Shown in pieces: positions 1-64,000 of a stretch of DNA of 64,000 bases. Source of the DNA: a virus; the IMG/VR virus record IMGVR_UViG_3300012928_000003, positions 1-64,000 of that record; one strand, 5' to 3'. The stretch's first letter is position 1. Every line of letters begins with the position of its first letter. A model generated the notes under the pieces. The model was not told where the DNA came from. It was given only the letters and a program-made list of their open reading frames with translations, and made no database searches. The position numbers and the translations under genes were made by a program.

Positions 1-1088
1 TGAATCAACTTTTAGAACAAGATGACACAGAAGCTCTTGCAGACTTGTTTGGGGCAGACAATGAAGCGGATCCTGCAATGGATGCCCAGTCAGACCCAGA
101 AGCTGTCGAAGGCGAAGAGGTATCTATTTCACCAGATGATATTGAGGCACAGATACCTGATGCTTTTATGACTGATGACGATGAGATTATACAGATTAAG
201 CTAGACGCACTCGACGATGAGATAGAAGATGAAGAAGATGGCGTATTCGGCGGCGATGATAAATTAGACGATGATGAAATTGGTGTAGATATTGAAGATG
301 AAGATGCCGAAGCTGATCTAGACCTAGACACAGGCCTTGAAGCAGATGTTGGTATGGGTGGCGACATTGGTATTGACGTTACAGGTGACTCGCCTATCTC
401 GGCCGCAGCACTTCAAGAAATAATTGCGGACGCTCTTCAGGATGTACTTTCAGAAGAAGACGAAGAGATTAATGAAGAAGAAGAACTGGATGAAGAGATC
501 GACCTTGAAGATCTTATGGAAAGAGTCCGAGTAGAAGGTGAGCCGCAAAAGTCTGGCTGGGCCGGAACACCAGAATCAATTATGAAAGAATATGAAGCTA
601 TGCTGCTTGCAAGAGAACAAGACAGCGAAGTAAAAGAAGAGAACGAGGAACTTCGCAAGAATGTTGCCGCTCTTCAAAAAGAAAACAAGACACTATCTTC
701 TGCGGCACTCAAGCTGCAGGAACAGAACAAAGAATATAAGACAGCATTTACAACATTGCAAGAAAAGTTGGAAACTATGAATGTTTCTAACGCAAAGTTG
801 CTGTATATAAACCAGGCTCTAGAAAATGCCTCCTTGAATGAGCGACAAAAGAGAAAAATTGTCGAAGCCATTTCGAAAGCCGGAACAGTACAAGAAGCAA
901 AGATTGTCTTTGAAACAATGAACGATACAGTTGTAACAACTTCAGACGTGAAGAAGGAAGCAACTTTAAGTGAAATGGTATCAAGAAAGTCAACGTTACT
1001 TGTCGCGGCTCGAAAAGAGCAACCTACAAAGGGCGCCAATCCTTTATTCAATAGAATGCAAACATTGGCAGGAATAAAGACAAAATAA
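1..1088 (+). CDS. Prohead core scaffolding protein, gp22-like (5' end outside or at window edge)
   Basis: The frame is open from the first complete codon at position 3, so the N-terminus lies at or before the window edge; bases 1-2 are TG and could be the end of the start codon. The first half is extremely acidic (runs of Asp/Glu, nt 100-530). It is followed by a heptad-rich helical segment (nt about 600-800) and a conserved-looking tail with LNERQKRKIVEAI. An acidic, coiled-coil protein directly upstream of the major capsid gene is where T4 places gene 22, the core scaffold that shapes the prohead and is later degraded by the prohead protease. Position plus composition support the call. No ribosome binding site can be judged. 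A different internal head protein is the main alternative. Confidence 0.75.
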   Translation, partial: NQLLEQDDTEALADLFGADNEADPAMDAQSDPEAVEGEEVSISPDDIEAQIPDAFMTDDDEIIQIKLDALDDEIEDEEDGVFGGDDKLDDDEIGVDIEDEDAEADLDLDTGLEADVGMGGDIGIDVTGDSPISAAALQEIIADALQDVLSEEDEEINEEEELDEEIDLEDLMERVRVEGEPQKSGWAGTPESIMKEYEAMLLAREQDSEVKEENEELRKNVAALQKENKTLSSAALKLQEQNKEYKTAFTTLQEKLETMNVSNAKLLYINQALENASLNERQKRKIVEAISKAGTVQEAKIVFETMNDTVVTTSDVKKEATLSEMVSRKSTLLVAARKEQPTKGANPLFNRMQTLAGIKTK

Positions 1089-1126
1089 TTCTAAATTAAA
1101 TTTATAGAAAAGGAGGTGAATTTATA

Positions 1127-2923
1127 ATGTCTATTTTACAAAAATTAACAGAAGGTGTACAATCTCGCGATTTACAAGCAGAAGGTGCAGCTCTTCTTAA
1201 TAAGTGGGAAGCTACTGGCTTGCTTGAGGGTCTTGATAACGGCCAGCAGAAGCAGGGAATGGCAGTACTTCTTGAAAACCAAGCTAAGGAACTTCTTCGT
1301 GAAGCTTCTTCTATGGCTGCAGGTGATGTCGAAGGCTTCGCTGCAGTTGCATTCCCAATCGTTCGCCGCGTATTCGGTGGACTTATAGCAAATGATCTCG
1401 TTTCGGTTCAGCCAATGAGCTTGCCATCCGGTCTCATTTTCTTCCTTGACTTTACACACGAATCTTCTCGCCTAGGTGCAATTGGTGGTGATTCGGTGTA
1501 TGGTGGTAACAAGGTTGGCTCTCAAATCACCGGTGGTGTTGATCTTTCAGATCAGGCTGACGGCTTTGGCGGAGCAGGTGGCCACTACGATGTTGGTCAC
1601 GCAATGTCTTCCCCAACAGGATCAAATGCAGCAGCTGTGACACTTACGGTTCTGCATGCTGCTCAGAGTGGTACAGATTTGACTGTAAACCCTGACGCAA
1701 CAGCTAAGGCAGTATTGAAGGTCCTTCGCTATGATGCTGATATTATAGCAGACCTTAAGGCAGACTCTACAAAGAGAGTTGCTGTAGGTCAGATTGCAGT
1801 AGGAACTGAGAGAAACAAGCTTGCAAACATAGATCTTGGTCGATTGGGTTCTTTTAGCTTTACAGACACTGCAGTGTTAACCAATAACGCGAATATCGTT
1901 AGAAGATTAACACAACTCGATGCAGATGGAAACTTGCTTTTCGTTGCAGTTGGTGACAGTAGTGGTGCTCCAATTTCAGATACAACTATTGATCCTCAAA
2001 ACGCAACATTTGCTATCAAGGACGAGTTTACTACTACAGGTCTCGCCGCTGGTGCAGTTGCAGGTGCAGCCCCATGGGGCCTTGAAGAGCCTACACCTAC
2101 AGGCGGCTCAGACGGTGGTGTAAAGGTTTCATCTGCTGCAGCAGGAACCACGCAGTCTATTCCTGAGATTGACATCAAGGTTGACAGCATTGCTGTTACC
2201 GCACAGACAAAGAAGTTGAAGGCTAAGTGGACCCCAGAGTTGGGCCAGGACCTCAACGCATACCACAACCTTGACGCAGAGGTTGAGCTTACTGGTATTC
2301 TTTCAGAGCAGATTGCTTTGGAAATCGACCGTGAACTTCTTCACGAGCTTATTGAAGGTGCAACAGCCGGTACTCGTTACTGGAGCCGTGCACCAGGTCT
2401 TTTCGTAGACTCTGCAGGTGATCAGATTGGTGCTGATACAGCAGCTCCTGACTTCACAGGTACAGTTAGCGAGTGGTACGAGACACTCATTGAAACAATC
2501 AATGACGTAAGTGCTCAGATCCACAGAAAGACACTTCGTGGCGGTGCAAACTTTGTTGTTTGTTCTCCAGAGGTTGCTAACATCCTTGAGTTTACAAGTG
2601 GTTTCCGCGCAAGCGTAACTGCTGATCAGGATCGTGGTACAATCGGTGCAGTACGCGCCGGTAGCTTGAGCAAGAAGTTCGACGTTTACGTTGATCCTTA
2701 TTTCTTGCGCAACGTACTTCTTATAGGTCGTAAGGGTAGCTCGTTCCTTGAGAGCGGCTTTGTATACGCCCCTTACGTACCATTGCAGGTAACACCTACC
2801 ATTTTCGGTACGGAAGACTTCGTACCACGTAAGGGTGTCATGACCCGTTACGCTAAGAAGATGGTACGACCTGATATGTACGGTCTTGTAGTTGTCCGTG
2901 GCCTTTTGGGCGAGGGCGGTTAA
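1127..2923 (+). CDS. Major capsid protein, gp23-like
   Basis: A 598-residue protein starting at ATG 1127 behind a strong AGGAGGTG site. The stretch FPIVRRVFGGLIANDLVSVQ at about residues 78-97 matches the N-arm signature of the T4 gp23 family, whose members form the hexameric capsid lattice. T4 gp23 is 521 residues, so this one is somewhat longer; the central Gly/Ala/Thr-rich part may be an inserted surface domain. T4-type capsid proteins lose an N-terminal peptide after a (L/I)xE site; LLE before Gly near residue 34 is one possible site, which is inference. It is followed by a UUCG-loop terminator and preceded by the scaffold gene, as in T4. Confidence 0.93.
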   Translation: MSILQKLTEGVQSRDLQAEGAALLNKWEATGLLEGLDNGQQKQGMAVLLENQAKELLREASSMAAGDVEGFAAVAFPIVRRVFGGLIANDLVSVQPMSLPSGLIFFLDFTHESSRLGAIGGDSVYGGNKVGSQITGGVDLSDQADGFGGAGGHYDVGHAMSSPTGSNAAAVTLTVLHAAQSGTDLTVNPDATAKAVLKVLRYDADIIADLKADSTKRVAVGQIAVGTERNKLANIDLGRLGSFSFTDTAVLTNNANIVRRLTQLDADGNLLFVAVGDSSGAPISDTTIDPQNATFAIKDEFTTTGLAAGAVAGAAPWGLEEPTPTGGSDGGVKVSSAAAGTTQSIPEIDIKVDSIAVTAQTKKLKAKWTPELGQDLNAYHNLDAEVELTGILSEQIALEIDRELLHELIEGATAGTRYWSRAPGLFVDSAGDQIGADTAAPDFTGTVSEWYETLIETINDVSAQIHRKTLRGGANFVVCSPEVANILEFTSGFRASVTADQDRGTIGAVRAGSLSKKFDVYVDPYFLRNVLLIGRKGSSFLESGFVYAPYVPLQVTPTIFGTEDFVPRKGVMTRYAKKMVRPDMYGLVVVRGLLGEGG

Positions 2924-2950
2924 TTAGCAGCTAGATAGCTAATAAAGTTG

Positions 2951-2980
2951 AGCCCAGTCTTCGGACTGGGCTTTTCTTTT
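2951..2980 (+). terminator. Rho-independent terminator after the capsid gene
   Basis: A perfect 9-bp stem (AGCCCAGTC / GACTGGGCT) closes a TTCG tetraloop and runs into TTTTCTTTTT. It lies 27 bp after the capsid stop codon and would separate capsid transcripts from the downstream unit. Confidence 0.92.
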
Positions 2981-2999
2981 TCTATTGATTGAACAATGT

Positions 3000-3008
3000 A
3001 CTATTTAT
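3000..3008 (+). promoter_or_regulatory. ACTATTTAT motif, putative late-promoter element
   Basis: One of seven exact copies of ACTATTTAT seen in intergenic DNA of this window. This one follows the capsid terminator and lies 34 bp before the next start. TTGATT (2985-2990) with a 17-bp gap to TATTGT (3008-3013) also offers a weak sigma70-like arrangement overlapping the motif. Confidence 0.4.
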
Positions 3009-3041
3009 ATTGTATGACCTTAAAATAGGAGGACCCCAAAG

Positions 3042-3938
3042 ATGGGCAAGAAAAAAAGAGTATTACTAAATCCAAAGAAATTTGGTAAAAAGAATTTTGA
3101 ATTTTTAGATAACTTGGATGGTGTAAATGATGACATTATTTCATCAACCAAAGTACCAGCTACATTAAGAACATTAGGACTTGTAGACAATGGAGATAGA
3201 ACGATCTCAATAAACGCTCAGCTTTTTGGTTCCAGTTCTGCAAAGATGTCTCATATGGGCGCTTGGGTCCACACCACAGGTGGCGTAAGGTGTCATGCCA
3301 CCGACCGGACCACTTCATTTAAGTTGAAGACTCTGCTAACGATGGTCAGCTCTGGGTCAACAGGTTTTATATATAGTGGCTCATTGCCATTTGATCATGA
3401 AGATTATTCACCGGGCCCATTCGTATTCCCCGCCGGCGTAACAACCATAGAAGGTGTAGTCACTGGACCAGCTTCTGATCCAGGATCATTTACCGACTCA
3501 ACAATACTTTTGAGAGAATCAATTACTGTTTCAGCAGCTTCAATAGGTTTGACTTCGGCACAGCTTTCAGGGGCACTTTCAGGTGCTATTGATGGTTCAA
3601 CCGCATTGTCAGTCGACTTGAGCGAAATGGAAGGAACAGCCCCTCAGCACGGCTCAGGCTCAGGCGTCGGATCAAGCGCCAACTATGGCCCTGACAATGG
3701 ATCTGAGCAGCATGGCTACCATATAACAGTTTCTGGTACCGTAAGTGGAGCAGTGAACCTCGCAGGCACTGCAACTGCAAACAACGGACACAGCAACAGT
3801 GGTGTAGTGGTTATCGCTGATCAGACTAATATGAACGCATCTGGTTCGCAGGACATTACAATAACTTTTACACCTCGCGATGTTAATAACCAACTCTCAA
3901 CGGATCAGGCAGTAACTACTACCCTGACACTTAGCTAA
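3042..3938 (+). CDS. Unrecognised virion-type protein with MGKKKR leader
   Basis: A 298-residue protein; the start is supported by AGGAGG 10-15 bp upstream. It begins MGKKKRVLLNPKKF, a basic leader shared with the next gene. The remainder is rich in Ser, Gly, Thr and Ala with alternating hydrophobic residues, as in beta-sandwich decoration or fibre proteins. No family was recognised. Its place between capsid and neck genes, in its own transcription unit after a terminator, makes a head decoration or head-fibre role plausible, but this is inference from position and composition only. Confidence 0.6.
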   Translation: MGKKKRVLLNPKKFGKKNFEFLDNLDGVNDDIISSTKVPATLRTLGLVDNGDRTISINAQLFGSSSAKMSHMGAWVHTTGGVRCHATDRTTSFKLKTLLTMVSSGSTGFIYSGSLPFDHEDYSPGPFVFPAGVTTIEGVVTGPASDPGSFTDSTILLRESITVSAASIGLTSAQLSGALSGAIDGSTALSVDLSEMEGTAPQHGSGSGVGSSANYGPDNGSEQHGYHITVSGTVSGAVNLAGTATANNGHSNSGVVVIADQTNMNASGSQDITITFTPRDVNNQLSTDQAVTTTLTLS

Positions 3939-3951
3939 GAAAGGATAACCC

Positions 3952-4260
3952 ATGGGTAAGAAAAAGAGAGCCCTTCTAAGGTACAAAAGATTAGGAACAA
4001 TAAGCAAGAAGCTGGAAAGAAAATTTGCCAGCCTCTTGCAAGCTAATCTACAGAACTTTACAACAAAAGTTGAAGAAGCTTTGGAAAAGGTAGATGAGTT
4101 CCTAGAAACAACACAGGATGTGATAGATTCTGCAAAAGAAGAGCCTACGGAGACCAAGGAGGCACCCAAGCCGACAAGAAAAAGAAAGACACCTGCCAAA
4201 AAGAAAACTACTTCTACAACTCGTAAAAGAACAACCACCAAAACTAAAAAAGATGCCTAG
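3952..4260 (+). CDS. Small Lys-rich protein with MGKKKR leader
   Basis: A 102-residue protein starting MGKKKRALLRYKRLG, almost the same leader as the gene before it. A predicted amphipathic helix (residues about 15-65) follows, then a Lys/Thr/Arg/Pro-rich tail reminiscent of histone H1-like or HU-tail sequences. The tail suggests contact with nucleic acid, and the location suggests a minor head or DNA-associated protein. The start is supported by AAAGGA upstream. No specific family was recognised. Confidence 0.6.
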   Translation: MGKKKRALLRYKRLGTISKKLERKFASLLQANLQNFTTKVEEALEKVDEFLETTQDVIDSAKEEPTETKEAPKPTRKRKTPAKKKTTSTTRKRTTTKTKKDA

Positions 4261-4283
4261 GTGAAATGACATCCCAAACAACT

Positions 4284-4306
4284 AGTTATATTGATAAACT
4301 ATAACT
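4284..4306. repeat. AT-rich inverted repeat upstream of the gp13-like gene
   Basis: AGTTATA (4284-4290) and TATAACT (4300-4306) form a perfect 7-bp inverted repeat around a 9-base loop, 15 bp before the gp13-like start. It could be an operator or a weak RNA hairpin; nothing shows which. Confidence 0.35.
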
Positions 4307-4321
4307 TGTGAGGGACCATGA

Positions 4322-5581
4322 ATGTCTGTACCAACATTAACACCAGCCAGTACCTTGTCAGCTGTTGTATTACCTGTTACAGGAGCAACATCAAATGTAA
4401 ACGAGGCGCTGCCATATAAAATATATTCTGAGGAGACCTCTCCGCTGTATTCTTCGGAATTTGTTTCTGGTGCTGTAGACCAAGTTTCTTACGTATACAA
4501 GAAGCTTGGAGGTGATATATTAGATTTAGAGATAACAGAAGGAAATGTTTATGCCGCATATGAAGAAGCGGTACTTGAATATTCATACTTAATCAATATT
4601 CATCAGGCAACAAATGTTCTTTCCGATGCTTTGGGCAACACAACTGGATCTTTTGATTCTAAGGGTAATATAGAACCCGGTACATTGTCCTCTTCTTTAG
4701 CCGGCGGACATGTCGCTCTAAAATATCCAAAATTTGATTATAGTATGACTCGTCGAATGGCAGATGGCATTGGTTCGGAAGTTGGACTAAATGGATCAGT
4801 ACAGTACTCAGCATCGTTTGATGTTCGTATGGGAGTTCAAGATTACGATTTGCAACAAATAATTTCTACTTCCGTTGATTATTCAGGATCGGTAGATAAT
4901 AAGAAAATTTTAATTAAAAAAGTATTTTATAAAACACCACACGCAATGTGGAGGTTTTACGGATATTATGGCGGATTAAATGTTGTAGGAAATTTGCACA
5001 ATTACGGACAATTTTCTGATGATTCAACTTTCCAGTTAATACCAGCTTGGCACAACAAGGCACAAGCTATGGCATTTGAAGACGCAATATACACTAGAAT
5101 GTCACACTTCTCCTACGAGCTTAGGAACAATAATTTAAGATTACACCCAATACCTTACAGCGGCGGCCCGAGAAAGATGTGGGTTGAGTTTTCTATACCA
5201 ACAGATGTTTGGGACAATGATGATGTACAGACGGACGGTGTTAACAATATGAACACGCTTCCCATAGGCAATCTTCCGTTTGGAAACATTAATTCAATCG
5301 GCAAGCAATGGATCAGAAGATTTGCATTATCGTTATGCAAAGAGATTCTTGGTCAGGTTAGATCGAAGTTTGGCAATGTGCCAATTCCAGGTGAAAGTGT
5401 AACGCTCAATGGTTCAGCTTTAATTGGTGAAGCGAAGGCCGAGCAAGACAAGTTAAGAGAAGAGTTAAAGACAACATTGGCAGAAATGACTTATAGTAAG
5501 CTAGCAGAAAAGAATGCCGGTATGTCTGATAATGTAGAGAAAGTTTTGGATAGAGTACCGAACTATATTTTTGTGGGATAA
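4322..5581 (+). CDS. Neck protein, gp13-like head completion protein
   Basis: A 419-residue protein. Two regions match what I recall of T4 gp13 (309 residues): an N-terminal stretch around residues 58-90 (KKLGGDILDLEITEGNVYAA, like the T4 segment with RLGAPIINVELT), and a C-terminal stretch with LIGEAKAEQDKLREEL that ends in IFVG, against LIEEARLEKEALREEL and ending ILVG in T4. gp13 forms the head-proximal ring of the neck after DNA packaging. The next two genes correspond to gp14 and gp15, so the neck order 13-14-15 is conserved. The extra length lies mostly in the middle. Confidence 0.85.
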   Translation: MSVPTLTPASTLSAVVLPVTGATSNVNEALPYKIYSEETSPLYSSEFVSGAVDQVSYVYKKLGGDILDLEITEGNVYAAYEEAVLEYSYLINIHQATNVLSDALGNTTGSFDSKGNIEPGTLSSSLAGGHVALKYPKFDYSMTRRMADGIGSEVGLNGSVQYSASFDVRMGVQDYDLQQIISTSVDYSGSVDNKKILIKKVFYKTPHAMWRFYGYYGGLNVVGNLHNYGQFSDDSTFQLIPAWHNKAQAMAFEDAIYTRMSHFSYELRNNNLRLHPIPYSGGPRKMWVEFSIPTDVWDNDDVQTDGVNNMNTLPIGNLPFGNINSIGKQWIRRFALSLCKEILGQVRSKFGNVPIPGESVTLNGSALIGEAKAEQDKLREELKTTLAEMTYSKLAEKNAGMSDNVEKVLDRVPNYIFVG

Positions 5582-5585
5582 TTAA

Positions 5586-6074
5586 ATGTCTGAAGATAAT
5601 AAATGGTCACAACCTGACTCTCCTCCGCCCCCACTTTTTACGGGAAAGAAGGAGAAAGACTTTGTAAAGCAAGTCAACGACGAAGTTATAGAAAGGGTTA
5701 TAGGGCAAACTGTAGTATACTATCCTATAAGCTTGGAGCATACAAGCTTTCATGATATTTATGGCGAAGCAATTGACAAGAACTTTCTTCATCCTGTAAG
5801 GATTTACGCAATGGTAAAATATGAATCACAGAATACCACCACAACACCATTAGGTGTGGATAGGATTGAAAAAATATCTGTTGCTTTTCATAAGCGTAGA
5901 CTGACAGAGGATCAAGACCTTTTTGTTAGAGAAGGTGACTTTATTCAGTATGGAGAACATTTTTACGAGATACTTAGCTTAACAGAGCCAAAGTGGCTAT
6001 TCGGTCAAGTTGAATCAAAGTTTGAAATAGCAGCGTCCTGCGTGAGAGCAAGAGAGGGTTTATTTAATGTATGA
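5586..6074 (+). CDS. Neck protein, gp14-like head-tail connector
   Basis: A 162-residue protein starting 4 bp after the gp13-like gene. It carries DIYGEAIDKNF around residue 54 and, near residues 118-140, REGDFIQYGEHFYEI and EPKWLFGQ. These correspond in order to the FGEDLKNKF and EGDLIYFPMDNSLFEI...EP...QLGQ features of T4 gp14 (256 residues). T4 gp14 sits between gp13 and the gp15 ring in the neck. The protein is shorter than T4 gp14 and lacks its C-terminal part. Tight coupling to the gp13-like gene supports joint expression. Confidence 0.8.
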   Translation: MSEDNKWSQPDSPPPPLFTGKKEKDFVKQVNDEVIERVIGQTVVYYPISLEHTSFHDIYGEAIDKNFLHPVRIYAMVKYESQNTTTTPLGVDRIEKISVAFHKRRLTEDQDLFVREGDFIQYGEHFYEILSLTEPKWLFGQVESKFEIAASCVRAREGLFNV

Positions 6075-6085
6075 GGTAAATACAA

Positions 6086-9000
6086 ATGGCATATGAATTT
6101 AGTGGTTCTATTGCGCTTGGTACAATTGTAACACAGAACGTTACAGGTGCAAGCAACCCTCAAAGTCGCCGCTCAGGTGGTAAGTTTAGCCCATCTGGTA
6201 CGAAATTGGCTGTACCTGTTTGGGTCGCCCCGGGAAGCAATTCCAAGATTGAGATATACCAATCTGGATCTTCAGGATGGGCAATGGTTGAGGACTTTAT
6301 CACTGGTACTCCTGATGTAAACAAGAACCCCGGTCAGCTGGTGTGGCTTAGTGAGACATCTTTAGCCCTCGGTCTGCGCGGCCCGGGCAGCGAGATGGGG
6401 GTGTATACATACGTATCCAGTAGTGATCATGGGTACTATGACCGAAATCACAATCAAAGCGTTAGAAGAACGCTCACCTTCGACTCCGGTGGCATGCTGG
6501 AATTTAACCCTTCAAAAACGTTAATGATAAGCTACAAACCATCCCCAGCATCCAGCGCCGGCAAAAAAACTGACGTACACATAGTTGACGATGACGGCCT
6601 CTGGCTTTCAGTTCAGGTGCCTTCTAGTACTACCGGTGAAGAATATATCGCATCGGTAGAATGGTTGTCAGATACAGATTTTGCTGTTGGCCAGCCGGCT
6701 CACACCGAAGCTGGAGGTGGCTCGAACCATGGTAAAATAAACATATATCGCACAACAGACGGAGGAAGTAGCTTTTCTAGTATAGAAACTGTTGTTGGGG
6801 AAGATGGAGACAAAATTGGTGCCTCATTACACTACCATACTGCCAGCGGCGGTTTAATAGTAGGTACAGGTACACCAACCAGCCTCGCCGCTGATGATAA
6901 TGGGGGCAATAAGTGGTATCTGTATCAATCATCATCTGCAGGGGGTTACTTGCAGGGTACGACCGATAGAACCGAATTAACTTCGACGGGCTCATGGTCT
7001 GGTAGGGTTCCTTTGGATTACAACATGCAGGCAAATGAAACCGGTGGTTCTGTGTTTGCAATTCAGACATTACCATCCTTTAATGCATCCAACGCCGAGG
7101 TTTTAGTTTGGGAGTCCGGCTCTGAGGGGTGGAAGGCTTCTGTAATAGATAACAATGTATCCTATAAGACCATAAATCCGACCTCCACTCCGCTTGTTGG
7201 TTTAAGTAAGTTGGGTTTTGTTGCAAATAATAACGACGTGTCTCCAACAAACGACGCTGCAGATAAATCATTTAGAGTACATGCACTTGGCGAAGGCTGT
7301 GAAACGTTGAGTGAATATCAACTAAGCGGTTCCATTACTTGTGGGAAAGTTACGACCACAATAATCAATGCCCGAACAAGCACCAATTCAAATGGTGGAT
7401 CAATATCTCCAGATGGAAACAGGATAGCTGTTGCGAGCCAACGCGTAGGCGGCGCCACCGCCGGAAACAATGGTATTGATTTCTTTCATTCCAGTTCAAC
7501 CGGTTGGTCTGAAGTTGTTGGCGATTTCATAGATATGAGTAATGTGGCGGGAGTTTCCGATTTCTCTCCGGTTTCAATATATTGGTTTTCAAATTCAGAA
7601 ATATTAGCTCTTAAGAGTGAAGAATTGATTTCTTTTGTCTCTAGCTCTAGTGGGTGGTCTCACAACTACACCACTGATTTTGGAACCGCTGCCGGCATGG
7701 CAAACATGTGGGTTAGTCCTGGGAAGACTGTTATCGGCATTGCGCCCGGCATTAATGTGCACGGCTCTGTATCTCACGTAAAGGATGATGTATCAGCGTT
7801 ACTAATACACAGTAGTTCCACCGGGTTTGACTCTATCAAGGTCTTGAATGATGCCCAAAATGGTTTCAACGGCGGCCGCCCAACAGCTATGGCCTGGCCA
7901 GACGAAAAGAACGTACTAGTAGGCCAACCATTCAAAAACGACGTCGGTGTGGTCACTCACTTTCGTAGCGGCAGTTCCGGATATACGTCTATAAGAGCAA
8001 CCCAAGGCAACGCATCGGCCGTCAACGGTGTGCTACGCTTTGGTTCTTTTGTATACTGGCATAGTGCAAGTAATTCAGGCATCTACGGCGCAGACAACGG
8101 CGCCGCGATACTAAACTTAATACCTTCACAATCTGATGGGTATCTTCCAGCATCAAACCCTCATACCGCCACTGGTAGGAGCTTAATTGATACTAGCATG
8201 CTTCAGTGTCAAAACGGCGCCGCGCCACCAAAAGTATTAGGCACTACAATAAGTATAGATCCTGCGAATCCAAACAGAGTAGTTGCGTCCACTATAAGGC
8301 AAACAAACGATACTGCCCAAGACGGCCGAGTTTACTTTTCACTAGAAACTGGATCTTTGGGGTGGAAAGTAAAACAAATTAACCCTGATGGAGATGGCGT
8401 CGGGTTGGATACTGCGAACTCCTTCAATCCAAGTCAGCTTACACCTGGAGCTTCAAGGTATGTAACGTTCAAGGAAGGCAACGCAGAAGCATCGGACAAT
8501 AACAAAATTACAATATATGAGACCGGTCTGCCACTTCTGCCACTTGGGGGCTCCGGAGGCGGCGGAGGCGGAGGCTCCAGTCCAACTGTGAGCATAACAC
8601 CAGATTCTATAACTTTATCAGAGACAGGGACAACGGCGAATGTTGTTGTGACTTTGAGTGAGGACCCTGGGTCAAACACGGTTACTGTTTCTCCTTCAGG
8701 TCTTGATGCTACAGAGGTGTCAGTTAGCCACGCAACACAATCTTTAACAACGAGTAACTGGGATTCCGGTGTCACATTTGTTTTCACTGGCCAGGATGAT
8801 CTTATTGATGATGGTAATCAAACATTCAATGTTACGTTTACAACAACTTGCTCCGGAGACTCCTCGTTTGATAATCTTACAGAGACTTTATCTGTTACAG
8901 TACAGGATGATGATACAGCAGGTTTCACGATTGGCACCGGATCGTTAAATTTATTAGAAGGTGAAAGTGGCACAATATCAGTTGTTCTTACCGCTCAACC

Positions 9001-11329
9001 CTTAGGAGACGTGGTGATTAGTAGTTCACTGGCATCAATATTTAATGGCAGAGCAACAATTTCACCAAGTCAGCTGACATTTACTAATCTCAACTGGAAT
9101 ACAGCCTCTAATGTTACGGTGTCTGCAATTTCAGACCGTATTGACAATGGAGATGTAACAGGCAGCGTTACGTTTAGCATTGTCCCAGGCTCTTCATCGG
9201 ATGAGTATGACTCAGTACTAAACCAAACTGCATCTTTAATTGTACGAGATGATGATACAGCAGGATTTACTATAAGCCCAAGTTCACCCATAAATATTAA
9301 CGAGGGGGATAGTGCTACGATATCAGTTGTGTTAAATTCCCAGCCTACGAGTAGTGTAACTATTGACGTATCAGCCGCTGTAGATTGGAACTCTAGAGCC
9401 TCATTGTTGCCAACTAGTGTAACTTTTACAACCTCATCCTGGGAAACAGCTCAAGATATAACTATAACGACAGTACATGACAATCAAATAAATGGTAATC
9501 AATCTGATACTGTTACTTTTAGTGTAAATGATGGTTCAACTAATGATACAAAGTTCAAGGCAGTTTCTGACCAAACGATATCTGTAACAGTTGTGGATAA
9601 TGATGAAGCGGGTTTTGTGTTAATCCCGGGGTCTTTTATAAGTTTGACAGAACAAGGAGCATCCCAGACGCTATCAGTAAAGCTAAAATCTCAACCATCA
9701 CAGAATGTCACGGCCTCACTAACTGGCATGGATGCGACGGAAGCATCTGTAGTTCCGTCAGAATTGGTCTTCACACCTTCAAATTGGAACGAAGTACAGC
9801 CGCTGGTATTTACAGGAGTGGACGACGATATTGCAGATGGAAACCAGCAGTTTACCGCTACTTTGACCGCGGTCACAGGTGACAGTAATTTTTCTGGTAA
9901 TTCTGTCTCAATTACTGTTTTAAACGTAGATGATGATGTTGATACTCCTTCTGCCCCAAAGGAATCAACAACTAAATCGGGAACCAATCAAACAAGCCCA
10001 GAAGATAAAGATATGGGGACAACCGAAAGAATCGGAAACACAGAAGTTGCCAGAACCGTAGCAGACACTTTGCCTAGGAAACTACATTTCGATCCATCAA
10101 CAATAGAAAATATTGATAGATCTGTTTTGAGGTATTTAACAAAGCTTAATTTATTCTCTGATACCAATGATGGTTGGAGAAAAGTTCCAATTATTTGGGG
10201 AACGGCAGAGCGCGCCTACCAAGTAAAACATAATAAGGACGTTCGAGACCAACAGGGTATGTTAAAATTACCTTTAATTTCTATAAGAAGGACATCTCTG
10301 ACTAAAGACATGCCAAGTAAAGGAGTCTTTCAGGGAACATCACCGGCCTATAATGACGAACAAGGTGGTTCTTTGGCCGTGGGTAGAATGATTTATCAAG
10401 ATAAGACAACTAAGTTTGCAAATGCGGATGCAGCGCGCTTACACAACCAAAGCAATTACCGCAGACATAATCAAAAGGTTGTATATAGAACAGTTTCTGC
10501 TCCTATGCCTGTTAATGTATCTGTTATGTATGAAATAACAATAAGAACAGAATATCAGCAACAAATGAATCATTTAATATTGCCTTTTATTACAACTCCT
10601 GGTACAATAAATTATGTAAGGTTGTTCGATGGTGAGCATAGGTATGAAGCATTTATACAAGGAGATATGCAAAATAATGATAACTTATCAGATTTTTCCT
10701 CTGATGAAAGGAAATTTGAAACAAAAATACAACTAAAAGTTATTGGATATTTGATAGGGGAAGAAAACAACAGAGAGAAGCCACATTATGCCATAAGGGA
10801 GAACGCGGTGGAAATAAAAATACCAAGAGAGCGCATTTCTCTTGCAGAAATACCAGAAATGGAGTATGGTAGATATTATGGACTAGGTGGTATTCCTGAA
10901 GACCAATTAAAAGATTCGAACCCATTCTTTTCGAGAAGTAGAAAAGACCCTAGATTGCCATTTTTCTTCTCGAATGTTCCAGCAGTAGGAGCCGGACTGG
11001 CAGCCGACGTCGTAGCAGGTGGAAGTTCAAGTAGTACCACTGATGTTTCAACTAATCTTGTCACTAAAGGCAATTTTTCAGAAACTTTGGCAGATAATAT
11101 GGTGGTTAGAGAACTGGTTAAAGCAGATGATACCCCACCGCCAAGTCCGGCAAACCAGGTTGTTGTAACATTAGCGACAATCCGAGAAAACACAGAGTCT
11201 GTTTTCGTGAATGGTATGATTCAGGCTCTAGGTTCAGGAAACGACTATACAATAAGTGGAAATACAATTACATTTACTTATGATTTAGTTGAGTCAGATT
11301 CAGTTTATGTTACCTATATAAAGGGATAG
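6086..11329 (+). CDS. Giant neck adhesin: propeller-like and Calx-beta-like repeats fused to gp15-like tail terminator
   Basis: A 1747-residue protein. Residues 1 to about 815 form two related halves (second begins near 408), each starting with a SGSI...G segment and FSPSG or ISPDG, with SSGW-type motifs recurring as in beta-propeller blades. A Gly-rich linker near 820 leads to about four Calx-beta-like repeats (to about 1300), each ending in DDDTAGF or a similar sequence. From about Met1310 to 1590 the sequence resembles T4 gp15: VPIIWGTAERAYQVK, then MYEITIRTEYQQQMNHLILPF, then KFETKIQLKVIGYLIG, in the same order as in T4 tail terminator gp15. It directly follows gp13- and gp14-like genes. 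The last 40 residues carry a fibre-type VNGMIQALGSGNDYT motif. The protein would place long adhesins at the tail top or neck. The fusion reading is inference from one unbroken ORF. Confidence 0.8.
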   Translation: MAYEFSGSIALGTIVTQNVTGASNPQSRRSGGKFSPSGTKLAVPVWVAPGSNSKIEIYQSGSSGWAMVEDFITGTPDVNKNPGQLVWLSETSLALGLRGPGSEMGVYTYVSSSDHGYYDRNHNQSVRRTLTFDSGGMLEFNPSKTLMISYKPSPASSAGKKTDVHIVDDDGLWLSVQVPSSTTGEEYIASVEWLSDTDFAVGQPAHTEAGGGSNHGKINIYRTTDGGSSFSSIETVVGEDGDKIGASLHYHTASGGLIVGTGTPTSLAADDNGGNKWYLYQSSSAGGYLQGTTDRTELTSTGSWSGRVPLDYNMQANETGGSVFAIQTLPSFNASNAEVLVWESGSEGWKASVIDNNVSYKTINPTSTPLVGLSKLGFVANNNDVSPTNDAADKSFRVHALGEGCETLSEYQLSGSITCGKVTTTIINARTSTNSNGGSISPDGNRIAVASQRVGGATAGNNGIDFFHSSSTGWSEVVGDFIDMSNVAGVSDFSPVSIYWFSNSEILALKSEELISFVSSSSGWSHNYTTDFGTAAGMANMWVSPGKTVIGIAPGINVHGSVSHVKDDVSALLIHSSSTGFDSIKVLNDAQNGFNGGRPTAMAWPDEKNVLVGQPFKNDVGVVTHFRSGSSGYTSIRATQGNASAVNGVLRFGSFVYWHSASNSGIYGADNGAAILNLIPSQSDGYLPASNPHTATGRSLIDTSMLQCQNGAAPPKVLGTTISIDPANPNRVVASTIRQTNDTAQDGRVYFSLETGSLGWKVKQINPDGDGVGLDTANSFNPSQLTPGASRYVTFKEGNAEASDNNKITIYETGLPLLPLGGSGGGGGGGSSPTVSITPDSITLSETGTTANVVVTLSEDPGSNTVTVSPSGLDATEVSVSHATQSLTTSNWDSGVTFVFTGQDDLIDDGNQTFNVTFTTTCSGDSSFDNLTETLSVTVQDDDTAGFTIGTGSLNLLEGESGTISVVLTAQPLGDVVISSSLASIFNGRATISPSQLTFTNLNWNTASNVTVSAISDRIDNGDVTGSVTFSIVPGSSSDEYDSVLNQTASLIVRDDDTAGFTISPSSPININEGDSATISVVLNSQPTSSVTIDVSAAVDWNSRASLLPTSVTFTTSSWETAQDITITTVHDNQINGNQSDTVTFSVNDGSTNDTKFKAVSDQTISVTVVDNDEAGFVLIPGSFISLTEQGASQTLSVKLKSQPSQNVTASLTGMDATEASVVPSELVFTPSNWNEVQPLVFTGVDDDIADGNQQFTATLTAVTGDSNFSGNSVSITVLNVDDDVDTPSAPKESTTKSGTNQTSPEDKDMGTTERIGNTEVARTVADTLPRKLHFDPSTIENIDRSVLRYLTKLNLFSDTNDGWRKVPIIWGTAERAYQVKHNKDVRDQQGMLKLPLISIRRTSLTKDMPSKGVFQGTSPAYNDEQGGSLAVGRMIYQDKTTKFANADAARLHNQSNYRRHNQKVVYRTVSAPMPVNVSVMYEITIRTEYQQQMNHLILPFITTPGTINYVRLFDGEHRYEAFIQGDMQNNDNLSDFSSDERKFETKIQLKVIGYLIGEENNREKPHYAIRENAVEIKIPRERISLAEIPEMEYGRYYGLGGIPEDQLKDSNPFFSRSRKDPRLPFFFSNVPAVGAGLAADVVAGGSSSSTTDVSTNLVTKGNFSETLADNMVVRELVKADDTPPPSPANQVVVTLATIRENTESVFVNGMIQALGSGNDYTISGNTITFTYDLVESDSVYVTYIKG

Positions 11330-11358
11330 ACATTTAATATAATAGAAAAGGAGAAAAT

Positions 11359-11691
11359 ATGTCTGAAGAACACAAAATAGAAGAAACACAAGAAGAGTCC
11401 AATCCAACATCATCTCAACATGTTGTAGAAGTAGAGTGGGAAGAGATTGAATATTTAGTTCAACTCAACTCTACATTGAACGAGACCGAAAATTATTTGG
11501 CAAAATTACTACTGGAGATGGAGAAAAGAAAAACAGCTCTCCTTAAAAGAGTCCAGGACCTGCAGACTACACTTTATTCTGCAGGAGAGCAACTGAGGAA
11601 TACAAAAGGCATCGACGAATCTCACACATATGAGCTGAAATTGCCCACATCTCAGGGAGAAAAAGGATATTTCATACGGAAAGAATCTTAG
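11359..11691 (+). CDS. Small coiled-coil protein, unrecognised
   Basis: A 110-residue protein with a good AAAAGGAG site 9 bp upstream. An acidic N-terminus precedes a long predicted helix with heptad character (residues about 27-80, ending near LQTTLYSAGEQL). No enzyme motif is seen. It sits between two giant adhesin genes and may be a chaperone or small structural part for one of them; this is inference from position only. Confidence 0.55.
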   Translation: MSEEHKIEETQEESNPTSSQHVVEVEWEEIEYLVQLNSTLNETENYLAKLLLEMEKRKTALLKRVQDLQTTLYSAGEQLRNTKGIDESHTYELKLPTSQGEKGYFIRKES

Positions 11692-11751
11692 ATTCGATGA
11701 CCTTCTCACTACTTACTATACATGAGTTAAATTATTTGGAGAGATGGCTTT

Positions 11752-11964
11752 ATGTATACAACAAGTGACATTGGAATAGCGGCATTCTTGCAGCTTCGAG
11801 GAAAAAAGCTGGTAGAATGCAAGAGACTTGAGTCGGGAAAGTTTTATTTTGCATTTGAGGACCCAGAGCAAAAATGCCAAATGCTATCTCTTGAATTTTT
11901 AGATTCAGATTTTTGTAAATTTGACAACAATGTCAGAAACCTCAAAAAAATTCTCTTCTCTTAG
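11752..11964 (+). CDS. Small DUF5659-like protein
   Basis: A 70-residue protein. The pattern SDIGIAAFLQLRGKKLVECKR followed by GKFYFAFED resembles the short phage domain known as DUF5659 (a hydrophobic helix, then a two-strand hairpin). Its function is unknown. It lies alone between a coiled-coil gene and the AT-rich leader of the long fibre gene. The start at ATG 11752 has GGAGAG just upstream; a nearby ATG at 11744 is in another frame that closes quickly. Confidence 0.55.
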   Translation: MYTTSDIGIAAFLQLRGKKLVECKRLESGKFYFAFEDPEQKCQMLSLEFLDSDFCKFDNNVRNLKKILFS

Positions 11965-11975
11965 AAGAGTAAAAA

Positions 11976-11984
11976 ACTATTTAT
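11976..11984 (+). promoter_or_regulatory. ACTATTTAT motif in AT-rich leader of the fibre gene
   Basis: An exact copy of the recurring motif at the start of a 154-bp gene-free, very AT-rich stretch (11965-12118). That stretch holds several near-repeats of TTTCCTAA (12017-12044) and ends in an AGGAGG site at 12107. A late promoter with a long leader is the simplest reading. Confidence 0.4.
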
Positions 11985-12118
11985 ACACATACGTTCGTTT
12001 AGCTTATTTAATTAGCATTTCCTAACATTTCCTAATATTTTCTAACCTAATATTTTTTAAAAATTTATTTATAATTTTATATTTTTTAATGTGAAGAACA
12101 TATAGGAGGAAAATATAT

Positions 12119-15100
12119 ATGTCGAAATATTATTTATGGAACATGGCCAAAAAAGGTTTGGCAAAGTATGTTTCAGTTACGACAGGATCGATTGATGCTA
12201 ATACCACCAGTTATCCATATACTGATGGTGGCCAGAATACATATGGTGAGCAAGACCAATATATGACGGCCCTTTCTCCAAATGGAGAAATGATCTTTCG
12301 TTTTTCTAGGCAAGTAGGAAAAACTGGACCAGTCAGTTCAATTGGGACTGACCGTTACCACGCTTCTTATTTTGCGATCCACCAGTCGCAATCATCTATT
12401 TCAGGCGGTTATCACTTTGGTAACGGCATGGACAGTGATTCTGTTATATTTAGTTCGTCTTGGTCGTCTTCTCGAAATGACCAATATGGTGATCAGAACT
12501 TCGGCGCAACATGGCTTTCAGATACAGAAGTTGCAATCATATCAGGCCAGCCTGGTGGCAGCTACACCATGAACACCCACAATCTTTCGGGGGCTGACTT
12601 TCCGTCATTTGATTCAACCGGTGCACATGGGGTATTCTTTATCTTGAGCGGTTCCGGAACAGATTGGAATGTTGTGTTCTGGTCTACTGGGTCTTCTGAT
12701 TACAACCCAAGTGATTCTAATCTTTACCCAATAAGAATGGATCAATTTGATTATGTTGTACCGAACAATAGGTATACCACCGCTTCATCGGATTTGATAT
12801 TTGTTTCTAACAAGGGTAGATATCAAGAGTCTAACCGTGTAAATCAGGGTGTTGTTTTCAAGAAAACAGGTGGCACATGGGCCTGGCACTCTAACGTCTT
12901 CTTTGATGGTCAAACATCGCGCCAAACAAATCGCGTTGTGCAAGAGGCGAATTGGCTTGGTGATACTCAAGACGTCCTGGGTATAAGATACAGTGATAAT
13001 TCTGGACCTCATTTCCGCGTCATGACAGGCGGCGGCTCTGGAGCCCAGAAGTATTCAACCGCGGGACTAGCCTCGGGAATATCCAACGCTTTTCATCATT
13101 TTGCGTGGGACCCGTATAGTGATAGATTCTTGGGCAATAAGTTCGGAATTCTTTACGTGTTCAATTCGGGATCGGATTGGATAGGAGACATCGTGGGTGA
13201 TAATGCAAATGCCCATGAGAGGGAAATTTTACTCGATAGGTATACTGGCTCGGATATGGGCCCCGATCTTGCAGATAGCGATCCAGACGGCACTCAGCTT
13301 AGATGGAAATTTACTGACGATTACACTGGTATCTTGTACGCGACAAAGAACATCAGGAGTCATCTTTGTTTTGTTGAGTCGGGATCCCTCGGTTGGCACG
13401 GCCACGGATTAAATGGTAACACAGCAGCACAAAACGGGTTTTATTATGAAGTTCAAAACTCTAGCTATACAGGTTGGGACGGGGGACATGATGTGTTTAA
13501 CACAACTGATTCTGATGGCCGAACCCAAATTATAATTTTGGCTGATGACCGATTTGACTCGTGGTCTTGGAACACTGAACATGGCGGTTCCGGTGATGTT
13601 CTCTTCACAGGAGAGGGCACTAGCACTAGTTATAGTTATGTTACCGGGAGAAACATCATTGTTGACTTAAATGCTTATGATGCAACCCCAGACGACTTTC
13701 CGGAGTTAACGTCTTACAAGACTGATGAAGCAACCACATACGAAGCTAGTTCTTCTTATACTAGTGGGCTAGATTGGACTGAGGTTTATGCCAGTTATGA
13801 CTCGGCAACAACTTCCACCAATGACAATGTTAGTAGAGGTGGTAGCTTCAGCCCAAGTGGGGATCTTTTGATAGTTCCTACGCCTTACTCTAATCGTCCG
13901 AGTGATCTTACCATTAATTATGGTTTTGATGTTTATGCATCTTCCAGTAGTGGTTTCGCTTACAGCTACACTATCGATGAGGGAGTCCACTCCGCGATGG
14001 CAACCTCGATTCAGTGGATATCAGAAACAGATTTTCTGACGGCCTATGGCGGGAACAAATTCCCACAACGGTTTGTTTCTAGTTCTAGTGGCTGGTCGCA
14101 AAGCGCTCTTTATGAAAATGCAGATGTCGAAAACGGTGATTATAACGCAAGAAATAACTTGCGCTATGCAAATACAATTTACCTTTCTCCTGATAAGAAA
14201 GCTTTTGTACTTTATAGTAATAATACCGCCGCCCACACAAGAAATAGAACTTGGGCTTCATTTGTTTCAAACAGTGCTGGCTCGAATGGCTTTAAAGGCT
14301 ACGCGTATAACAATGAGGCTTATCATAATTTTGTTTACGCGGGTGAAGACAGTGCTACGGACAGGTACAAGCTAGTCGGTGCTCACTACGATGATGGAAC
14401 CATGAACCTCGGTTTGATTAATAAGACTACAGGCCACGACACAGGTGGTGGCTTGTGGAAGGGCCTTGCTGACGCTCATAACATAATCGGTAAAACCAAC
14501 GGTCATGACCCGGGCGCATTCTTGTTCTACCATTCTGGCAGTGATACTTTATTTTATAGCGGTAGAGAATCAACATCTAATGGAAAGCAAATAATCATAG
14601 AAGCAAAAATGAACCCTCACGGTGTTTTGTTGTATGATTCCGGTTCAACTTCCTCGCCTGGAGGCAGGTATGTAAATGAGTGGTTGATTCCGGCTGTTAT
14701 TAAGGCTGATGAAGATGAGAACGACTATAAGCGTCTTGCTCATGTTGCAGCTGCAGCATTCCCAATTAGCAGTTCTGTAGGATTGGGCAGATTTGATGAC
14801 GCTGATGCATCTCATAATTATAGAGATTATGCTGATTCTGGCGTCATGAGAGTGTTTGAAGACCCTAACAATGGGAACAGATTTTTTGTAGCAAGCCAAT
14901 ATGACAATGGCTCAAATCCGTTCAGATTGAAGGTACTAGAAAGAGGCTCAGCAGGCTGGAAGATGACACGTATTCGAGAGTGGAATTATGCTTCAGCAAC
15001 ATCAACTGCAGGTAGGACCCAAAACATACGTTTTGATATGTCCGCAAACGGTGATCTTGTTGTTCCTGCAACAGGCTCAAATACTGGTTTCGCTATTGCT

Positions 15101-18100
15101 AGACTAGTAGCACCACCACCAGCAGATCCGGACTTGGCCTCAGTTGTTTCTTCGGCCATAACCGCTGCCGATGGTGGCACAGTTAGTGCCGGTGGTAAAA
15201 CAAGTGCACCTCGTGCAAAAATTACCATTCCAGCAAACGCTATCGCAAGTGATACCACTTTTACAGTCGACACCTCAACGTCGTTCACACCAGGTGGGCA
15301 AGGTCTAGGTGTAAATGGAAACGAGGCATTAAGCCCGATTGTTAGGTTGACACCACATGGTACAAAGTTCAGTAAAGCAGTTACAGTTACGTTTAATTTG
15401 ATTGGTTCAGCAGCGAGTTCGTGCCCTGATAATGCACAGCTCTGGAAGAGAAACAAAGTAGACTCTTCTTGGTACCCGGTACCAGCAAATCTTTACAGTT
15501 GTTCAGGAGGTACAATAACACTTTCCACAACTCAATTTAGCGATTATATTGTAATAGGAGGACAAAAAGTGGCTAGAACAAAATTAAATAACGTCCAGTT
15601 GGCAAGACTGGAAAATCAAAACAAGGTATTGCCTGAGGCTATTAATATTACAGGCTCAAGCGAAGACTATATCACTACTATAGGTGACACTGATGCATTT
15701 CTTGTACAATCAGGAAGTGGTTTCACGGCACCTATTTCAGCATCTGCAATGGCAACATATTTTGCTAGTGCAGTTGCAGCAACATCAATTGATGTTTCAG
15801 AAGAGACAGGCAATGCAGATCACAGAATTATCTTTATCAGTGATACTTCTGGCGATGCAGCCGGTTCAACTCTTTTGGCTGATGATGACTCTCTGTTGTT
15901 CAACCCAAGTACAAACACACTTAAGGTAGGTGCTTTGGATGTTGGAGACGGTAACATTTCAAATGTTGGCGTTTTAGAGGCAGATACAATCCAAAGCGAT
16001 GCGGATGGTACCGGATTAAATGTTAACTTTGACGGCGACACAGGTACCAACAAGTTGACATTAAAGGACGGCTTGGCTGATGCTTTGAGCATCACCGACG
16101 GTTCTGCTGATTTCATGGTGTTCAATACAACTGCTGAAACCATCACTGTTGGAAAGAATTCCACGTTTGCAAGCACGACAATTGCCGACCTTGGTACTGT
16201 AACAACTGCAGACATTGACGGTGGTACAATGGATGGCGTAACATTAGGTGCAACAAACGTAATTGATGTTACTGCAATTAACCTCGACGGCGCATCAGCG
16301 CTCGGCAGTGCAGCGATGGCACAGGTTGACTTGTTGCTTATCGACGACGGCGGCGCAGGTACCATGAAGTCTGTTACTTTCTCGAATTTTGAGGATTCAA
16401 TTTTCGGCAACGTATCTGGCGACGTCACAATCGCAGCAGGCGGTGCAGCAACCATGGCTGCAGCTCAGACAAACATCACATCATTGCTTGCAACCGACAT
16501 TAAGATTGGTGAAGACGATGAAACAAAGATCGATTTTGAAACAGCAGATGAGATTCACTTCTATGCAGCTAATGCAGAGCAGGTTTTCGTTGCTGATGGT
16601 GTCTTTGGCCCACAAACAGACAGTGATGTTGATTTGGGTACAACCGGTGCTCGCTTCAAGAGCGCATTTATCGATGCTATCACAGTAACTGATGATGTTG
16701 TAGTCGGCGGTAACTTGACTGTTCAAGGTACAACCACAACGATTGACACAACAAACCTTCTTGTAGAAGATAGCTTGATTGAAATCGCTCGCGGCGATGG
16801 AGGCTCTCGTGCATCCAATGCAGGCGCTGGTTTGTATATCTCTGGTTCTGTAATCGGACACGATATTAGCTTGAAGGCAGCTGCAGACGGCGGCCGCTTG
16901 AAGGTTAGTGGTTCAACCGCTGGTTTTGATGTTCAAGTTGGTGGCGACTATGCAATCAATGGCACTTCAGTGTTGACTGCAACTACTCTTGGTAGTGCTG
17001 TTGTAAATTCAAGCTTGACATCAGTAGGAACTTTGGCTTCAGGACAGATTAGTTCTGGTTTTGGAAACGTTGACATCGGTTCGAGTACACTTGACGCAGG
17101 TGCAACCACGCTTTCTTCTGCAAAAGTTTCTGACTTGACAGACGGTCGTGTCGTCTTGGCAGGTACAGCAGGTGAACTTGAAGACAGCGGAAACCTTACT
17201 TTTGATGGAACAACGCTTACAGCAACTTCTTATGCTGGTGATGGTTCAGGCCTTACCGGTGTTGGTGCAGCAGTAACCGGCTCAGCAAATGAAGATTTTG
17301 CTTTGCAGATACCATTTACTTCTGGATCATCTACAGCAGGTTCTTTCTTTATTGATAGTGGTTCATTAAGCTATAACCCTTCATCTAATAGACTGATCGT
17401 TCCACAGCTTTCTGCTTCAAGCAACGTACATGTTGGCGCACTTTTCATAAGTGGTTCACAAGTCGGTGCGACAGCTGCAGAGCTTAACATTATGGACGGT
17501 GGCACAACAGCCGCAACGGTTACACTTGCTAATAGTGACGGTGTTGTTATAAATGATGGTGGCACTATGAAACAGGCACTTGTAAGTGACTTCTCAACAT
17601 ACCTTGCTGGTGACGGCTTGGGCGTTTCTTCTAACGTTCTTGTGGTGAATGTTGATGATTCTGGTATAGAAATAGACTCTGATACTCTTCGTCTTAAGGA
17701 TGACGGCGTTTCAGCTGCAAAACTTAATTCAGATGTTGCTGGTACCGGCCTTGAACAACACACTGATGGGTCAATCAGAATTGCTGCAGCTGCAGCTGGT
17801 GACGGGCTTTCAGGTGGCGCAGGCAGCGCATTGGCACTTGACCTCAACGAGCTTTCTGCAGCATCAGTAAATGTTGCTGCTGATAGTATCGCTATTGTTG
17901 ACGCAGATGACAATTCTTCTAAGAAGGAAAGCATCGCGGATCTTGTTGGCGCTACTGCTGGTGCAGGTTTGGCGGCTACAAGCGGCGTATTGGCTGTTGT
18001 AAACGCTACAAATGGTGGTCTTTCCGTAGCAGCTGATGATGTGAAACTTGACATGAATGATCTTGCAGCAGCTTCTGTTGATGTTTCTGCAGACTCAATT

Positions 18101-25462: not shown

Positions 25463-25807
25463 ATGTTAGATAGAAACGAAAAAAGAGATATTTTACTAAA
25501 CAATCATGAATATTATCATAAGAAATTGGAAGAGAGAGGTATTAGGTCATTTAAGCATTATTCAAAAATGAAGATATCAAACATCACACCCGAGGACATG
25601 AAAAATTTAACAATAATAGACCACATATATTCCACCGGTGATTCTTTGGCTAAGATAGCGTATAAATATTATGGAGATGTAAGGTATTGGTGGATCTTAG
25701 CTGCTTTCAATAAAAAACCAATTGACAATTTGATTAAATTGGGGGATACTATACACATCCCGATGCCCCTTGAGGAAGCATATTACCTTATAAATAGAGA
25801 TGAGTGA
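25463..25807 (+). CDS. Baseplate wedge protein with LysM domain, gp53-like
   Basis: A 114-residue protein that starts 3 bp after the previous gene. The C-terminal half is a LysM-like domain: IYSTGDSLAKIAYKYYGDVR, then WWILAAFN and LGDTIHIPMP. T4 gp53 and relatives carry this domain in the baseplate wedge; in other contractile systems a similar LysM protein joins hub and wedge. It overlaps the next gene by 8 bp. Confidence 0.8.
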   Translation: MLDRNEKRDILLNNHEYYHKKLEERGIRSFKHYSKMKISNITPEDMKNLTIIDHIYSTGDSLAKIAYKYYGDVRYWWILAAFNKKPIDNLIKLGDTIHIPMPLEEAYYLINRDE

Positions 25808-28139
25808 TATAAACAACAGAGCCTTCAACGAGCAAGCATATTTGTTATATTATTGGTTCTATAAACAAAAAGGAAATTTAAGAAGACTGCAAAAATCCGG
25901 AGATTTCGGTAGTAAAATCAATGGTGCAAAACTAAAAGGATCTGCAAGCGTTCATAGAGTGGTAGGGAACTACAACGCATCAAATTTTATGCCTAAGGTT
26001 CTTAAGAAAACAAAAGCAGATCTTTACAGAAACTTTTTCGATCTAGAAACAAAAAAGATATCAGCTTTGGTACCATATGTAAAGCTATATAAAGTTCTAA
26101 ATAAAAAAAATACACCATTTTATTTTCCAACCGCTGCAGAAAGGACAGATATCTATTCAATGTTGCAGCCTGGAGCTTCCTTAGGTGGCGTAGGTATACA
26201 AAGTTTTTCTATGGATTTTCAAGGAAAAGACTCATTCATGAGAGATAAGAATATAGTGTGTAAACTGTCAATATTTTTAGACTCTATAGAAATACTATTT
26301 AGAGATCCTCCTACCGGCTTTGCACCGCTGGCCGAATTGATTACAATCTCAAGAAATAAATATACACCCCTGAAAGAGGGCCTATCAAAACAAGTATCTT
26401 CGGAGCAAGTAAACCGGGCTTCGTCCCACGAGATCGCGGCTGATATTGGTTACTCGATTGATGATACTTCTGACTTGTTTGATATGGAGGAGCGCCGCGC
26501 CATTAGAAATACTAACTTGTTTTTGAGAATGACACTTACAGACCACTCTATCGACGTGCGCCCTGACGGTACCGCGGTCATAAACGCTTCTTATATCGGC
26601 CGCGCATCCGGAGTATTGCAGAGTTCCACATTTAACAGTCTCTTACAATCACCGGACTTTTTATCTTTGTCTTCAATCTTATCAGATCAAAAAGAGAAAA
26701 TAATCCTGCAGGTGAATTCTGAAAAAAAGAAAAAAATGCAACAAAATTTGCAGGCACTAATCAGGACAAATACATCAGCAAGGCTTAGGAACTTGTTTGC
26801 GTATTTAGATGGAGACCTGACTAAAGAAGAGGATTTGAATTCATCTAGAATACATTCACTTAGGGTTAGCTCCGGAGATGTTCAAGATTATTTTGAGTTA
26901 GTAAACAGTGCTGCGCGCTCAAGCGGCCCGGGCGGCGCCGAGTTGTCGTCGTCAGAATCTAAAAGGTCAAAGCCAGGAGAAGACGCCCCGGTAGGTTCTT
27001 CTGATTTAGACAAGAAAGCAGACGTGACAAGTGACTTGAAGAAAACAGCAGCAGTTTATCAGGGGATAACAGTTAATTATGTTTATTTAGGTGATTTTGT
27101 GGAATCCTTTTTATTCAATGCAAGGAAAAATATAGTAGACGCAATAACCCTCATAGAGGAAGATCCAGTTCTGCATAGAAACAAGAAGACTGAAAAAATA
27201 AAACTGCTAGCAGACTCTCTTATAGACCTTCAGTCTTTTAAAGTGTTATTTGGTGAGATTGCAATACCACTTTCGGAAAGGTCAACAACATCAGTTAACC
27301 TAGCAGATGTTCCGGTTAGCCTTTCACTGATTCAGAAATATTTTTTCAACAGAATCCAGCAGGAACACACCATAAAGTATACTGTGAATAATTTTTTAGA
27401 TGATTTGGTGGCCAAAATATACCCAATGTTGTTGAAGGAGCACCTCTACAAAGATGCTCAAAACTTGCAAGTGAAATCAACAGTGAAAAGTATGGTAGTA
27501 ACAGGTGAAAGTACACCGAAACTTGCCCACAACAACACTAATATCAATATCAAATCTTTACCTGATTTCTTAAAGAGAAGAAATTCGCTGAGAAGTTCAT
27601 CAGATGATATAGATTTTTTATTCATTTACGCTGAGCCTTCTCCAGATAGTTCAGTCGGTCTAGAAGGTAAATTACCGGAAGATATTAAGAACGGCGTTTA
27701 CCACATACACTTAAGCAAAGACCGCGGCCTTTTAAAGGGTATATCTTTTTCACAAGTTAATCAGAAGTACAGAAAAGAAGCACTAATGCTGGAATCTGTA
27801 TCTTTATATGACGAATTGAAGATGCCATATAACGCACAAATAACTATGTTTGGAAACAATCTGTTCTTACCAGGATCAACAATATATATTAATCCATCTT
27901 CAATAGGTTTTGGAGATCCGAGAAACCGACGCTCAGCCGCGGCCCGTCTTGGCCTGGGAGGCTACTATGTAGTCACAAGTGTTTCTACAACCTACTCTGG
28001 AGGAAAACTAGAGACAAGTCTAAATGCAATATTCAATTCTTGGGCCGATTCTGATAAATCTATGACTCCAACGTCAACCATGTTTGCGGACGCTGGAATT
28101 TATGATAGGGCTATTGATAAATACGGAGGCAAGTTGTAA
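25800..28139 (+). CDS. Large baseplate hub-type protein
   Basis: A 779-residue protein in the baseplate cluster, overlapping genes on both sides. The C-terminal domain has ITMFGNNLFLPGSTIYINP and LGGYYVVTSVSTTYSGGKLE, a pattern I associate with hub proteins (gp27/gpD-type folds) in marine T4-like phages. The middle (residues about 375-410) is low-complexity Ser/Gly/Lys. The lysozyme-type motif of T4 gp5 is not seen. A hub or inner-wedge role is likely, but the exact equivalent is not identified. Confidence 0.6.
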   Translation: MSDINNRAFNEQAYLLYYWFYKQKGNLRRLQKSGDFGSKINGAKLKGSASVHRVVGNYNASNFMPKVLKKTKADLYRNFFDLETKKISALVPYVKLYKVLNKKNTPFYFPTAAERTDIYSMLQPGASLGGVGIQSFSMDFQGKDSFMRDKNIVCKLSIFLDSIEILFRDPPTGFAPLAELITISRNKYTPLKEGLSKQVSSEQVNRASSHEIAADIGYSIDDTSDLFDMEERRAIRNTNLFLRMTLTDHSIDVRPDGTAVINASYIGRASGVLQSSTFNSLLQSPDFLSLSSILSDQKEKIILQVNSEKKKKMQQNLQALIRTNTSARLRNLFAYLDGDLTKEEDLNSSRIHSLRVSSGDVQDYFELVNSAARSSGPGGAELSSSESKRSKPGEDAPVGSSDLDKKADVTSDLKKTAAVYQGITVNYVYLGDFVESFLFNARKNIVDAITLIEEDPVLHRNKKTEKIKLLADSLIDLQSFKVLFGEIAIPLSERSTTSVNLADVPVSLSLIQKYFFNRIQQEHTIKYTVNNFLDDLVAKIYPMLLKEHLYKDAQNLQVKSTVKSMVVTGESTPKLAHNNTNINIKSLPDFLKRRNSLRSSSDDIDFLFIYAEPSPDSSVGLEGKLPEDIKNGVYHIHLSKDRGLLKGISFSQVNQKYRKEALMLESVSLYDELKMPYNAQITMFGNNLFLPGSTIYINPSSIGFGDPRNRRSAAARLGLGGYYVVTSVSTTYSGGKLETSLNAIFNSWADSDKSMTPTSTMFADAGIYDRAIDKYGGKL

Positions 28140-29209
28140 TGTATAAAGGGGGCGAGACTAAGACTTTAAAAGAAGAATACAAAGAAAGAAGTAAATATAA
28201 ACTTGGAGCTACATCTCAATATAAAAATAAGGTTATAGATACTTGGCATCGATACCCAAATTATGGCTTCTTTAATAGCAAATATGAGGTGGTTACTCCA
28301 AACGTAGGAGATAATTACGAAAACTTAGTTCAGTTTGGAGATTATGCAGACCCCTCTCAGCGCGCTTTGCCTTTTGTTGTCACTGCATTCGATGAATTGA
28401 GAGCAGTTATTTTAGAGCGAGCCCAGGCCCCAGGTTTTTCTATACCAAGTTACTTTGGAGACTTTTCTCCAAAAAAATCATATGAAAATTTTCAAACAAA
28501 GTATAATCAATATTTTCAAAGTACAGTGTCAAAGTTCGAAAAAGCATCCGCATCTGACCCGGAAAGCTTTTTACAAGAAATTGTAGTAAATGCGAATGTT
28601 TTTCCAATGACTCAGAGTGGTTTTGCGCTTTCTCGACACTGTCCCATTTCTACAACTGGCTTGGCTATTGAGCTTGCGACCTTATCTCATGACATTGATT
28701 CTATAAAAGGGGAACTTATCAATAAGGAAAATTATTCTTGTTTTGTTGAAGATGCTTATGCACTTGGCTTTTATGTGGATAAGAACAATCCGTGGAGACT
28801 GATAGCTAATATGAACTCTCAGGCTATGCAATCTAGAATAGAGCTTCACCGTCCCGGAACATCTGCAGAGAACATATTGCAGAGACTTTTCCACAGGAAA
28901 GTTCACTTTGAAGATATACAGAGTATTTACAAGCTTTTTTTGAGATTTAACTTGACAAGTGAGCAGATTTTATCTTATACTATAAAGGTAAGAATGGCAG
29001 AAATAGGCATGCCCTTGGATATGTATACAAAAATAAACGAAGAAGTGCAAAATATATTTAAAATATATTCGCCAAACTATCCCTCTGATCCGTTCAAGGG
29101 TTCTGCGTCCATATTAGCCAATTACTGTTCTGAATTTTTAAAAGAAATATACGAAAAAAAGGCGCGCATAGATTCCCACATGAGAACAAGAATAAAGGAT
29201 ATTTTGTGA
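28139..29209 (+). CDS. Probable virion structural protein, unrecognised
   Basis: A 356-residue protein that starts on the last base of the previous stop codon (TAATG). It is rich in Phe, Tyr, Asn and Ser, with a helical C-terminal half. It has no signal peptide, membrane segment or enzyme motif. It closes the virion block and overlaps the DNA polymerase gene by 4 bp. A baseplate or tail-associated role is inferred from position only. Confidence 0.55.
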   Translation: MYKGGETKTLKEEYKERSKYKLGATSQYKNKVIDTWHRYPNYGFFNSKYEVVTPNVGDNYENLVQFGDYADPSQRALPFVVTAFDELRAVILERAQAPGFSIPSYFGDFSPKKSYENFQTKYNQYFQSTVSKFEKASASDPESFLQEIVVNANVFPMTQSGFALSRHCPISTTGLAIELATLSHDIDSIKGELINKENYSCFVEDAYALGFYVDKNNPWRLIANMNSQAMQSRIELHRPGTSAENILQRLFHRKVHFEDIQSIYKLFLRFNLTSEQILSYTIKVRMAEIGMPLDMYTKINEEVQNIFKIYSPNYPSDPFKGSASILANYCSEFLKEIYEKKARIDSHMRTRIKDIL

Positions 29210-30336
29210 TCTTACAAACTTTGGATATAAAAGACAACTGCCGCGGCATTTTCCACAATAATGAGTTTCTTTTTGAGAACACAAAGCGCATTGCTCATGA
29301 TTATGATGTGGCGTGGAAGCACTCTCCAATGCTAGAGGACGAGAACTTTCGCTATCTTTACCTTTCTTTAAAGGACGAGGATCTATCCCCTTACTGTTCC
29401 GACCCGGACCTTTTCTTGGCGTATAAGAGAAAAATGGAATCACACCGCAAAGCCGCGATTACTGCAAAGGTCAGTTTGCAAGAGCAGTGTTTTTATGACC
29501 TATTGCCTGAGCATCAACTTTTAAACTGGTTTACAATAAAGCAGCAAGCACTAGAGAATCTTAATAAAGCAATCGAAAAGCAAAGTGACTATGATATATT
29601 ACACAAAATTCATGTATTAACCACCAACATTGCACAACAAAATATACATTTTGGAACAAAGATTGGAAGAGTTTTATATAATATTTTTGGATCTGCAACC
29701 GGTAGGTTAACCACTATGAAAACTTCAGTGCCAGTTCTCACTTTAAAGAAAGAACAGAGGGAACTACTAAAGCCACAGAACGATGCTTTCGTTGAGCTTG
29801 ATTTAAACGCCGCAGAGATAAGAATGATGATGGCCCTTTCAGGTAGAGAACAACCTCAGGGTGATATCCATGAGTGGGTAGTGGAGAATGTGTTTGATGG
29901 TCAAATCGAACGCTCAAAAGCCAAGGTGGAGTTATTCGCTTGGCTGTATAATCCTTCGAACTCGAAAAGTCGATTCGACAAATTTTTTTCGCGGCAAATT
30001 TTTCGAGATTTTTACTTTTCTGAAGACAGGATACTGACAACCCCATTTGGCAGGAATCTAGTAGTGGAGGAGAGAAAGGCGCAGAATTACTTACTACAAT
30101 CCACTACGTCAGATCAAGTGCTTGAAAATGCCTACAAGATTCAAAAAATGTTAAAGGGCAAAAAATCTACTATAGCATTTACACTCCATGATTCGATTAT
30201 ACTTGACATGTCCCAAGAAGATGTTATAATGTTACGAGACATAAAATCACAATTTGAAAAAACCAGATGGGGTGATTTCGCTAGTACGTGCAAAATTGGA
30301 AAAACATTTGCAAATCTAAAGGAGTTGAAACTTTGA
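29206..30336 (+). CDS. Miniature family A (Pol I-like) DNA polymerase
   Basis: A 376-residue protein starting at GTG 29206 (GTGA overlap, AAAGGA upstream). Family A landmarks are in order: LPEHQ (thumb), FGSATGRLTT (TATGRLSS type), motif A VELDLNAAEIRMM with the catalytic Asp, GDIHEWV, motif B reduced to RSKAKVELFAWLY, then TPFGR and motif C FTLHDSIILDM. There is no 3'-5' or 5'-3' exonuclease domain and the finger region is very short. E. coli Klenow is about 600 residues. The normal Gly residues of the O-helix (FGxxYG) are replaced, so activity is uncertain. A DnaE-type replicase lies 14 kb downstream, suggesting a repair or gap-filling role. Confidence 0.8.
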   Translation: MILQTLDIKDNCRGIFHNNEFLFENTKRIAHDYDVAWKHSPMLEDENFRYLYLSLKDEDLSPYCSDPDLFLAYKRKMESHRKAAITAKVSLQEQCFYDLLPEHQLLNWFTIKQQALENLNKAIEKQSDYDILHKIHVLTTNIAQQNIHFGTKIGRVLYNIFGSATGRLTTMKTSVPVLTLKKEQRELLKPQNDAFVELDLNAAEIRMMMALSGREQPQGDIHEWVVENVFDGQIERSKAKVELFAWLYNPSNSKSRFDKFFSRQIFRDFYFSEDRILTTPFGRNLVVEERKAQNYLLQSTTSDQVLENAYKIQKMLKGKKSTIAFTLHDSIILDMSQEDVIMLRDIKSQFEKTRWGDFASTCKIGKTFANLKELKL

Positions 30337-31190
30337 AGACTGTCTTAGGAATCGGTAATGCAGGTTGCAATGTGGTAGAGCAGCTTTCTGAGCATTCAGT
30401 GTACGAATGTTACTATATTTCGAACGAAATAGAGAAAACGTCAAAGTTCAGGTTTGCTTTGCCCGAACTACCTGGACCGGAAGAGTATGAATCCATGGAT
30501 ATGAACAAAATCCATAAATGGCTTGGTAAGATTAACAGCAAGTGCACTGTTTTCTTATGTGGAGGGTCAGATTCTACAGGTATAACCCTCCGTGCCTTGG
30601 AGACCTTACATCAAAAAGGCGTAAAAATGGAAATTGTGTATTTTATACCAGAAATAGAGGTGCTTTCTGAGACCAAGGTTCTTCATGAGCGCGCCGTTAG
30701 GGGTGTTTTGCAAAATTTTGCACGTAGTGGATTATTTGAGAAAATCTGTATTGTTTCAAATATCGAACTGGAAGCGATGGCCGGTTCCACAAACGTTTTC
30801 GACTACTATAAACAAATAAATCATGTATTTACGAGTACATACTATATGATGGATGTGTTCAAAAACACAAAGCCGATTACATCAACCTTTAAAAGACCAA
30901 AAGAGTCCTGCAGAGTAACTACCATTGGGCTAGGTTCAATAGAAAATACTGAAAGATTGTTTTTCCCTCTTGAAAACGAAGTAGAGATGGTGTATTATTA
31001 TGGTATAAACGAAAACAGATTACGGACAGAAGAAAACTTGTTTAGAACAATTACCAACAATGTAAAAAGCAAAATTACAGAAGAAAGAAAAGTAAGTTTT
31101 GGTATTTACCCAACACAATACGAAAATGACTATATTTACGTAGAATATTTTTCTCCAAAAATTCAACAAATAGTTGTTGACAAAGAATAA
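30333..31190 (+). CDS. Divergent tubulin/FtsZ-like protein
   Basis: A 285-residue protein from TTG 30333 (TTGA overlap with the polymerase stop, AAGGAG upstream); a longer in-frame start at 30288 is less likely. LGIGNAGCNVVEQL matches the first nucleotide-binding loop of FtsZ, CGGSDSTGITLRALE takes the place of the GGGTGTG tubulin signature, and the following VYFIPEI, ERAVRGVLQNF and KICIVSN fit the next FtsZ strands and helices in order. The catalytic NxDxxD loop was not found, so GTP hydrolysis may be lost. It lies between polymerase and single-strand binding protein genes. A cytoskeletal or positioning role is inference; a Rossmann-type protein is the alternative. Confidence 0.6.
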   Translation: MKTVLGIGNAGCNVVEQLSEHSVYECYYISNEIEKTSKFRFALPELPGPEEYESMDMNKIHKWLGKINSKCTVFLCGGSDSTGITLRALETLHQKGVKMEIVYFIPEIEVLSETKVLHERAVRGVLQNFARSGLFEKICIVSNIELEAMAGSTNVFDYYKQINHVFTSTYYMMDVFKNTKPITSTFKRPKESCRVTTIGLGSIENTERLFFPLENEVEMVYYYGINENRLRTEENLFRTITNNVKSKITEERKVSFGIYPTQYENDYIYVEYFSPKIQQIVVDKE

Positions 31191-31215
31191 CAAATAAGAT
31201 ATTATATAAACAGTT

Positions 31216-31246
31216 GGTCAGGATATTTGCTGACCTGCTATAGCCA
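31216..31246 (+). promoter_or_regulatory. Hairpin and extended -10 in the ssb leader
   Basis: GGTCAG (31216-31221) and CTGACC (31230-31235) form a perfect 6-bp stem. TGCTATAG (31236-31243) resembles an extended -10. An unstructured A-rich stretch and AGGAGG follow before the ATG at 31289. Operator, promoter and translational autoregulation are all possible. Confidence 0.45.
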
Positions 31247-31288
31247 AGAGTGTGCAAAAAAACGACAAACCAATAGGAGGTATTAATT

Positions 31289-32035
31289 ATGGCACTTAAT
31301 TTAGACGCAATGAAGGCGAAGCTAGATAAACTAAACGGAAAGGGAGAGGGGGGAAAGAAAAACTTCTGGCGTCCTGAAGATGGAGAAAGTAATATTCGTA
31401 TTGTTTCGACACCAGACGGTGATCCCTTCAAGGAGCGCTTCTTTCACTATGGTATCGGGGGCCAATCATTCCTTTGTCCAAAGAGAAATTTTGGCGATGA
31501 CTGCCCTGTGTGCAATTTTGCAAATAAGTTGTGGAATGAAGGAACAGAAGAAAGCAAGAAGCAAGCAAAAGAAATGTTCGCGAAGCAGCGCTTCTTTTCA
31601 CCTGTTCTTGTTCGCGGCGAAGAAAGCGAGGGCATTCGAGTTTGGGGGTACGGTAAGATGGCCTATGAAAAACTTCTTACAATCGTCCTAGATCCGGATT
31701 ATGGAGATATTACAGACCCAGAAACAGGAAACGATCTGAAGCTTATGTATGGCAAATTGCCAGGAGCCAGTTTCCCACGAACAGATATTCGACCTCGTCC
31801 TAGAAAGACTGTTCTATGTGATGACGCAGTTGGAGGAGAGGAAAGGTGTGCAGAACTACTAGAAACAATTCCCAACTTTGACGATATTTTTGAGAGAAAG
31901 AGTACTGAGGAGGTGCAGTCAATCCTCGACCAGTTTATGACGGGTGATACTGGTAATCAAGAAGTTGAAAAGTTTGGGAATAATACAGAGACAGACTCTG
32001 TTGAGGCCGCCTTTAGCGACCTGTTAAGTCAGTAG
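31289..32035 (+). CDS. Single-stranded DNA-binding protein, gp32-like
   Basis: A 248-residue protein with an AGGAGG site. The N-terminus is basic (KLDKLNGKGEGGKKNFW), and the core has NIRIVSTPDGDPF and a Cys cluster FLCPKRNFGDDCPVCNF resembling the zinc site of T4 gp32. RVWGYGKMAYEKLL follows, and the C-terminus is acidic, as is usual for recruitment of partner proteins. It precedes uvsX, as expected for a recombination-dependent replication set. The leader hairpin may allow autoregulation as known for T4 gene 32. Confidence 0.88.
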   Translation: MALNLDAMKAKLDKLNGKGEGGKKNFWRPEDGESNIRIVSTPDGDPFKERFFHYGIGGQSFLCPKRNFGDDCPVCNFANKLWNEGTEESKKQAKEMFAKQRFFSPVLVRGEESEGIRVWGYGKMAYEKLLTIVLDPDYGDITDPETGNDLKLMYGKLPGASFPRTDIRPRPRKTVLCDDAVGGEERCAELLETIPNFDDIFERKSTEEVQSILDQFMTGDTGNQEVEKFGNNTETDSVEAAFSDLLSQ

Positions 32036-32042
32036 GTAGGTC

Positions 32043-33170
32043 ATGGCCAAAATAACCAAACTAAAAAAGGGAGCCCTTGATATATCAGCGATCAAGGGCA
32101 TCATAAATAAAAAAGCGGGTAGAGAGGTTGCCCACTCATTGACTGACAACAACCCAACAGAGGTTAATGAATGGATCCCTACTGGCTCAAAATGGCTTGA
32201 TGCCATCATCTGTAAGGGCAGACACGCTGGCATCCCTGTAGGTAAAATCTCAGAGATCGCCGGTCTTCCTGGTACTGGGAAGTCGTTTTTGGCTGCCCAA
32301 ATTGCCGGCAACGCTCAAAAGATGGGTATCGACGTGGTGTACTTTGATTCAGAGTCTGCTATCGACCCTTCTTTCATGGAGCGCGCCGGCTGCGACTTGG
32401 ATAGGCTAATGTACGTCCAAGCAGCATCTGTTGAGTTTGTCCTAGAAACCATCGAAGAGCTACTAGCTACTGGCAACAAGTGGCTTTTCATTTGGGACTC
32501 TTTGGCGCTTACTCCGTCGATTTCTGATGTTGAAGGTGACTTCAATCCTCAGTCATCTATGGCTGTAAAGCCGAGAATCCTGGCCAAGGGAATGTCTAAG
32601 TTAACTATCCCTATCGCTGATGCGAACGCTACCTTTCTAGTTCTCAATCAGTTGAAGACTAACCTAGGAGCAAGAACACCAGCGCAGGCAATGACTGAAC
32701 CATACACGACCCCAGGAGGAAAGGCCATGATCTATGCCTATTCTCTTCGTGTATGGCTCACTGCAAGAAAAGCCAAAGCTAGTTTCATCGTTGATGACAA
32801 TGGTTTCCGCATTGGATCTGAAGTGAAGGTAAAGCTGGAAAAGTCTCGTTTTGGGACTCACGGCCGAACCTGTAACTTCAAGATCCTGTGGGGTGATGAT
32901 GCCGTTGGTGTCCAAGATGAAGAAAGCTGGTTCGATGCAATCCAAATCTCTGAAAGACTTGAGCAGTCTGGTGCATGGTTTACGCTAATCCACAATGATG
33001 GATCTAAGGAAAAGTTCCAGCGCAAGCAATGGGTTACTAAACTTGAGAGTGAAAAATTCAGAGAAAGTGTCTTGACTATTATTGAAGAAGATGTTATTAT
33101 GAAGTTCAAGAATAGAGAAGGCAAAGCAGACGACTTCTATGACGCGGACGATGTTCCGCCGACAGAATAG
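32043..33170 (+). CDS. uvsX: RecA-family recombinase, UvsX-like
   Basis: A 375-residue protein. Walker A GLPGTGKS is near residue 77, the strand WLFIWDSLA serves as Walker B, and DNA-binding loop regions lie around FNPQSSMAVKPR and TPGGKAMIYAYSLRVWL. Length fits T4 UvsX (391) and RecA (about 350). It forms filaments on single-stranded DNA, and strand exchange starts recombination-dependent replication in T4-like phages. It is followed by a strong terminator, closing the unit polymerase - FtsZ-like - ssb - uvsX. Confidence 0.93.
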   Translation: MAKITKLKKGALDISAIKGIINKKAGREVAHSLTDNNPTEVNEWIPTGSKWLDAIICKGRHAGIPVGKISEIAGLPGTGKSFLAAQIAGNAQKMGIDVVYFDSESAIDPSFMERAGCDLDRLMYVQAASVEFVLETIEELLATGNKWLFIWDSLALTPSISDVEGDFNPQSSMAVKPRILAKGMSKLTIPIADANATFLVLNQLKTNLGARTPAQAMTEPYTTPGGKAMIYAYSLRVWLTARKAKASFIVDDNGFRIGSEVKVKLEKSRFGTHGRTCNFKILWGDDAVGVQDEESWFDAIQISERLEQSGAWFTLIHNDGSKEKFQRKQWVTKLESEKFRESVLTIIEEDVIMKFKNREGKADDFYDADDVPPTE

Positions 33171-33179
33171 TCACTTCAC

Positions 33180-33208
33180 AGCCCGGCTCTATGCCGGGCT
33201 TTTTTTTA
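33180..33208 (+). terminator. Rho-independent terminator after uvsX
   Basis: AGCCCGGC (33180-33187) and GCCGGGCT (33193-33200) form a perfect 8-bp GC-rich stem, followed by a run of eight T. Confidence 0.95.
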
Positions 33209-33226
33209 ACCTAAGGAGGAAATAAT

Positions 33227-33322
33227 ATGTTTGAAGGAATACTAAGTGATTCTGAATTTATCTATACCGCTGTCGGTATGTTAATTATCGGCCTAGCCCT
33301 ACATAAATGGAAGAGAAAATAA
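33227..33322 (+). CDS. 31-residue single-pass membrane peptide
   Basis: ATG 33227 has a perfect AAGGAGG at 33213-33219. The peptide ends with a hydrophobic segment (YTAVGMLIIGLALH) and basic WKRK, typical of a one-pass inner-membrane peptide. The gene fills the gap between the terminator and the exonuclease gene, with 1 bp to the next start. Its function is unknown. Confidence 0.65.
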   Translation: MFEGILSDSEFIYTAVGMLIIGLALHKWKRK

Positions 33323-33323
33323 A

Positions 33324-34286
33324 ATGAAAAGAATGATGATAGTAGACGCGTACAACCAGTTTATCCGCGGATATATAGTAGACCCTAGTAAAAACCCAAA
33401 CGGGTCTCCAATCGGTGGTATTCGCACTTTTATCAACATCTTTAACAAGCTAACAAGAGAGGTCAAGCCAGACCTCCTTGTTCTTGTGTGGGATGGCAAA
33501 GGTGGTAGCAAGAAACGTAGAGCTATGAACAAGTCTTACAAGGGCGGCCGCAAGCCACCTAGGACCAACTGGTCACAGGTTGGAATGGCCGATGAAGACG
33601 TTATGGATAACAAAGTCTGGCAGCAGATGAGGGTGATTGAATACTTCAATCAAACTCCGGTTATTCAGTTCATGGAACCACTTGTAGAAGCTGATGACGT
33701 TATTTCTTACGTCAAGAATAATCCTATGTTTTCAGAGTGGCAGAAAGTTATTGTATCCGCGGATAAAGATTTTATCCAACTTCTTGACGACAAGACTATT
33801 TTGCATAGACCTATTCAGAAAGAGTACCTCAACAAGAACAGTGTGGTGGAGAAGTTTGGCATCCATCCGCTTAACTTTGCATTAGCAAGGGCCATCGTAG
33901 GAGATTCTTCAGATAACCTGCCAGGTGTACCCCGCGTGGGTATGGAGACCGTCGCAAAAAGATTTTCTTTTCTGAAAGAGGAAACTACGTACTACTTATC
34001 TGATGTTATCACTGAATGTGAAAAGTCCGAGAACAAACAGAAAGTATACACAAATATTTTAGACAATGAGGAGTTAATAGAAAACAATTATGATATTATG
34101 CAGTTATCTTCGCCCATGCTATCTATTCAAGCCAAACAAGGGATTGACGATACGTTTGAGCAATATAAGCCCCACTACAATCAAACGGAAATAAGAAAAC
34201 TAATGCTCCAAGACGGAGTTTTGACTGTGACTACCACGGATTTGGAACAAAGATTTAACAATATTATCACTTCCTTTTCTGGATGA
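33324..34286 (+). CDS. 5'-3' exonuclease / flap nuclease, T4 RNase H-like
   Basis: A 320-residue protein. FEN-family motifs are present: MIVDAYNQFIRG at the N-terminus, VWDGKGGSKKR, VEADDVISY, SADKDFIQLL and the helix-3-turn-helix region GDSSDNLPGVPRVG. These enzymes remove RNA primers and 5' flaps during lagging-strand synthesis; T4 RNase H has 305 residues. The acidic metal ligands (Asp in VDAYN, VWDG, EADD, SADKD) are all visible. It lies between uvsX and the helicase in the replication block. Confidence 0.92.
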   Translation: MKRMMIVDAYNQFIRGYIVDPSKNPNGSPIGGIRTFINIFNKLTREVKPDLLVLVWDGKGGSKKRRAMNKSYKGGRKPPRTNWSQVGMADEDVMDNKVWQQMRVIEYFNQTPVIQFMEPLVEADDVISYVKNNPMFSEWQKVIVSADKDFIQLLDDKTILHRPIQKEYLNKNSVVEKFGIHPLNFALARAIVGDSSDNLPGVPRVGMETVAKRFSFLKEETTYYLSDVITECEKSENKQKVYTNILDNEELIENNYDIMQLSSPMLSIQAKQGIDDTFEQYKPHYNQTEIRKLMLQDGVLTVTTTDLEQRFNNIITSFSG

Positions 34287-34323
34287 TTTGTGATATAGTC
34301 ATATAAATATAAAAGGAAGATTA

Positions 34324-35712
34324 ATGGAGCAAGAAAAGAAAAGCTTCTCCAAATTTGGAAAGTCATTTCAGGAAGACATGTGTCATCTTGTCTTGAATGA
34401 CAGAACGTTTGCAGATCAGATGTTTGAAGTCTTAGATCTAAATTTTTTGGAGCTAAAGCATTTGCGGGTCTTTGTGAGAAAGATCAAGGAGTACAGAGAA
34501 AAGTATGGAGTCCATCCCACATCTAACATTATGTTGTCCATCATACGAACGGGTTTGGAAGGAGAAGCCGAGTCGGTCAAGACAAGAATCAGAGATTACT
34601 ATGCTAGAGTATTGGCCAACGGTGAGCTTCCGGACGGTGCTGACTTCATTAAAGACACTGCTCTTGACTTCTGTAAAAAGCAAAAACTCAAAGAAGCTCT
34701 AATTAAATCTGTCGAGCTAATAAAATCTTCCTCATTCGACGAAGTGTCTAAAGTGATCGACAACGCACTAAAACTAGGATCAGACAATACTTTAGGATAC
34801 GATTATCTTGCAGACTTCGAAGCGCGCTTTATTAAAAAATCTCGTGACCCAATTACAACAGGTTGGCCAGACATTGATGACATTTCTAAGGGAGGTCTTG
34901 GGAAAGGGGAGCTTGGTGTTGTTGTTGCTCCTACTGGTGCTGGCAAATCAATGGTACTTGTACATCTCGGGTCAGCGGCACTCAAGGCCGGGAAAAATGT
35001 ACTACACTACACATTGGAACTTGCTGATACTGTTGTTGGTGGTCGCTATGATGCTGCCATTACTGGTGTGGAACTTAAAAATTTAACAGTTTTTAAAGAG
35101 AAAATCTATGATGAAATTAGAGATATTGAAGGTAAATTAATTATCAAGGAGTACCCCACAAGAAGCGCTAGTATCCAAACAATTAAAAATCACATAGATA
35201 AGCTAAAAAGGCGTAATTTCGTCCCGGATATGATCATTGTGGACTACGGAGACCTAATTCGACCAGAAAATAGCAGAAAAGATGAGAAAAGGCACCAACT
35301 CGAAACTATTTACGAAGAGCTTAGAGGAATAGCTCAAATTTGTGAATGTCCACTCTGGACTGCGTCACAAACTAACAGATCTGGGTTGAACGCAGAAGTG
35401 ATCACAATGGAGTCAATCTCCGAGGCGTTCAACAAATGTTTTGTAGCAGATTTCATCTTCACGGTTTCTAGAACCGTGGAGGATAAAAACACAAACCAGG
35501 GTCGTATCTTTGTTGCAAAGAACCGTAACGGCCCAGATGGATTGGTGTATCCACTATTCATGGACACGAGCAATGTAAAGATTAAAGTCTTGCCCAAGAC
35601 AGGCGAGACAGCAAATGATATTATCCAAAAATCTTCTGCTGAAAGGCTAGCTAACCTGAAGGAGAAGTATAAGGTTTTCAAAAAAGACAAGAAAGAAGGA
35701 GGAAAAAATTAA
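34324..35712 (+). CDS. Replicative DNA helicase, DnaB/gp41-like
   Basis: A 462-residue protein. The DnaB N-domain-like helical region is followed by Walker A APTGAGKS (near residue 203), Walker B MIIVDYGDLI (near 305), the sensor region ASQTNRSG and GRIFVAKNRNG, all DnaB-type. T4 gp41 has 475 residues. It is the 5'-3' hexameric fork helicase. The primase partner is not in this window. It overlaps the ribonucleotide reductase start by one base (TAATG). Confidence 0.92.
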   Translation: MEQEKKSFSKFGKSFQEDMCHLVLNDRTFADQMFEVLDLNFLELKHLRVFVRKIKEYREKYGVHPTSNIMLSIIRTGLEGEAESVKTRIRDYYARVLANGELPDGADFIKDTALDFCKKQKLKEALIKSVELIKSSSFDEVSKVIDNALKLGSDNTLGYDYLADFEARFIKKSRDPITTGWPDIDDISKGGLGKGELGVVVAPTGAGKSMVLVHLGSAALKAGKNVLHYTLELADTVVGGRYDAAITGVELKNLTVFKEKIYDEIRDIEGKLIIKEYPTRSASIQTIKNHIDKLKRRNFVPDMIIVDYGDLIRPENSRKDEKRHQLETIYEELRGIAQICECPLWTASQTNRSGLNAEVITMESISEAFNKCFVADFIFTVSRTVEDKNTNQGRIFVAKNRNGPDGLVYPLFMDTSNVKIKVLPKTGETANDIIQKSSAERLANLKEKYKVFKKDKKEGGKN

Positions 35713-37574
35713 TGGAACTATCAAATCAAATTTTATCAGAAATTACGGTGCATATGAAATACGCTAGGTATTTGGAAAAGCACAAAAGAAGAGAAACGTG
35801 GGAGGAACTTGTAACTAGAAATATGAACATGCATATTAAGAAGTTTCCAGAACTAGAGCTTCAAATTAGAAAAGCTTATAAAATGGTTTTTGATAAAAAG
35901 GTATTGCCATCAATGCGATCAATGCAATTTGGTGGTAAGCCAATTGAGGTAGCTCCAAATAGAATTTTTAATTGCGCATTCATGCCGGCAGACGATTGGC
36001 GTTGCTTTGGGGAAGCTATGTTTCTTTTATTGGGAGGAACAGGAGTAGGTTATTCAGTTCAAAAACATCACGTCGAGAAGCTACCAGAGATCACTCGACC
36101 AAACATGAAACGCACAAGACGATTTCTTGTTAATGACTCTATTGAGGGTTGGGCTGACGCGGTAAAGGCTCTAATTAACTCTTATTTCAGAGGAGGATCT
36201 AGATTAAAGTTTGATTATTCAGACATTCGCCCGAAGGGTGCTGCTCTCATTACTTCTGGAGGCAAGGCCCCAGGACCTCAACCCCTGCGTGAGTGCCTGG
36301 TAAAGTTAGAAGGAATGCTTTCACAGAAGGAAAATGGAGATAAGCTAAAGCCAATCGAAGTACACGATATGATTTGTCATATAGCAGACGCTGTGCTGGC
36401 AGGTGGTATTCGTCGGGCTGCTCTCATTTCTTTGTTCTCGGCAGATGACGAGGACATGATTGCCGCAAAGACAGGTAACTGGTGGGAAACCAATCCACAA
36501 CGAGGACGAGCAAACAATTCTGTTGTTTTACTTCGACACAAGATTGATAAAGAGTATTTTATGAATCTTTGGGACAGAGTAAAAGCATCAGGAGCAGGCG
36601 AACCCGGCTTTTATTTTTCAAATGATAAAGACTGGGGTACTAACCCTTGTTGTGAGATTGGTTTACGACCATATCAGTTTTGTAACTTGACCGAGGTGAA
36701 CGTATCAAACGTGGATTCTCAAGAAGATCTCAACAATAGGGTGAAGGCGGCAACATTTATTGGTACACTGCAAGCGTCATACACTGATTTTCATTATTTG
36801 CGAGATGTTTGGAGAAGAACAACAGAGAAAGATGCACTCATTGGGGTATCAATGACAGGAGTTGCATCGGGCGCCGTACTAGAATTAAACATGAAAGAAG
36901 CCGCCGCAACTGTAAAGACCGAAAATGCAAGAGTAGCAGAACTTCTGGGTATTAATCCTGCCGCTAGAACAACTTGTGTCAAGCCTGCCGGGACCACCTC
37001 TTTGACTCTTGGTACCAGTTCCGGCATACACGCTTGGCATAACGATTATTATATCCGCCGCGTCCGGGTTGGTAAGAACGAGCCGATCTATACTTACTTG
37101 GTTAAAAACCATCCAGAACTGATTGAGGACGAATACTTTAGTCCACATACGACTGCTGTTATCTCCATTCCGCAAAAGGCCCCAGAAGGGTCTATTTTGA
37201 GGACAGAATCAGCACTGCAGCTTCTCAAGAGAGTCAAGCACGTAACAGATGAGTGGGTCAAACCAGGTTTTCGCAAAGGCCAAAACACCCACAACATTTC
37301 GGCAACCATTTCAATAAAAGATGCAGAATGGGTCGACGTTGGTGAGTGGATGTGGGAAAATAGAAGTAGTTATAATGGTTTGTCGGTGCTTCCATTTTCA
37401 GATCATACTTACAAGCAGGCTCCTTTTGAGGACTGTTCGAAAGAAACATATGAGGCCCTTCTAGGATCCTTGACATCTATAGATCTTACTAAGGTCACAG
37501 AAGAAGAAGATAACACAGATCTTAAAGGTGAAGTTGCTTGCGCTGGAGGCGCATGCGAAGTGAAATTTGTATGA
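35712..37574 (+). CDS. nrdJ: Class II (adenosylcobalamin-dependent) ribonucleotide reductase
   Basis: A 620-residue protein. The active-site motif NPCCEI (Asn311, Cys313, Glu315) matches N-x-C-x-E of the monomeric B12-dependent reductases. FCNLTEVN, CVKPAGTTSLTLG and YYIRRVRV follow the RTPR pattern, and the C-terminus has a CAGGAC redox pair. The Lactobacillus enzyme has 739 residues. It makes dNTPs without an R2 subunit or oxygen. Two Fe-S assembly genes follow with overlapping starts, forming one apparent operon; a phage glutaredoxin further on (54988) could help re-reduce the enzyme. Confidence 0.92.
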   Translation: MELSNQILSEITVHMKYARYLEKHKRRETWEELVTRNMNMHIKKFPELELQIRKAYKMVFDKKVLPSMRSMQFGGKPIEVAPNRIFNCAFMPADDWRCFGEAMFLLLGGTGVGYSVQKHHVEKLPEITRPNMKRTRRFLVNDSIEGWADAVKALINSYFRGGSRLKFDYSDIRPKGAALITSGGKAPGPQPLRECLVKLEGMLSQKENGDKLKPIEVHDMICHIADAVLAGGIRRAALISLFSADDEDMIAAKTGNWWETNPQRGRANNSVVLLRHKIDKEYFMNLWDRVKASGAGEPGFYFSNDKDWGTNPCCEIGLRPYQFCNLTEVNVSNVDSQEDLNNRVKAATFIGTLQASYTDFHYLRDVWRRTTEKDALIGVSMTGVASGAVLELNMKEAAATVKTENARVAELLGINPAARTTCVKPAGTTSLTLGTSSGIHAWHNDYYIRRVRVGKNEPIYTYLVKNHPELIEDEYFSPHTTAVISIPQKAPEGSILRTESALQLLKRVKHVTDEWVKPGFRKGQNTHNISATISIKDAEWVDVGEWMWENRSSYNGLSVLPFSDHTYKQAPFEDCSKETYEALLGSLTSIDLTKVTEEEDNTDLKGEVACAGGACEVKFV

Positions 37575-37960
37575 GTTATTCCGACAAAGTAATAGACCAC
37601 TTTGAGAATCCGCGAAATGTGGGCTCTCTGGACAAAGAAGATAACCAAGTAGGTACTGCAATTGTTGGAGCCCCCGCATGCGGGGACGTAATGAAATTAC
37701 AAATAAAAGTTAATGACCAAGGCGTTATCGAAGATGCAAAGTTCAAAACATACGGTTGTGGTTCGGCCATAGCTTCTTCTTCTTTGGTAACAGAATGGAT
37801 CAAAGGTAAAACGCTGAGTGAAGCGGAAGAGATAAAAAATGTAGAAATTGCAGACTTTCTCTGTCTTCCGCCCGTGAAAATACATTGCTCTGTCTTGGCA
37901 GAGGATGCAATTAAGTCTGCCATTGAGGATTATAAAAAGAAAAATGATAACACTAACTAA
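37571..37960 (+). CDS. iscU: Iron-sulfur cluster scaffold protein IscU
   Basis: A 129-residue protein from ATG 37571, overlapping the reductase stop (ATGA). IscU features are complete: VIDHFENPRNVG, then Cys in PACGD, Cys in YGCGSAIASSSL and Cys in KIHCSVLAEDAI, plus LPPVK just before the last Cys. LPPVK is the known recognition site for the HscA chaperone. IscU builds [2Fe-2S] clusters with sulfur from IscS. No IscS, HscA or ferredoxin gene is seen here, so it must use host partners. An upstream in-frame start (37538) lies inside the reductase gene and is unlikely. Confidence 0.93.
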   Translation: MSYSDKVIDHFENPRNVGSLDKEDNQVGTAIVGAPACGDVMKLQIKVNDQGVIEDAKFKTYGCGSAIASSSLVTEWIKGKTLSEAEEIKNVEIADFLCLPPVKIHCSVLAEDAIKSAIEDYKKKNDNTN

Positions 37961-38258
37961 ATTTGCTGCAAAAAAAGTAATAACGCTTCTTGCAGATAAA
38001 AAAGAGGCTGGAATAAGGGCCGCCGTTCAGGGAGGCGGCTGTTCTGGTTTTACATATAGTTTGAAGTTTGATAACCAAGCCACCGGTGATCATATTTTAG
38101 AAAGCCATGGCGTAAAAATCTTTGTTGATTCAAAAAGTTACCTATACCTTATGGGCACAGAAATCGACTTTGTAGATGAACTTAATCAGTCTGGATTTAA
38201 ATTTATAAATCCTAATGCAAAAAGAACTTGCGGCTGTGGTGAAAGTTTTTCTATTTAA
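37944..38258 (+). CDS. iscA: A-type iron-sulfur carrier IscA/ErpA-like
   Basis: A 104-residue protein from ATG 37944, overlapping iscU by 17 bp. ITLTKFAAKKV opens the fold. The three conserved Cys are present: GGGCSGFTY near residue 33 and TCGCGE near the C-terminus. A-type carriers accept clusters from IscU and pass them to target enzymes. Single A-type (HesB-like) genes occur in some marine phages; here it stands next to a scaffold gene. It is followed by a new promoter. Confidence 0.92.
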   Translation: MITLTKFAAKKVITLLADKKEAGIRAAVQGGGCSGFTYSLKFDNQATGDHILESHGVKIFVDSKSYLYLMGTEIDFVDELNQSGFKFINPNAKRTCGCGESFSI

Positions 38259-38263
38259 AACTC

Positions 38264-38292
38264 TTGACAAACCTGTTAAAATATACTATTAT
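38264..38292 (+). promoter_or_regulatory. sigma70-type promoter
   Basis: TTGACA (38264-38269), a 17-bp spacer, TATTAT (38287-38292). It sits between iscA and a small gene whose ATG is at 38324, with GAAAGGA as ribosome site. Confidence 0.8.
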
Positions 38293-38323
38293 TGTAATAC
38301 AACTCAACAAGAAAGGATAAAAT

Positions 38324-38596
38324 ATGAGTTCTAACGACGATAAATTGCTAACCAAAGAGGAACACCTCGCAAATTACATTAAAACATTTGTAGCCATTGA
38401 GGACGCAATGGAGCCATTCAAGGAGCAGCGTAAGGATTTGCGTGAATCCTATAATGAGAATGGGTGGCTTTCAAAAGAAGAGATGAGATTGGCTGTAAAG
38501 GCTTACCGATTATATAAATCGGAAACTGATATGGAAATCTTAACAGACTACGTAAACAAGTGTCAGCGTTCTGTTGGGAGGATCAATGGTCTCTAA
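38324..38596 (+). CDS. Small charged helical protein
   Basis: A 90-residue protein, first gene after a strong promoter. It is mainly helical (EDAMEPFKEQRKDLRES, then NGWLSKEEMRLAVKAYRLYK). The layout of two helices around an NGW turn slightly recalls the GapR/DUF2312 DNA-binding family, but similarity is too weak to claim. It overlaps the GroES-like gene by 11 bp. Confidence 0.6.
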   Translation: MSSNDDKLLTKEEHLANYIKTFVAIEDAMEPFKEQRKDLRESYNENGWLSKEEMRLAVKAYRLYKSETDMEILTDYVNKCQRSVGRINGL

Positions 38597-38909
38597 AGTG
38601 GAAATGTTAAAACCAGTTAACAGGCATTTACTAATTGTGCCACACGCTCAAAAGAACGAGACTAGTTCAGGCGTTTTGTTACCAGAAGATTATAACCCAG
38701 AGCAGGATCAATACATTGAGGCATCAGTGATTGATATTGCCGCAGACTGCGACAAGCAGTTTCGCCATCTTCGATATGGCAATATTGATAACAACAGGAT
38801 TGTTGTAGATAGATCAATGATCCAAGAGGTAACCCTAAAAGACAAGACTCATTATATGATTTTAGAAAATTATGTAGTAGGGGTTTACAGGAGGCCAAAT
38901 GAGAGTTGA
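38586..38909 (+). CDS. GroES-like co-chaperonin (gp31-type)
   Basis: A 107-residue protein from ATG 38586 behind GGGAGG. The order of elements fits GroES: LKPVNRHLLIVPH (first strand), a flexible loop QKNETSSGVLLPEDY that matches the mobile loop with its hydrophobic VLL tip, a basic/acidic middle, then IQEVTLKDKTHYMILENYVVGVY (last strands). T4 gp31 replaces GroES when folding capsid protein gp23. A phage GroEL gene lies at 52841, so a phage-specific chamber is possible. Sequence identity to GroES is low, so the call is fold-pattern based. Confidence 0.72.
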   Translation: MVSKVEMLKPVNRHLLIVPHAQKNETSSGVLLPEDYNPEQDQYIEASVIDIAADCDKQFRHLRYGNIDNNRIVVDRSMIQEVTLKDKTHYMILENYVVGVYRRPNES

Positions 38910-39603
38910 TCTCTTTGGTGATGGTGTCGGTGCGGTTGAGTACATTTCACATATGGGTACGGATCTGTCAGTTGTTAATGCGGCAAGAGTCTCATTCGGA
39001 GCGGAAAAGGAAAAAGTAGATGAAAAAGATATTAAACTTATTAACTATCTCATGGCCCACAATCACTCATCGCCATTTGAACATTGTACTCTCACGTTTC
39101 GTTTTACCGTTCCTTTGTTTATTAGGAGCCAGCATCACCGGCATCGCACTTGGGCTTACAATGAGATATCTCGCAGGTATACTTCTGTAAATATTGAGTT
39201 TTATGAGCCTGATATGTTTAGAAAGCAGCATAAGTCAAACAGACAGGCAAGTACAGATGATTTGATTGATCCGCTTTTGGAATCAAGCAGGTTCGAAACT
39301 CCGACTGTGGCCTTGGCATCAGATCAGGTAAAGAGTCACCATAAAGAATGCGTAAGACTGTTTGAGGGTCTTTTAGACGCTGGTATATGTAGGGAGCAGG
39401 CAAGAGGGGTTCTACCACAGAACCTCTACACTCAATACTATGGCACTGTTAATTTACACAACTTGTTAAAATTTGTATCTCTTCGTGTGCACGAAGGAGC
39501 ACAATGGGAAATACAACAAGTTGCAAAAGCCTGTCTTAAAATCGCAAGACAACATTTCCCACGTTCTGTGGAATCCTATATGAAACACAAAATGGAGCCC
39601 TGA
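38899..39603 (+). CDS. thyX: Flavin-dependent thymidylate synthase
   Basis: A 234-residue protein. The ThyX motif RHRTWAYNEISRRY (R-H-R-x7-S-x-R type) is near residue 81, preceded by HNHSSPFEHCTLTF. A C-terminal REQARGVLPQNLYT completes the family pattern. ThyX makes dTMP from dUMP using FAD, NADPH and methylene-tetrahydrofolate. It works with the phage dUTPase (46879), thymidine kinase (61907) and reductase. It overlaps genes on both sides. Confidence 0.95.
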   Translation: MRVDLFGDGVGAVEYISHMGTDLSVVNAARVSFGAEKEKVDEKDIKLINYLMAHNHSSPFEHCTLTFRFTVPLFIRSQHHRHRTWAYNEISRRYTSVNIEFYEPDMFRKQHKSNRQASTDDLIDPLLESSRFETPTVALASDQVKSHHKECVRLFEGLLDAGICREQARGVLPQNLYTQYYGTVNLHNLLKFVSLRVHEGAQWEIQQVAKACLKIARQHFPRSVESYMKHKMEP

Positions 39604-41648
39604 TGAAAAAACTAGCACTTCTAATCTTTTTAATTTCATGCTCAGACAGTAGCGTTACTGGTAGTATACCCGACGCTGAGCGAACAAGAAGCCTCACACC
39701 AGATGCGAGAGTAAGTGATATTCAAGTGGTTCAGATCCCAGATATAACTGTCGATGCTTGGGTCGACCCGTGCGCAGATTTACCGAATACTCACCCTAGA
39801 TTCTGTGACTGTAACCCAAATTGCTGCCAGCAACAAACTTGGTACTGCCCACCAAGAGGTGTAGAAATTCAAGCAAAATACGCTATTTTAGATATTTGTG
39901 ATGAGAATCTGGAGCCGTGTGATAGAAATAGGGACCCCAACTGCCCACCTGCAGAGATCATCGAAGAAACCGGATGTCAGCATGCGTTTGACTGTCCTCC
40001 TGGCATTAATGAAGATTTCACTATTACATATGATTGTGAAATAAACGGAACGGTCGGAACACAGCAGGTTAGATGTGATAAGGGTCGTTTGCACTATGGT
40101 GAGTGTGTGACTTGTTTTGAAGAGGAGGAGGTGTGTGACGGCAACGACAACGACTGCGACGGAAACGTTGATGAAAATCAGCTTAACGCATGCGGAGGTT
40201 GCGGCCAAGTCCCAGAAGATATTTGTGATGGTTTAGATAATGACTGCGATGGAACAATAGATGAAGACCTGTTAAGGGAGTGTACAACGATTTGTAATTC
40301 AGGCCTAGAGGTTTGTGGCAATGGCGACTGGATCGGCTGCACTGCACAACGACCGATGGATGAGGAGTGCGATGGCCAAGACAACGACTGTGACGCTCTC
40401 GTTGACGAGGGTTTAAACTGTCAGTGCCCACCAGAGTCTGTTGGGGCATTGGTACCTTGTACCGAGCCTCCACTTACTTGTGGCATGGGTTTCAAGACTT
40501 GTGAGTGCGTAAATGAAGAATGCCAGGTTACTCAGATGACAGAGTGTTTTGCTCTATGCCATTGGGTCCCAGAATTAGAGGAACAGGGCACCCCATGCGA
40601 TCAATTCGTCGGCATTCCAACAAACCCGGAACTGTGTAATAATTTTGATGAAGACTGTGATTCCCTAACGGACGAGCAGCTTACCAGGGAGTGTTACACC
40701 GGGCCAGAAAACACACTTAATGTGGGCACTTGTTCCCCAGGGGTTCAAGCGTGTAACGCTGGTCAGTGGTATGGGCAAAACGCTCAAGGCCGCCAAGTTG
40801 TTGACTTGTGTGGCCAAGAGGTGGTACCCAGCCAGGAGATCTGCGACGGGGCAGATAATGACTGCGATGGCATAGTTGACTTTGGGGAAGAGATACCAGA
40901 AACAGATATCCTGTTCTTGGTAGATTGGTCCGGGTCCATGGAAAACTACATCAATGCGGTTCGCATGGCTATGAACAGATTCGCCCAAGATTTCGAAGCA
41001 GAAGATAAACTTAAGTGGGGCCTTATTGTTGGACCAAAGGCGGCCCCGGGCCCCGGGGGCACACAGGAGATGCTCATACTGCAGTCTGATATTGCAGACT
41101 TTCAAGATTTCCTAACTTCTTTTGCAAATGTTGGGCAATTTGACAATCAAACAGGAAACGAACAATTCAAAGATGCGATTATCTTAGCACTGCAAAATAT
41201 CTCAGGCGATGTACAATATAATATTGCTAATGCAACCTGGGCTAATAGGATGGGCTCGTTTCCAGAATTGAAATTTTTCAAGGTAAACTGGAGACCGAAT
41301 GCAGATAGGATCATAATACTATTTAGTGACGAATTTGCGCAATCTTTTCTAGTACCACGGGTCAATACGGATGTTGTTTGGGACGCCCTCGAAGCAACTC
41401 CAAATTTAAAGTTCTATGCATTTGCAGAGAGAAATTCTAGGGTTTGGGACAACTATGCTGATGCTGGTAATGGTTCAGTGTTTCAGTTATCAAGAAATCA
41501 ACAGCAAATGTATGATGATCTCATGTCTATTTTGGATGAAATTTGCTTATCATCTTCAGATCAAGGAGCGTTTCGTAGAACACCGTCTGGATTTTTTCAA
41601 GCATCACTTGGTGTGAGATATAATCACAAACTAGGAATATGCTACTGA
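39603..41648 (+). CDS. Secreted lipoprotein with MopE-type DNDCDG repeats and a VWA domain
   Basis: A 681-residue protein (TGATG start). The signal peptide MKKLALLIFLISC has a lipobox (LISC, Cys13), indicating a lipoprotein. A Cys-rich region follows, with five repeats of CDGxDNDCDGxxDE type (nt about 40131, 40219, 40366, 40631, 40840), which are Ca-binding-like repeats common in surface proteins of Myxococcota and relatives (MopE-like). From about residue 433 a von Willebrand A domain shows the metal site DWSGS in LFLVDWSGSM. The role is unknown: adhesion, surface alteration of the infected cell or exclusion are options. It looks acquired from a host genome (inference). Confidence 0.85.
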   Translation: MKKLALLIFLISCSDSSVTGSIPDAERTRSLTPDARVSDIQVVQIPDITVDAWVDPCADLPNTHPRFCDCNPNCCQQQTWYCPPRGVEIQAKYAILDICDENLEPCDRNRDPNCPPAEIIEETGCQHAFDCPPGINEDFTITYDCEINGTVGTQQVRCDKGRLHYGECVTCFEEEEVCDGNDNDCDGNVDENQLNACGGCGQVPEDICDGLDNDCDGTIDEDLLRECTTICNSGLEVCGNGDWIGCTAQRPMDEECDGQDNDCDALVDEGLNCQCPPESVGALVPCTEPPLTCGMGFKTCECVNEECQVTQMTECFALCHWVPELEEQGTPCDQFVGIPTNPELCNNFDEDCDSLTDEQLTRECYTGPENTLNVGTCSPGVQACNAGQWYGQNAQGRQVVDLCGQEVVPSQEICDGADNDCDGIVDFGEEIPETDILFLVDWSGSMENYINAVRMAMNRFAQDFEAEDKLKWGLIVGPKAAPGPGGTQEMLILQSDIADFQDFLTSFANVGQFDNQTGNEQFKDAIILALQNISGDVQYNIANATWANRMGSFPELKFFKVNWRPNADRIIILFSDEFAQSFLVPRVNTDVVWDALEATPNLKFYAFAERNSRVWDNYADAGNGSVFQLSRNQQQMYDDLMSILDEICLSSSDQGAFRRTPSGFFQASLGVRYNHKLGICY

Positions 41649-42421
41649 AGAGTTTCGTCATAGGCTCTTCTGTAGAGTCAGCTTACTATGCCCTGGTAAA
41701 TGATTTTTTTTTCATACCTACTCGGAAGATGCCACCAATGTTTTATAAGAAATTGGAAGTGCCTCTTATGGGGCTTCATGATGAGAAAAAAGCTTGGAGC
41801 AAGATAAATTTAATGCTAGGGTTACTCTCAAAAAGGCTAGTTTTTAGTGATAATTTCAGCATCAGGGTTTCTGATGACATCTTGCGTATTATAACAGGAA
41901 ATACGATATTTAAATATGAGTTTGACGAGCTTGTGATATTTGATCCGACCGGGGTACAGACAGAAAACGATGTAGTAAGTGCAAAAGAGGAAACTTACGT
42001 AGTTTTAGATGATTTCGAGCTGTCAAATTTGGGCCCAAAAAAGCACGAATTGCCGCCGAAGAGAACCGCAGGGCCTATAGCAAAAGATCTTCACTTCTAT
42101 TCATCAGATAGAGTTGACGGATCTAACTATATAACAGATTGTGTAGTGGAGTCGGAATTGACCAAGGAGCAATTAAATTCTTTTGATTACTCTGATTCTA
42201 TGGTTAGATTTATTGTAGAAAGACATTTGACTTCTGTGGGTATACATGGTAATCTCATGGGGCACTATGATTCTGGAAAGCCAAAATATAGAAAGCCCAA
42301 AGTAACACATGTCAAAAGGATGGTATTTCCTGTGGACAACAATGACTATAAAGATAGTGAAAAAGTCAAATTCGTCAGATTAAATTTGGGGGAGATAATT
42401 GAAAAGTGCACCAAAGGGTAG
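41639..42421 (+). CDS. Unrecognised protein paired with nucleotidyltransferase-like gene
   Basis: A 260-residue protein overlapping the lipoprotein end. FVIGSSVESAYYAL at the N-terminus could start a nucleotide-binding fold, but no complete GxGxxG is present. The middle has VFSDNFSIRVSDDIL and YEFDELVIFDPTGV. The overlap with the next gene suggests that the two proteins act together. No family recognised. Confidence 0.55.
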   Translation: MLLKSFVIGSSVESAYYALVNDFFFIPTRKMPPMFYKKLEVPLMGLHDEKKAWSKINLMLGLLSKRLVFSDNFSIRVSDDILRIITGNTIFKYEFDELVIFDPTGVQTENDVVSAKEETYVVLDDFELSNLGPKKHELPPKRTAGPIAKDLHFYSSDRVDGSNYITDCVVESELTKEQLNSFDYSDSMVRFIVERHLTSVGIHGNLMGHYDSGKPKYRKPKVTHVKRMVFPVDNNDYKDSEKVKFVRLNLGEIIEKCTKG

Positions 42422-43259
42422 AAACCTAGTAGGCATAATACCTCTAACTGGTTGGAACAATTCTTTTGACTTACCTTGGCCTGATTATCTTCACCCTATT
42501 AGACAGGGTATGTTAGCTGTAGAGAGATCGGTTTATGAGTGTGCATATGCCGGCTGTGATTCTATATGGGTTGTTTGTGGTCACGACATAGCACCAATAG
42601 TTAAAAAAAGGCTTGGTGATTATGTGATGTCACCAAGATACTTTGAAGAGAAAGAGTTTGTAAAAAATAAAGATTATCATGAAAAATGGATCCCCATCTT
42701 TTATACACCGATGTCACAAAAAGACGTGGATAGGAGAGATAGCTTAGGTTGGTCAGCTTTGCATGGAGCACTGATGGCCTTTCAGATATCAGATAAGATG
42801 AGTCAATGGGTATTGCCAACAAAATATTTTGTTTCTTTTCCATATGGGCTATATGATACATCACTGGTAAGGTCCAGTAGAGATGCAATCCGGGGGCCTG
42901 ATTCATTCTTTTTTTCGTATAAGGGAAAAACAGCACGAGATGGCTTATATTTAGGCTTTACATTTTTTCCGGAAGATTGGCCAAAATTCAAACACCACGT
43001 TAAGAATCAATGCACCGGCGGAAGTAGGGACATACCTTTTCAAGAAAGATGGTCAAGTCGTCACTTTACTCTTGACAAAATATTTAATGTTGATATAATA
43101 TCAATAGATAAGAAGATTGAGGTACCGGATTATTACAGCCTAGACACTTGGGAAAACTTACAAGAGTATTATTCTTCAGACATGAAGATCCCAAGACCCA
43201 CAAGAAAATTTATGAAACCATACTATCACAGGAGGATTATTGAAAGTGAAGAATATTGA
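42399..43259 (+). CDS. Nucleotidyltransferase-like protein
   Basis: A 286-residue protein from TTG 42399 behind GGGGGAG. The N-terminal part reads like a sugar-nucleotidyltransferase fold: LVGIIPLTGW at the first strand, then a LHPI...MLAVERSVYECA helix and GCDSIWVVCGHDIAPIVKKR. The usual GGxGTR signature is missing, so the activity is uncertain. The C-terminal half (SFFFSYKGKTARDGLYLGF) is unfamiliar. It may act in surface or base modification with the gene before it; this is inference. Confidence 0.5.
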   Translation: MKSAPKGRNLVGIIPLTGWNNSFDLPWPDYLHPIRQGMLAVERSVYECAYAGCDSIWVVCGHDIAPIVKKRLGDYVMSPRYFEEKEFVKNKDYHEKWIPIFYTPMSQKDVDRRDSLGWSALHGALMAFQISDKMSQWVLPTKYFVSFPYGLYDTSLVRSSRDAIRGPDSFFFSYKGKTARDGLYLGFTFFPEDWPKFKHHVKNQCTGGSRDIPFQERWSSRHFTLDKIFNVDIISIDKKIEVPDYYSLDTWENLQEYYSSDMKIPRPTRKFMKPYYHRRIIESEEY

Positions 43260-43443
43260 AGAAACATACAACTTGATGCCGGCACTAATAAAAGCCCACG
43301 CAGGTATGCCAGATAGCTATATTAACTTGACAACAGACCAGAAAAGGTTTATAATAGAGATGTTCGATATTGATAGGGAAGCAGTAAAAGCAACCCTTAT
43401 GGAAACTCTAGAAGAAATGAAAGGTTTAATTGATGAACTCTAG
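43240..43443 (+). CDS. Small helical protein, unrecognised
   Basis: A 67-residue protein. The start is TTG 43240 or GTG 43246; GGAGG at 43231-43235 leaves 4 or 10 bases respectively. It is mostly helical and acidic (TLMETLEEMKGLIDEL at the end). It overlaps the polymerase III gene by 11 bp, so translation of the two is probably coupled. Confidence 0.5.
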   Translation: MKVKNIEETYNLMPALIKAHAGMPDSYINLTTDQKRFIIEMFDIDREAVKATLMETLEEMKGLIDEL

Positions 43444-46400
43444 AACTGAAAGTTCAATCCCATTCGTTGGACTCCATGCGCATTCTGTCGCCGGCTCACC
43501 ATTCGATGCACTCGGATACCCCCCAGAGCATATGGATTTTGCATATGAAAATGGTATGGACGCGCTGGCTCTTACTGATCACGGTAATATGAACGGCCTC
43601 GCATGGCAGGTTCTCCACGCCAAGAAGATGAAAAAAGCTGGCAAGGAGTTCAAGCCTATCTTTGGCTGTGAAGCGTACTTCATTCCTTCCGTTGCGAAAT
43701 GGAAGGAAGAGTATGAAGAAATTAAGAACGCTTCCAAGAAAAAGTCAGACTATGAGGCAGACAACTCTGGCACTACCGTAGAGGACGAAGGTGCTTCCAA
43801 GAAGAAGATTAAGTCTGTTCTCAACCGTCGACGCCATCTTATTTTGCTGGCTATGAACCAGACTGGTCTACAGAACATTTTCAAGATGATCTCTCGCTCT
43901 TACAGTGGCGACAACTTTTATCGTTATCCTCGCGTTGACTATGCCCTCCTCAAGAAACACAACGAAGGCGTCATTGCTGCTTCGGCTTGTCTCGGTGGCG
44001 TTTATGCTGGCAACTACTGGGAGAACCGAGACATCGGCCCGGATGCCATACTCGGAGCAATGCGCCAGACTACACAAAAGATGCAGAACATCTTCGGTGA
44101 CCGATGGTATGGTGAACTACAGTGGAATAATGTACCAGAGCAACATGAACTTAACCGTTACATCATTCAAATGCACCAAGAGTTTGGCATTGACCTTATT
44201 TCCACAGCGGATTCTCACTACTATAATGCAGATGTGTGGAAAGACCGAGAACTTTACAAGCGATTAGGTTGGCTTGGTAAGGGTAAACCAGACTACTTAT
44301 CTGACGAGCTTCCTGTATCAGTTGAAGAGATCGGTTACGAGCTTTACCCAAAGAATGGTGACCAGATGTTCGAATCATACAAGAAGTATTCAGAAGAATG
44401 TGGAGCAAAGTATGATGATGAATTGGTACTTAACTCGATCAAGAGGACACACCAGATTGCGCACGAGAGGATTGAAAACTTCCTACCAGACAACACAGTT
44501 CGTTTGCCCGACTTTGTGGTCCCGGAGGGCTCAACTGCAGGCCAGACCTTGGCTGCCCTTTGTGTGGAAGGTTTACGGTCCCTCGGGCTCGCTAACAAAC
44601 AAGATTATGTTGATAGGCTTAAACACGAGGTCAATGTTATCGAAGATCGAGGGTTCTCGAAATATTTTCTAACAATGAAAGCGATTGCTGATGTTGCAGT
44701 TACTAGGCAGCTTGTTGGTGCTGGTCGTGGTTCTGCTGCTGGCTCACTTGTTGCATATGTTCTAAACATTACCCAGGTCGACCCAATCAAGTATGGGCTT
44801 CAGTTTGAAAGGTTCTTGACCAAGGGCGGCTCGGGCTACCCAGATATTGATTATGATGTCTCCGATCCAATGGTTCTCAAAGAAGAGCTTATTGATGAGT
44901 GGGGTGATGATTCTGTAGTGCCAATTACAAATTGGAACACGCTGCAGCTTCGCTCCCTCATCAAGGACATCTCTAAGTTCTATGGTATTGAATTTACTGA
45001 GGTCAACAACGTGACTAGTAAGATGGTCTATGAGGCTACGCCGCTTGCAAAGAAGAAGCATGGGATCACAGCGGGTGTGTATACGCCGACCTTTGAAGAG
45101 TTGATGGAGTTCTCAGAATCTTTGCAGAGTTTCTTGCAGAAGTACCCGCACATCAAGACTCACATTGAGAAACTATATGGTCAGACACGTTCTGCCTCTC
45201 GACACGCAGGTGGTGTTGTTGTGGGTGAGAACCTGGATCAGTGGATGCCTCTAATCAACTCAGGAGGAGTTAGACAAACACCCTGGTCGGAGGGCCAGAA
45301 CGTGCGTCATCTTGAGCCGATGGGTTTCATCAAGTTTGATATCTTGGGCCTTGCTTCACTGCGAATGCTTGAAGGTGCTATAGAACGCATTCTCCGCCGC
45401 CACCACGGAATGACCAATCCAACATTCGCAGACATCAAAGAATACTACGATAAAAACTTGCACCCAGAGGTTATCGACCTAGAGGACAAGGATGTCTGGC
45501 AAAACATTTTCCACAAAGGCAAGTGGGCAGGCATTTTCCAGTTCACAGAAACTGGAGCACAGTCATTCTGCAAGAACGCAAGGCCTGACAACATCATTGA
45601 CTTGGCTGCTATTACTTCTATCTATCGCCCAGGTCCACTGTCTGCAAATGTAGATAAGAAATACATCGGCGCAAAGGAAAATCCAGAAGACATTGAGTAC
45701 GTCAACAAGGTTGTTCGAGAAGTGACGGAAGAAACTTACGGCTTCCTTATTTTTCAAGAGCAGATCGCAATGCTAGCCCACAAGCTGGGCAAGGATCTGA
45801 CATTGGACGAAGGTAACAAGCTCAGAAAACTACTTACTAAGAAGGGTACTGGTGCCGCTTCAGCAGAGAAAGACAAGATCTTCGACAAGTTCCGCAGGGG
45901 TTGTGTCGAGAAAGGAATGAGAGACTATGAAGCAAGAGAACTTTGGGAAACTTTTGAATACTTTTCAGGATATGGCTTTAACAAGTCACATGCTGTATCC
46001 TACTGTGTACTATCCTATCAATGTGCTTATCTTCTTAACTACTATCCGGCCGAGTGGCTAGCAGCCTTCCTTGATAAGGAGCCGGAGACTAGAAAAGAAA
46101 GAGCAATCGCAACAGCGAAGTCGCTAGGTTATAACGTAGAGCCTCTCAATGTAAACACATCAGGTGTGAACTGGGAGATAAGTCAAGATGGAAAGACTCT
46201 AATTCAACCGCTGTCATCCATCAAGGGTTTAGGTATCAAAGCTATTGAGCAAATCATTGAACACAGACCTTTCAACACTATCGAGGAGTTTTTGTTCCAC
46301 GAGAAGATCGTGTACTCTAAACTAAACAAAAAGTCAATTCACGCCCTGACCTTATCACAAGCAATGAATGAGCTTATCGACGATAGGTTCACCGGACTTG

Positions 46401-46867
46401 CCCACTTCTATGCGGCCGTAGCAGAAGACAGGCCAAGAAAAGAGAAGAACTTGCACGATAACATTGAGAAGTATGCACCCGAAGGTGACTTTACCGAGGA
46501 AGAGAAGCTTGAGTACTTGGTGAATCTTACAGGTGTGTTCCCAATCAATGCGGTTGTGACGTCCCGGGTTAGGCAGAAATTGGATGAATTATATGTCCCC
46601 CCAATTTCAGAATTTGACCCGGACCTCGGTGTTACTTGGTTCATACCTCGCGAGTGTAAACTCAAGAAGTCAAAGAACGGCAAGAATTTTTATGTTGTTA
46701 AGGTAATAGATGACAACAACGAGACCACGGTAATCAGGTGTTGGGGTGTCGATCCGGAGAAAGATATTATACAAATTAACAGACCTTACATGGCCAGGCT
46801 AAACTATAACCAACAGTGGGGATTTTCCACTTTTAGTATGAGAAAGATGTTTAAACTATTAGCATAA
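43433..46867 (+). CDS. dnaE: DNA polymerase III alpha subunit (DnaE-type)
   Basis: A 1144-residue protein from ATG 43433 (E. coli DnaE is 1160). The N-terminal PHP domain shows GLHAHSVAGSP and ALTDHGNMNG. The catalytic region has GAGRGSAAGSLVAYVL (near residue 427), the metal-binding Asp pair in YPDIDYDVSD (near 468) and the third Asp in FIKFDILGLASLRML (near 634). GYGFNKSHAVSYCVLSYQ is the usual fingers segment, and a C-terminal OB-like region follows. It is probably the main replicase of this phage, replacing the family B gp43 of T4. No separate clamp loader or clamp is visible in the window. Asn-Arg-Arg-Arg and Lys-rich insert at residues 90-130 is unusual. Confidence 0.94.
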   Translation: MNSRTESSIPFVGLHAHSVAGSPFDALGYPPEHMDFAYENGMDALALTDHGNMNGLAWQVLHAKKMKKAGKEFKPIFGCEAYFIPSVAKWKEEYEEIKNASKKKSDYEADNSGTTVEDEGASKKKIKSVLNRRRHLILLAMNQTGLQNIFKMISRSYSGDNFYRYPRVDYALLKKHNEGVIAASACLGGVYAGNYWENRDIGPDAILGAMRQTTQKMQNIFGDRWYGELQWNNVPEQHELNRYIIQMHQEFGIDLISTADSHYYNADVWKDRELYKRLGWLGKGKPDYLSDELPVSVEEIGYELYPKNGDQMFESYKKYSEECGAKYDDELVLNSIKRTHQIAHERIENFLPDNTVRLPDFVVPEGSTAGQTLAALCVEGLRSLGLANKQDYVDRLKHEVNVIEDRGFSKYFLTMKAIADVAVTRQLVGAGRGSAAGSLVAYVLNITQVDPIKYGLQFERFLTKGGSGYPDIDYDVSDPMVLKEELIDEWGDDSVVPITNWNTLQLRSLIKDISKFYGIEFTEVNNVTSKMVYEATPLAKKKHGITAGVYTPTFEELMEFSESLQSFLQKYPHIKTHIEKLYGQTRSASRHAGGVVVGENLDQWMPLINSGGVRQTPWSEGQNVRHLEPMGFIKFDILGLASLRMLEGAIERILRRHHGMTNPTFADIKEYYDKNLHPEVIDLEDKDVWQNIFHKGKWAGIFQFTETGAQSFCKNARPDNIIDLAAITSIYRPGPLSANVDKKYIGAKENPEDIEYVNKVVREVTEETYGFLIFQEQIAMLAHKLGKDLTLDEGNKLRKLLTKKGTGAASAEKDKIFDKFRRGCVEKGMRDYEARELWETFEYFSGYGFNKSHAVSYCVLSYQCAYLLNYYPAEWLAAFLDKEPETRKERAIATAKSLGYNVEPLNVNTSGVNWEISQDGKTLIQPLSSIKGLGIKAIEQIIEHRPFNTIEEFLFHEKIVYSKLNKKSIHALTLSQAMNELIDDRFTGLAHFYAAVAEDRPRKEKNLHDNIEKYAPEGDFTEEEKLEYLVNLTGVFPINAVVTSRVRQKLDELYVPPISEFDPDLGVTWFIPRECKLKKSKNGKNFYVVKVIDDNNETTVIRCWGVDPEKDIIQINRPYMARLNYNQQWGFSTFSMRKMFKLLA

Positions 46868-46878
46868 AGGAGTAAATT

Positions 46879-47346
46879 ATGGCATCATTAGATAACAGTA
46901 GAGTAAGAGTATTTCGCACCAGGCCCGAAGCGAAACTACCAGTTAGGGCACACAGAACAGACGCAGGTATGGATTTTTTCTTTTGTCCAGTTGAAGGTGC
47001 AGCAGTCAGGATCGAACCCGGACAAAGCGTTCTTTTGGAGACCGGTATCAAGATGCAAGTACCATCATCTTGTATGCTGCAAATTATGAACAAATCAGGT
47101 GTGGCAAGCAAGAGGCACCTAATCACGGGAGCTTGTGTTGTTGATGAAGGTTACACAGGAGAAATCTTTGTAAATCTTCACAATATTGGCAAAGACACGG
47201 AATATATCGAACCCGGACAGAAAGTCGCACAGGGAGTATTTGTCAATATTGAGAAGCCGCAGTTATGGGAGGTACAAGAAGACGATATCTATGACAAAGA
47301 GACTACCAGAGGCTCGGGCGCTCTTGGCTCAACAGGGGACGTTTGA
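46879..47346 (+). CDS. dut: dUTPase
   Basis: A 155-residue protein. The trimeric dUTPase motifs are present in order: DAGMDFF, NKSGVASKR, GACVVDEGYTGEI, GQKVAQGV and the C-terminal RGSGALGSTG. It converts dUTP to dUMP, which prevents uracil incorporation and supplies ThyX. It is followed by an overlapping small Zn-protein gene. Confidence 0.95.
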   Translation: MASLDNSRVRVFRTRPEAKLPVRAHRTDAGMDFFFCPVEGAAVRIEPGQSVLLETGIKMQVPSSCMLQIMNKSGVASKRHLITGACVVDEGYTGEIFVNLHNIGKDTEYIEPGQKVAQGVFVNIEKPQLWEVQEDDIYDKETTRGSGALGSTGDV

Positions 47347-47612
47347 TGGGCAGCTTCTCTAGAAGATTAAAACGAAAGCAATTTCTGACCGCTAGAAAGC
47401 AGTTCATGAAAGATTTCAAAAAGTCTATGTCTAAGTTCAAGAAACAAGTTTTTTGCGCAAAATGTGGTAGACTGCCTAGTGATAAGGAAAAAATAGATAA
47501 CTGGCATATTGATAAATATTCAGAAAAAATTGATTTAATATGTACAGACTGTTATACTGAAGAAGAAAGTGAGGACATTAGTGAATCTATTGCAAAAGAC
47601 ATTATCGTTTGA
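47346..47612 (+). CDS. Small zinc-ribbon-like protein
   Basis: An 88-residue protein from ATG 47346 (overlap with the dut stop). A very basic N-terminus (SRRLKRKQFLTARKQF) is followed by CAKC and CTDC pairs separated by about 30 residues, giving a single zinc ribbon. A role in nucleic acid binding is likely from charge and metal site; no specific family is seen. It overlaps the GuaB-like start. Confidence 0.6.
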   Translation: MGSFSRRLKRKQFLTARKQFMKDFKKSMSKFKKQVFCAKCGRLPSDKEKIDNWHIDKYSEKIDLICTDCYTEEESEDISESIAKDIIV

Positions 47613-48594
47613 CGACGTTCTATTGATACCACAAAAATCTGATATTAAATCAAGAAAAGAAGTGGATCTAACGTCTGAAATAAGGGAAAAAAAGTTTAAG
47701 TTGCCGATTATATCTTCACCGATGGATACGGTGACAGGACCGACTATGGCTACAGCCATGGCTGAACATGGTGGCTTTGGAATACTACATAGGTATAACT
47801 CTATTGAGCAGCAAGTAGGCTTGGTAAAACAAGTAAAAGCAGACTGTACAGCTGCAGCAATCGGAGTAACGGGAGATTTTCTTGAAAGAAGCCATGCCTT
47901 GGTAGAGTCAGGAGTTTTCTTGTTGTGTATTGATGTTGCCCACGGGCACCATCTTAATGTAAAAAATGCTATTGAATCTCTCAAAAATAAGTTTGGAGAT
48001 GATATAAGTATCATGGCTGGGAATGTCGCAACAGCAGAGGCATTCTCTGATTTGGAGGATTGGGGTGCAGATATCATTCGCGTTGGTGTGGGTGGCGGTT
48101 CTATTTGTAGCACTCGTATTCGGACCGGTCACGGGATCCCTACTCTACATTCTGTATTGCTTGCTGCGCGCAGCGCTAAGAGAGCTGCAGTTGTGGCGGA
48201 TGGGGGAATAAAGTCAGCCGGAGACGCAGTTAAATGTTTTGCTGTGGGCGCAGACTTTGTTATGTTAGGATCTATACTTGCAGGCACAGATGAATCACCA
48301 GGGCAAATACTTCAGAATAATGAAGGTGGCAAGTACAAAGTATACAGAGGTATGGCCTCGGTAGAAGCACAGGTAGAGTGGAGGGGAAAGGCAAGTTCAC
48401 TGGAGGGTATTTCAACTACCATACCGTATAAAGGTCCAGTTAGCAGTGTTTTAAATTCACTAGGGAAAAATATTAGATCTGGACTGTCTTATTCTGGTGC
48501 CAGATCTTTAAAAGATTTTGCTAATAAAGCACAGATGGTCAGGCAAACTCAAGCTGGGATGAGAGAAAGTTATACCCACATTTTATCAAAATGA
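47581..48594 (+). CDS. guaB: IMP dehydrogenase/GMP reductase-type enzyme without CBS domains
   Basis: A 337-residue protein from GTG 47581 (GAGG 6 bp upstream); GTG 47569 is possible but less well placed. LSFDDVLLIPQ is the family N-terminus, GVGGGSICSTRI the catalytic Cys loop, and VADGGIKSAGDAVKCFAVGAD the phosphate-binding part. The C-terminal KNIRSGLSYSGARSLKDF is IMP dehydrogenase-like. The two CBS regulatory modules of cellular GuaB (about 488 residues) are absent, so allosteric control is likely lost. It would raise GTP and dGTP pools. GMP reductase is the alternative. Confidence 0.88.
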   Translation: MNLLQKTLSFDDVLLIPQKSDIKSRKEVDLTSEIREKKFKLPIISSPMDTVTGPTMATAMAEHGGFGILHRYNSIEQQVGLVKQVKADCTAAAIGVTGDFLERSHALVESGVFLLCIDVAHGHHLNVKNAIESLKNKFGDDISIMAGNVATAEAFSDLEDWGADIIRVGVGGGSICSTRIRTGHGIPTLHSVLLAARSAKRAAVVADGGIKSAGDAVKCFAVGADFVMLGSILAGTDESPGQILQNNEGGKYKVYRGMASVEAQVEWRGKASSLEGISTTIPYKGPVSSVLNSLGKNIRSGLSYSGARSLKDFANKAQMVRQTQAGMRESYTHILSK

Positions 48595-48926
48595 AGGGGC
48601 ACACTCCAAGTAAAGTGGTGCGCTTTATTTTCACAGCGTATGAGAAAGTGTCAGCTGATTTGAAATTGAGATTAAGGAACGATAACCTTACTCAAACTAG
48701 CTTCTTTGCGGGTATCGTAAAGTTGTACCTAGAGAACGACCCGGACATGGTAAAAGTTATTTATAAGGTAAAAGATAATGCCAGAGTTATGGGCAAAAGA
48801 AAACTAAACAGAGCCAAAAAAGAAATAGAGGATGGGTTTGATATTATGGAACAGCTTGGTATCACCGATTCTGATAAAAAAAATATATTTGATATGATTG
48901 AAATGGATTTAGGAGAATATGAGTGA
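48591..48926 (+). CDS. Small protein with possible ribbon-helix-helix fold
   Basis: A 111-residue protein overlapping the guaB-like end by 4 bp. KVVRFIFTAYEKVSADLKLR and NLTQTSFFAGIVKLYLE suggest a short strand followed by two helices as in Arc/MetJ-type repressors; the C-terminal half is acidic and helical. It sits next to a sigma-like gene, so regulation is plausible but not shown. Confidence 0.55.
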   Translation: MKGHTPSKVVRFIFTAYEKVSADLKLRLRNDNLTQTSFFAGIVKLYLENDPDMVKVIYKVKDNARVMGKRKLNRAKKEIEDGFDIMEQLGITDSDKKNIFDMIEMDLGEYE

Positions 48927-49143
48927 TGAAACATGTAGCTGCTGCGGCGGCAAAAAAGAAAGATGCTGGATTGATTACCCAGAAGATAACAACTGTATAT
49001 ATAATTCAATAAATAAAAACGGTGCCATGACACTAGACGAAATTGCAAAAAGATTAGGAATCTCTCTTGTCAGAGTTTCTCAAATTGAAAAAGAAGCAAT
49101 TAAGAAACTTTACAAGAGAATAAAATTTGACCTTTCTATATAA
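48919..49143 (+). CDS. Mini sigma factor-like protein (region 4 only, Cys-rich N-terminus)
   Basis: A 74-residue protein. Cys residues in ETCSCCGGKKERC and NNC suggest a metal knot. The second half MTLDEIAKRLGISLVRVSQI is a clear sigma70 region 4 helix-turn-helix, ending EKEAIKKLYKRI. There is no region 2 and thus no -10 recognition. T4 uses a similar split (gp55 and gp33) for late transcription. An ACTATTTAT motif follows within 6 bp of its stop. Late-gene activation is inference. Confidence 0.72.
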   Translation: MSDETCSCCGGKKERCWIDYPEDNNCIYNSINKNGAMTLDEIAKRLGISLVRVSQIEKEAIKKLYKRIKFDLSI

Positions 49144-49148
49144 AAAAG

Positions 49149-49157
49149 ACTATTTAT
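49149..49157 (+). promoter_or_regulatory. ACTATTTAT motif upstream of acidic scaffold-like gene
   Basis: An exact copy of the recurring motif, 47 bp before ATG 49204. TTGACC (49127-49132) with TATTTA (49151-49156) is 18 bp apart and could act as a sigma70-like pair. Confidence 0.45.
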
Positions 49158-49203
49158 AGATGTATTATTACATTAATCACTACTTTCAAAAGGAGAATAT
49201 ACA

Positions 49204-49809
49204 ATGAGTGATAACAAACTATTAGCAGAAAACACGGTACGCCGATTCATGAAATTGGCAAACGTAGACACGATGACAGACAATTTCGTAACAGAGATGT
49301 ACGGAAAGAAGCCCAAGGATCCAAAAGAACTTGAAGAGGTGGATACTGATGAAGAGATCAACGAAGAAGAAGAGGTAGAACTTGAAGAGAATCTAGAAGA
49401 TCTTGAAGAGCAAGAAGAGGAAGAAATGGAACTCGACACAGAGTTGGACGCAGACATGGACGCAGACATGGGCGCAGACATGGACGCAGACATGGGCGAA
49501 GAACCAGAGATGGGCGCTGCAGACATGAGCCTCACCGAAGAGGAAGCGCAGCTTCTTATTTCACTTGGTGAAAGGTTGGCCGCGGCTATGGACGAAGGCG
49601 CCGGTGATGAAGACGCTCCTGTGGAAGATGCACCAGCAATGGATGATATGGAAGACCTTGGTGATGCTGAAGAGGGAGAAGAGGAGCCTCCAGGCATGGG
49701 TGGCGCCGGCCGATACGAAGAAAATATTGATCAGGAAGAGTTGGTCAATGAAGTTCTCAAGAGAGTCACCAAAAGACTTGTTGCCGCAAAGCTCAAGAAT
49801 AGAAAGTAA
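49204..49809 (+). CDS. Acidic internal head / scaffold-like protein
   Basis: A 201-residue, extremely acidic protein with AAAAGGAG upstream. The N-terminus (ENTVRRFMKLANVDTMTDNF) forms a conserved-looking helix, followed by Glu/Asp-rich sequence, a DADM repeat block (four 12-bp repeats at nt 49447-49494), a helical EEEAQLLISLGERLAAAMDE, and a basic C-terminal helix VNEVLKRVTKRLVAAKL. This acidic-then-basic layout resembles the gp22-like scaffold at the start of the window. It is a monocistronic unit between the motif and a terminator. A second prohead core protein is my best guess. Confidence 0.55.
   Translation: MSDNKLLAENTVRRFMKLANVDTMTDNFVTEMYGKKPKDPKELEEVDTDEEINEEEEVELEENLEDLEEQEEEEMELDTELDADMDADMGADMDADMGEEPEMGAADMSLTEEEAQLLISLGERLAAAMDEGAGDEDAPVEDAPAMDDMEDLGDAEEGEEEPPGMGGAGRYEENIDQEELVNEVLKRVTKRLVAAKLKNRK
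49447..49494 (+). repeat. Four tandem 12-bp repeats (DADM)
   Basis: Unit GACGCAGACATG, copies 1, 2 and 4 identical, copy 3 with one changed base (GGC). It encodes DADM-DADM-GADM-DADM in the acidic protein. It could vary in number between strains. Confidence 0.85.
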
Positions 49810-49836
49810 GATAAAATAATACGTTATCACCTATCT

Positions 49837-49871
49837 AAAGCCCCACTTCCATAAGGTCGATGGGGCTTTTT
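49837..49871 (+). terminator. Rho-independent terminator
   Basis: AAAGCCCCA (49837-49845) pairs with TGGGGCTTT (49861-49869) around a 15-base loop, ending in TTTTT. It closes the unit of the acidic protein. Confidence 0.85.
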
Positions 49872-49873
49872 GC

Positions 49874-49902
49874 TTGCTTTCCAACAAGAAAGGTGCTATT
49901 AT
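49874..49902 (+). promoter_or_regulatory. sigma70-type promoter giving a leaderless mRNA
   Basis: TTGCTT (49874-49879), a 17-bp spacer, TATTAT (49897-49902). The ATG of the next gene begins 7 bases after the -10 box, where transcription should start, and no ribosome site is present. Confidence 0.65.
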
Positions 49903-49908
49903 AGTAGC

Positions 49909-50307
49909 ATGAATGAAATACAGATTTATTCAGTAATAATGTTCTTTGCAGGGGTTGGTTTAACTCATGCGGCTTTTTATTACGACAGACTCAAAAAGAA
50001 AAAGAATTTTTATCTCTTTTTGTCCTCTATGATTTTACAAATATTAGAAAATGTACATTTGATTCATCAAGCGTCCATAGAATTTGTAAAAGACAAATCA
50101 AAAACTATAGACGAATCTGAAACAGAAGAATATTTAGAGAAAGAGAGCTTAAAGCTTTCCGTGCTCATGGAGATGTATGTTTTATTATTCGTAAAGTCTG
50201 TACCGAGAGAGGGCAGAAAATATATAAGCTACAAGTCATGGCCAGAGGCGCAAGCTCTTTTGAAAGAACTGCGAGGGTTTATGAAAAATGAGCAGAGTAA
50301 AAGGTGA
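49909..50307 (+). CDS. Membrane-anchored helical protein, unrecognised
   Basis: A 132-residue protein from ATG 49909 (the upstream in-frame extension contains the promoter and is rejected). The N-terminal hydrophobic segment IYSVIMFFAGVGLTHAAFYY is a membrane anchor, followed by a basic RLKKKKNF and a helical cytoplasmic domain. The mRNA appears leaderless. No family recognised. It overlaps the next gene. Confidence 0.6.
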   Translation: MNEIQIYSVIMFFAGVGLTHAAFYYDRLKKKKNFYLFLSSMILQILENVHLIHQASIEFVKDKSKTIDESETEEYLEKESLKLSVLMEMYVLLFVKSVPREGRKYISYKSWPEAQALLKELRGFMKNEQSKR

Positions 50308-50545
50308 GCATTGGAAAGTTAATGAAAAAACAGTAAGGATACAGATCAGAACTGATAAAGAGCAACACAAGCTAGAAGAGGCTCTTCCGGGTTGGCAGTG
50401 TGTTTCTTATGGGTACGTTCCAAAAACCAGTGAGGATATTTATATTTTTGAAAAAGAATTTGAGTCAGAGTCAGATTGGACAAGATTTATAAAATCAGAA
50501 AAAATAAAAAACTTGATAGAAATGAAAGAGGTATCACATGACTAA
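50288..50545 (+). CDS. Small protein, unrecognised
   Basis: An 85-residue protein overlapping neighbours by 20 and 8 bp. Charged, mixed alpha/beta (VRIQIRTDKEQHKLEEALPG, then ESDWTRFIKSEK). No motif seen. Its place in an operon with a ClpP gene is the only hint. Confidence 0.5.
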   Translation: MSRVKGEHWKVNEKTVRIQIRTDKEQHKLEEALPGWQCVSYGYVPKTSEDIYIFEKEFESESDWTRFIKSEKIKNLIEMKEVSHD

Positions 50546-51224
50546 AAGAGTATCAGCAACACCAAAGAAGAAAAAGAAAAAGAAAGATCAGGAGGTCTCT
50601 CAAGAAGAAAAACAAGTAGTTATTATAAATAATATTCAGGCACCAACCCCCTCGGAGCCTGAGTTAAGAACTATAAATCTTTATGGGGATATATCGGAAC
50701 AAAAAGGGGCAGATGTCGTAGCGGCTCTACTTTATTTAGAAAATACATCACACGCTGTATCGACTAGAGATCCACAAGACCCAGAGTCTGAACAGGTTGT
50801 GGTTGCTAGGTCGATAGCCATGATGGTTTCCACACATGGAGGCACGGCTTCAGATATGTTTTCGATTCTTGACATCATGGACATGGTCAAAGAAAGGACA
50901 TGCGATATTGAAACATTTGGTATTGGAAAGGTAATGTCCGCCGGCGTACCAATCCTAGCAGCCGGTACTAAAGGAAAACGCAAGGTCGGCCGCAACTGTC
51001 GCATTATGCTTCACAACGTGATGGCAGGCACAGGTGGTACAATCTTCTCAATGGAGAACGAATTAGAAGAGATCAAGTGGATCCAAGAAAGATATATAGA
51101 GACACTTGCTAACTATACTAAGCTTACTCCGAGCAAGATAAAGAAGCTGTTAAAGACCCAGAAGGACGTTTACATCTCTGCAGAGGAAGCAATTAAAATG
51201 GGTATTGCAGATGAAATTATCTAA
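50538..51224 (+). CDS. clpP: ClpP-type serine protease
   Basis: A 228-residue protein. A Lys-rich N-terminal extension (residues 1-20) precedes the ClpP fold. RTINLYGDI matches the strand of ClpP, the catalytic Ser lies in GKVMSAGVPILAAG, the His in IMLHNVMAGTGG and the Asp in KDVYISAEEAIKMGIADEI. The middle holds a 12-residue insertion (DPQDPESEQVVV) before the MMVSTHGGT segment that replaces the usual NSPGG. ClpP forms tetradecamers and normally needs an AAA+ unfoldase; none is visible here, so a host ClpX/ClpA may be used. A prohead protease role is an alternative because ClpP-type enzymes serve that way in other phages. Confidence 0.85.
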   Translation: MTKRVSATPKKKKKKKDQEVSQEEKQVVIINNIQAPTPSEPELRTINLYGDISEQKGADVVAALLYLENTSHAVSTRDPQDPESEQVVVARSIAMMVSTHGGTASDMFSILDIMDMVKERTCDIETFGIGKVMSAGVPILAAGTKGKRKVGRNCRIMLHNVMAGTGGTIFSMENELEEIKWIQERYIETLANYTKLTPSKIKKLLKTQKDVYISAEEAIKMGIADEII

Positions 51225-51244
51225 TTATTGAGAGGAGTTTTACA

Positions 51245-52780
51245 ATGCCAAACACTATCACAACCAAAAACGATCTATTTACACTTTTCGAGGAAGTCTG
51301 GAAGGAACAGGAAAACAACTTAACAAAGCAGCAGCGCTCCATGCTTTCAGACGATTTCTTTCAAAATACCTTGTTCGAGATTTTCTCAGGAATTGATTAT
51401 GCTTCGATGTACGACCGTGCGGTTCTCCATGAGAACAAGTCTTGGCAAGATCTCATACAAGAACAGGAAGATGAGCCAACAGCTGAAGAGATTCGCTTGG
51501 GGTTGCCCAAGTTAAGAATATCCGAGGATTGGGGCAAGCCAGGTTCGAACGATAGAATGATCATTCAAAGATTTACAGCTTCTATCCCTGGAGACAGTCT
51601 AAAACAGAAACTTGAATTTGTAAACGGAGTTGCTACTGGTAAGGTGCAGATGGCCAGCCTAGGTCAAATATTGGGCTCAATGGTCGTTTTGGAAGTTCTA
51701 TATACTATTCTTGCACAGTTTACAGAATCAGCTGGTGGCTTTATTTTTGAAGGGTTTTTGGCCGGCTTGTTTGGAAAAAACTCGGTTCAAATCACAGATG
51801 TTGGTGAAGACGATGAAGGCGCCACAGGTAAGCCGATTACAGACGTTCAGCTTGGAGATAGAGAGTACTCTTTGAAGTTGTTAGGCCCTGGCACAGCCGT
51901 GAAGGGTTCTTGGAGAAATATGACTGAGCACTTCGCCAGCCACAGGGACCATGTTGTTTATTTAGACGCCCGACGCTCTGGTAGGGGAGCCACTGATAGT
52001 CTTGAGTTCGGAGAATTTGTTATTACTTTGCCAAATTTTATGGAGATATTCTATGAGCCTTTCAAGGGTTTCGTACCACAAGAAGCACCAGTGAAAACAA
52101 AGGAAGAACTCATGAAAACTCTGGAGAAGTACGGAGACTTAGCGTTCGGAGTCCAATTCGCGGGTCCTTTCGGAGGAAGAAGTAAGGGTGGTTTTAGCCT
52201 CAAGGGAGTAAAGAAAGAGAAAGACATGGCTATTTTAATGAGAGCCTTGGAAAAATATCCAGAAGAGGAGATAGACGCGAAAGTAATGTGGTCCAAGGAA
52301 GACTTCACAGCTAGTACGAAAGCAACATATCTTTTCGGTTCTGGTGCTCAATTCAATGCAGTACAAAGAGCCATCAAGTCCGGTGATAAAGGAGCTATCA
52401 TCGCCGCCCTCAGAGAGACTGATGGCTACATCAAGAAGAGGCAGTTTGAGTTTACCAGGAATCAAGCTGAGTCCATTGCAAACTTTGAACATCTGTCTAC
52501 AATACTATTGGGCGAGGATCAGCTTAAGAAAACTTGGGCCATCTATGGAGGTGTATTGAGAAGCACAGTAACTCCGGTTTACACGTCTCTCGCCAGATTT
52601 AACGAACAAGTCTCGAAGTATTTCATGGGTGCAACAGAGGGAGGTGATAGAAAATCTCTCGCTCTTGCGGCCCAGCAAGAACTTGGCACACTCAAAGAAG
52701 CAACTGATGAGGCCATCTCTGCCGTAGAGCAATCAGAGAAGGATGAGTACACACCAGAAAAAGTTGCAGCCGAAGAATAA
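51245..52780 (+). CDS. Large conserved-looking protein of unknown function
   Basis: A 511-residue protein with GAGAGGAG upstream. A hydrophobic stretch (LGSMVVLEVLYTILAQF and GGFIFEGFLAGLFG, residues about 138-175) precedes the region TDVQLGDREYSLKLLGPGTA, VKGSWRNMTEHF and DHVVYLDARR. That strand pattern with conserved Lys/Asp slightly recalls nuclease or head-associated proteins of marine phages, but no active site can be assigned. The C-terminus is helical and acidic. It may be a virion-associated protein. Confidence 0.55.
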   Translation: MPNTITTKNDLFTLFEEVWKEQENNLTKQQRSMLSDDFFQNTLFEIFSGIDYASMYDRAVLHENKSWQDLIQEQEDEPTAEEIRLGLPKLRISEDWGKPGSNDRMIIQRFTASIPGDSLKQKLEFVNGVATGKVQMASLGQILGSMVVLEVLYTILAQFTESAGGFIFEGFLAGLFGKNSVQITDVGEDDEGATGKPITDVQLGDREYSLKLLGPGTAVKGSWRNMTEHFASHRDHVVYLDARRSGRGATDSLEFGEFVITLPNFMEIFYEPFKGFVPQEAPVKTKEELMKTLEKYGDLAFGVQFAGPFGGRSKGGFSLKGVKKEKDMAILMRALEKYPEEEIDAKVMWSKEDFTASTKATYLFGSGAQFNAVQRAIKSGDKGAIIAALRETDGYIKKRQFEFTRNQAESIANFEHLSTILLGEDQLKKTWAIYGGVLRSTVTPVYTSLARFNEQVSKYFMGATEGGDRKSLALAAQQELGTLKEATDEAISAVEQSEKDEYTPEKVAAEE

Positions 52781-52786
52781 AACCCA

Positions 52787-52814
52787 TTGACAAATCTACA
52801 AAACGTGCTATAAT
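52787..52814 (+). promoter_or_regulatory. sigma70-type promoter of the groEL-like gene
   Basis: TTGACA (52787-52792), a 16-bp spacer, TATAAT (52809-52814), 26 bp before ATG 52841. No CIRCE-like inverted repeat was seen. Confidence 0.85.
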
Positions 52815-52840
52815 ATACATATCAATGAAAGCGAGGCACA

Positions 52841-54409
52841 ATGACCACACAACTAAGCCACGGAACCGAACTCCGCAACAAGGTTCTTGACGGCGTAAAC
52901 ACTCTTGCGGATTACGTAGCAACAACACTCGGACCTAAAGGACAGAATGTCCTTATCCACCAGAAGGATAGACGGCCATTTGTAACCAAGGACGGTGTTA
53001 CTGTAGCACAGAACGTCAGCTTTGAAGATCCACATATGAATGCCGGAGCAGAAGTAGTGAAACAAGTATCTGCCATGACTAATGCAGAAGCAGGTGATGG
53101 TACCACTACATCCACTGTCCTAGCGAGAGAAATTCTAGTTCAAGCAAACAAGCACATTGCTTCTGGAACTTCTCCGATTGAAATCAAAAGAGGATTAGAG
53201 CAGTGTCTTAATGAGGCAGTTCAAGTCATAGAAGAAATTGCACAACCAATTTCTTCGGCAGAAGACGTAAAACATATCGCCACAATCTCAGCAAATAACG
53301 ACGAAACTATCGGAACCCTTGTCGCGACAGCAGTAGACAAGGTGGGAAAGAATGGTTCTATTACTATCGAAGAGGCCCGCTCTCTGGAGACGAGCTTGGA
53401 CCTTGTGGAGGGTTTTCGCTTTGACAGCGGGTATGCCGCTACTGCGTTCGTAACAGACGACAGGAGGGGTGTCTGCCGCTATGAGAGCCCAATGTTCCTG
53501 ATTACCGATACAAAGATAGATCAGGTTAACCAAATTTTACCTGCATTAGAGATTGCAGCCCGAGAGAGCAGGCCATTCATTATTGTTGCGGAAGAAGTGG
53601 AAGGTCAAGCTTTGGCTGCACTAATTATGAATACTATGCGGGGATCCATGAAGGTCGCTGCCGTGAAAGCTCCTCGATATGGGGAGGAAAGAAGGGCTAT
53701 AATGAGTGACCTAGCGGTCTCAACAGGTGCTAAATTTTTTCAACAATCACTGGGGCACAACCTTACTGAAGTGTCATTAACTGATTTTGGAAAAGCAGCA
53801 AGTGTGGAGATCACCAAGAACACCACTACGGTTGTTGATGGTGAAGGAGACTATGAAAAAGTTGATGAGACCATTGATCGTATCAAGGTCGATATACAGC
53901 AAACTGAAGATATGCATGTGGCAGCGCGACTCCAAGAGCGTGTTACTCGTCTCTCTTCTGGGGTTGCTATCATCCGTGTTGGCGCTTCTTCTGAAGTAGA
54001 GATGATTGAAAAAAAGCATCGAATTGAAGATGCTTTAGAAGCAGTCAGATCAGCCCAACAAGAAGGAATCGTACCGGGAGGTGGGATGACCCTGCTTCGT
54101 GTATCTAATGCAATCGCACCAAATTTTGCAACTGAGGAACAGTCAGCTGCATTTTCTATCTTTAAGCGAGCACTTGAGGCGCCTTTTAAGATGATGTCAA
54201 CAAATGCCGGACTCCCACCAGAGGTCAGCATACTTAGAGTTAACGATGCAGATGACTGGATGGGAATTAATTTCTCTTGCGGTAAAGTAGAAGATTTGAA
54301 AGTTGCAGGTGTCTTAGACCCTGCAAAGGTGACCCGATGCGCATTAAAGAACGCTGTGTCTGTAGCTGGAACTCTTTTATTAACAAACCATAGTATTGTC
54401 CACCAGTAG
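52841..54409 (+). CDS. groEL: GroEL-like chaperonin
   Basis: A 522-residue protein (E. coli GroEL 548). ATLGPKGQNVLI near the N-terminus, DGVTVAQNV, the ATP-site AGDGTTTSTVLARE, the apical segment PFIIVAEEVEGQALAALIMN, KAPRYGEERRAIMSDLAV and the C-terminal EGIVPGGGMTLLR are all present in family order. The GGM-rich tail is missing and the equatorial end is shorter. It has its own strong promoter. With the GroES-like gene at 38586 it could fold phage proteins such as the capsid subunit. Confidence 0.95.
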   Translation: MTTQLSHGTELRNKVLDGVNTLADYVATTLGPKGQNVLIHQKDRRPFVTKDGVTVAQNVSFEDPHMNAGAEVVKQVSAMTNAEAGDGTTTSTVLAREILVQANKHIASGTSPIEIKRGLEQCLNEAVQVIEEIAQPISSAEDVKHIATISANNDETIGTLVATAVDKVGKNGSITIEEARSLETSLDLVEGFRFDSGYAATAFVTDDRRGVCRYESPMFLITDTKIDQVNQILPALEIAARESRPFIIVAEEVEGQALAALIMNTMRGSMKVAAVKAPRYGEERRAIMSDLAVSTGAKFFQQSLGHNLTEVSLTDFGKAASVEITKNTTTVVDGEGDYEKVDETIDRIKVDIQQTEDMHVAARLQERVTRLSSGVAIIRVGASSEVEMIEKKHRIEDALEAVRSAQQEGIVPGGGMTLLRVSNAIAPNFATEEQSAAFSIFKRALEAPFKMMSTNAGLPPEVSILRVNDADDWMGINFSCGKVEDLKVAGVLDPAKVTRCALKNAVSVAGTLLLTNHSIVHQ

Positions 54410-54411
54410 TA

Positions 54412-54420
54412 ACTATTTAT
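54412..54420 (+). promoter_or_regulatory. ACTATTTAT motif
   Basis: An exact copy, overlapping the gap right after the groEL stop and 21 bp before ATG 54441. Confidence 0.4.
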
Positions 54421-54440
54421 TCTTGCGGAGGGCCAACTTC

Positions 54441-54707
54441 ATGGTAGAGCAAGATTATATGCTAGAAATGCAGTCAAAACTTGATAAAGTTTGCAACGGC
54501 ATTGAAGTCATGAGTGACAAACAAGAGCAAATGTCAGAAGACATTGCAAAAATAAAAGAAGCAGTCTATAATCCAGACCAAGGATTGTATGCTAGAATTA
54601 GAGAGTTAGAAGCCTGGAGAAGAACATCATCCAGAATGATTTGGACACTGTTCACAACCATTATTGGTTTAATTGGAGCTTTTATATTAAAAAACTTAGG
54701 AGTTTAA
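54441..54707 (+). CDS. Holin-like / XhlA-like coiled coil with C-terminal membrane anchor
   Basis: An 88-residue protein from ATG 54441 behind CGGAGGG; an earlier in-frame TTG (54396) lies in the groEL gene. A helical N-terminal half with heptads (MQSKLDKVCNGIEVMSDKQE) is followed by one membrane span near the C-terminus (MIWTLFTTIIGLIGAFIL). This matches the layout of XhlA-type lysis proteins. A true lysis role is uncertain, as the endolysin is 5 kb away. Confidence 0.6.
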   Translation: MVEQDYMLEMQSKLDKVCNGIEVMSDKQEQMSEDIAKIKEAVYNPDQGLYARIRELEAWRRTSSRMIWTLFTTIIGLIGAFILKNLGV

Positions 54708-54995
54708 ATGCTGGTAGAAATTAAAAAGTTGTTAATCGAAAACGAAGGTTATAAAAGAAACATAAGATTGGAAAGGATGTATGTTAATTCTAACAGCATT
54801 GTTTCGATATCTGATTATGACGGCGCTGAAAAATTTTTGTTGAGAGAAAATTCGAAACTTTCAAAGGAAAGCTTTTCCCTTATTAAACTAAATGAGGGCG
54901 GAAAAACACAGGAAATCATTGCCTACGGTTCTGCGGACCAATTATATAGTGCTATAGGTAATTTTCAAACCGGAAAGAGAATTTTAAATGACTGA
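54708..54995 (+). CDS. Small protein, unrecognised
   Basis: A 95-residue protein starting right after the previous stop with TAGGAG as ribosome site. Mixed strand/helix composition (YVNSNSIVSISDYDGAEKFL). No family seen. It overlaps the glutaredoxin gene by 8 bp. Confidence 0.5.
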   Translation: MLVEIKKLLIENEGYKRNIRLERMYVNSNSIVSISDYDGAEKFLLRENSKLSKESFSLIKLNEGGKTQEIIAYGSADQLYSAIGNFQTGKRILND

Positions 54996-55230
54996 CAAAT
55001 TTATTATTATTGGAAGATCAACGTGTCCATTCTGTGTAAAAGCAATAGAATATTGTACAGCCAAGGGGACACAATATGATTTTTTAGATTATGCACATCA
55101 GCCTCACGCTTTGCAAGAATATAAAGATTTTCATAATCACCCGACTGTGCCGATCATTCTTGCGAACAACCTACAGACAGGCCACACCAAAAAGATAGGA
55201 GGATACTCTGACCTTTTGGAGTACCTATAG
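54988..55230 (+). CDS. grx: Glutaredoxin
   Basis: An 80-residue protein with the redox site STCPFCVKA near residue 13, TVPIIL with the cis-Pro and GGYSDLLEYL at the end, all glutaredoxin features. It can reduce disulfides of ribonucleotide reductase; the phage NrdJ with its C-terminal Cys pair is a likely partner. Similar small glutaredoxins occur in T4-like phages. Confidence 0.93.
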   Translation: MTDKFIIIGRSTCPFCVKAIEYCTAKGTQYDFLDYAHQPHALQEYKDFHNHPTVPIILANNLQTGHTKKIGGYSDLLEYL

Positions 55231-55565
55231 TGAAGGGGCAGGAAGTACCAATAAAATTAAGTGTTTTAGAACTTCTTTACAAAGGCCTGGAGCCAATTAG
55301 AGATAGACTAGAGTGCCTACTAAGAGACTATTACTCACAGTTAATAAAACTTTCACAAGCAGAGTTAACAGCTTTGTTGGAATTTCGATCTGCGGCAGCC
55401 ACAGTCCAGTTGTTGGTTGATGACTACCTAGAGCAAGCTGAAGAGTCCAAAGTTGACACTTTGTATTTGCCCGCAAAAGAGTTCGATCTTTTGTTAAATT
55501 TGTCAAAAACAGTTGAAATTAGCGCAAAGATGCCAATAGCAAATTCAGGGATGTGGGTGCACTAA
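55230..55565 (+). CDS. Helical protein, unrecognised
   Basis: A 111-residue protein from GTG 55230 (TAGTG overlap). Almost entirely predicted helix (VLELLYKGLEPIRDRLECLL and AELTALLEFRSAAATVQLLV). No motif. It is between glutaredoxin and a membrane protein, translationally coupled to both. Confidence 0.5.
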   Translation: MKGQEVPIKLSVLELLYKGLEPIRDRLECLLRDYYSQLIKLSQAELTALLEFRSAAATVQLLVDDYLEQAEESKVDTLYLPAKEFDLLLNLSKTVEISAKMPIANSGMWVH

Positions 55566-55900
55566 TGATGTATTTGGGTATATTTTTAGTTTTTGTGGGC
55601 CAAGTTAGCGGCTGGTTTCAACTAAACGCACAATATCTATCAGAATGGTGGAAAGATAAGCCCCTATCGGCAGCAGTTCTACTAGGAGTACCAACATCAG
55701 TTGCTTTTTGGTATGCTTGGAGGATCATTGTAGATCAAACCGGTTCCGCTTGGACAGCCAGGTTTATCGGCTCGTCGGCCGGAATTATAGTATTTCCAAT
55801 TTTAACTTGGTTCTTATTAGGCGAATCCATGTTCACACCTAAAACGATGATATGCCTAGGTTTGGCAATTATTATTATGCTAATTCAACTTTTCTATTGA
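55565..55900 (+). CDS. Small multi-pass membrane protein, DMT/EamA-half-like
   Basis: A 111-residue protein from ATG 55565 (TAATG overlap). Three to four hydrophobic spans, for instance IFLVFVGQVSGWF, AAVLLGVPTSVAFWYAW, AGIIVFPILTWFLLG and MICLGLAIIIMLIQLF. The TWFLLGE...T pattern recalls half-size drug/metabolite transporters. Holin or transporter functions are both possible. Confidence 0.55.
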   Translation: MMYLGIFLVFVGQVSGWFQLNAQYLSEWWKDKPLSAAVLLGVPTSVAFWYAWRIIVDQTGSAWTARFIGSSAGIIVFPILTWFLLGESMFTPKTMICLGLAIIIMLIQLFY

Positions 55901-55924
55901 CAACTAAAACACCGTGCTTACATT
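55897..55924 (+). promoter_or_regulatory. sigma70-type promoter of hsp20
   Basis: TTGACA (55897-55902), a 16-bp spacer, TACATT (55919-55924). It overlaps the last bases of the preceding gene. Confidence 0.7.
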
Positions 55925-55930
55925 ATCTAT

Positions 55931-55996
55931 GTAGCCAAGTTGCCGTAAGGGACTGAGCTACAAAAATGTAACTTGCTTAATAAGGAGGAATATAAA
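55931..55996 (+). promoter_or_regulatory. Structured 5' leader of hsp20, possible RNA thermometer
   Basis: The predicted mRNA begins near 55931. GTAGC (55931-55935) can pair with GCTAC (55957-55961), and CAAGTT (55936-55941) with AACTTG (55970-55975), a crossing (pseudoknot-like) arrangement. TTGCT (55973-55977) lies 5 bases before AGGAG and could mask it, as in ROSE-type thermometers. Not tested. Confidence 0.4.
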
Positions 55997-56431
55997 ATGA
56001 ATGCAATTACTACATACCGACCTGGTCTACTAGGCCATCAAGTTATCAACGAGGTGTTTGATAATTTTTTCAACGATGGGGATCTGTTCTCCAATGTTCT
56101 CAAGCAATCCACAAAAGGCTATCCCGTTGCCGACATTTATCGAGACGACGATGGTTCTACAGTGTTGGAGTTTGCCCTAGCGGGGTTCAAGAAGAAAGAA
56201 CTGTCCGTGGACATTCAGCCTGGGAAGAGAACGATCACTATCACTGGCCAAGTCGACGAGAAGAACCCAAAGAGGCAAAGGATTGCTCGCAGGAACTTTA
56301 CAAGAACATTTGTAAACTATGATGATAATCTTGACTTGGAAGAAGCAGAAGCTCAGTTTGAAAATGGTCTATTGACTGTTAGAGTTCCGCAAAGGCCAGA
56401 GGCCCAACCTTTGACTATTGAAATCAAGTGA
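55997..56431 (+). CDS. Small heat shock protein Hsp20 (alpha-crystallin domain)
   Basis: A 144-residue protein from ATG 55997 behind AAGGAGG. The alpha-crystallin domain is clear: YPVADIYRDDDGSTVLEFAL, AGFKKKELSV, ITITGQVDE and the closing FENGLLTVRVPQ. The C-terminal LTIEIK carries the IxI-like motif that links oligomers. It is a holdase that binds unfolding proteins, and is also found in cyanophages. Bounded by its own promoter and terminator. Confidence 0.94.
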   Translation: MNAITTYRPGLLGHQVINEVFDNFFNDGDLFSNVLKQSTKGYPVADIYRDDDGSTVLEFALAGFKKKELSVDIQPGKRTITITGQVDEKNPKRQRIARRNFTRTFVNYDDNLDLEEAEAQFENGLLTVRVPQRPEAQPLTIEIK

Positions 56432-56436
56432 TTTCT

Positions 56437-56466
56437 GGGGAGCTTTTTAGCTCCCCTTTTCTTTTT
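56437..56466 (+). terminator. Rho-independent terminator after hsp20
   Basis: GGGGAGCT (56437-56444), TTTT loop, AGCTCCCC (56449-56456), then TTTTCTTTTT: a perfect 8-bp stem. Confidence 0.95.
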
Positions 56467-56470
56467 CCCA

Positions 56471-56499
56471 TTGACTATTTATAGTAAAAAGGCTATAAT
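56471..56499 (+). promoter_or_regulatory. sigma70-type promoter giving a leaderless mRNA, overlapping ACTATTTAT
   Basis: TTGACT (56471-56476), a 17-bp spacer, TATAAT (56494-56499). ATG 56506 starts 7 bases after the -10 box, so the transcript would begin at the start codon. The recurring ACTATTTAT (56474-56482) overlaps the -35. Confidence 0.75.
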
Positions 56500-56505
56500 A
56501 CTACT

Positions 56506-58284
56506 ATGAATTTCAACAACACATGGCGAAAGTATATCGCAAAGCCCTCAAAACCAAAGTTGTCTCTTCTTATGGAGCAATATTTGGCTTCCCGGCAACT
56601 TATTCTTGAAGGGAGGCTCTCCATAGCTAAAACTGCTGCACCAAAGGCAGATGAGTCAGGTGCTATCGACGATATGTTAATGTCTCTGAAGTCGGAATTT
56701 GGAGAAAAGGATGCTGGAAAATATCTCCTGTTCGCAGCAATAGCCCTAGAACAAGGATATTCACAAGGCCTGGACCCAACAAAGCGCTTTAAAGAGGTGC
56801 TAGAATTGTTGGTAAAGTTTCACATGAACCAAAATAGAAAAGTAAACAGAGTCTATCAACAGAGGCTCCCACAAAGAGATATAAACAAGTATGACTTTGA
56901 GTCGCTCTCCAAGGCTCTTTACGCTGCCAGCGGCAAGCAGCACGCAGACGAGAACTCAGAGTTCGTGTACAAGGCCAATGGCATCTCAGCTCTGCGCCCG
57001 CTGACCACAAGGGCTGCTTGTTTCTTGGGTGGCGAGCAATGGTGCATCACAAGAACAGAAAAGAAGAACTTCTTCAGCAAATACACAGAGGAAGAAAGCA
57101 AGGCTTTTGTGCTTGTTAGGTTTGATGGTATCCCTGTCGACTCGGTGAATCACGAGATTGTTTTGCAGTTCTCCGGACCTGGCGAGCCTGAGCTTGAGAT
57201 GTGGTGGGACGGTGAGAACGAGAGCCATTCAGATGGTAAGCTTGAAAATGTAATGGCGGAACACCTAGAAGGTATGGGGCCCGATTTCCAGATAGAACTA
57301 CAAGACGATTACTTCGAGACGGCAGGCTCTGGAGGGTCAGACCCAGCACATGATTTATTCTTGGACTTGCACGAAGCTGCATTCGAAGTTGTAAAAATGA
57401 ATCCACCAGAAGATATTCTACCGCGTATAGAGAGGCAGGCAGCAGAAGAGGCAGAAGCATTCAAAGCACAGACTCAGAACGTAGAGCTTTCTTATGAAGT
57501 CAGAAGAGATTTAGCTGATGAGATATCCGTTTTCTTTGCGGCCACCTTACAGCTAGAGTTCTATGACGAAAGATTCGAAGAGTTCCTAAAGGGCAAGGAC
57601 AAGAATTTTTATGCCAAGCTAGGTCAAGACTTAGAAACTTACATGAAGCAAACCGGTATGGCAAATCTACAACTGAAACAGTTCTTTGCACGATATCGAG
57701 CAGGATCCATCATGATATGGCTTGATATATCGGCCACCACGTCGGTCGTTCAAGAAGGTTACAACCTTGAGGGCTTCATATCTTTTCTTTCAGATGCTAA
57801 GGATGCAGAGCAAACTGATGCGCCAGAAATAATAAACGCACTTACACAAATGATTGCAGCCAGAGCAAAGAACGAGGGGGTAGAACCAGTGGATAGTCAA
57901 AACGAGAATACATTTTACAAGGACCTAGAAAAGCAACTCCTTGGAGAAGAAAAAGGCAGAAGTAGGCAGCGCGGCATCTATAAGTTTCACTGCATGATTT
58001 CCTACAGCATCACGGCCGACTCTGAAAGATCAAGAGGCCTTGATGATATACTAGCAGATATGCGCGCTCTTCCAAACGTAACGATAGTTACGGTTGCGAT
58101 CAAGAACCAAAAAATAGCAGAAGGTAGATACATAGCTGGCCTCGCAGTCAAATTTATTCCTTCAACCCCTGGAGACATGAACCAGCCAGAACTTACAAAA
58201 GCAAGAATCGTTAGAGATATCAAAAGATTAACAAACGTATTATCACTCTTTAAACTATCAGCCGGTCTAACAAGGTTAGAGTAA
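56506..58284 (+). CDS. Large protein of unknown function with a WCIT segment
   Basis: A 592-residue protein translated from what looks like a leaderless mRNA. The N-terminus is helical (MEQYLASRQLILEGRLS). Around residues 165-205 the segment AACFLGGEQWCITRTEKKNF followed by FVLVRFDG recalls a Trp-Cys-Thr motif found in several uncharacterised phage proteins. The rest is acidic and helical, with a final beta-type domain (VTIVTVAIKNQKIAEG). No signal peptide. It overlaps the next gene by one base. Its own promoter suggests independent, perhaps early, expression. Confidence 0.55.
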   Translation: MNFNNTWRKYIAKPSKPKLSLLMEQYLASRQLILEGRLSIAKTAAPKADESGAIDDMLMSLKSEFGEKDAGKYLLFAAIALEQGYSQGLDPTKRFKEVLELLVKFHMNQNRKVNRVYQQRLPQRDINKYDFESLSKALYAASGKQHADENSEFVYKANGISALRPLTTRAACFLGGEQWCITRTEKKNFFSKYTEEESKAFVLVRFDGIPVDSVNHEIVLQFSGPGEPELEMWWDGENESHSDGKLENVMAEHLEGMGPDFQIELQDDYFETAGSGGSDPAHDLFLDLHEAAFEVVKMNPPEDILPRIERQAAEEAEAFKAQTQNVELSYEVRRDLADEISVFFAATLQLEFYDERFEEFLKGKDKNFYAKLGQDLETYMKQTGMANLQLKQFFARYRAGSIMIWLDISATTSVVQEGYNLEGFISFLSDAKDAEQTDAPEIINALTQMIAARAKNEGVEPVDSQNENTFYKDLEKQLLGEEKGRSRQRGIYKFHCMISYSITADSERSRGLDDILADMRALPNVTIVTVAIKNQKIAEGRYIAGLAVKFIPSTPGDMNQPELTKARIVRDIKRLTNVLSLFKLSAGLTRLE

Positions 58285-58883
58285 TGCTAAGAACACCGCA
58301 AGAACATAAAAGACAAAATGTCAAGCAACTTTTCAACAAAATATTAAAAGATTCCAAAACAAAACTTAAGCCGATCTCAATCGCAGCATCAGAATCTTTG
58401 AATGATGACTTTACAACTACCGAGTTTTCTTTTGAAGAATCAGGATATCACCAGAGAATAATTTCAAAAGAGTCCAGCGGAAAAGGATTCGTTGATGGTC
58501 TCTTCCACGGTCTTTACTCGAACTACATTGAAGAATATCCTAGTCTTGAAAAAATAAAATTGATAGACATAAAAGTCAACCCAATTATGAAAGCAACAAG
58601 AACTTTGGGGTCAGATGCAAAGGCATCGGTTATTTTCAGTGTAGAGGTCAATGGTCACGGCGTAGCAGAATTCCAACACAAATCAAGGTCTATGATTTAT
58701 TCAGGCTTTGTGTCCGCACTCGAAGCGTTTCAATTTTACATAAATTGCGAACGAACCTTCCACAAAATACAGGTAATCGTAGAAGATGCAAGACTGCGTA
58801 ACAGGGGAGATATAGTGCAGTCTTGCCTGACAGATCTTAGCAAACTTACAGAGGTTAACACTTATGAAAAAAAGAAAGATTGA
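58284..58883 (+). CDS. Stand-alone LeuA regulatory-domain-like protein
   Basis: A 199-residue protein (TAATG overlap). Residues about 70-160 have the pattern of the C-terminal regulatory (dimer) domain of 2-isopropylmalate and citramalate synthases: GLFHGLYSNYIEEYPSLEK, IKLIDIKVNPI, LGSDAKASVIFSVEVNGHG and SGFVSALEAFQFYINC, equal to the family elements VDYRV, GTDA, a VxVxxxxxG strand and the last helix over small domain residues. The catalytic TIM barrel is absent. It could bind leucine-like ligands or interfere with host LeuA; both are inference. The alternative is an unrelated alpha/beta domain. Confidence 0.55.
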   Translation: MLRTPQEHKRQNVKQLFNKILKDSKTKLKPISIAASESLNDDFTTTEFSFEESGYHQRIISKESSGKGFVDGLFHGLYSNYIEEYPSLEKIKLIDIKVNPIMKATRTLGSDAKASVIFSVEVNGHGVAEFQHKSRSMIYSGFVSALEAFQFYINCERTFHKIQVIVEDARLRNRGDIVQSCLTDLSKLTEVNTYEKKKD

Positions 58884-58950
58884 GTGGAGACTTTTGGCGG
58901 CTTCATTGTTTTTTGCAATGACACTGTATATTTTCAAGAATTACATGTAG
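58864..58950 (+). CDS. 28-residue membrane peptide
   Basis: ATG 58864 lies inside the end of the previous gene. The peptide starts MKKRKIEWR and has one hydrophobic span (LLAASLFFAMTLYIF), then KNYM. Too short for family assignment; the positive-inside charge pattern supports a real membrane peptide. No ribosome site is obvious. Confidence 0.45.
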   Translation: MKKRKIEWRLLAASLFFAMTLYIFKNYM

Positions 58951-58993
58951 AGTCTGATACACTGTTTCCTAATTAAAATAGGGGGCAGACAGC

Positions 58994-59317
58994 TTGAGTA
59001 ACAAGGAAGATCTTAGTATTGGTGACTTAGTTACACACGTCCTGTACGGACGCGGCTGGATAGGTGTAATTTTAGATTTTAGAAAGAAAAATACAAAAAC
59101 CAGAGATAAAAGAAAGGCTCAAGCATTAGTACAGATCCAACCCGGAACCGAACACGAAGGTTTTTTTAAGAGGTGTTCTGAACTTGATAGGGTGAATGAT
59201 AACCTAGGATATGTATCAATTCACTGGCTGTTTAAGGTTAAAGAAAAGAATGGAAACACTGGATCTTCACGGAATAAAACATCACCAAGTAGACGAAATA
59301 GTGAGAAGTTATCTTAA
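58994..59317 (+). CDS. Small SH3-like barrel protein
   Basis: A 107-residue protein from TTG 58994 with GGGGG upstream. SIGDLVTHVLYGRGWIGVIL, then RKAQALVQIQPG and VSIHWLF follow the GDLV...GVI...V...W pattern of small SH3/KOW-like phage proteins. The C-terminal tail is low-complexity and overlaps the Smr-like gene. Function unknown. Confidence 0.55.
   Translation: MSNKEDLSIGDLVTHVLYGRGWIGVILDFRKKNTKTRDKRKAQALVQIQPGTEHEGFFKRCSELDRVNDNLGYVSIHWLFKVKEKNGNTGSSRNKTSPSRRNSEKLS

Positions 59318-64000: not shown

Follow-up and report, generated by a model that had tools for sequence, protein, structure and literature searches.

The window is a stretch of 64,000 nucleotides (positions 1–64,000 of IMG/VR record IMGVR_UViG_3300012928_000003, a genome fragment of 66,618 bases) from a marine virus of bacteria with a contractile tail. 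A cluster of neck genes lies on its forward strand. The first of these (4322..5581, +) encodes a gp13-like head-tail adaptor of 419 residues, identified by a phmmer match to T4 gp13 chains (E 2.4e-8) and with PHROG 211, head-tail adaptor Ad2 (E 6e-11). The second (5586..6074, +) encodes a gp14-like head-closure protein of 162 residues that is 93% identical to its counterpart in the related contig L112. Its family reaches PHROG 'head closure Hc2' in two of eight relatives, weakly (E 0.03–0.06). A first-pass annotation had named both genes; the sequence bears out gp13, and gp14 is assigned by its position between gp13 and gp15. With that assignment, the gene order gp13–gp14–gp15 is kept as in T4.

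The third gene of the cluster is an open reading frame of 1747 codons without interruption (6086..11329, +), which starts with ATG and has a Shine-Dalgarno-like GAGGT 5 nt before it. A gene for a 110-residue protein follows on the 3′ side, and then a separate gene for a fibre-like protein of 2125 residues (12119..18496, +), tail sheath gp18 (18607..21462, +; PHROG 23, tail sheath, E 2e-70), which is the partner of gp15 in T4, and tube gp19. One stretch of the fibre-like product (564–646) resembles the start of the fibre in contig L035 (E 4e-5), and its body resembles the fibre of contig L036 (E 3e-65). The TTG listed as the gp18 start at 18607 has no ribosome-binding site, and an ATG eight codons later (MAARKFKF) is the likelier start. 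Elsewhere the window holds a GroEL-like chaperonin gene (52841–54409; PHROG 5725, E 7e-142) and two separate open reading frames with DNA polymerase family matches (29206–30336, E 3e-16; 43430–46867, E 2e-219).

Parts of the fused chain

The 1747-residue product is predicted to consist of two propellers, a beta-sandwich stalk, a gp15 domain, a linker and an XD2-like module, in that order. This agrees with the first-pass annotation, which had described one unbroken frame leading from adhesin-like repeats into a gp15-like C-terminus; the disordered linker and the XD2-like module beyond gp15 had gone unmentioned.

The two propeller units span residues 1–408 (6086..7309, +) and 409–815 (7310..8530, +). 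A unit HMM, built from the window, L031 and L112 units and thus including the sequences it was run on, places two units in the window (1–407 and 410–815) and two whole units plus one cut unit in contig L031. Unit 1 is 63% identical to L112 over the first 153 aligned residues. An AlphaFold model of residues 409–1310, made from 8 sequences, is of middling confidence (mean pLDDT 71.7, mostly 50–80 in unit 2). Its first 400 residues match beta-propellers (VIA Z 20–23), and unit 2 matches the Sec12 propeller with Z 23.3 and rmsd 3.7 over 315 residues. The 27 strands of the modelled unit suggest a propeller with seven blades.

Four tandem repeats of 107–122 residues follow (residues 837–943, 944–1057, 1058–1173 and 1174–1295; 8594..9970, +). 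They are modelled as Ig-like beta-sandwiches (pLDDT about 85), with Foldseek matches to Ig-like, cadherin and ciliary sandwich domains, and would probably form a stalk. The predicted make-up of the whole arm is beta. The first-pass annotation had called these regions propeller-like and Calx-beta-like; the propellers stand, and Calx-beta membership is not supported, since only the fourth repeat touches Pfam family PF03160 and scores 16.8 bits where 27 are required. VIA-align rows for this model cover mainly its first 418 residues, and a missing Calx-beta row there is no evidence either way. In a Pfam scan of the arm, no adhesin family scored above its cut-off. Ig-like domains on phage structural proteins, reportedly the subject of work by Fraser in 2006 that PMC5259590 cites, are likewise beta-sandwich additions to virion proteins. 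They are, however, single domains or small sets of them carried by proteins of the head or tail, whereas the arm here runs to 1300 residues and includes propellers.

Between the arm and the gp15 domain lies a linker (residues 1296–1331; 9971..10078, +) that is of low confidence at the ends of both models and contains Met1310. The gp15 tail (sheath) terminator domain itself occupies residues 1332–1599 (10079..10882, +). Pfam PF16724 (T4-gp15_tss) scores 23.6 bits against residues 1310–1747 (E 3e-5), slightly below the curated cut-off of 25; the gp15 of the relative L188 exceeds it (26.4 bits), and the family is found at E 0.001 or better in 8 of 55 relatives. PHROG 227, tail sheath stabilizer, matches the fusion frame at E 0.02. 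A second AlphaFold model, of residues 1310–1747, was built on 55 sequences from the window and viral contigs; in most of the gp15 core its pLDDT is about 90. Foldseek against the PDB ranks T4 neck chains and T4 gp15 at the top (E 2e-8 to 7e-6); a single chain from phage P1 falls between them. VIA-align gives T4 gp15 (4huh_E) Z 13.6, rmsd 3.8 and 161 aligned residues, another T4 gp15 entry Z 13.3, and the runner-up, the pyocin R2 collar, Z 11.2. Sequence identity to T4 gp15 in these fold matches is only 12–15%. A profile search of the sequences of solved structures with the gp15 and gp14 profiles returned nothing at E 1, and a search for gp15 in prokaryote genome contigs gave 29 pattern matches, of which none was confirmed. 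The predicted structure supports assigning residues 1332–1599 to the T4 gp15 family, as the first-pass annotation had proposed; the unrelated C-terminal fold that it had named as refuting its reading was not found. T4 gp15, described as Tc2 of type 2 necks (PMC4362835), is alike in fold and in gp13–gp14–gp15 gene order. However, it is a free chain of 272 residues, whereas here 1331 residues precede the domain and an XD2-like module follows it.

Met1310, earlier taken for the natural start of an older, separate gp15, fared less well. No ribosome-binding site precedes it at position 10013 (the best match is 3 nt), and an internal start that would release a free gp15 is not supported. The internal Met1723 of the L031 protein likewise has a match of 3 nt only. 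A TTG at residue 1730 of that protein has GGAG 2 nt away; it was not counted as a start.

Behind gp15 comes a linker that is predicted to be disordered (10883..11098, +; pLDDT below 50 to about residue 1657), and then the XD2-like, putative docking module (residues 1672–1746; 11099..11323, +), found by structure comparison and by a module profile search. The modelled module matches residues 187–250 of the CBA120 tailspike TSP4 (VIA Z 9.3, rmsd 1.6, 64 residues, 20% identity) and has the XD2 jelly-roll fold in the prediction. Those TSP4 residues are described as XD2, and the XD2 domains of TSP4 and T4 gp10 as docking partner trimers (PMC8825819). The likeness is one of fold, and the docking role is known from the phage T4 and CBA120 proteins; there the domain is carried by a tailspike or baseplate protein, whereas here it is carried by a tail terminator. 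A module profile derived from gp15 matched gp15 in 26 of 195 loci and a non-gp15 frame in two only (L031 and L037). Sharing of the module by gp15 and a fibre is therefore no general rule, and we set aside the idea that a neighbouring fibre generally docks through a matching XD module.

Conservation and probable origin of the fusion

The same fusion is present in an independent contig. In L031, propellers, five repeats, gp15 and the module lie in a single frame of 2132 residues whose left end is open at the contig end. The metagenome that yielded L031 also yielded L112, a contig that breaks off early in a frame of this kind, which there begins directly behind gp14. A repeat-rich protein on a metagenomic contig might reflect a chimeric assembly or a frame in decay. 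The same design in L031 and L112 contradicts this, and we give it hardly any credence: L031 is independent, is 39–50% identical to the window protein, and keeps the same architecture with low dN/dS.

Comparison of the window with L031 or L112 yields ratios that are only rough because dS is high. They are 0.02 for gp14 (93% identity), 0.05 for gp19 (92%), 0.07 for the gp15 core (79%), 0.10 for gp18 (69%), 0.13–0.25 for the propellers (63–68%), 0.20 for the beta-sandwich repeats (40%) and 0.30 for the linker with the XD2-like module (45%); for gp13 (79% identity) dS is saturated. The fusion frame is under purifying selection, and the arm evolves faster than gp15 and the neck.

Sister phages show the parts arranged differently. 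The gp13 proteins of L035 and L036 are 81–84% identical to that of the window, and their gp15 proteins are free (272 and 417 residues). In both, the gene that encodes the fibre, downstream of gp15, opens with the propeller (E 4e-48 and 7e-42), so that it is N-terminal in these fibres as in the fusion. The downstream fibre gene of L113–L115 also begins with a propeller, 28% identical to that of the window. Relatives with a separate gp15, which the first-pass annotation had envisaged, therefore exist (L035, L036 and L117 among them). A tree of 158 gp15 domains, made by a quick method that leaves the order inside the group open, places the window, L031 and L036 together with support 88; L036 and L031 are also the gp15 rows nearest to the window. 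Because the sisters combine a free gp15 with a propeller that starts the downstream fibre gene, these sequences point to shuffling that probably moved the adhesin-bearing part of a fibre onto the front of the tail terminator gp15. Neck proteins are described as being among the phage proteins shuffled in recent times (Smug et al. 2023, PMC10684548).

Extensions on neck proteins of related loci

We surveyed 344 loci including the window, having dropped L001, which is part of the window's own record; a number of contigs are in the set twice. The loci were picked because they resemble gp13, gp15 or the propeller, and the fusion counts therefore give no population frequency. The survey holds 363 gp15 frames, corresponding to 287 distinct proteins. 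Three of these carry at least 120 residues before gp15: the window protein, that of L031, and one found in L087, L116 and L128 alike.

L128 and L117 are near-identical phages that form a natural pair with and without an N-terminal fusion on gp15. A 1402-nt segment of L128 (6580–7981) takes the place of 28 nt in L117 (2747–2774), between flanks that are 92.5% and 97.6% identical. The insert comprises an 87-residue frame and a front domain fused to gp15, with about 373 residues before gp15. The free gp15 of L117 is identical to that of L128 (100% over 283 query residues). Read by eye, the front domain looks like a beta-helix; it has no match in Pfam. A search of 50,697 phage records with the propeller and the L128 arm returned no match.

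Extensions behind gp15 are found in 44 of the 273 distinct proteins with a closed C end, counting those of at least 100 residues. The gp15 of L247 has 1522 residues behind the domain in a single chain of 1794; in L249 and L047 the contig end cuts the extension off after 551 and 420 residues, which are therefore lower bounds. Two gp15 genes occur in 25 of 338 gp15-bearing loci, often one short and one extended. Tandem pairs were seen in L047–L049, L051, L054–L056, L113–L115, L144, L145, L247, L249, L254, L258 and others, the second copy often having a C-terminal XD-like module or a collagen-like or adhesin-like extension.

The other two neck proteins are also extended. Five of 231 distinct gp14 proteins are double gp14 chains with 544–2114 further residues (L063 11261–17590, L134 1716–6596, L278 925–7542, L279 103–7539 and L275 5840–8566), nine more have 101–194 residues behind the domain, and the gp14 of L188 is preceded by 767 residues that match the FG-GAP propeller weakly (15.1 bits, cut-off 23). 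An adhesin-like module of about 1200 residues is common to the gp14 fusions of L063, L134 and L279 and the gp15 fusion of L247 (41–43% identity), on gp14 in one clade and on gp15 in another. An internal insert of 102–141 residues is present in 12 of 271 distinct gp13 proteins (L112 3442–5058, L144, L169, L170, L207, L211, L215, L221, L247, L249, L254 and L258). In T4, a gp13 domain (190–239) is described as binding fibritin (PMC12270204).

The neck proteins look like an exchangeable chassis for adhesins. We give an even chance to the broader reading that, in this large, mostly marine T4-like group, the rings of the neck serve generally as a platform for adhesins, by which the virion would hold on to cells or particles at the end of the tail nearest the head. 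On this reading the arms sit on the N-terminus of gp15 (window and L031; L128) or on its C-terminus (L247); on gp14 they are C-terminal (L063, L134, L278 and L279) or N-terminal (L188), and gp13 has internal domains.

Possible roles of the arm

We consider it rather likely that the fusion is a neck protein with two jobs, combining a gp15 ring with an N-terminal adhesin arm from a fibre gene and a docking XD2-like module. T4 gp15 is described as hexameric and seated on the final ring of the sheath, close to the fibritin whiskers (PMC3004832); gp13 is reported to bind fibritin, and a C-terminal arm of gp14 to grip gp15 (PMC12270204). By analogy, the gp15 domain would form a ring of six-fold symmetry at the end of the sheath, joined to gp14 and the head. 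The N-terminal 1300 residues would hang off this ring as an arm exposed at the neck, with a beta-sandwich stalk and a two-propeller tip. If the fold match to the T4 hexamer carries over, there would be six adhesin arms and twelve propellers at the top of the sheath. The propellers would bind a target on the host or in the host's environment, and the flexibly tethered XD2-like module would dock another fibre or spike. The arm would have come, by domain shuffling, from a fibre gene of the type that lies just downstream, fused before gp15. Points that weigh against this reading are the low identity to T4 gp15, the Pfam score a little under its cut-off, the middling confidence of the propeller model and the rarity of N-terminal fusions (3 of 287 distinct proteins).

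Binding of a host or particle surface would be the likeliest job of the arm, because the same propellers begin fibre genes. The main rival, which we think unlikely, is a neck whisker or collar that would stabilise the neck, hold the tail fibres while they are folded or act as a sensor of conditions, in the manner of T4 fibritin. Fibritin sits at the gp15 ring and handles the long tail fibres (PMC3004832), and the presence of an XD2-like module hints that a further fibre is contacted. Moreover, the neck fibres of cyanophage A-1(L) are described as having a carbohydrate-binding module without host binding (PMC10966104), which means that an arm at the neck may have a job other than receptor binding. 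However, fibritin is described as a separate, slender trimeric fibre, whereas this arm is made of the propellers that begin the sisters' fibre genes, and it changes faster than the neck.

Two further readings concern what becomes of gp15. The fused protein might be an accessory paralogue, with a plain gp15 encoded elsewhere forming most of the ring or mixing with it. The loci with one short and one extended gp15 favour this, as does the size of the window's record, a 66.6-kb fragment. Yet the double copies in whole records are tandem, and none adjoins the fusion. In the 66,618-base record gp15 is matched once with Pfam and once with the 55-sequence profile, which detects both tandem copies in relatives. 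The separate gp15 elsewhere that the first-pass annotation had named as refuting its reading was thus not found in this record, a result that is not final because the record is a fragment. The records of six relatives (156–201 kb) have gp15 at a single place each, in one or two tandem copies, and a hidden second copy is therefore unlikely; we regard the accessory paralogue as improbable. Alternatively, the polypeptide might be cut in the linker at residues 1296–1331, giving an ordinary gp15 and a separate adhesin. Both models are of low confidence there, but in L031 the parts stay fused although the linker is a different one, rich in Gly and Pro, so that no shared cleavage site is seen, and the other neck-fusion designs also keep their parts in a single chain. 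Cleavage seems to us quite improbable.

Two-job gp15 would differ from the neck appendages already described. T4 fibritin is not known to carry propellers. Its whiskers and their gp13 anchor are similar in being fibres at the neck bound to ring proteins, but fibritin is described as a separate trimeric protein held non-covalently, whereas the arm here is covalent with gp15. The neck passage structure of 936 lactococcal phages bears carbohydrate-binding modules, one of which bound host cells (PMC6669499), but it is described as a separate collar protein, in a siphophage, rather than a terminator fusion. The neck fibres of A-1(L) (PMC10966104), the collar spike gp40 of XM1 and the decoration proteins of phage 812 are neck appendages on contractile-tailed phages, in each case described as separate proteins on ring proteins. 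Full-text searches of open-licence PMC papers, judged by titles and abstracts, turned up no terminator-adhesin fusion.

In the literature compared, then, neck appendages are separate proteins bound to the rings; here a long adhesin-like arm is covalently fused to the protein of the ring that ends the sheath, and relatives show other designs on gp14 and gp15. If gp15 does carry such an arm at the neck, an assembly part would double as a host- or surface-binding part. This points to an additional gripping site, well away from the tail tip that usually does the gripping, and the fusion predicts neck arms that electron microscopy could look for. The fusions also show where phages tolerate large insertions without breaking the tail. 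If the neck rings do serve generally to carry adhesins, the assembly machine of these phages would itself incorporate a second organelle of adhesion.
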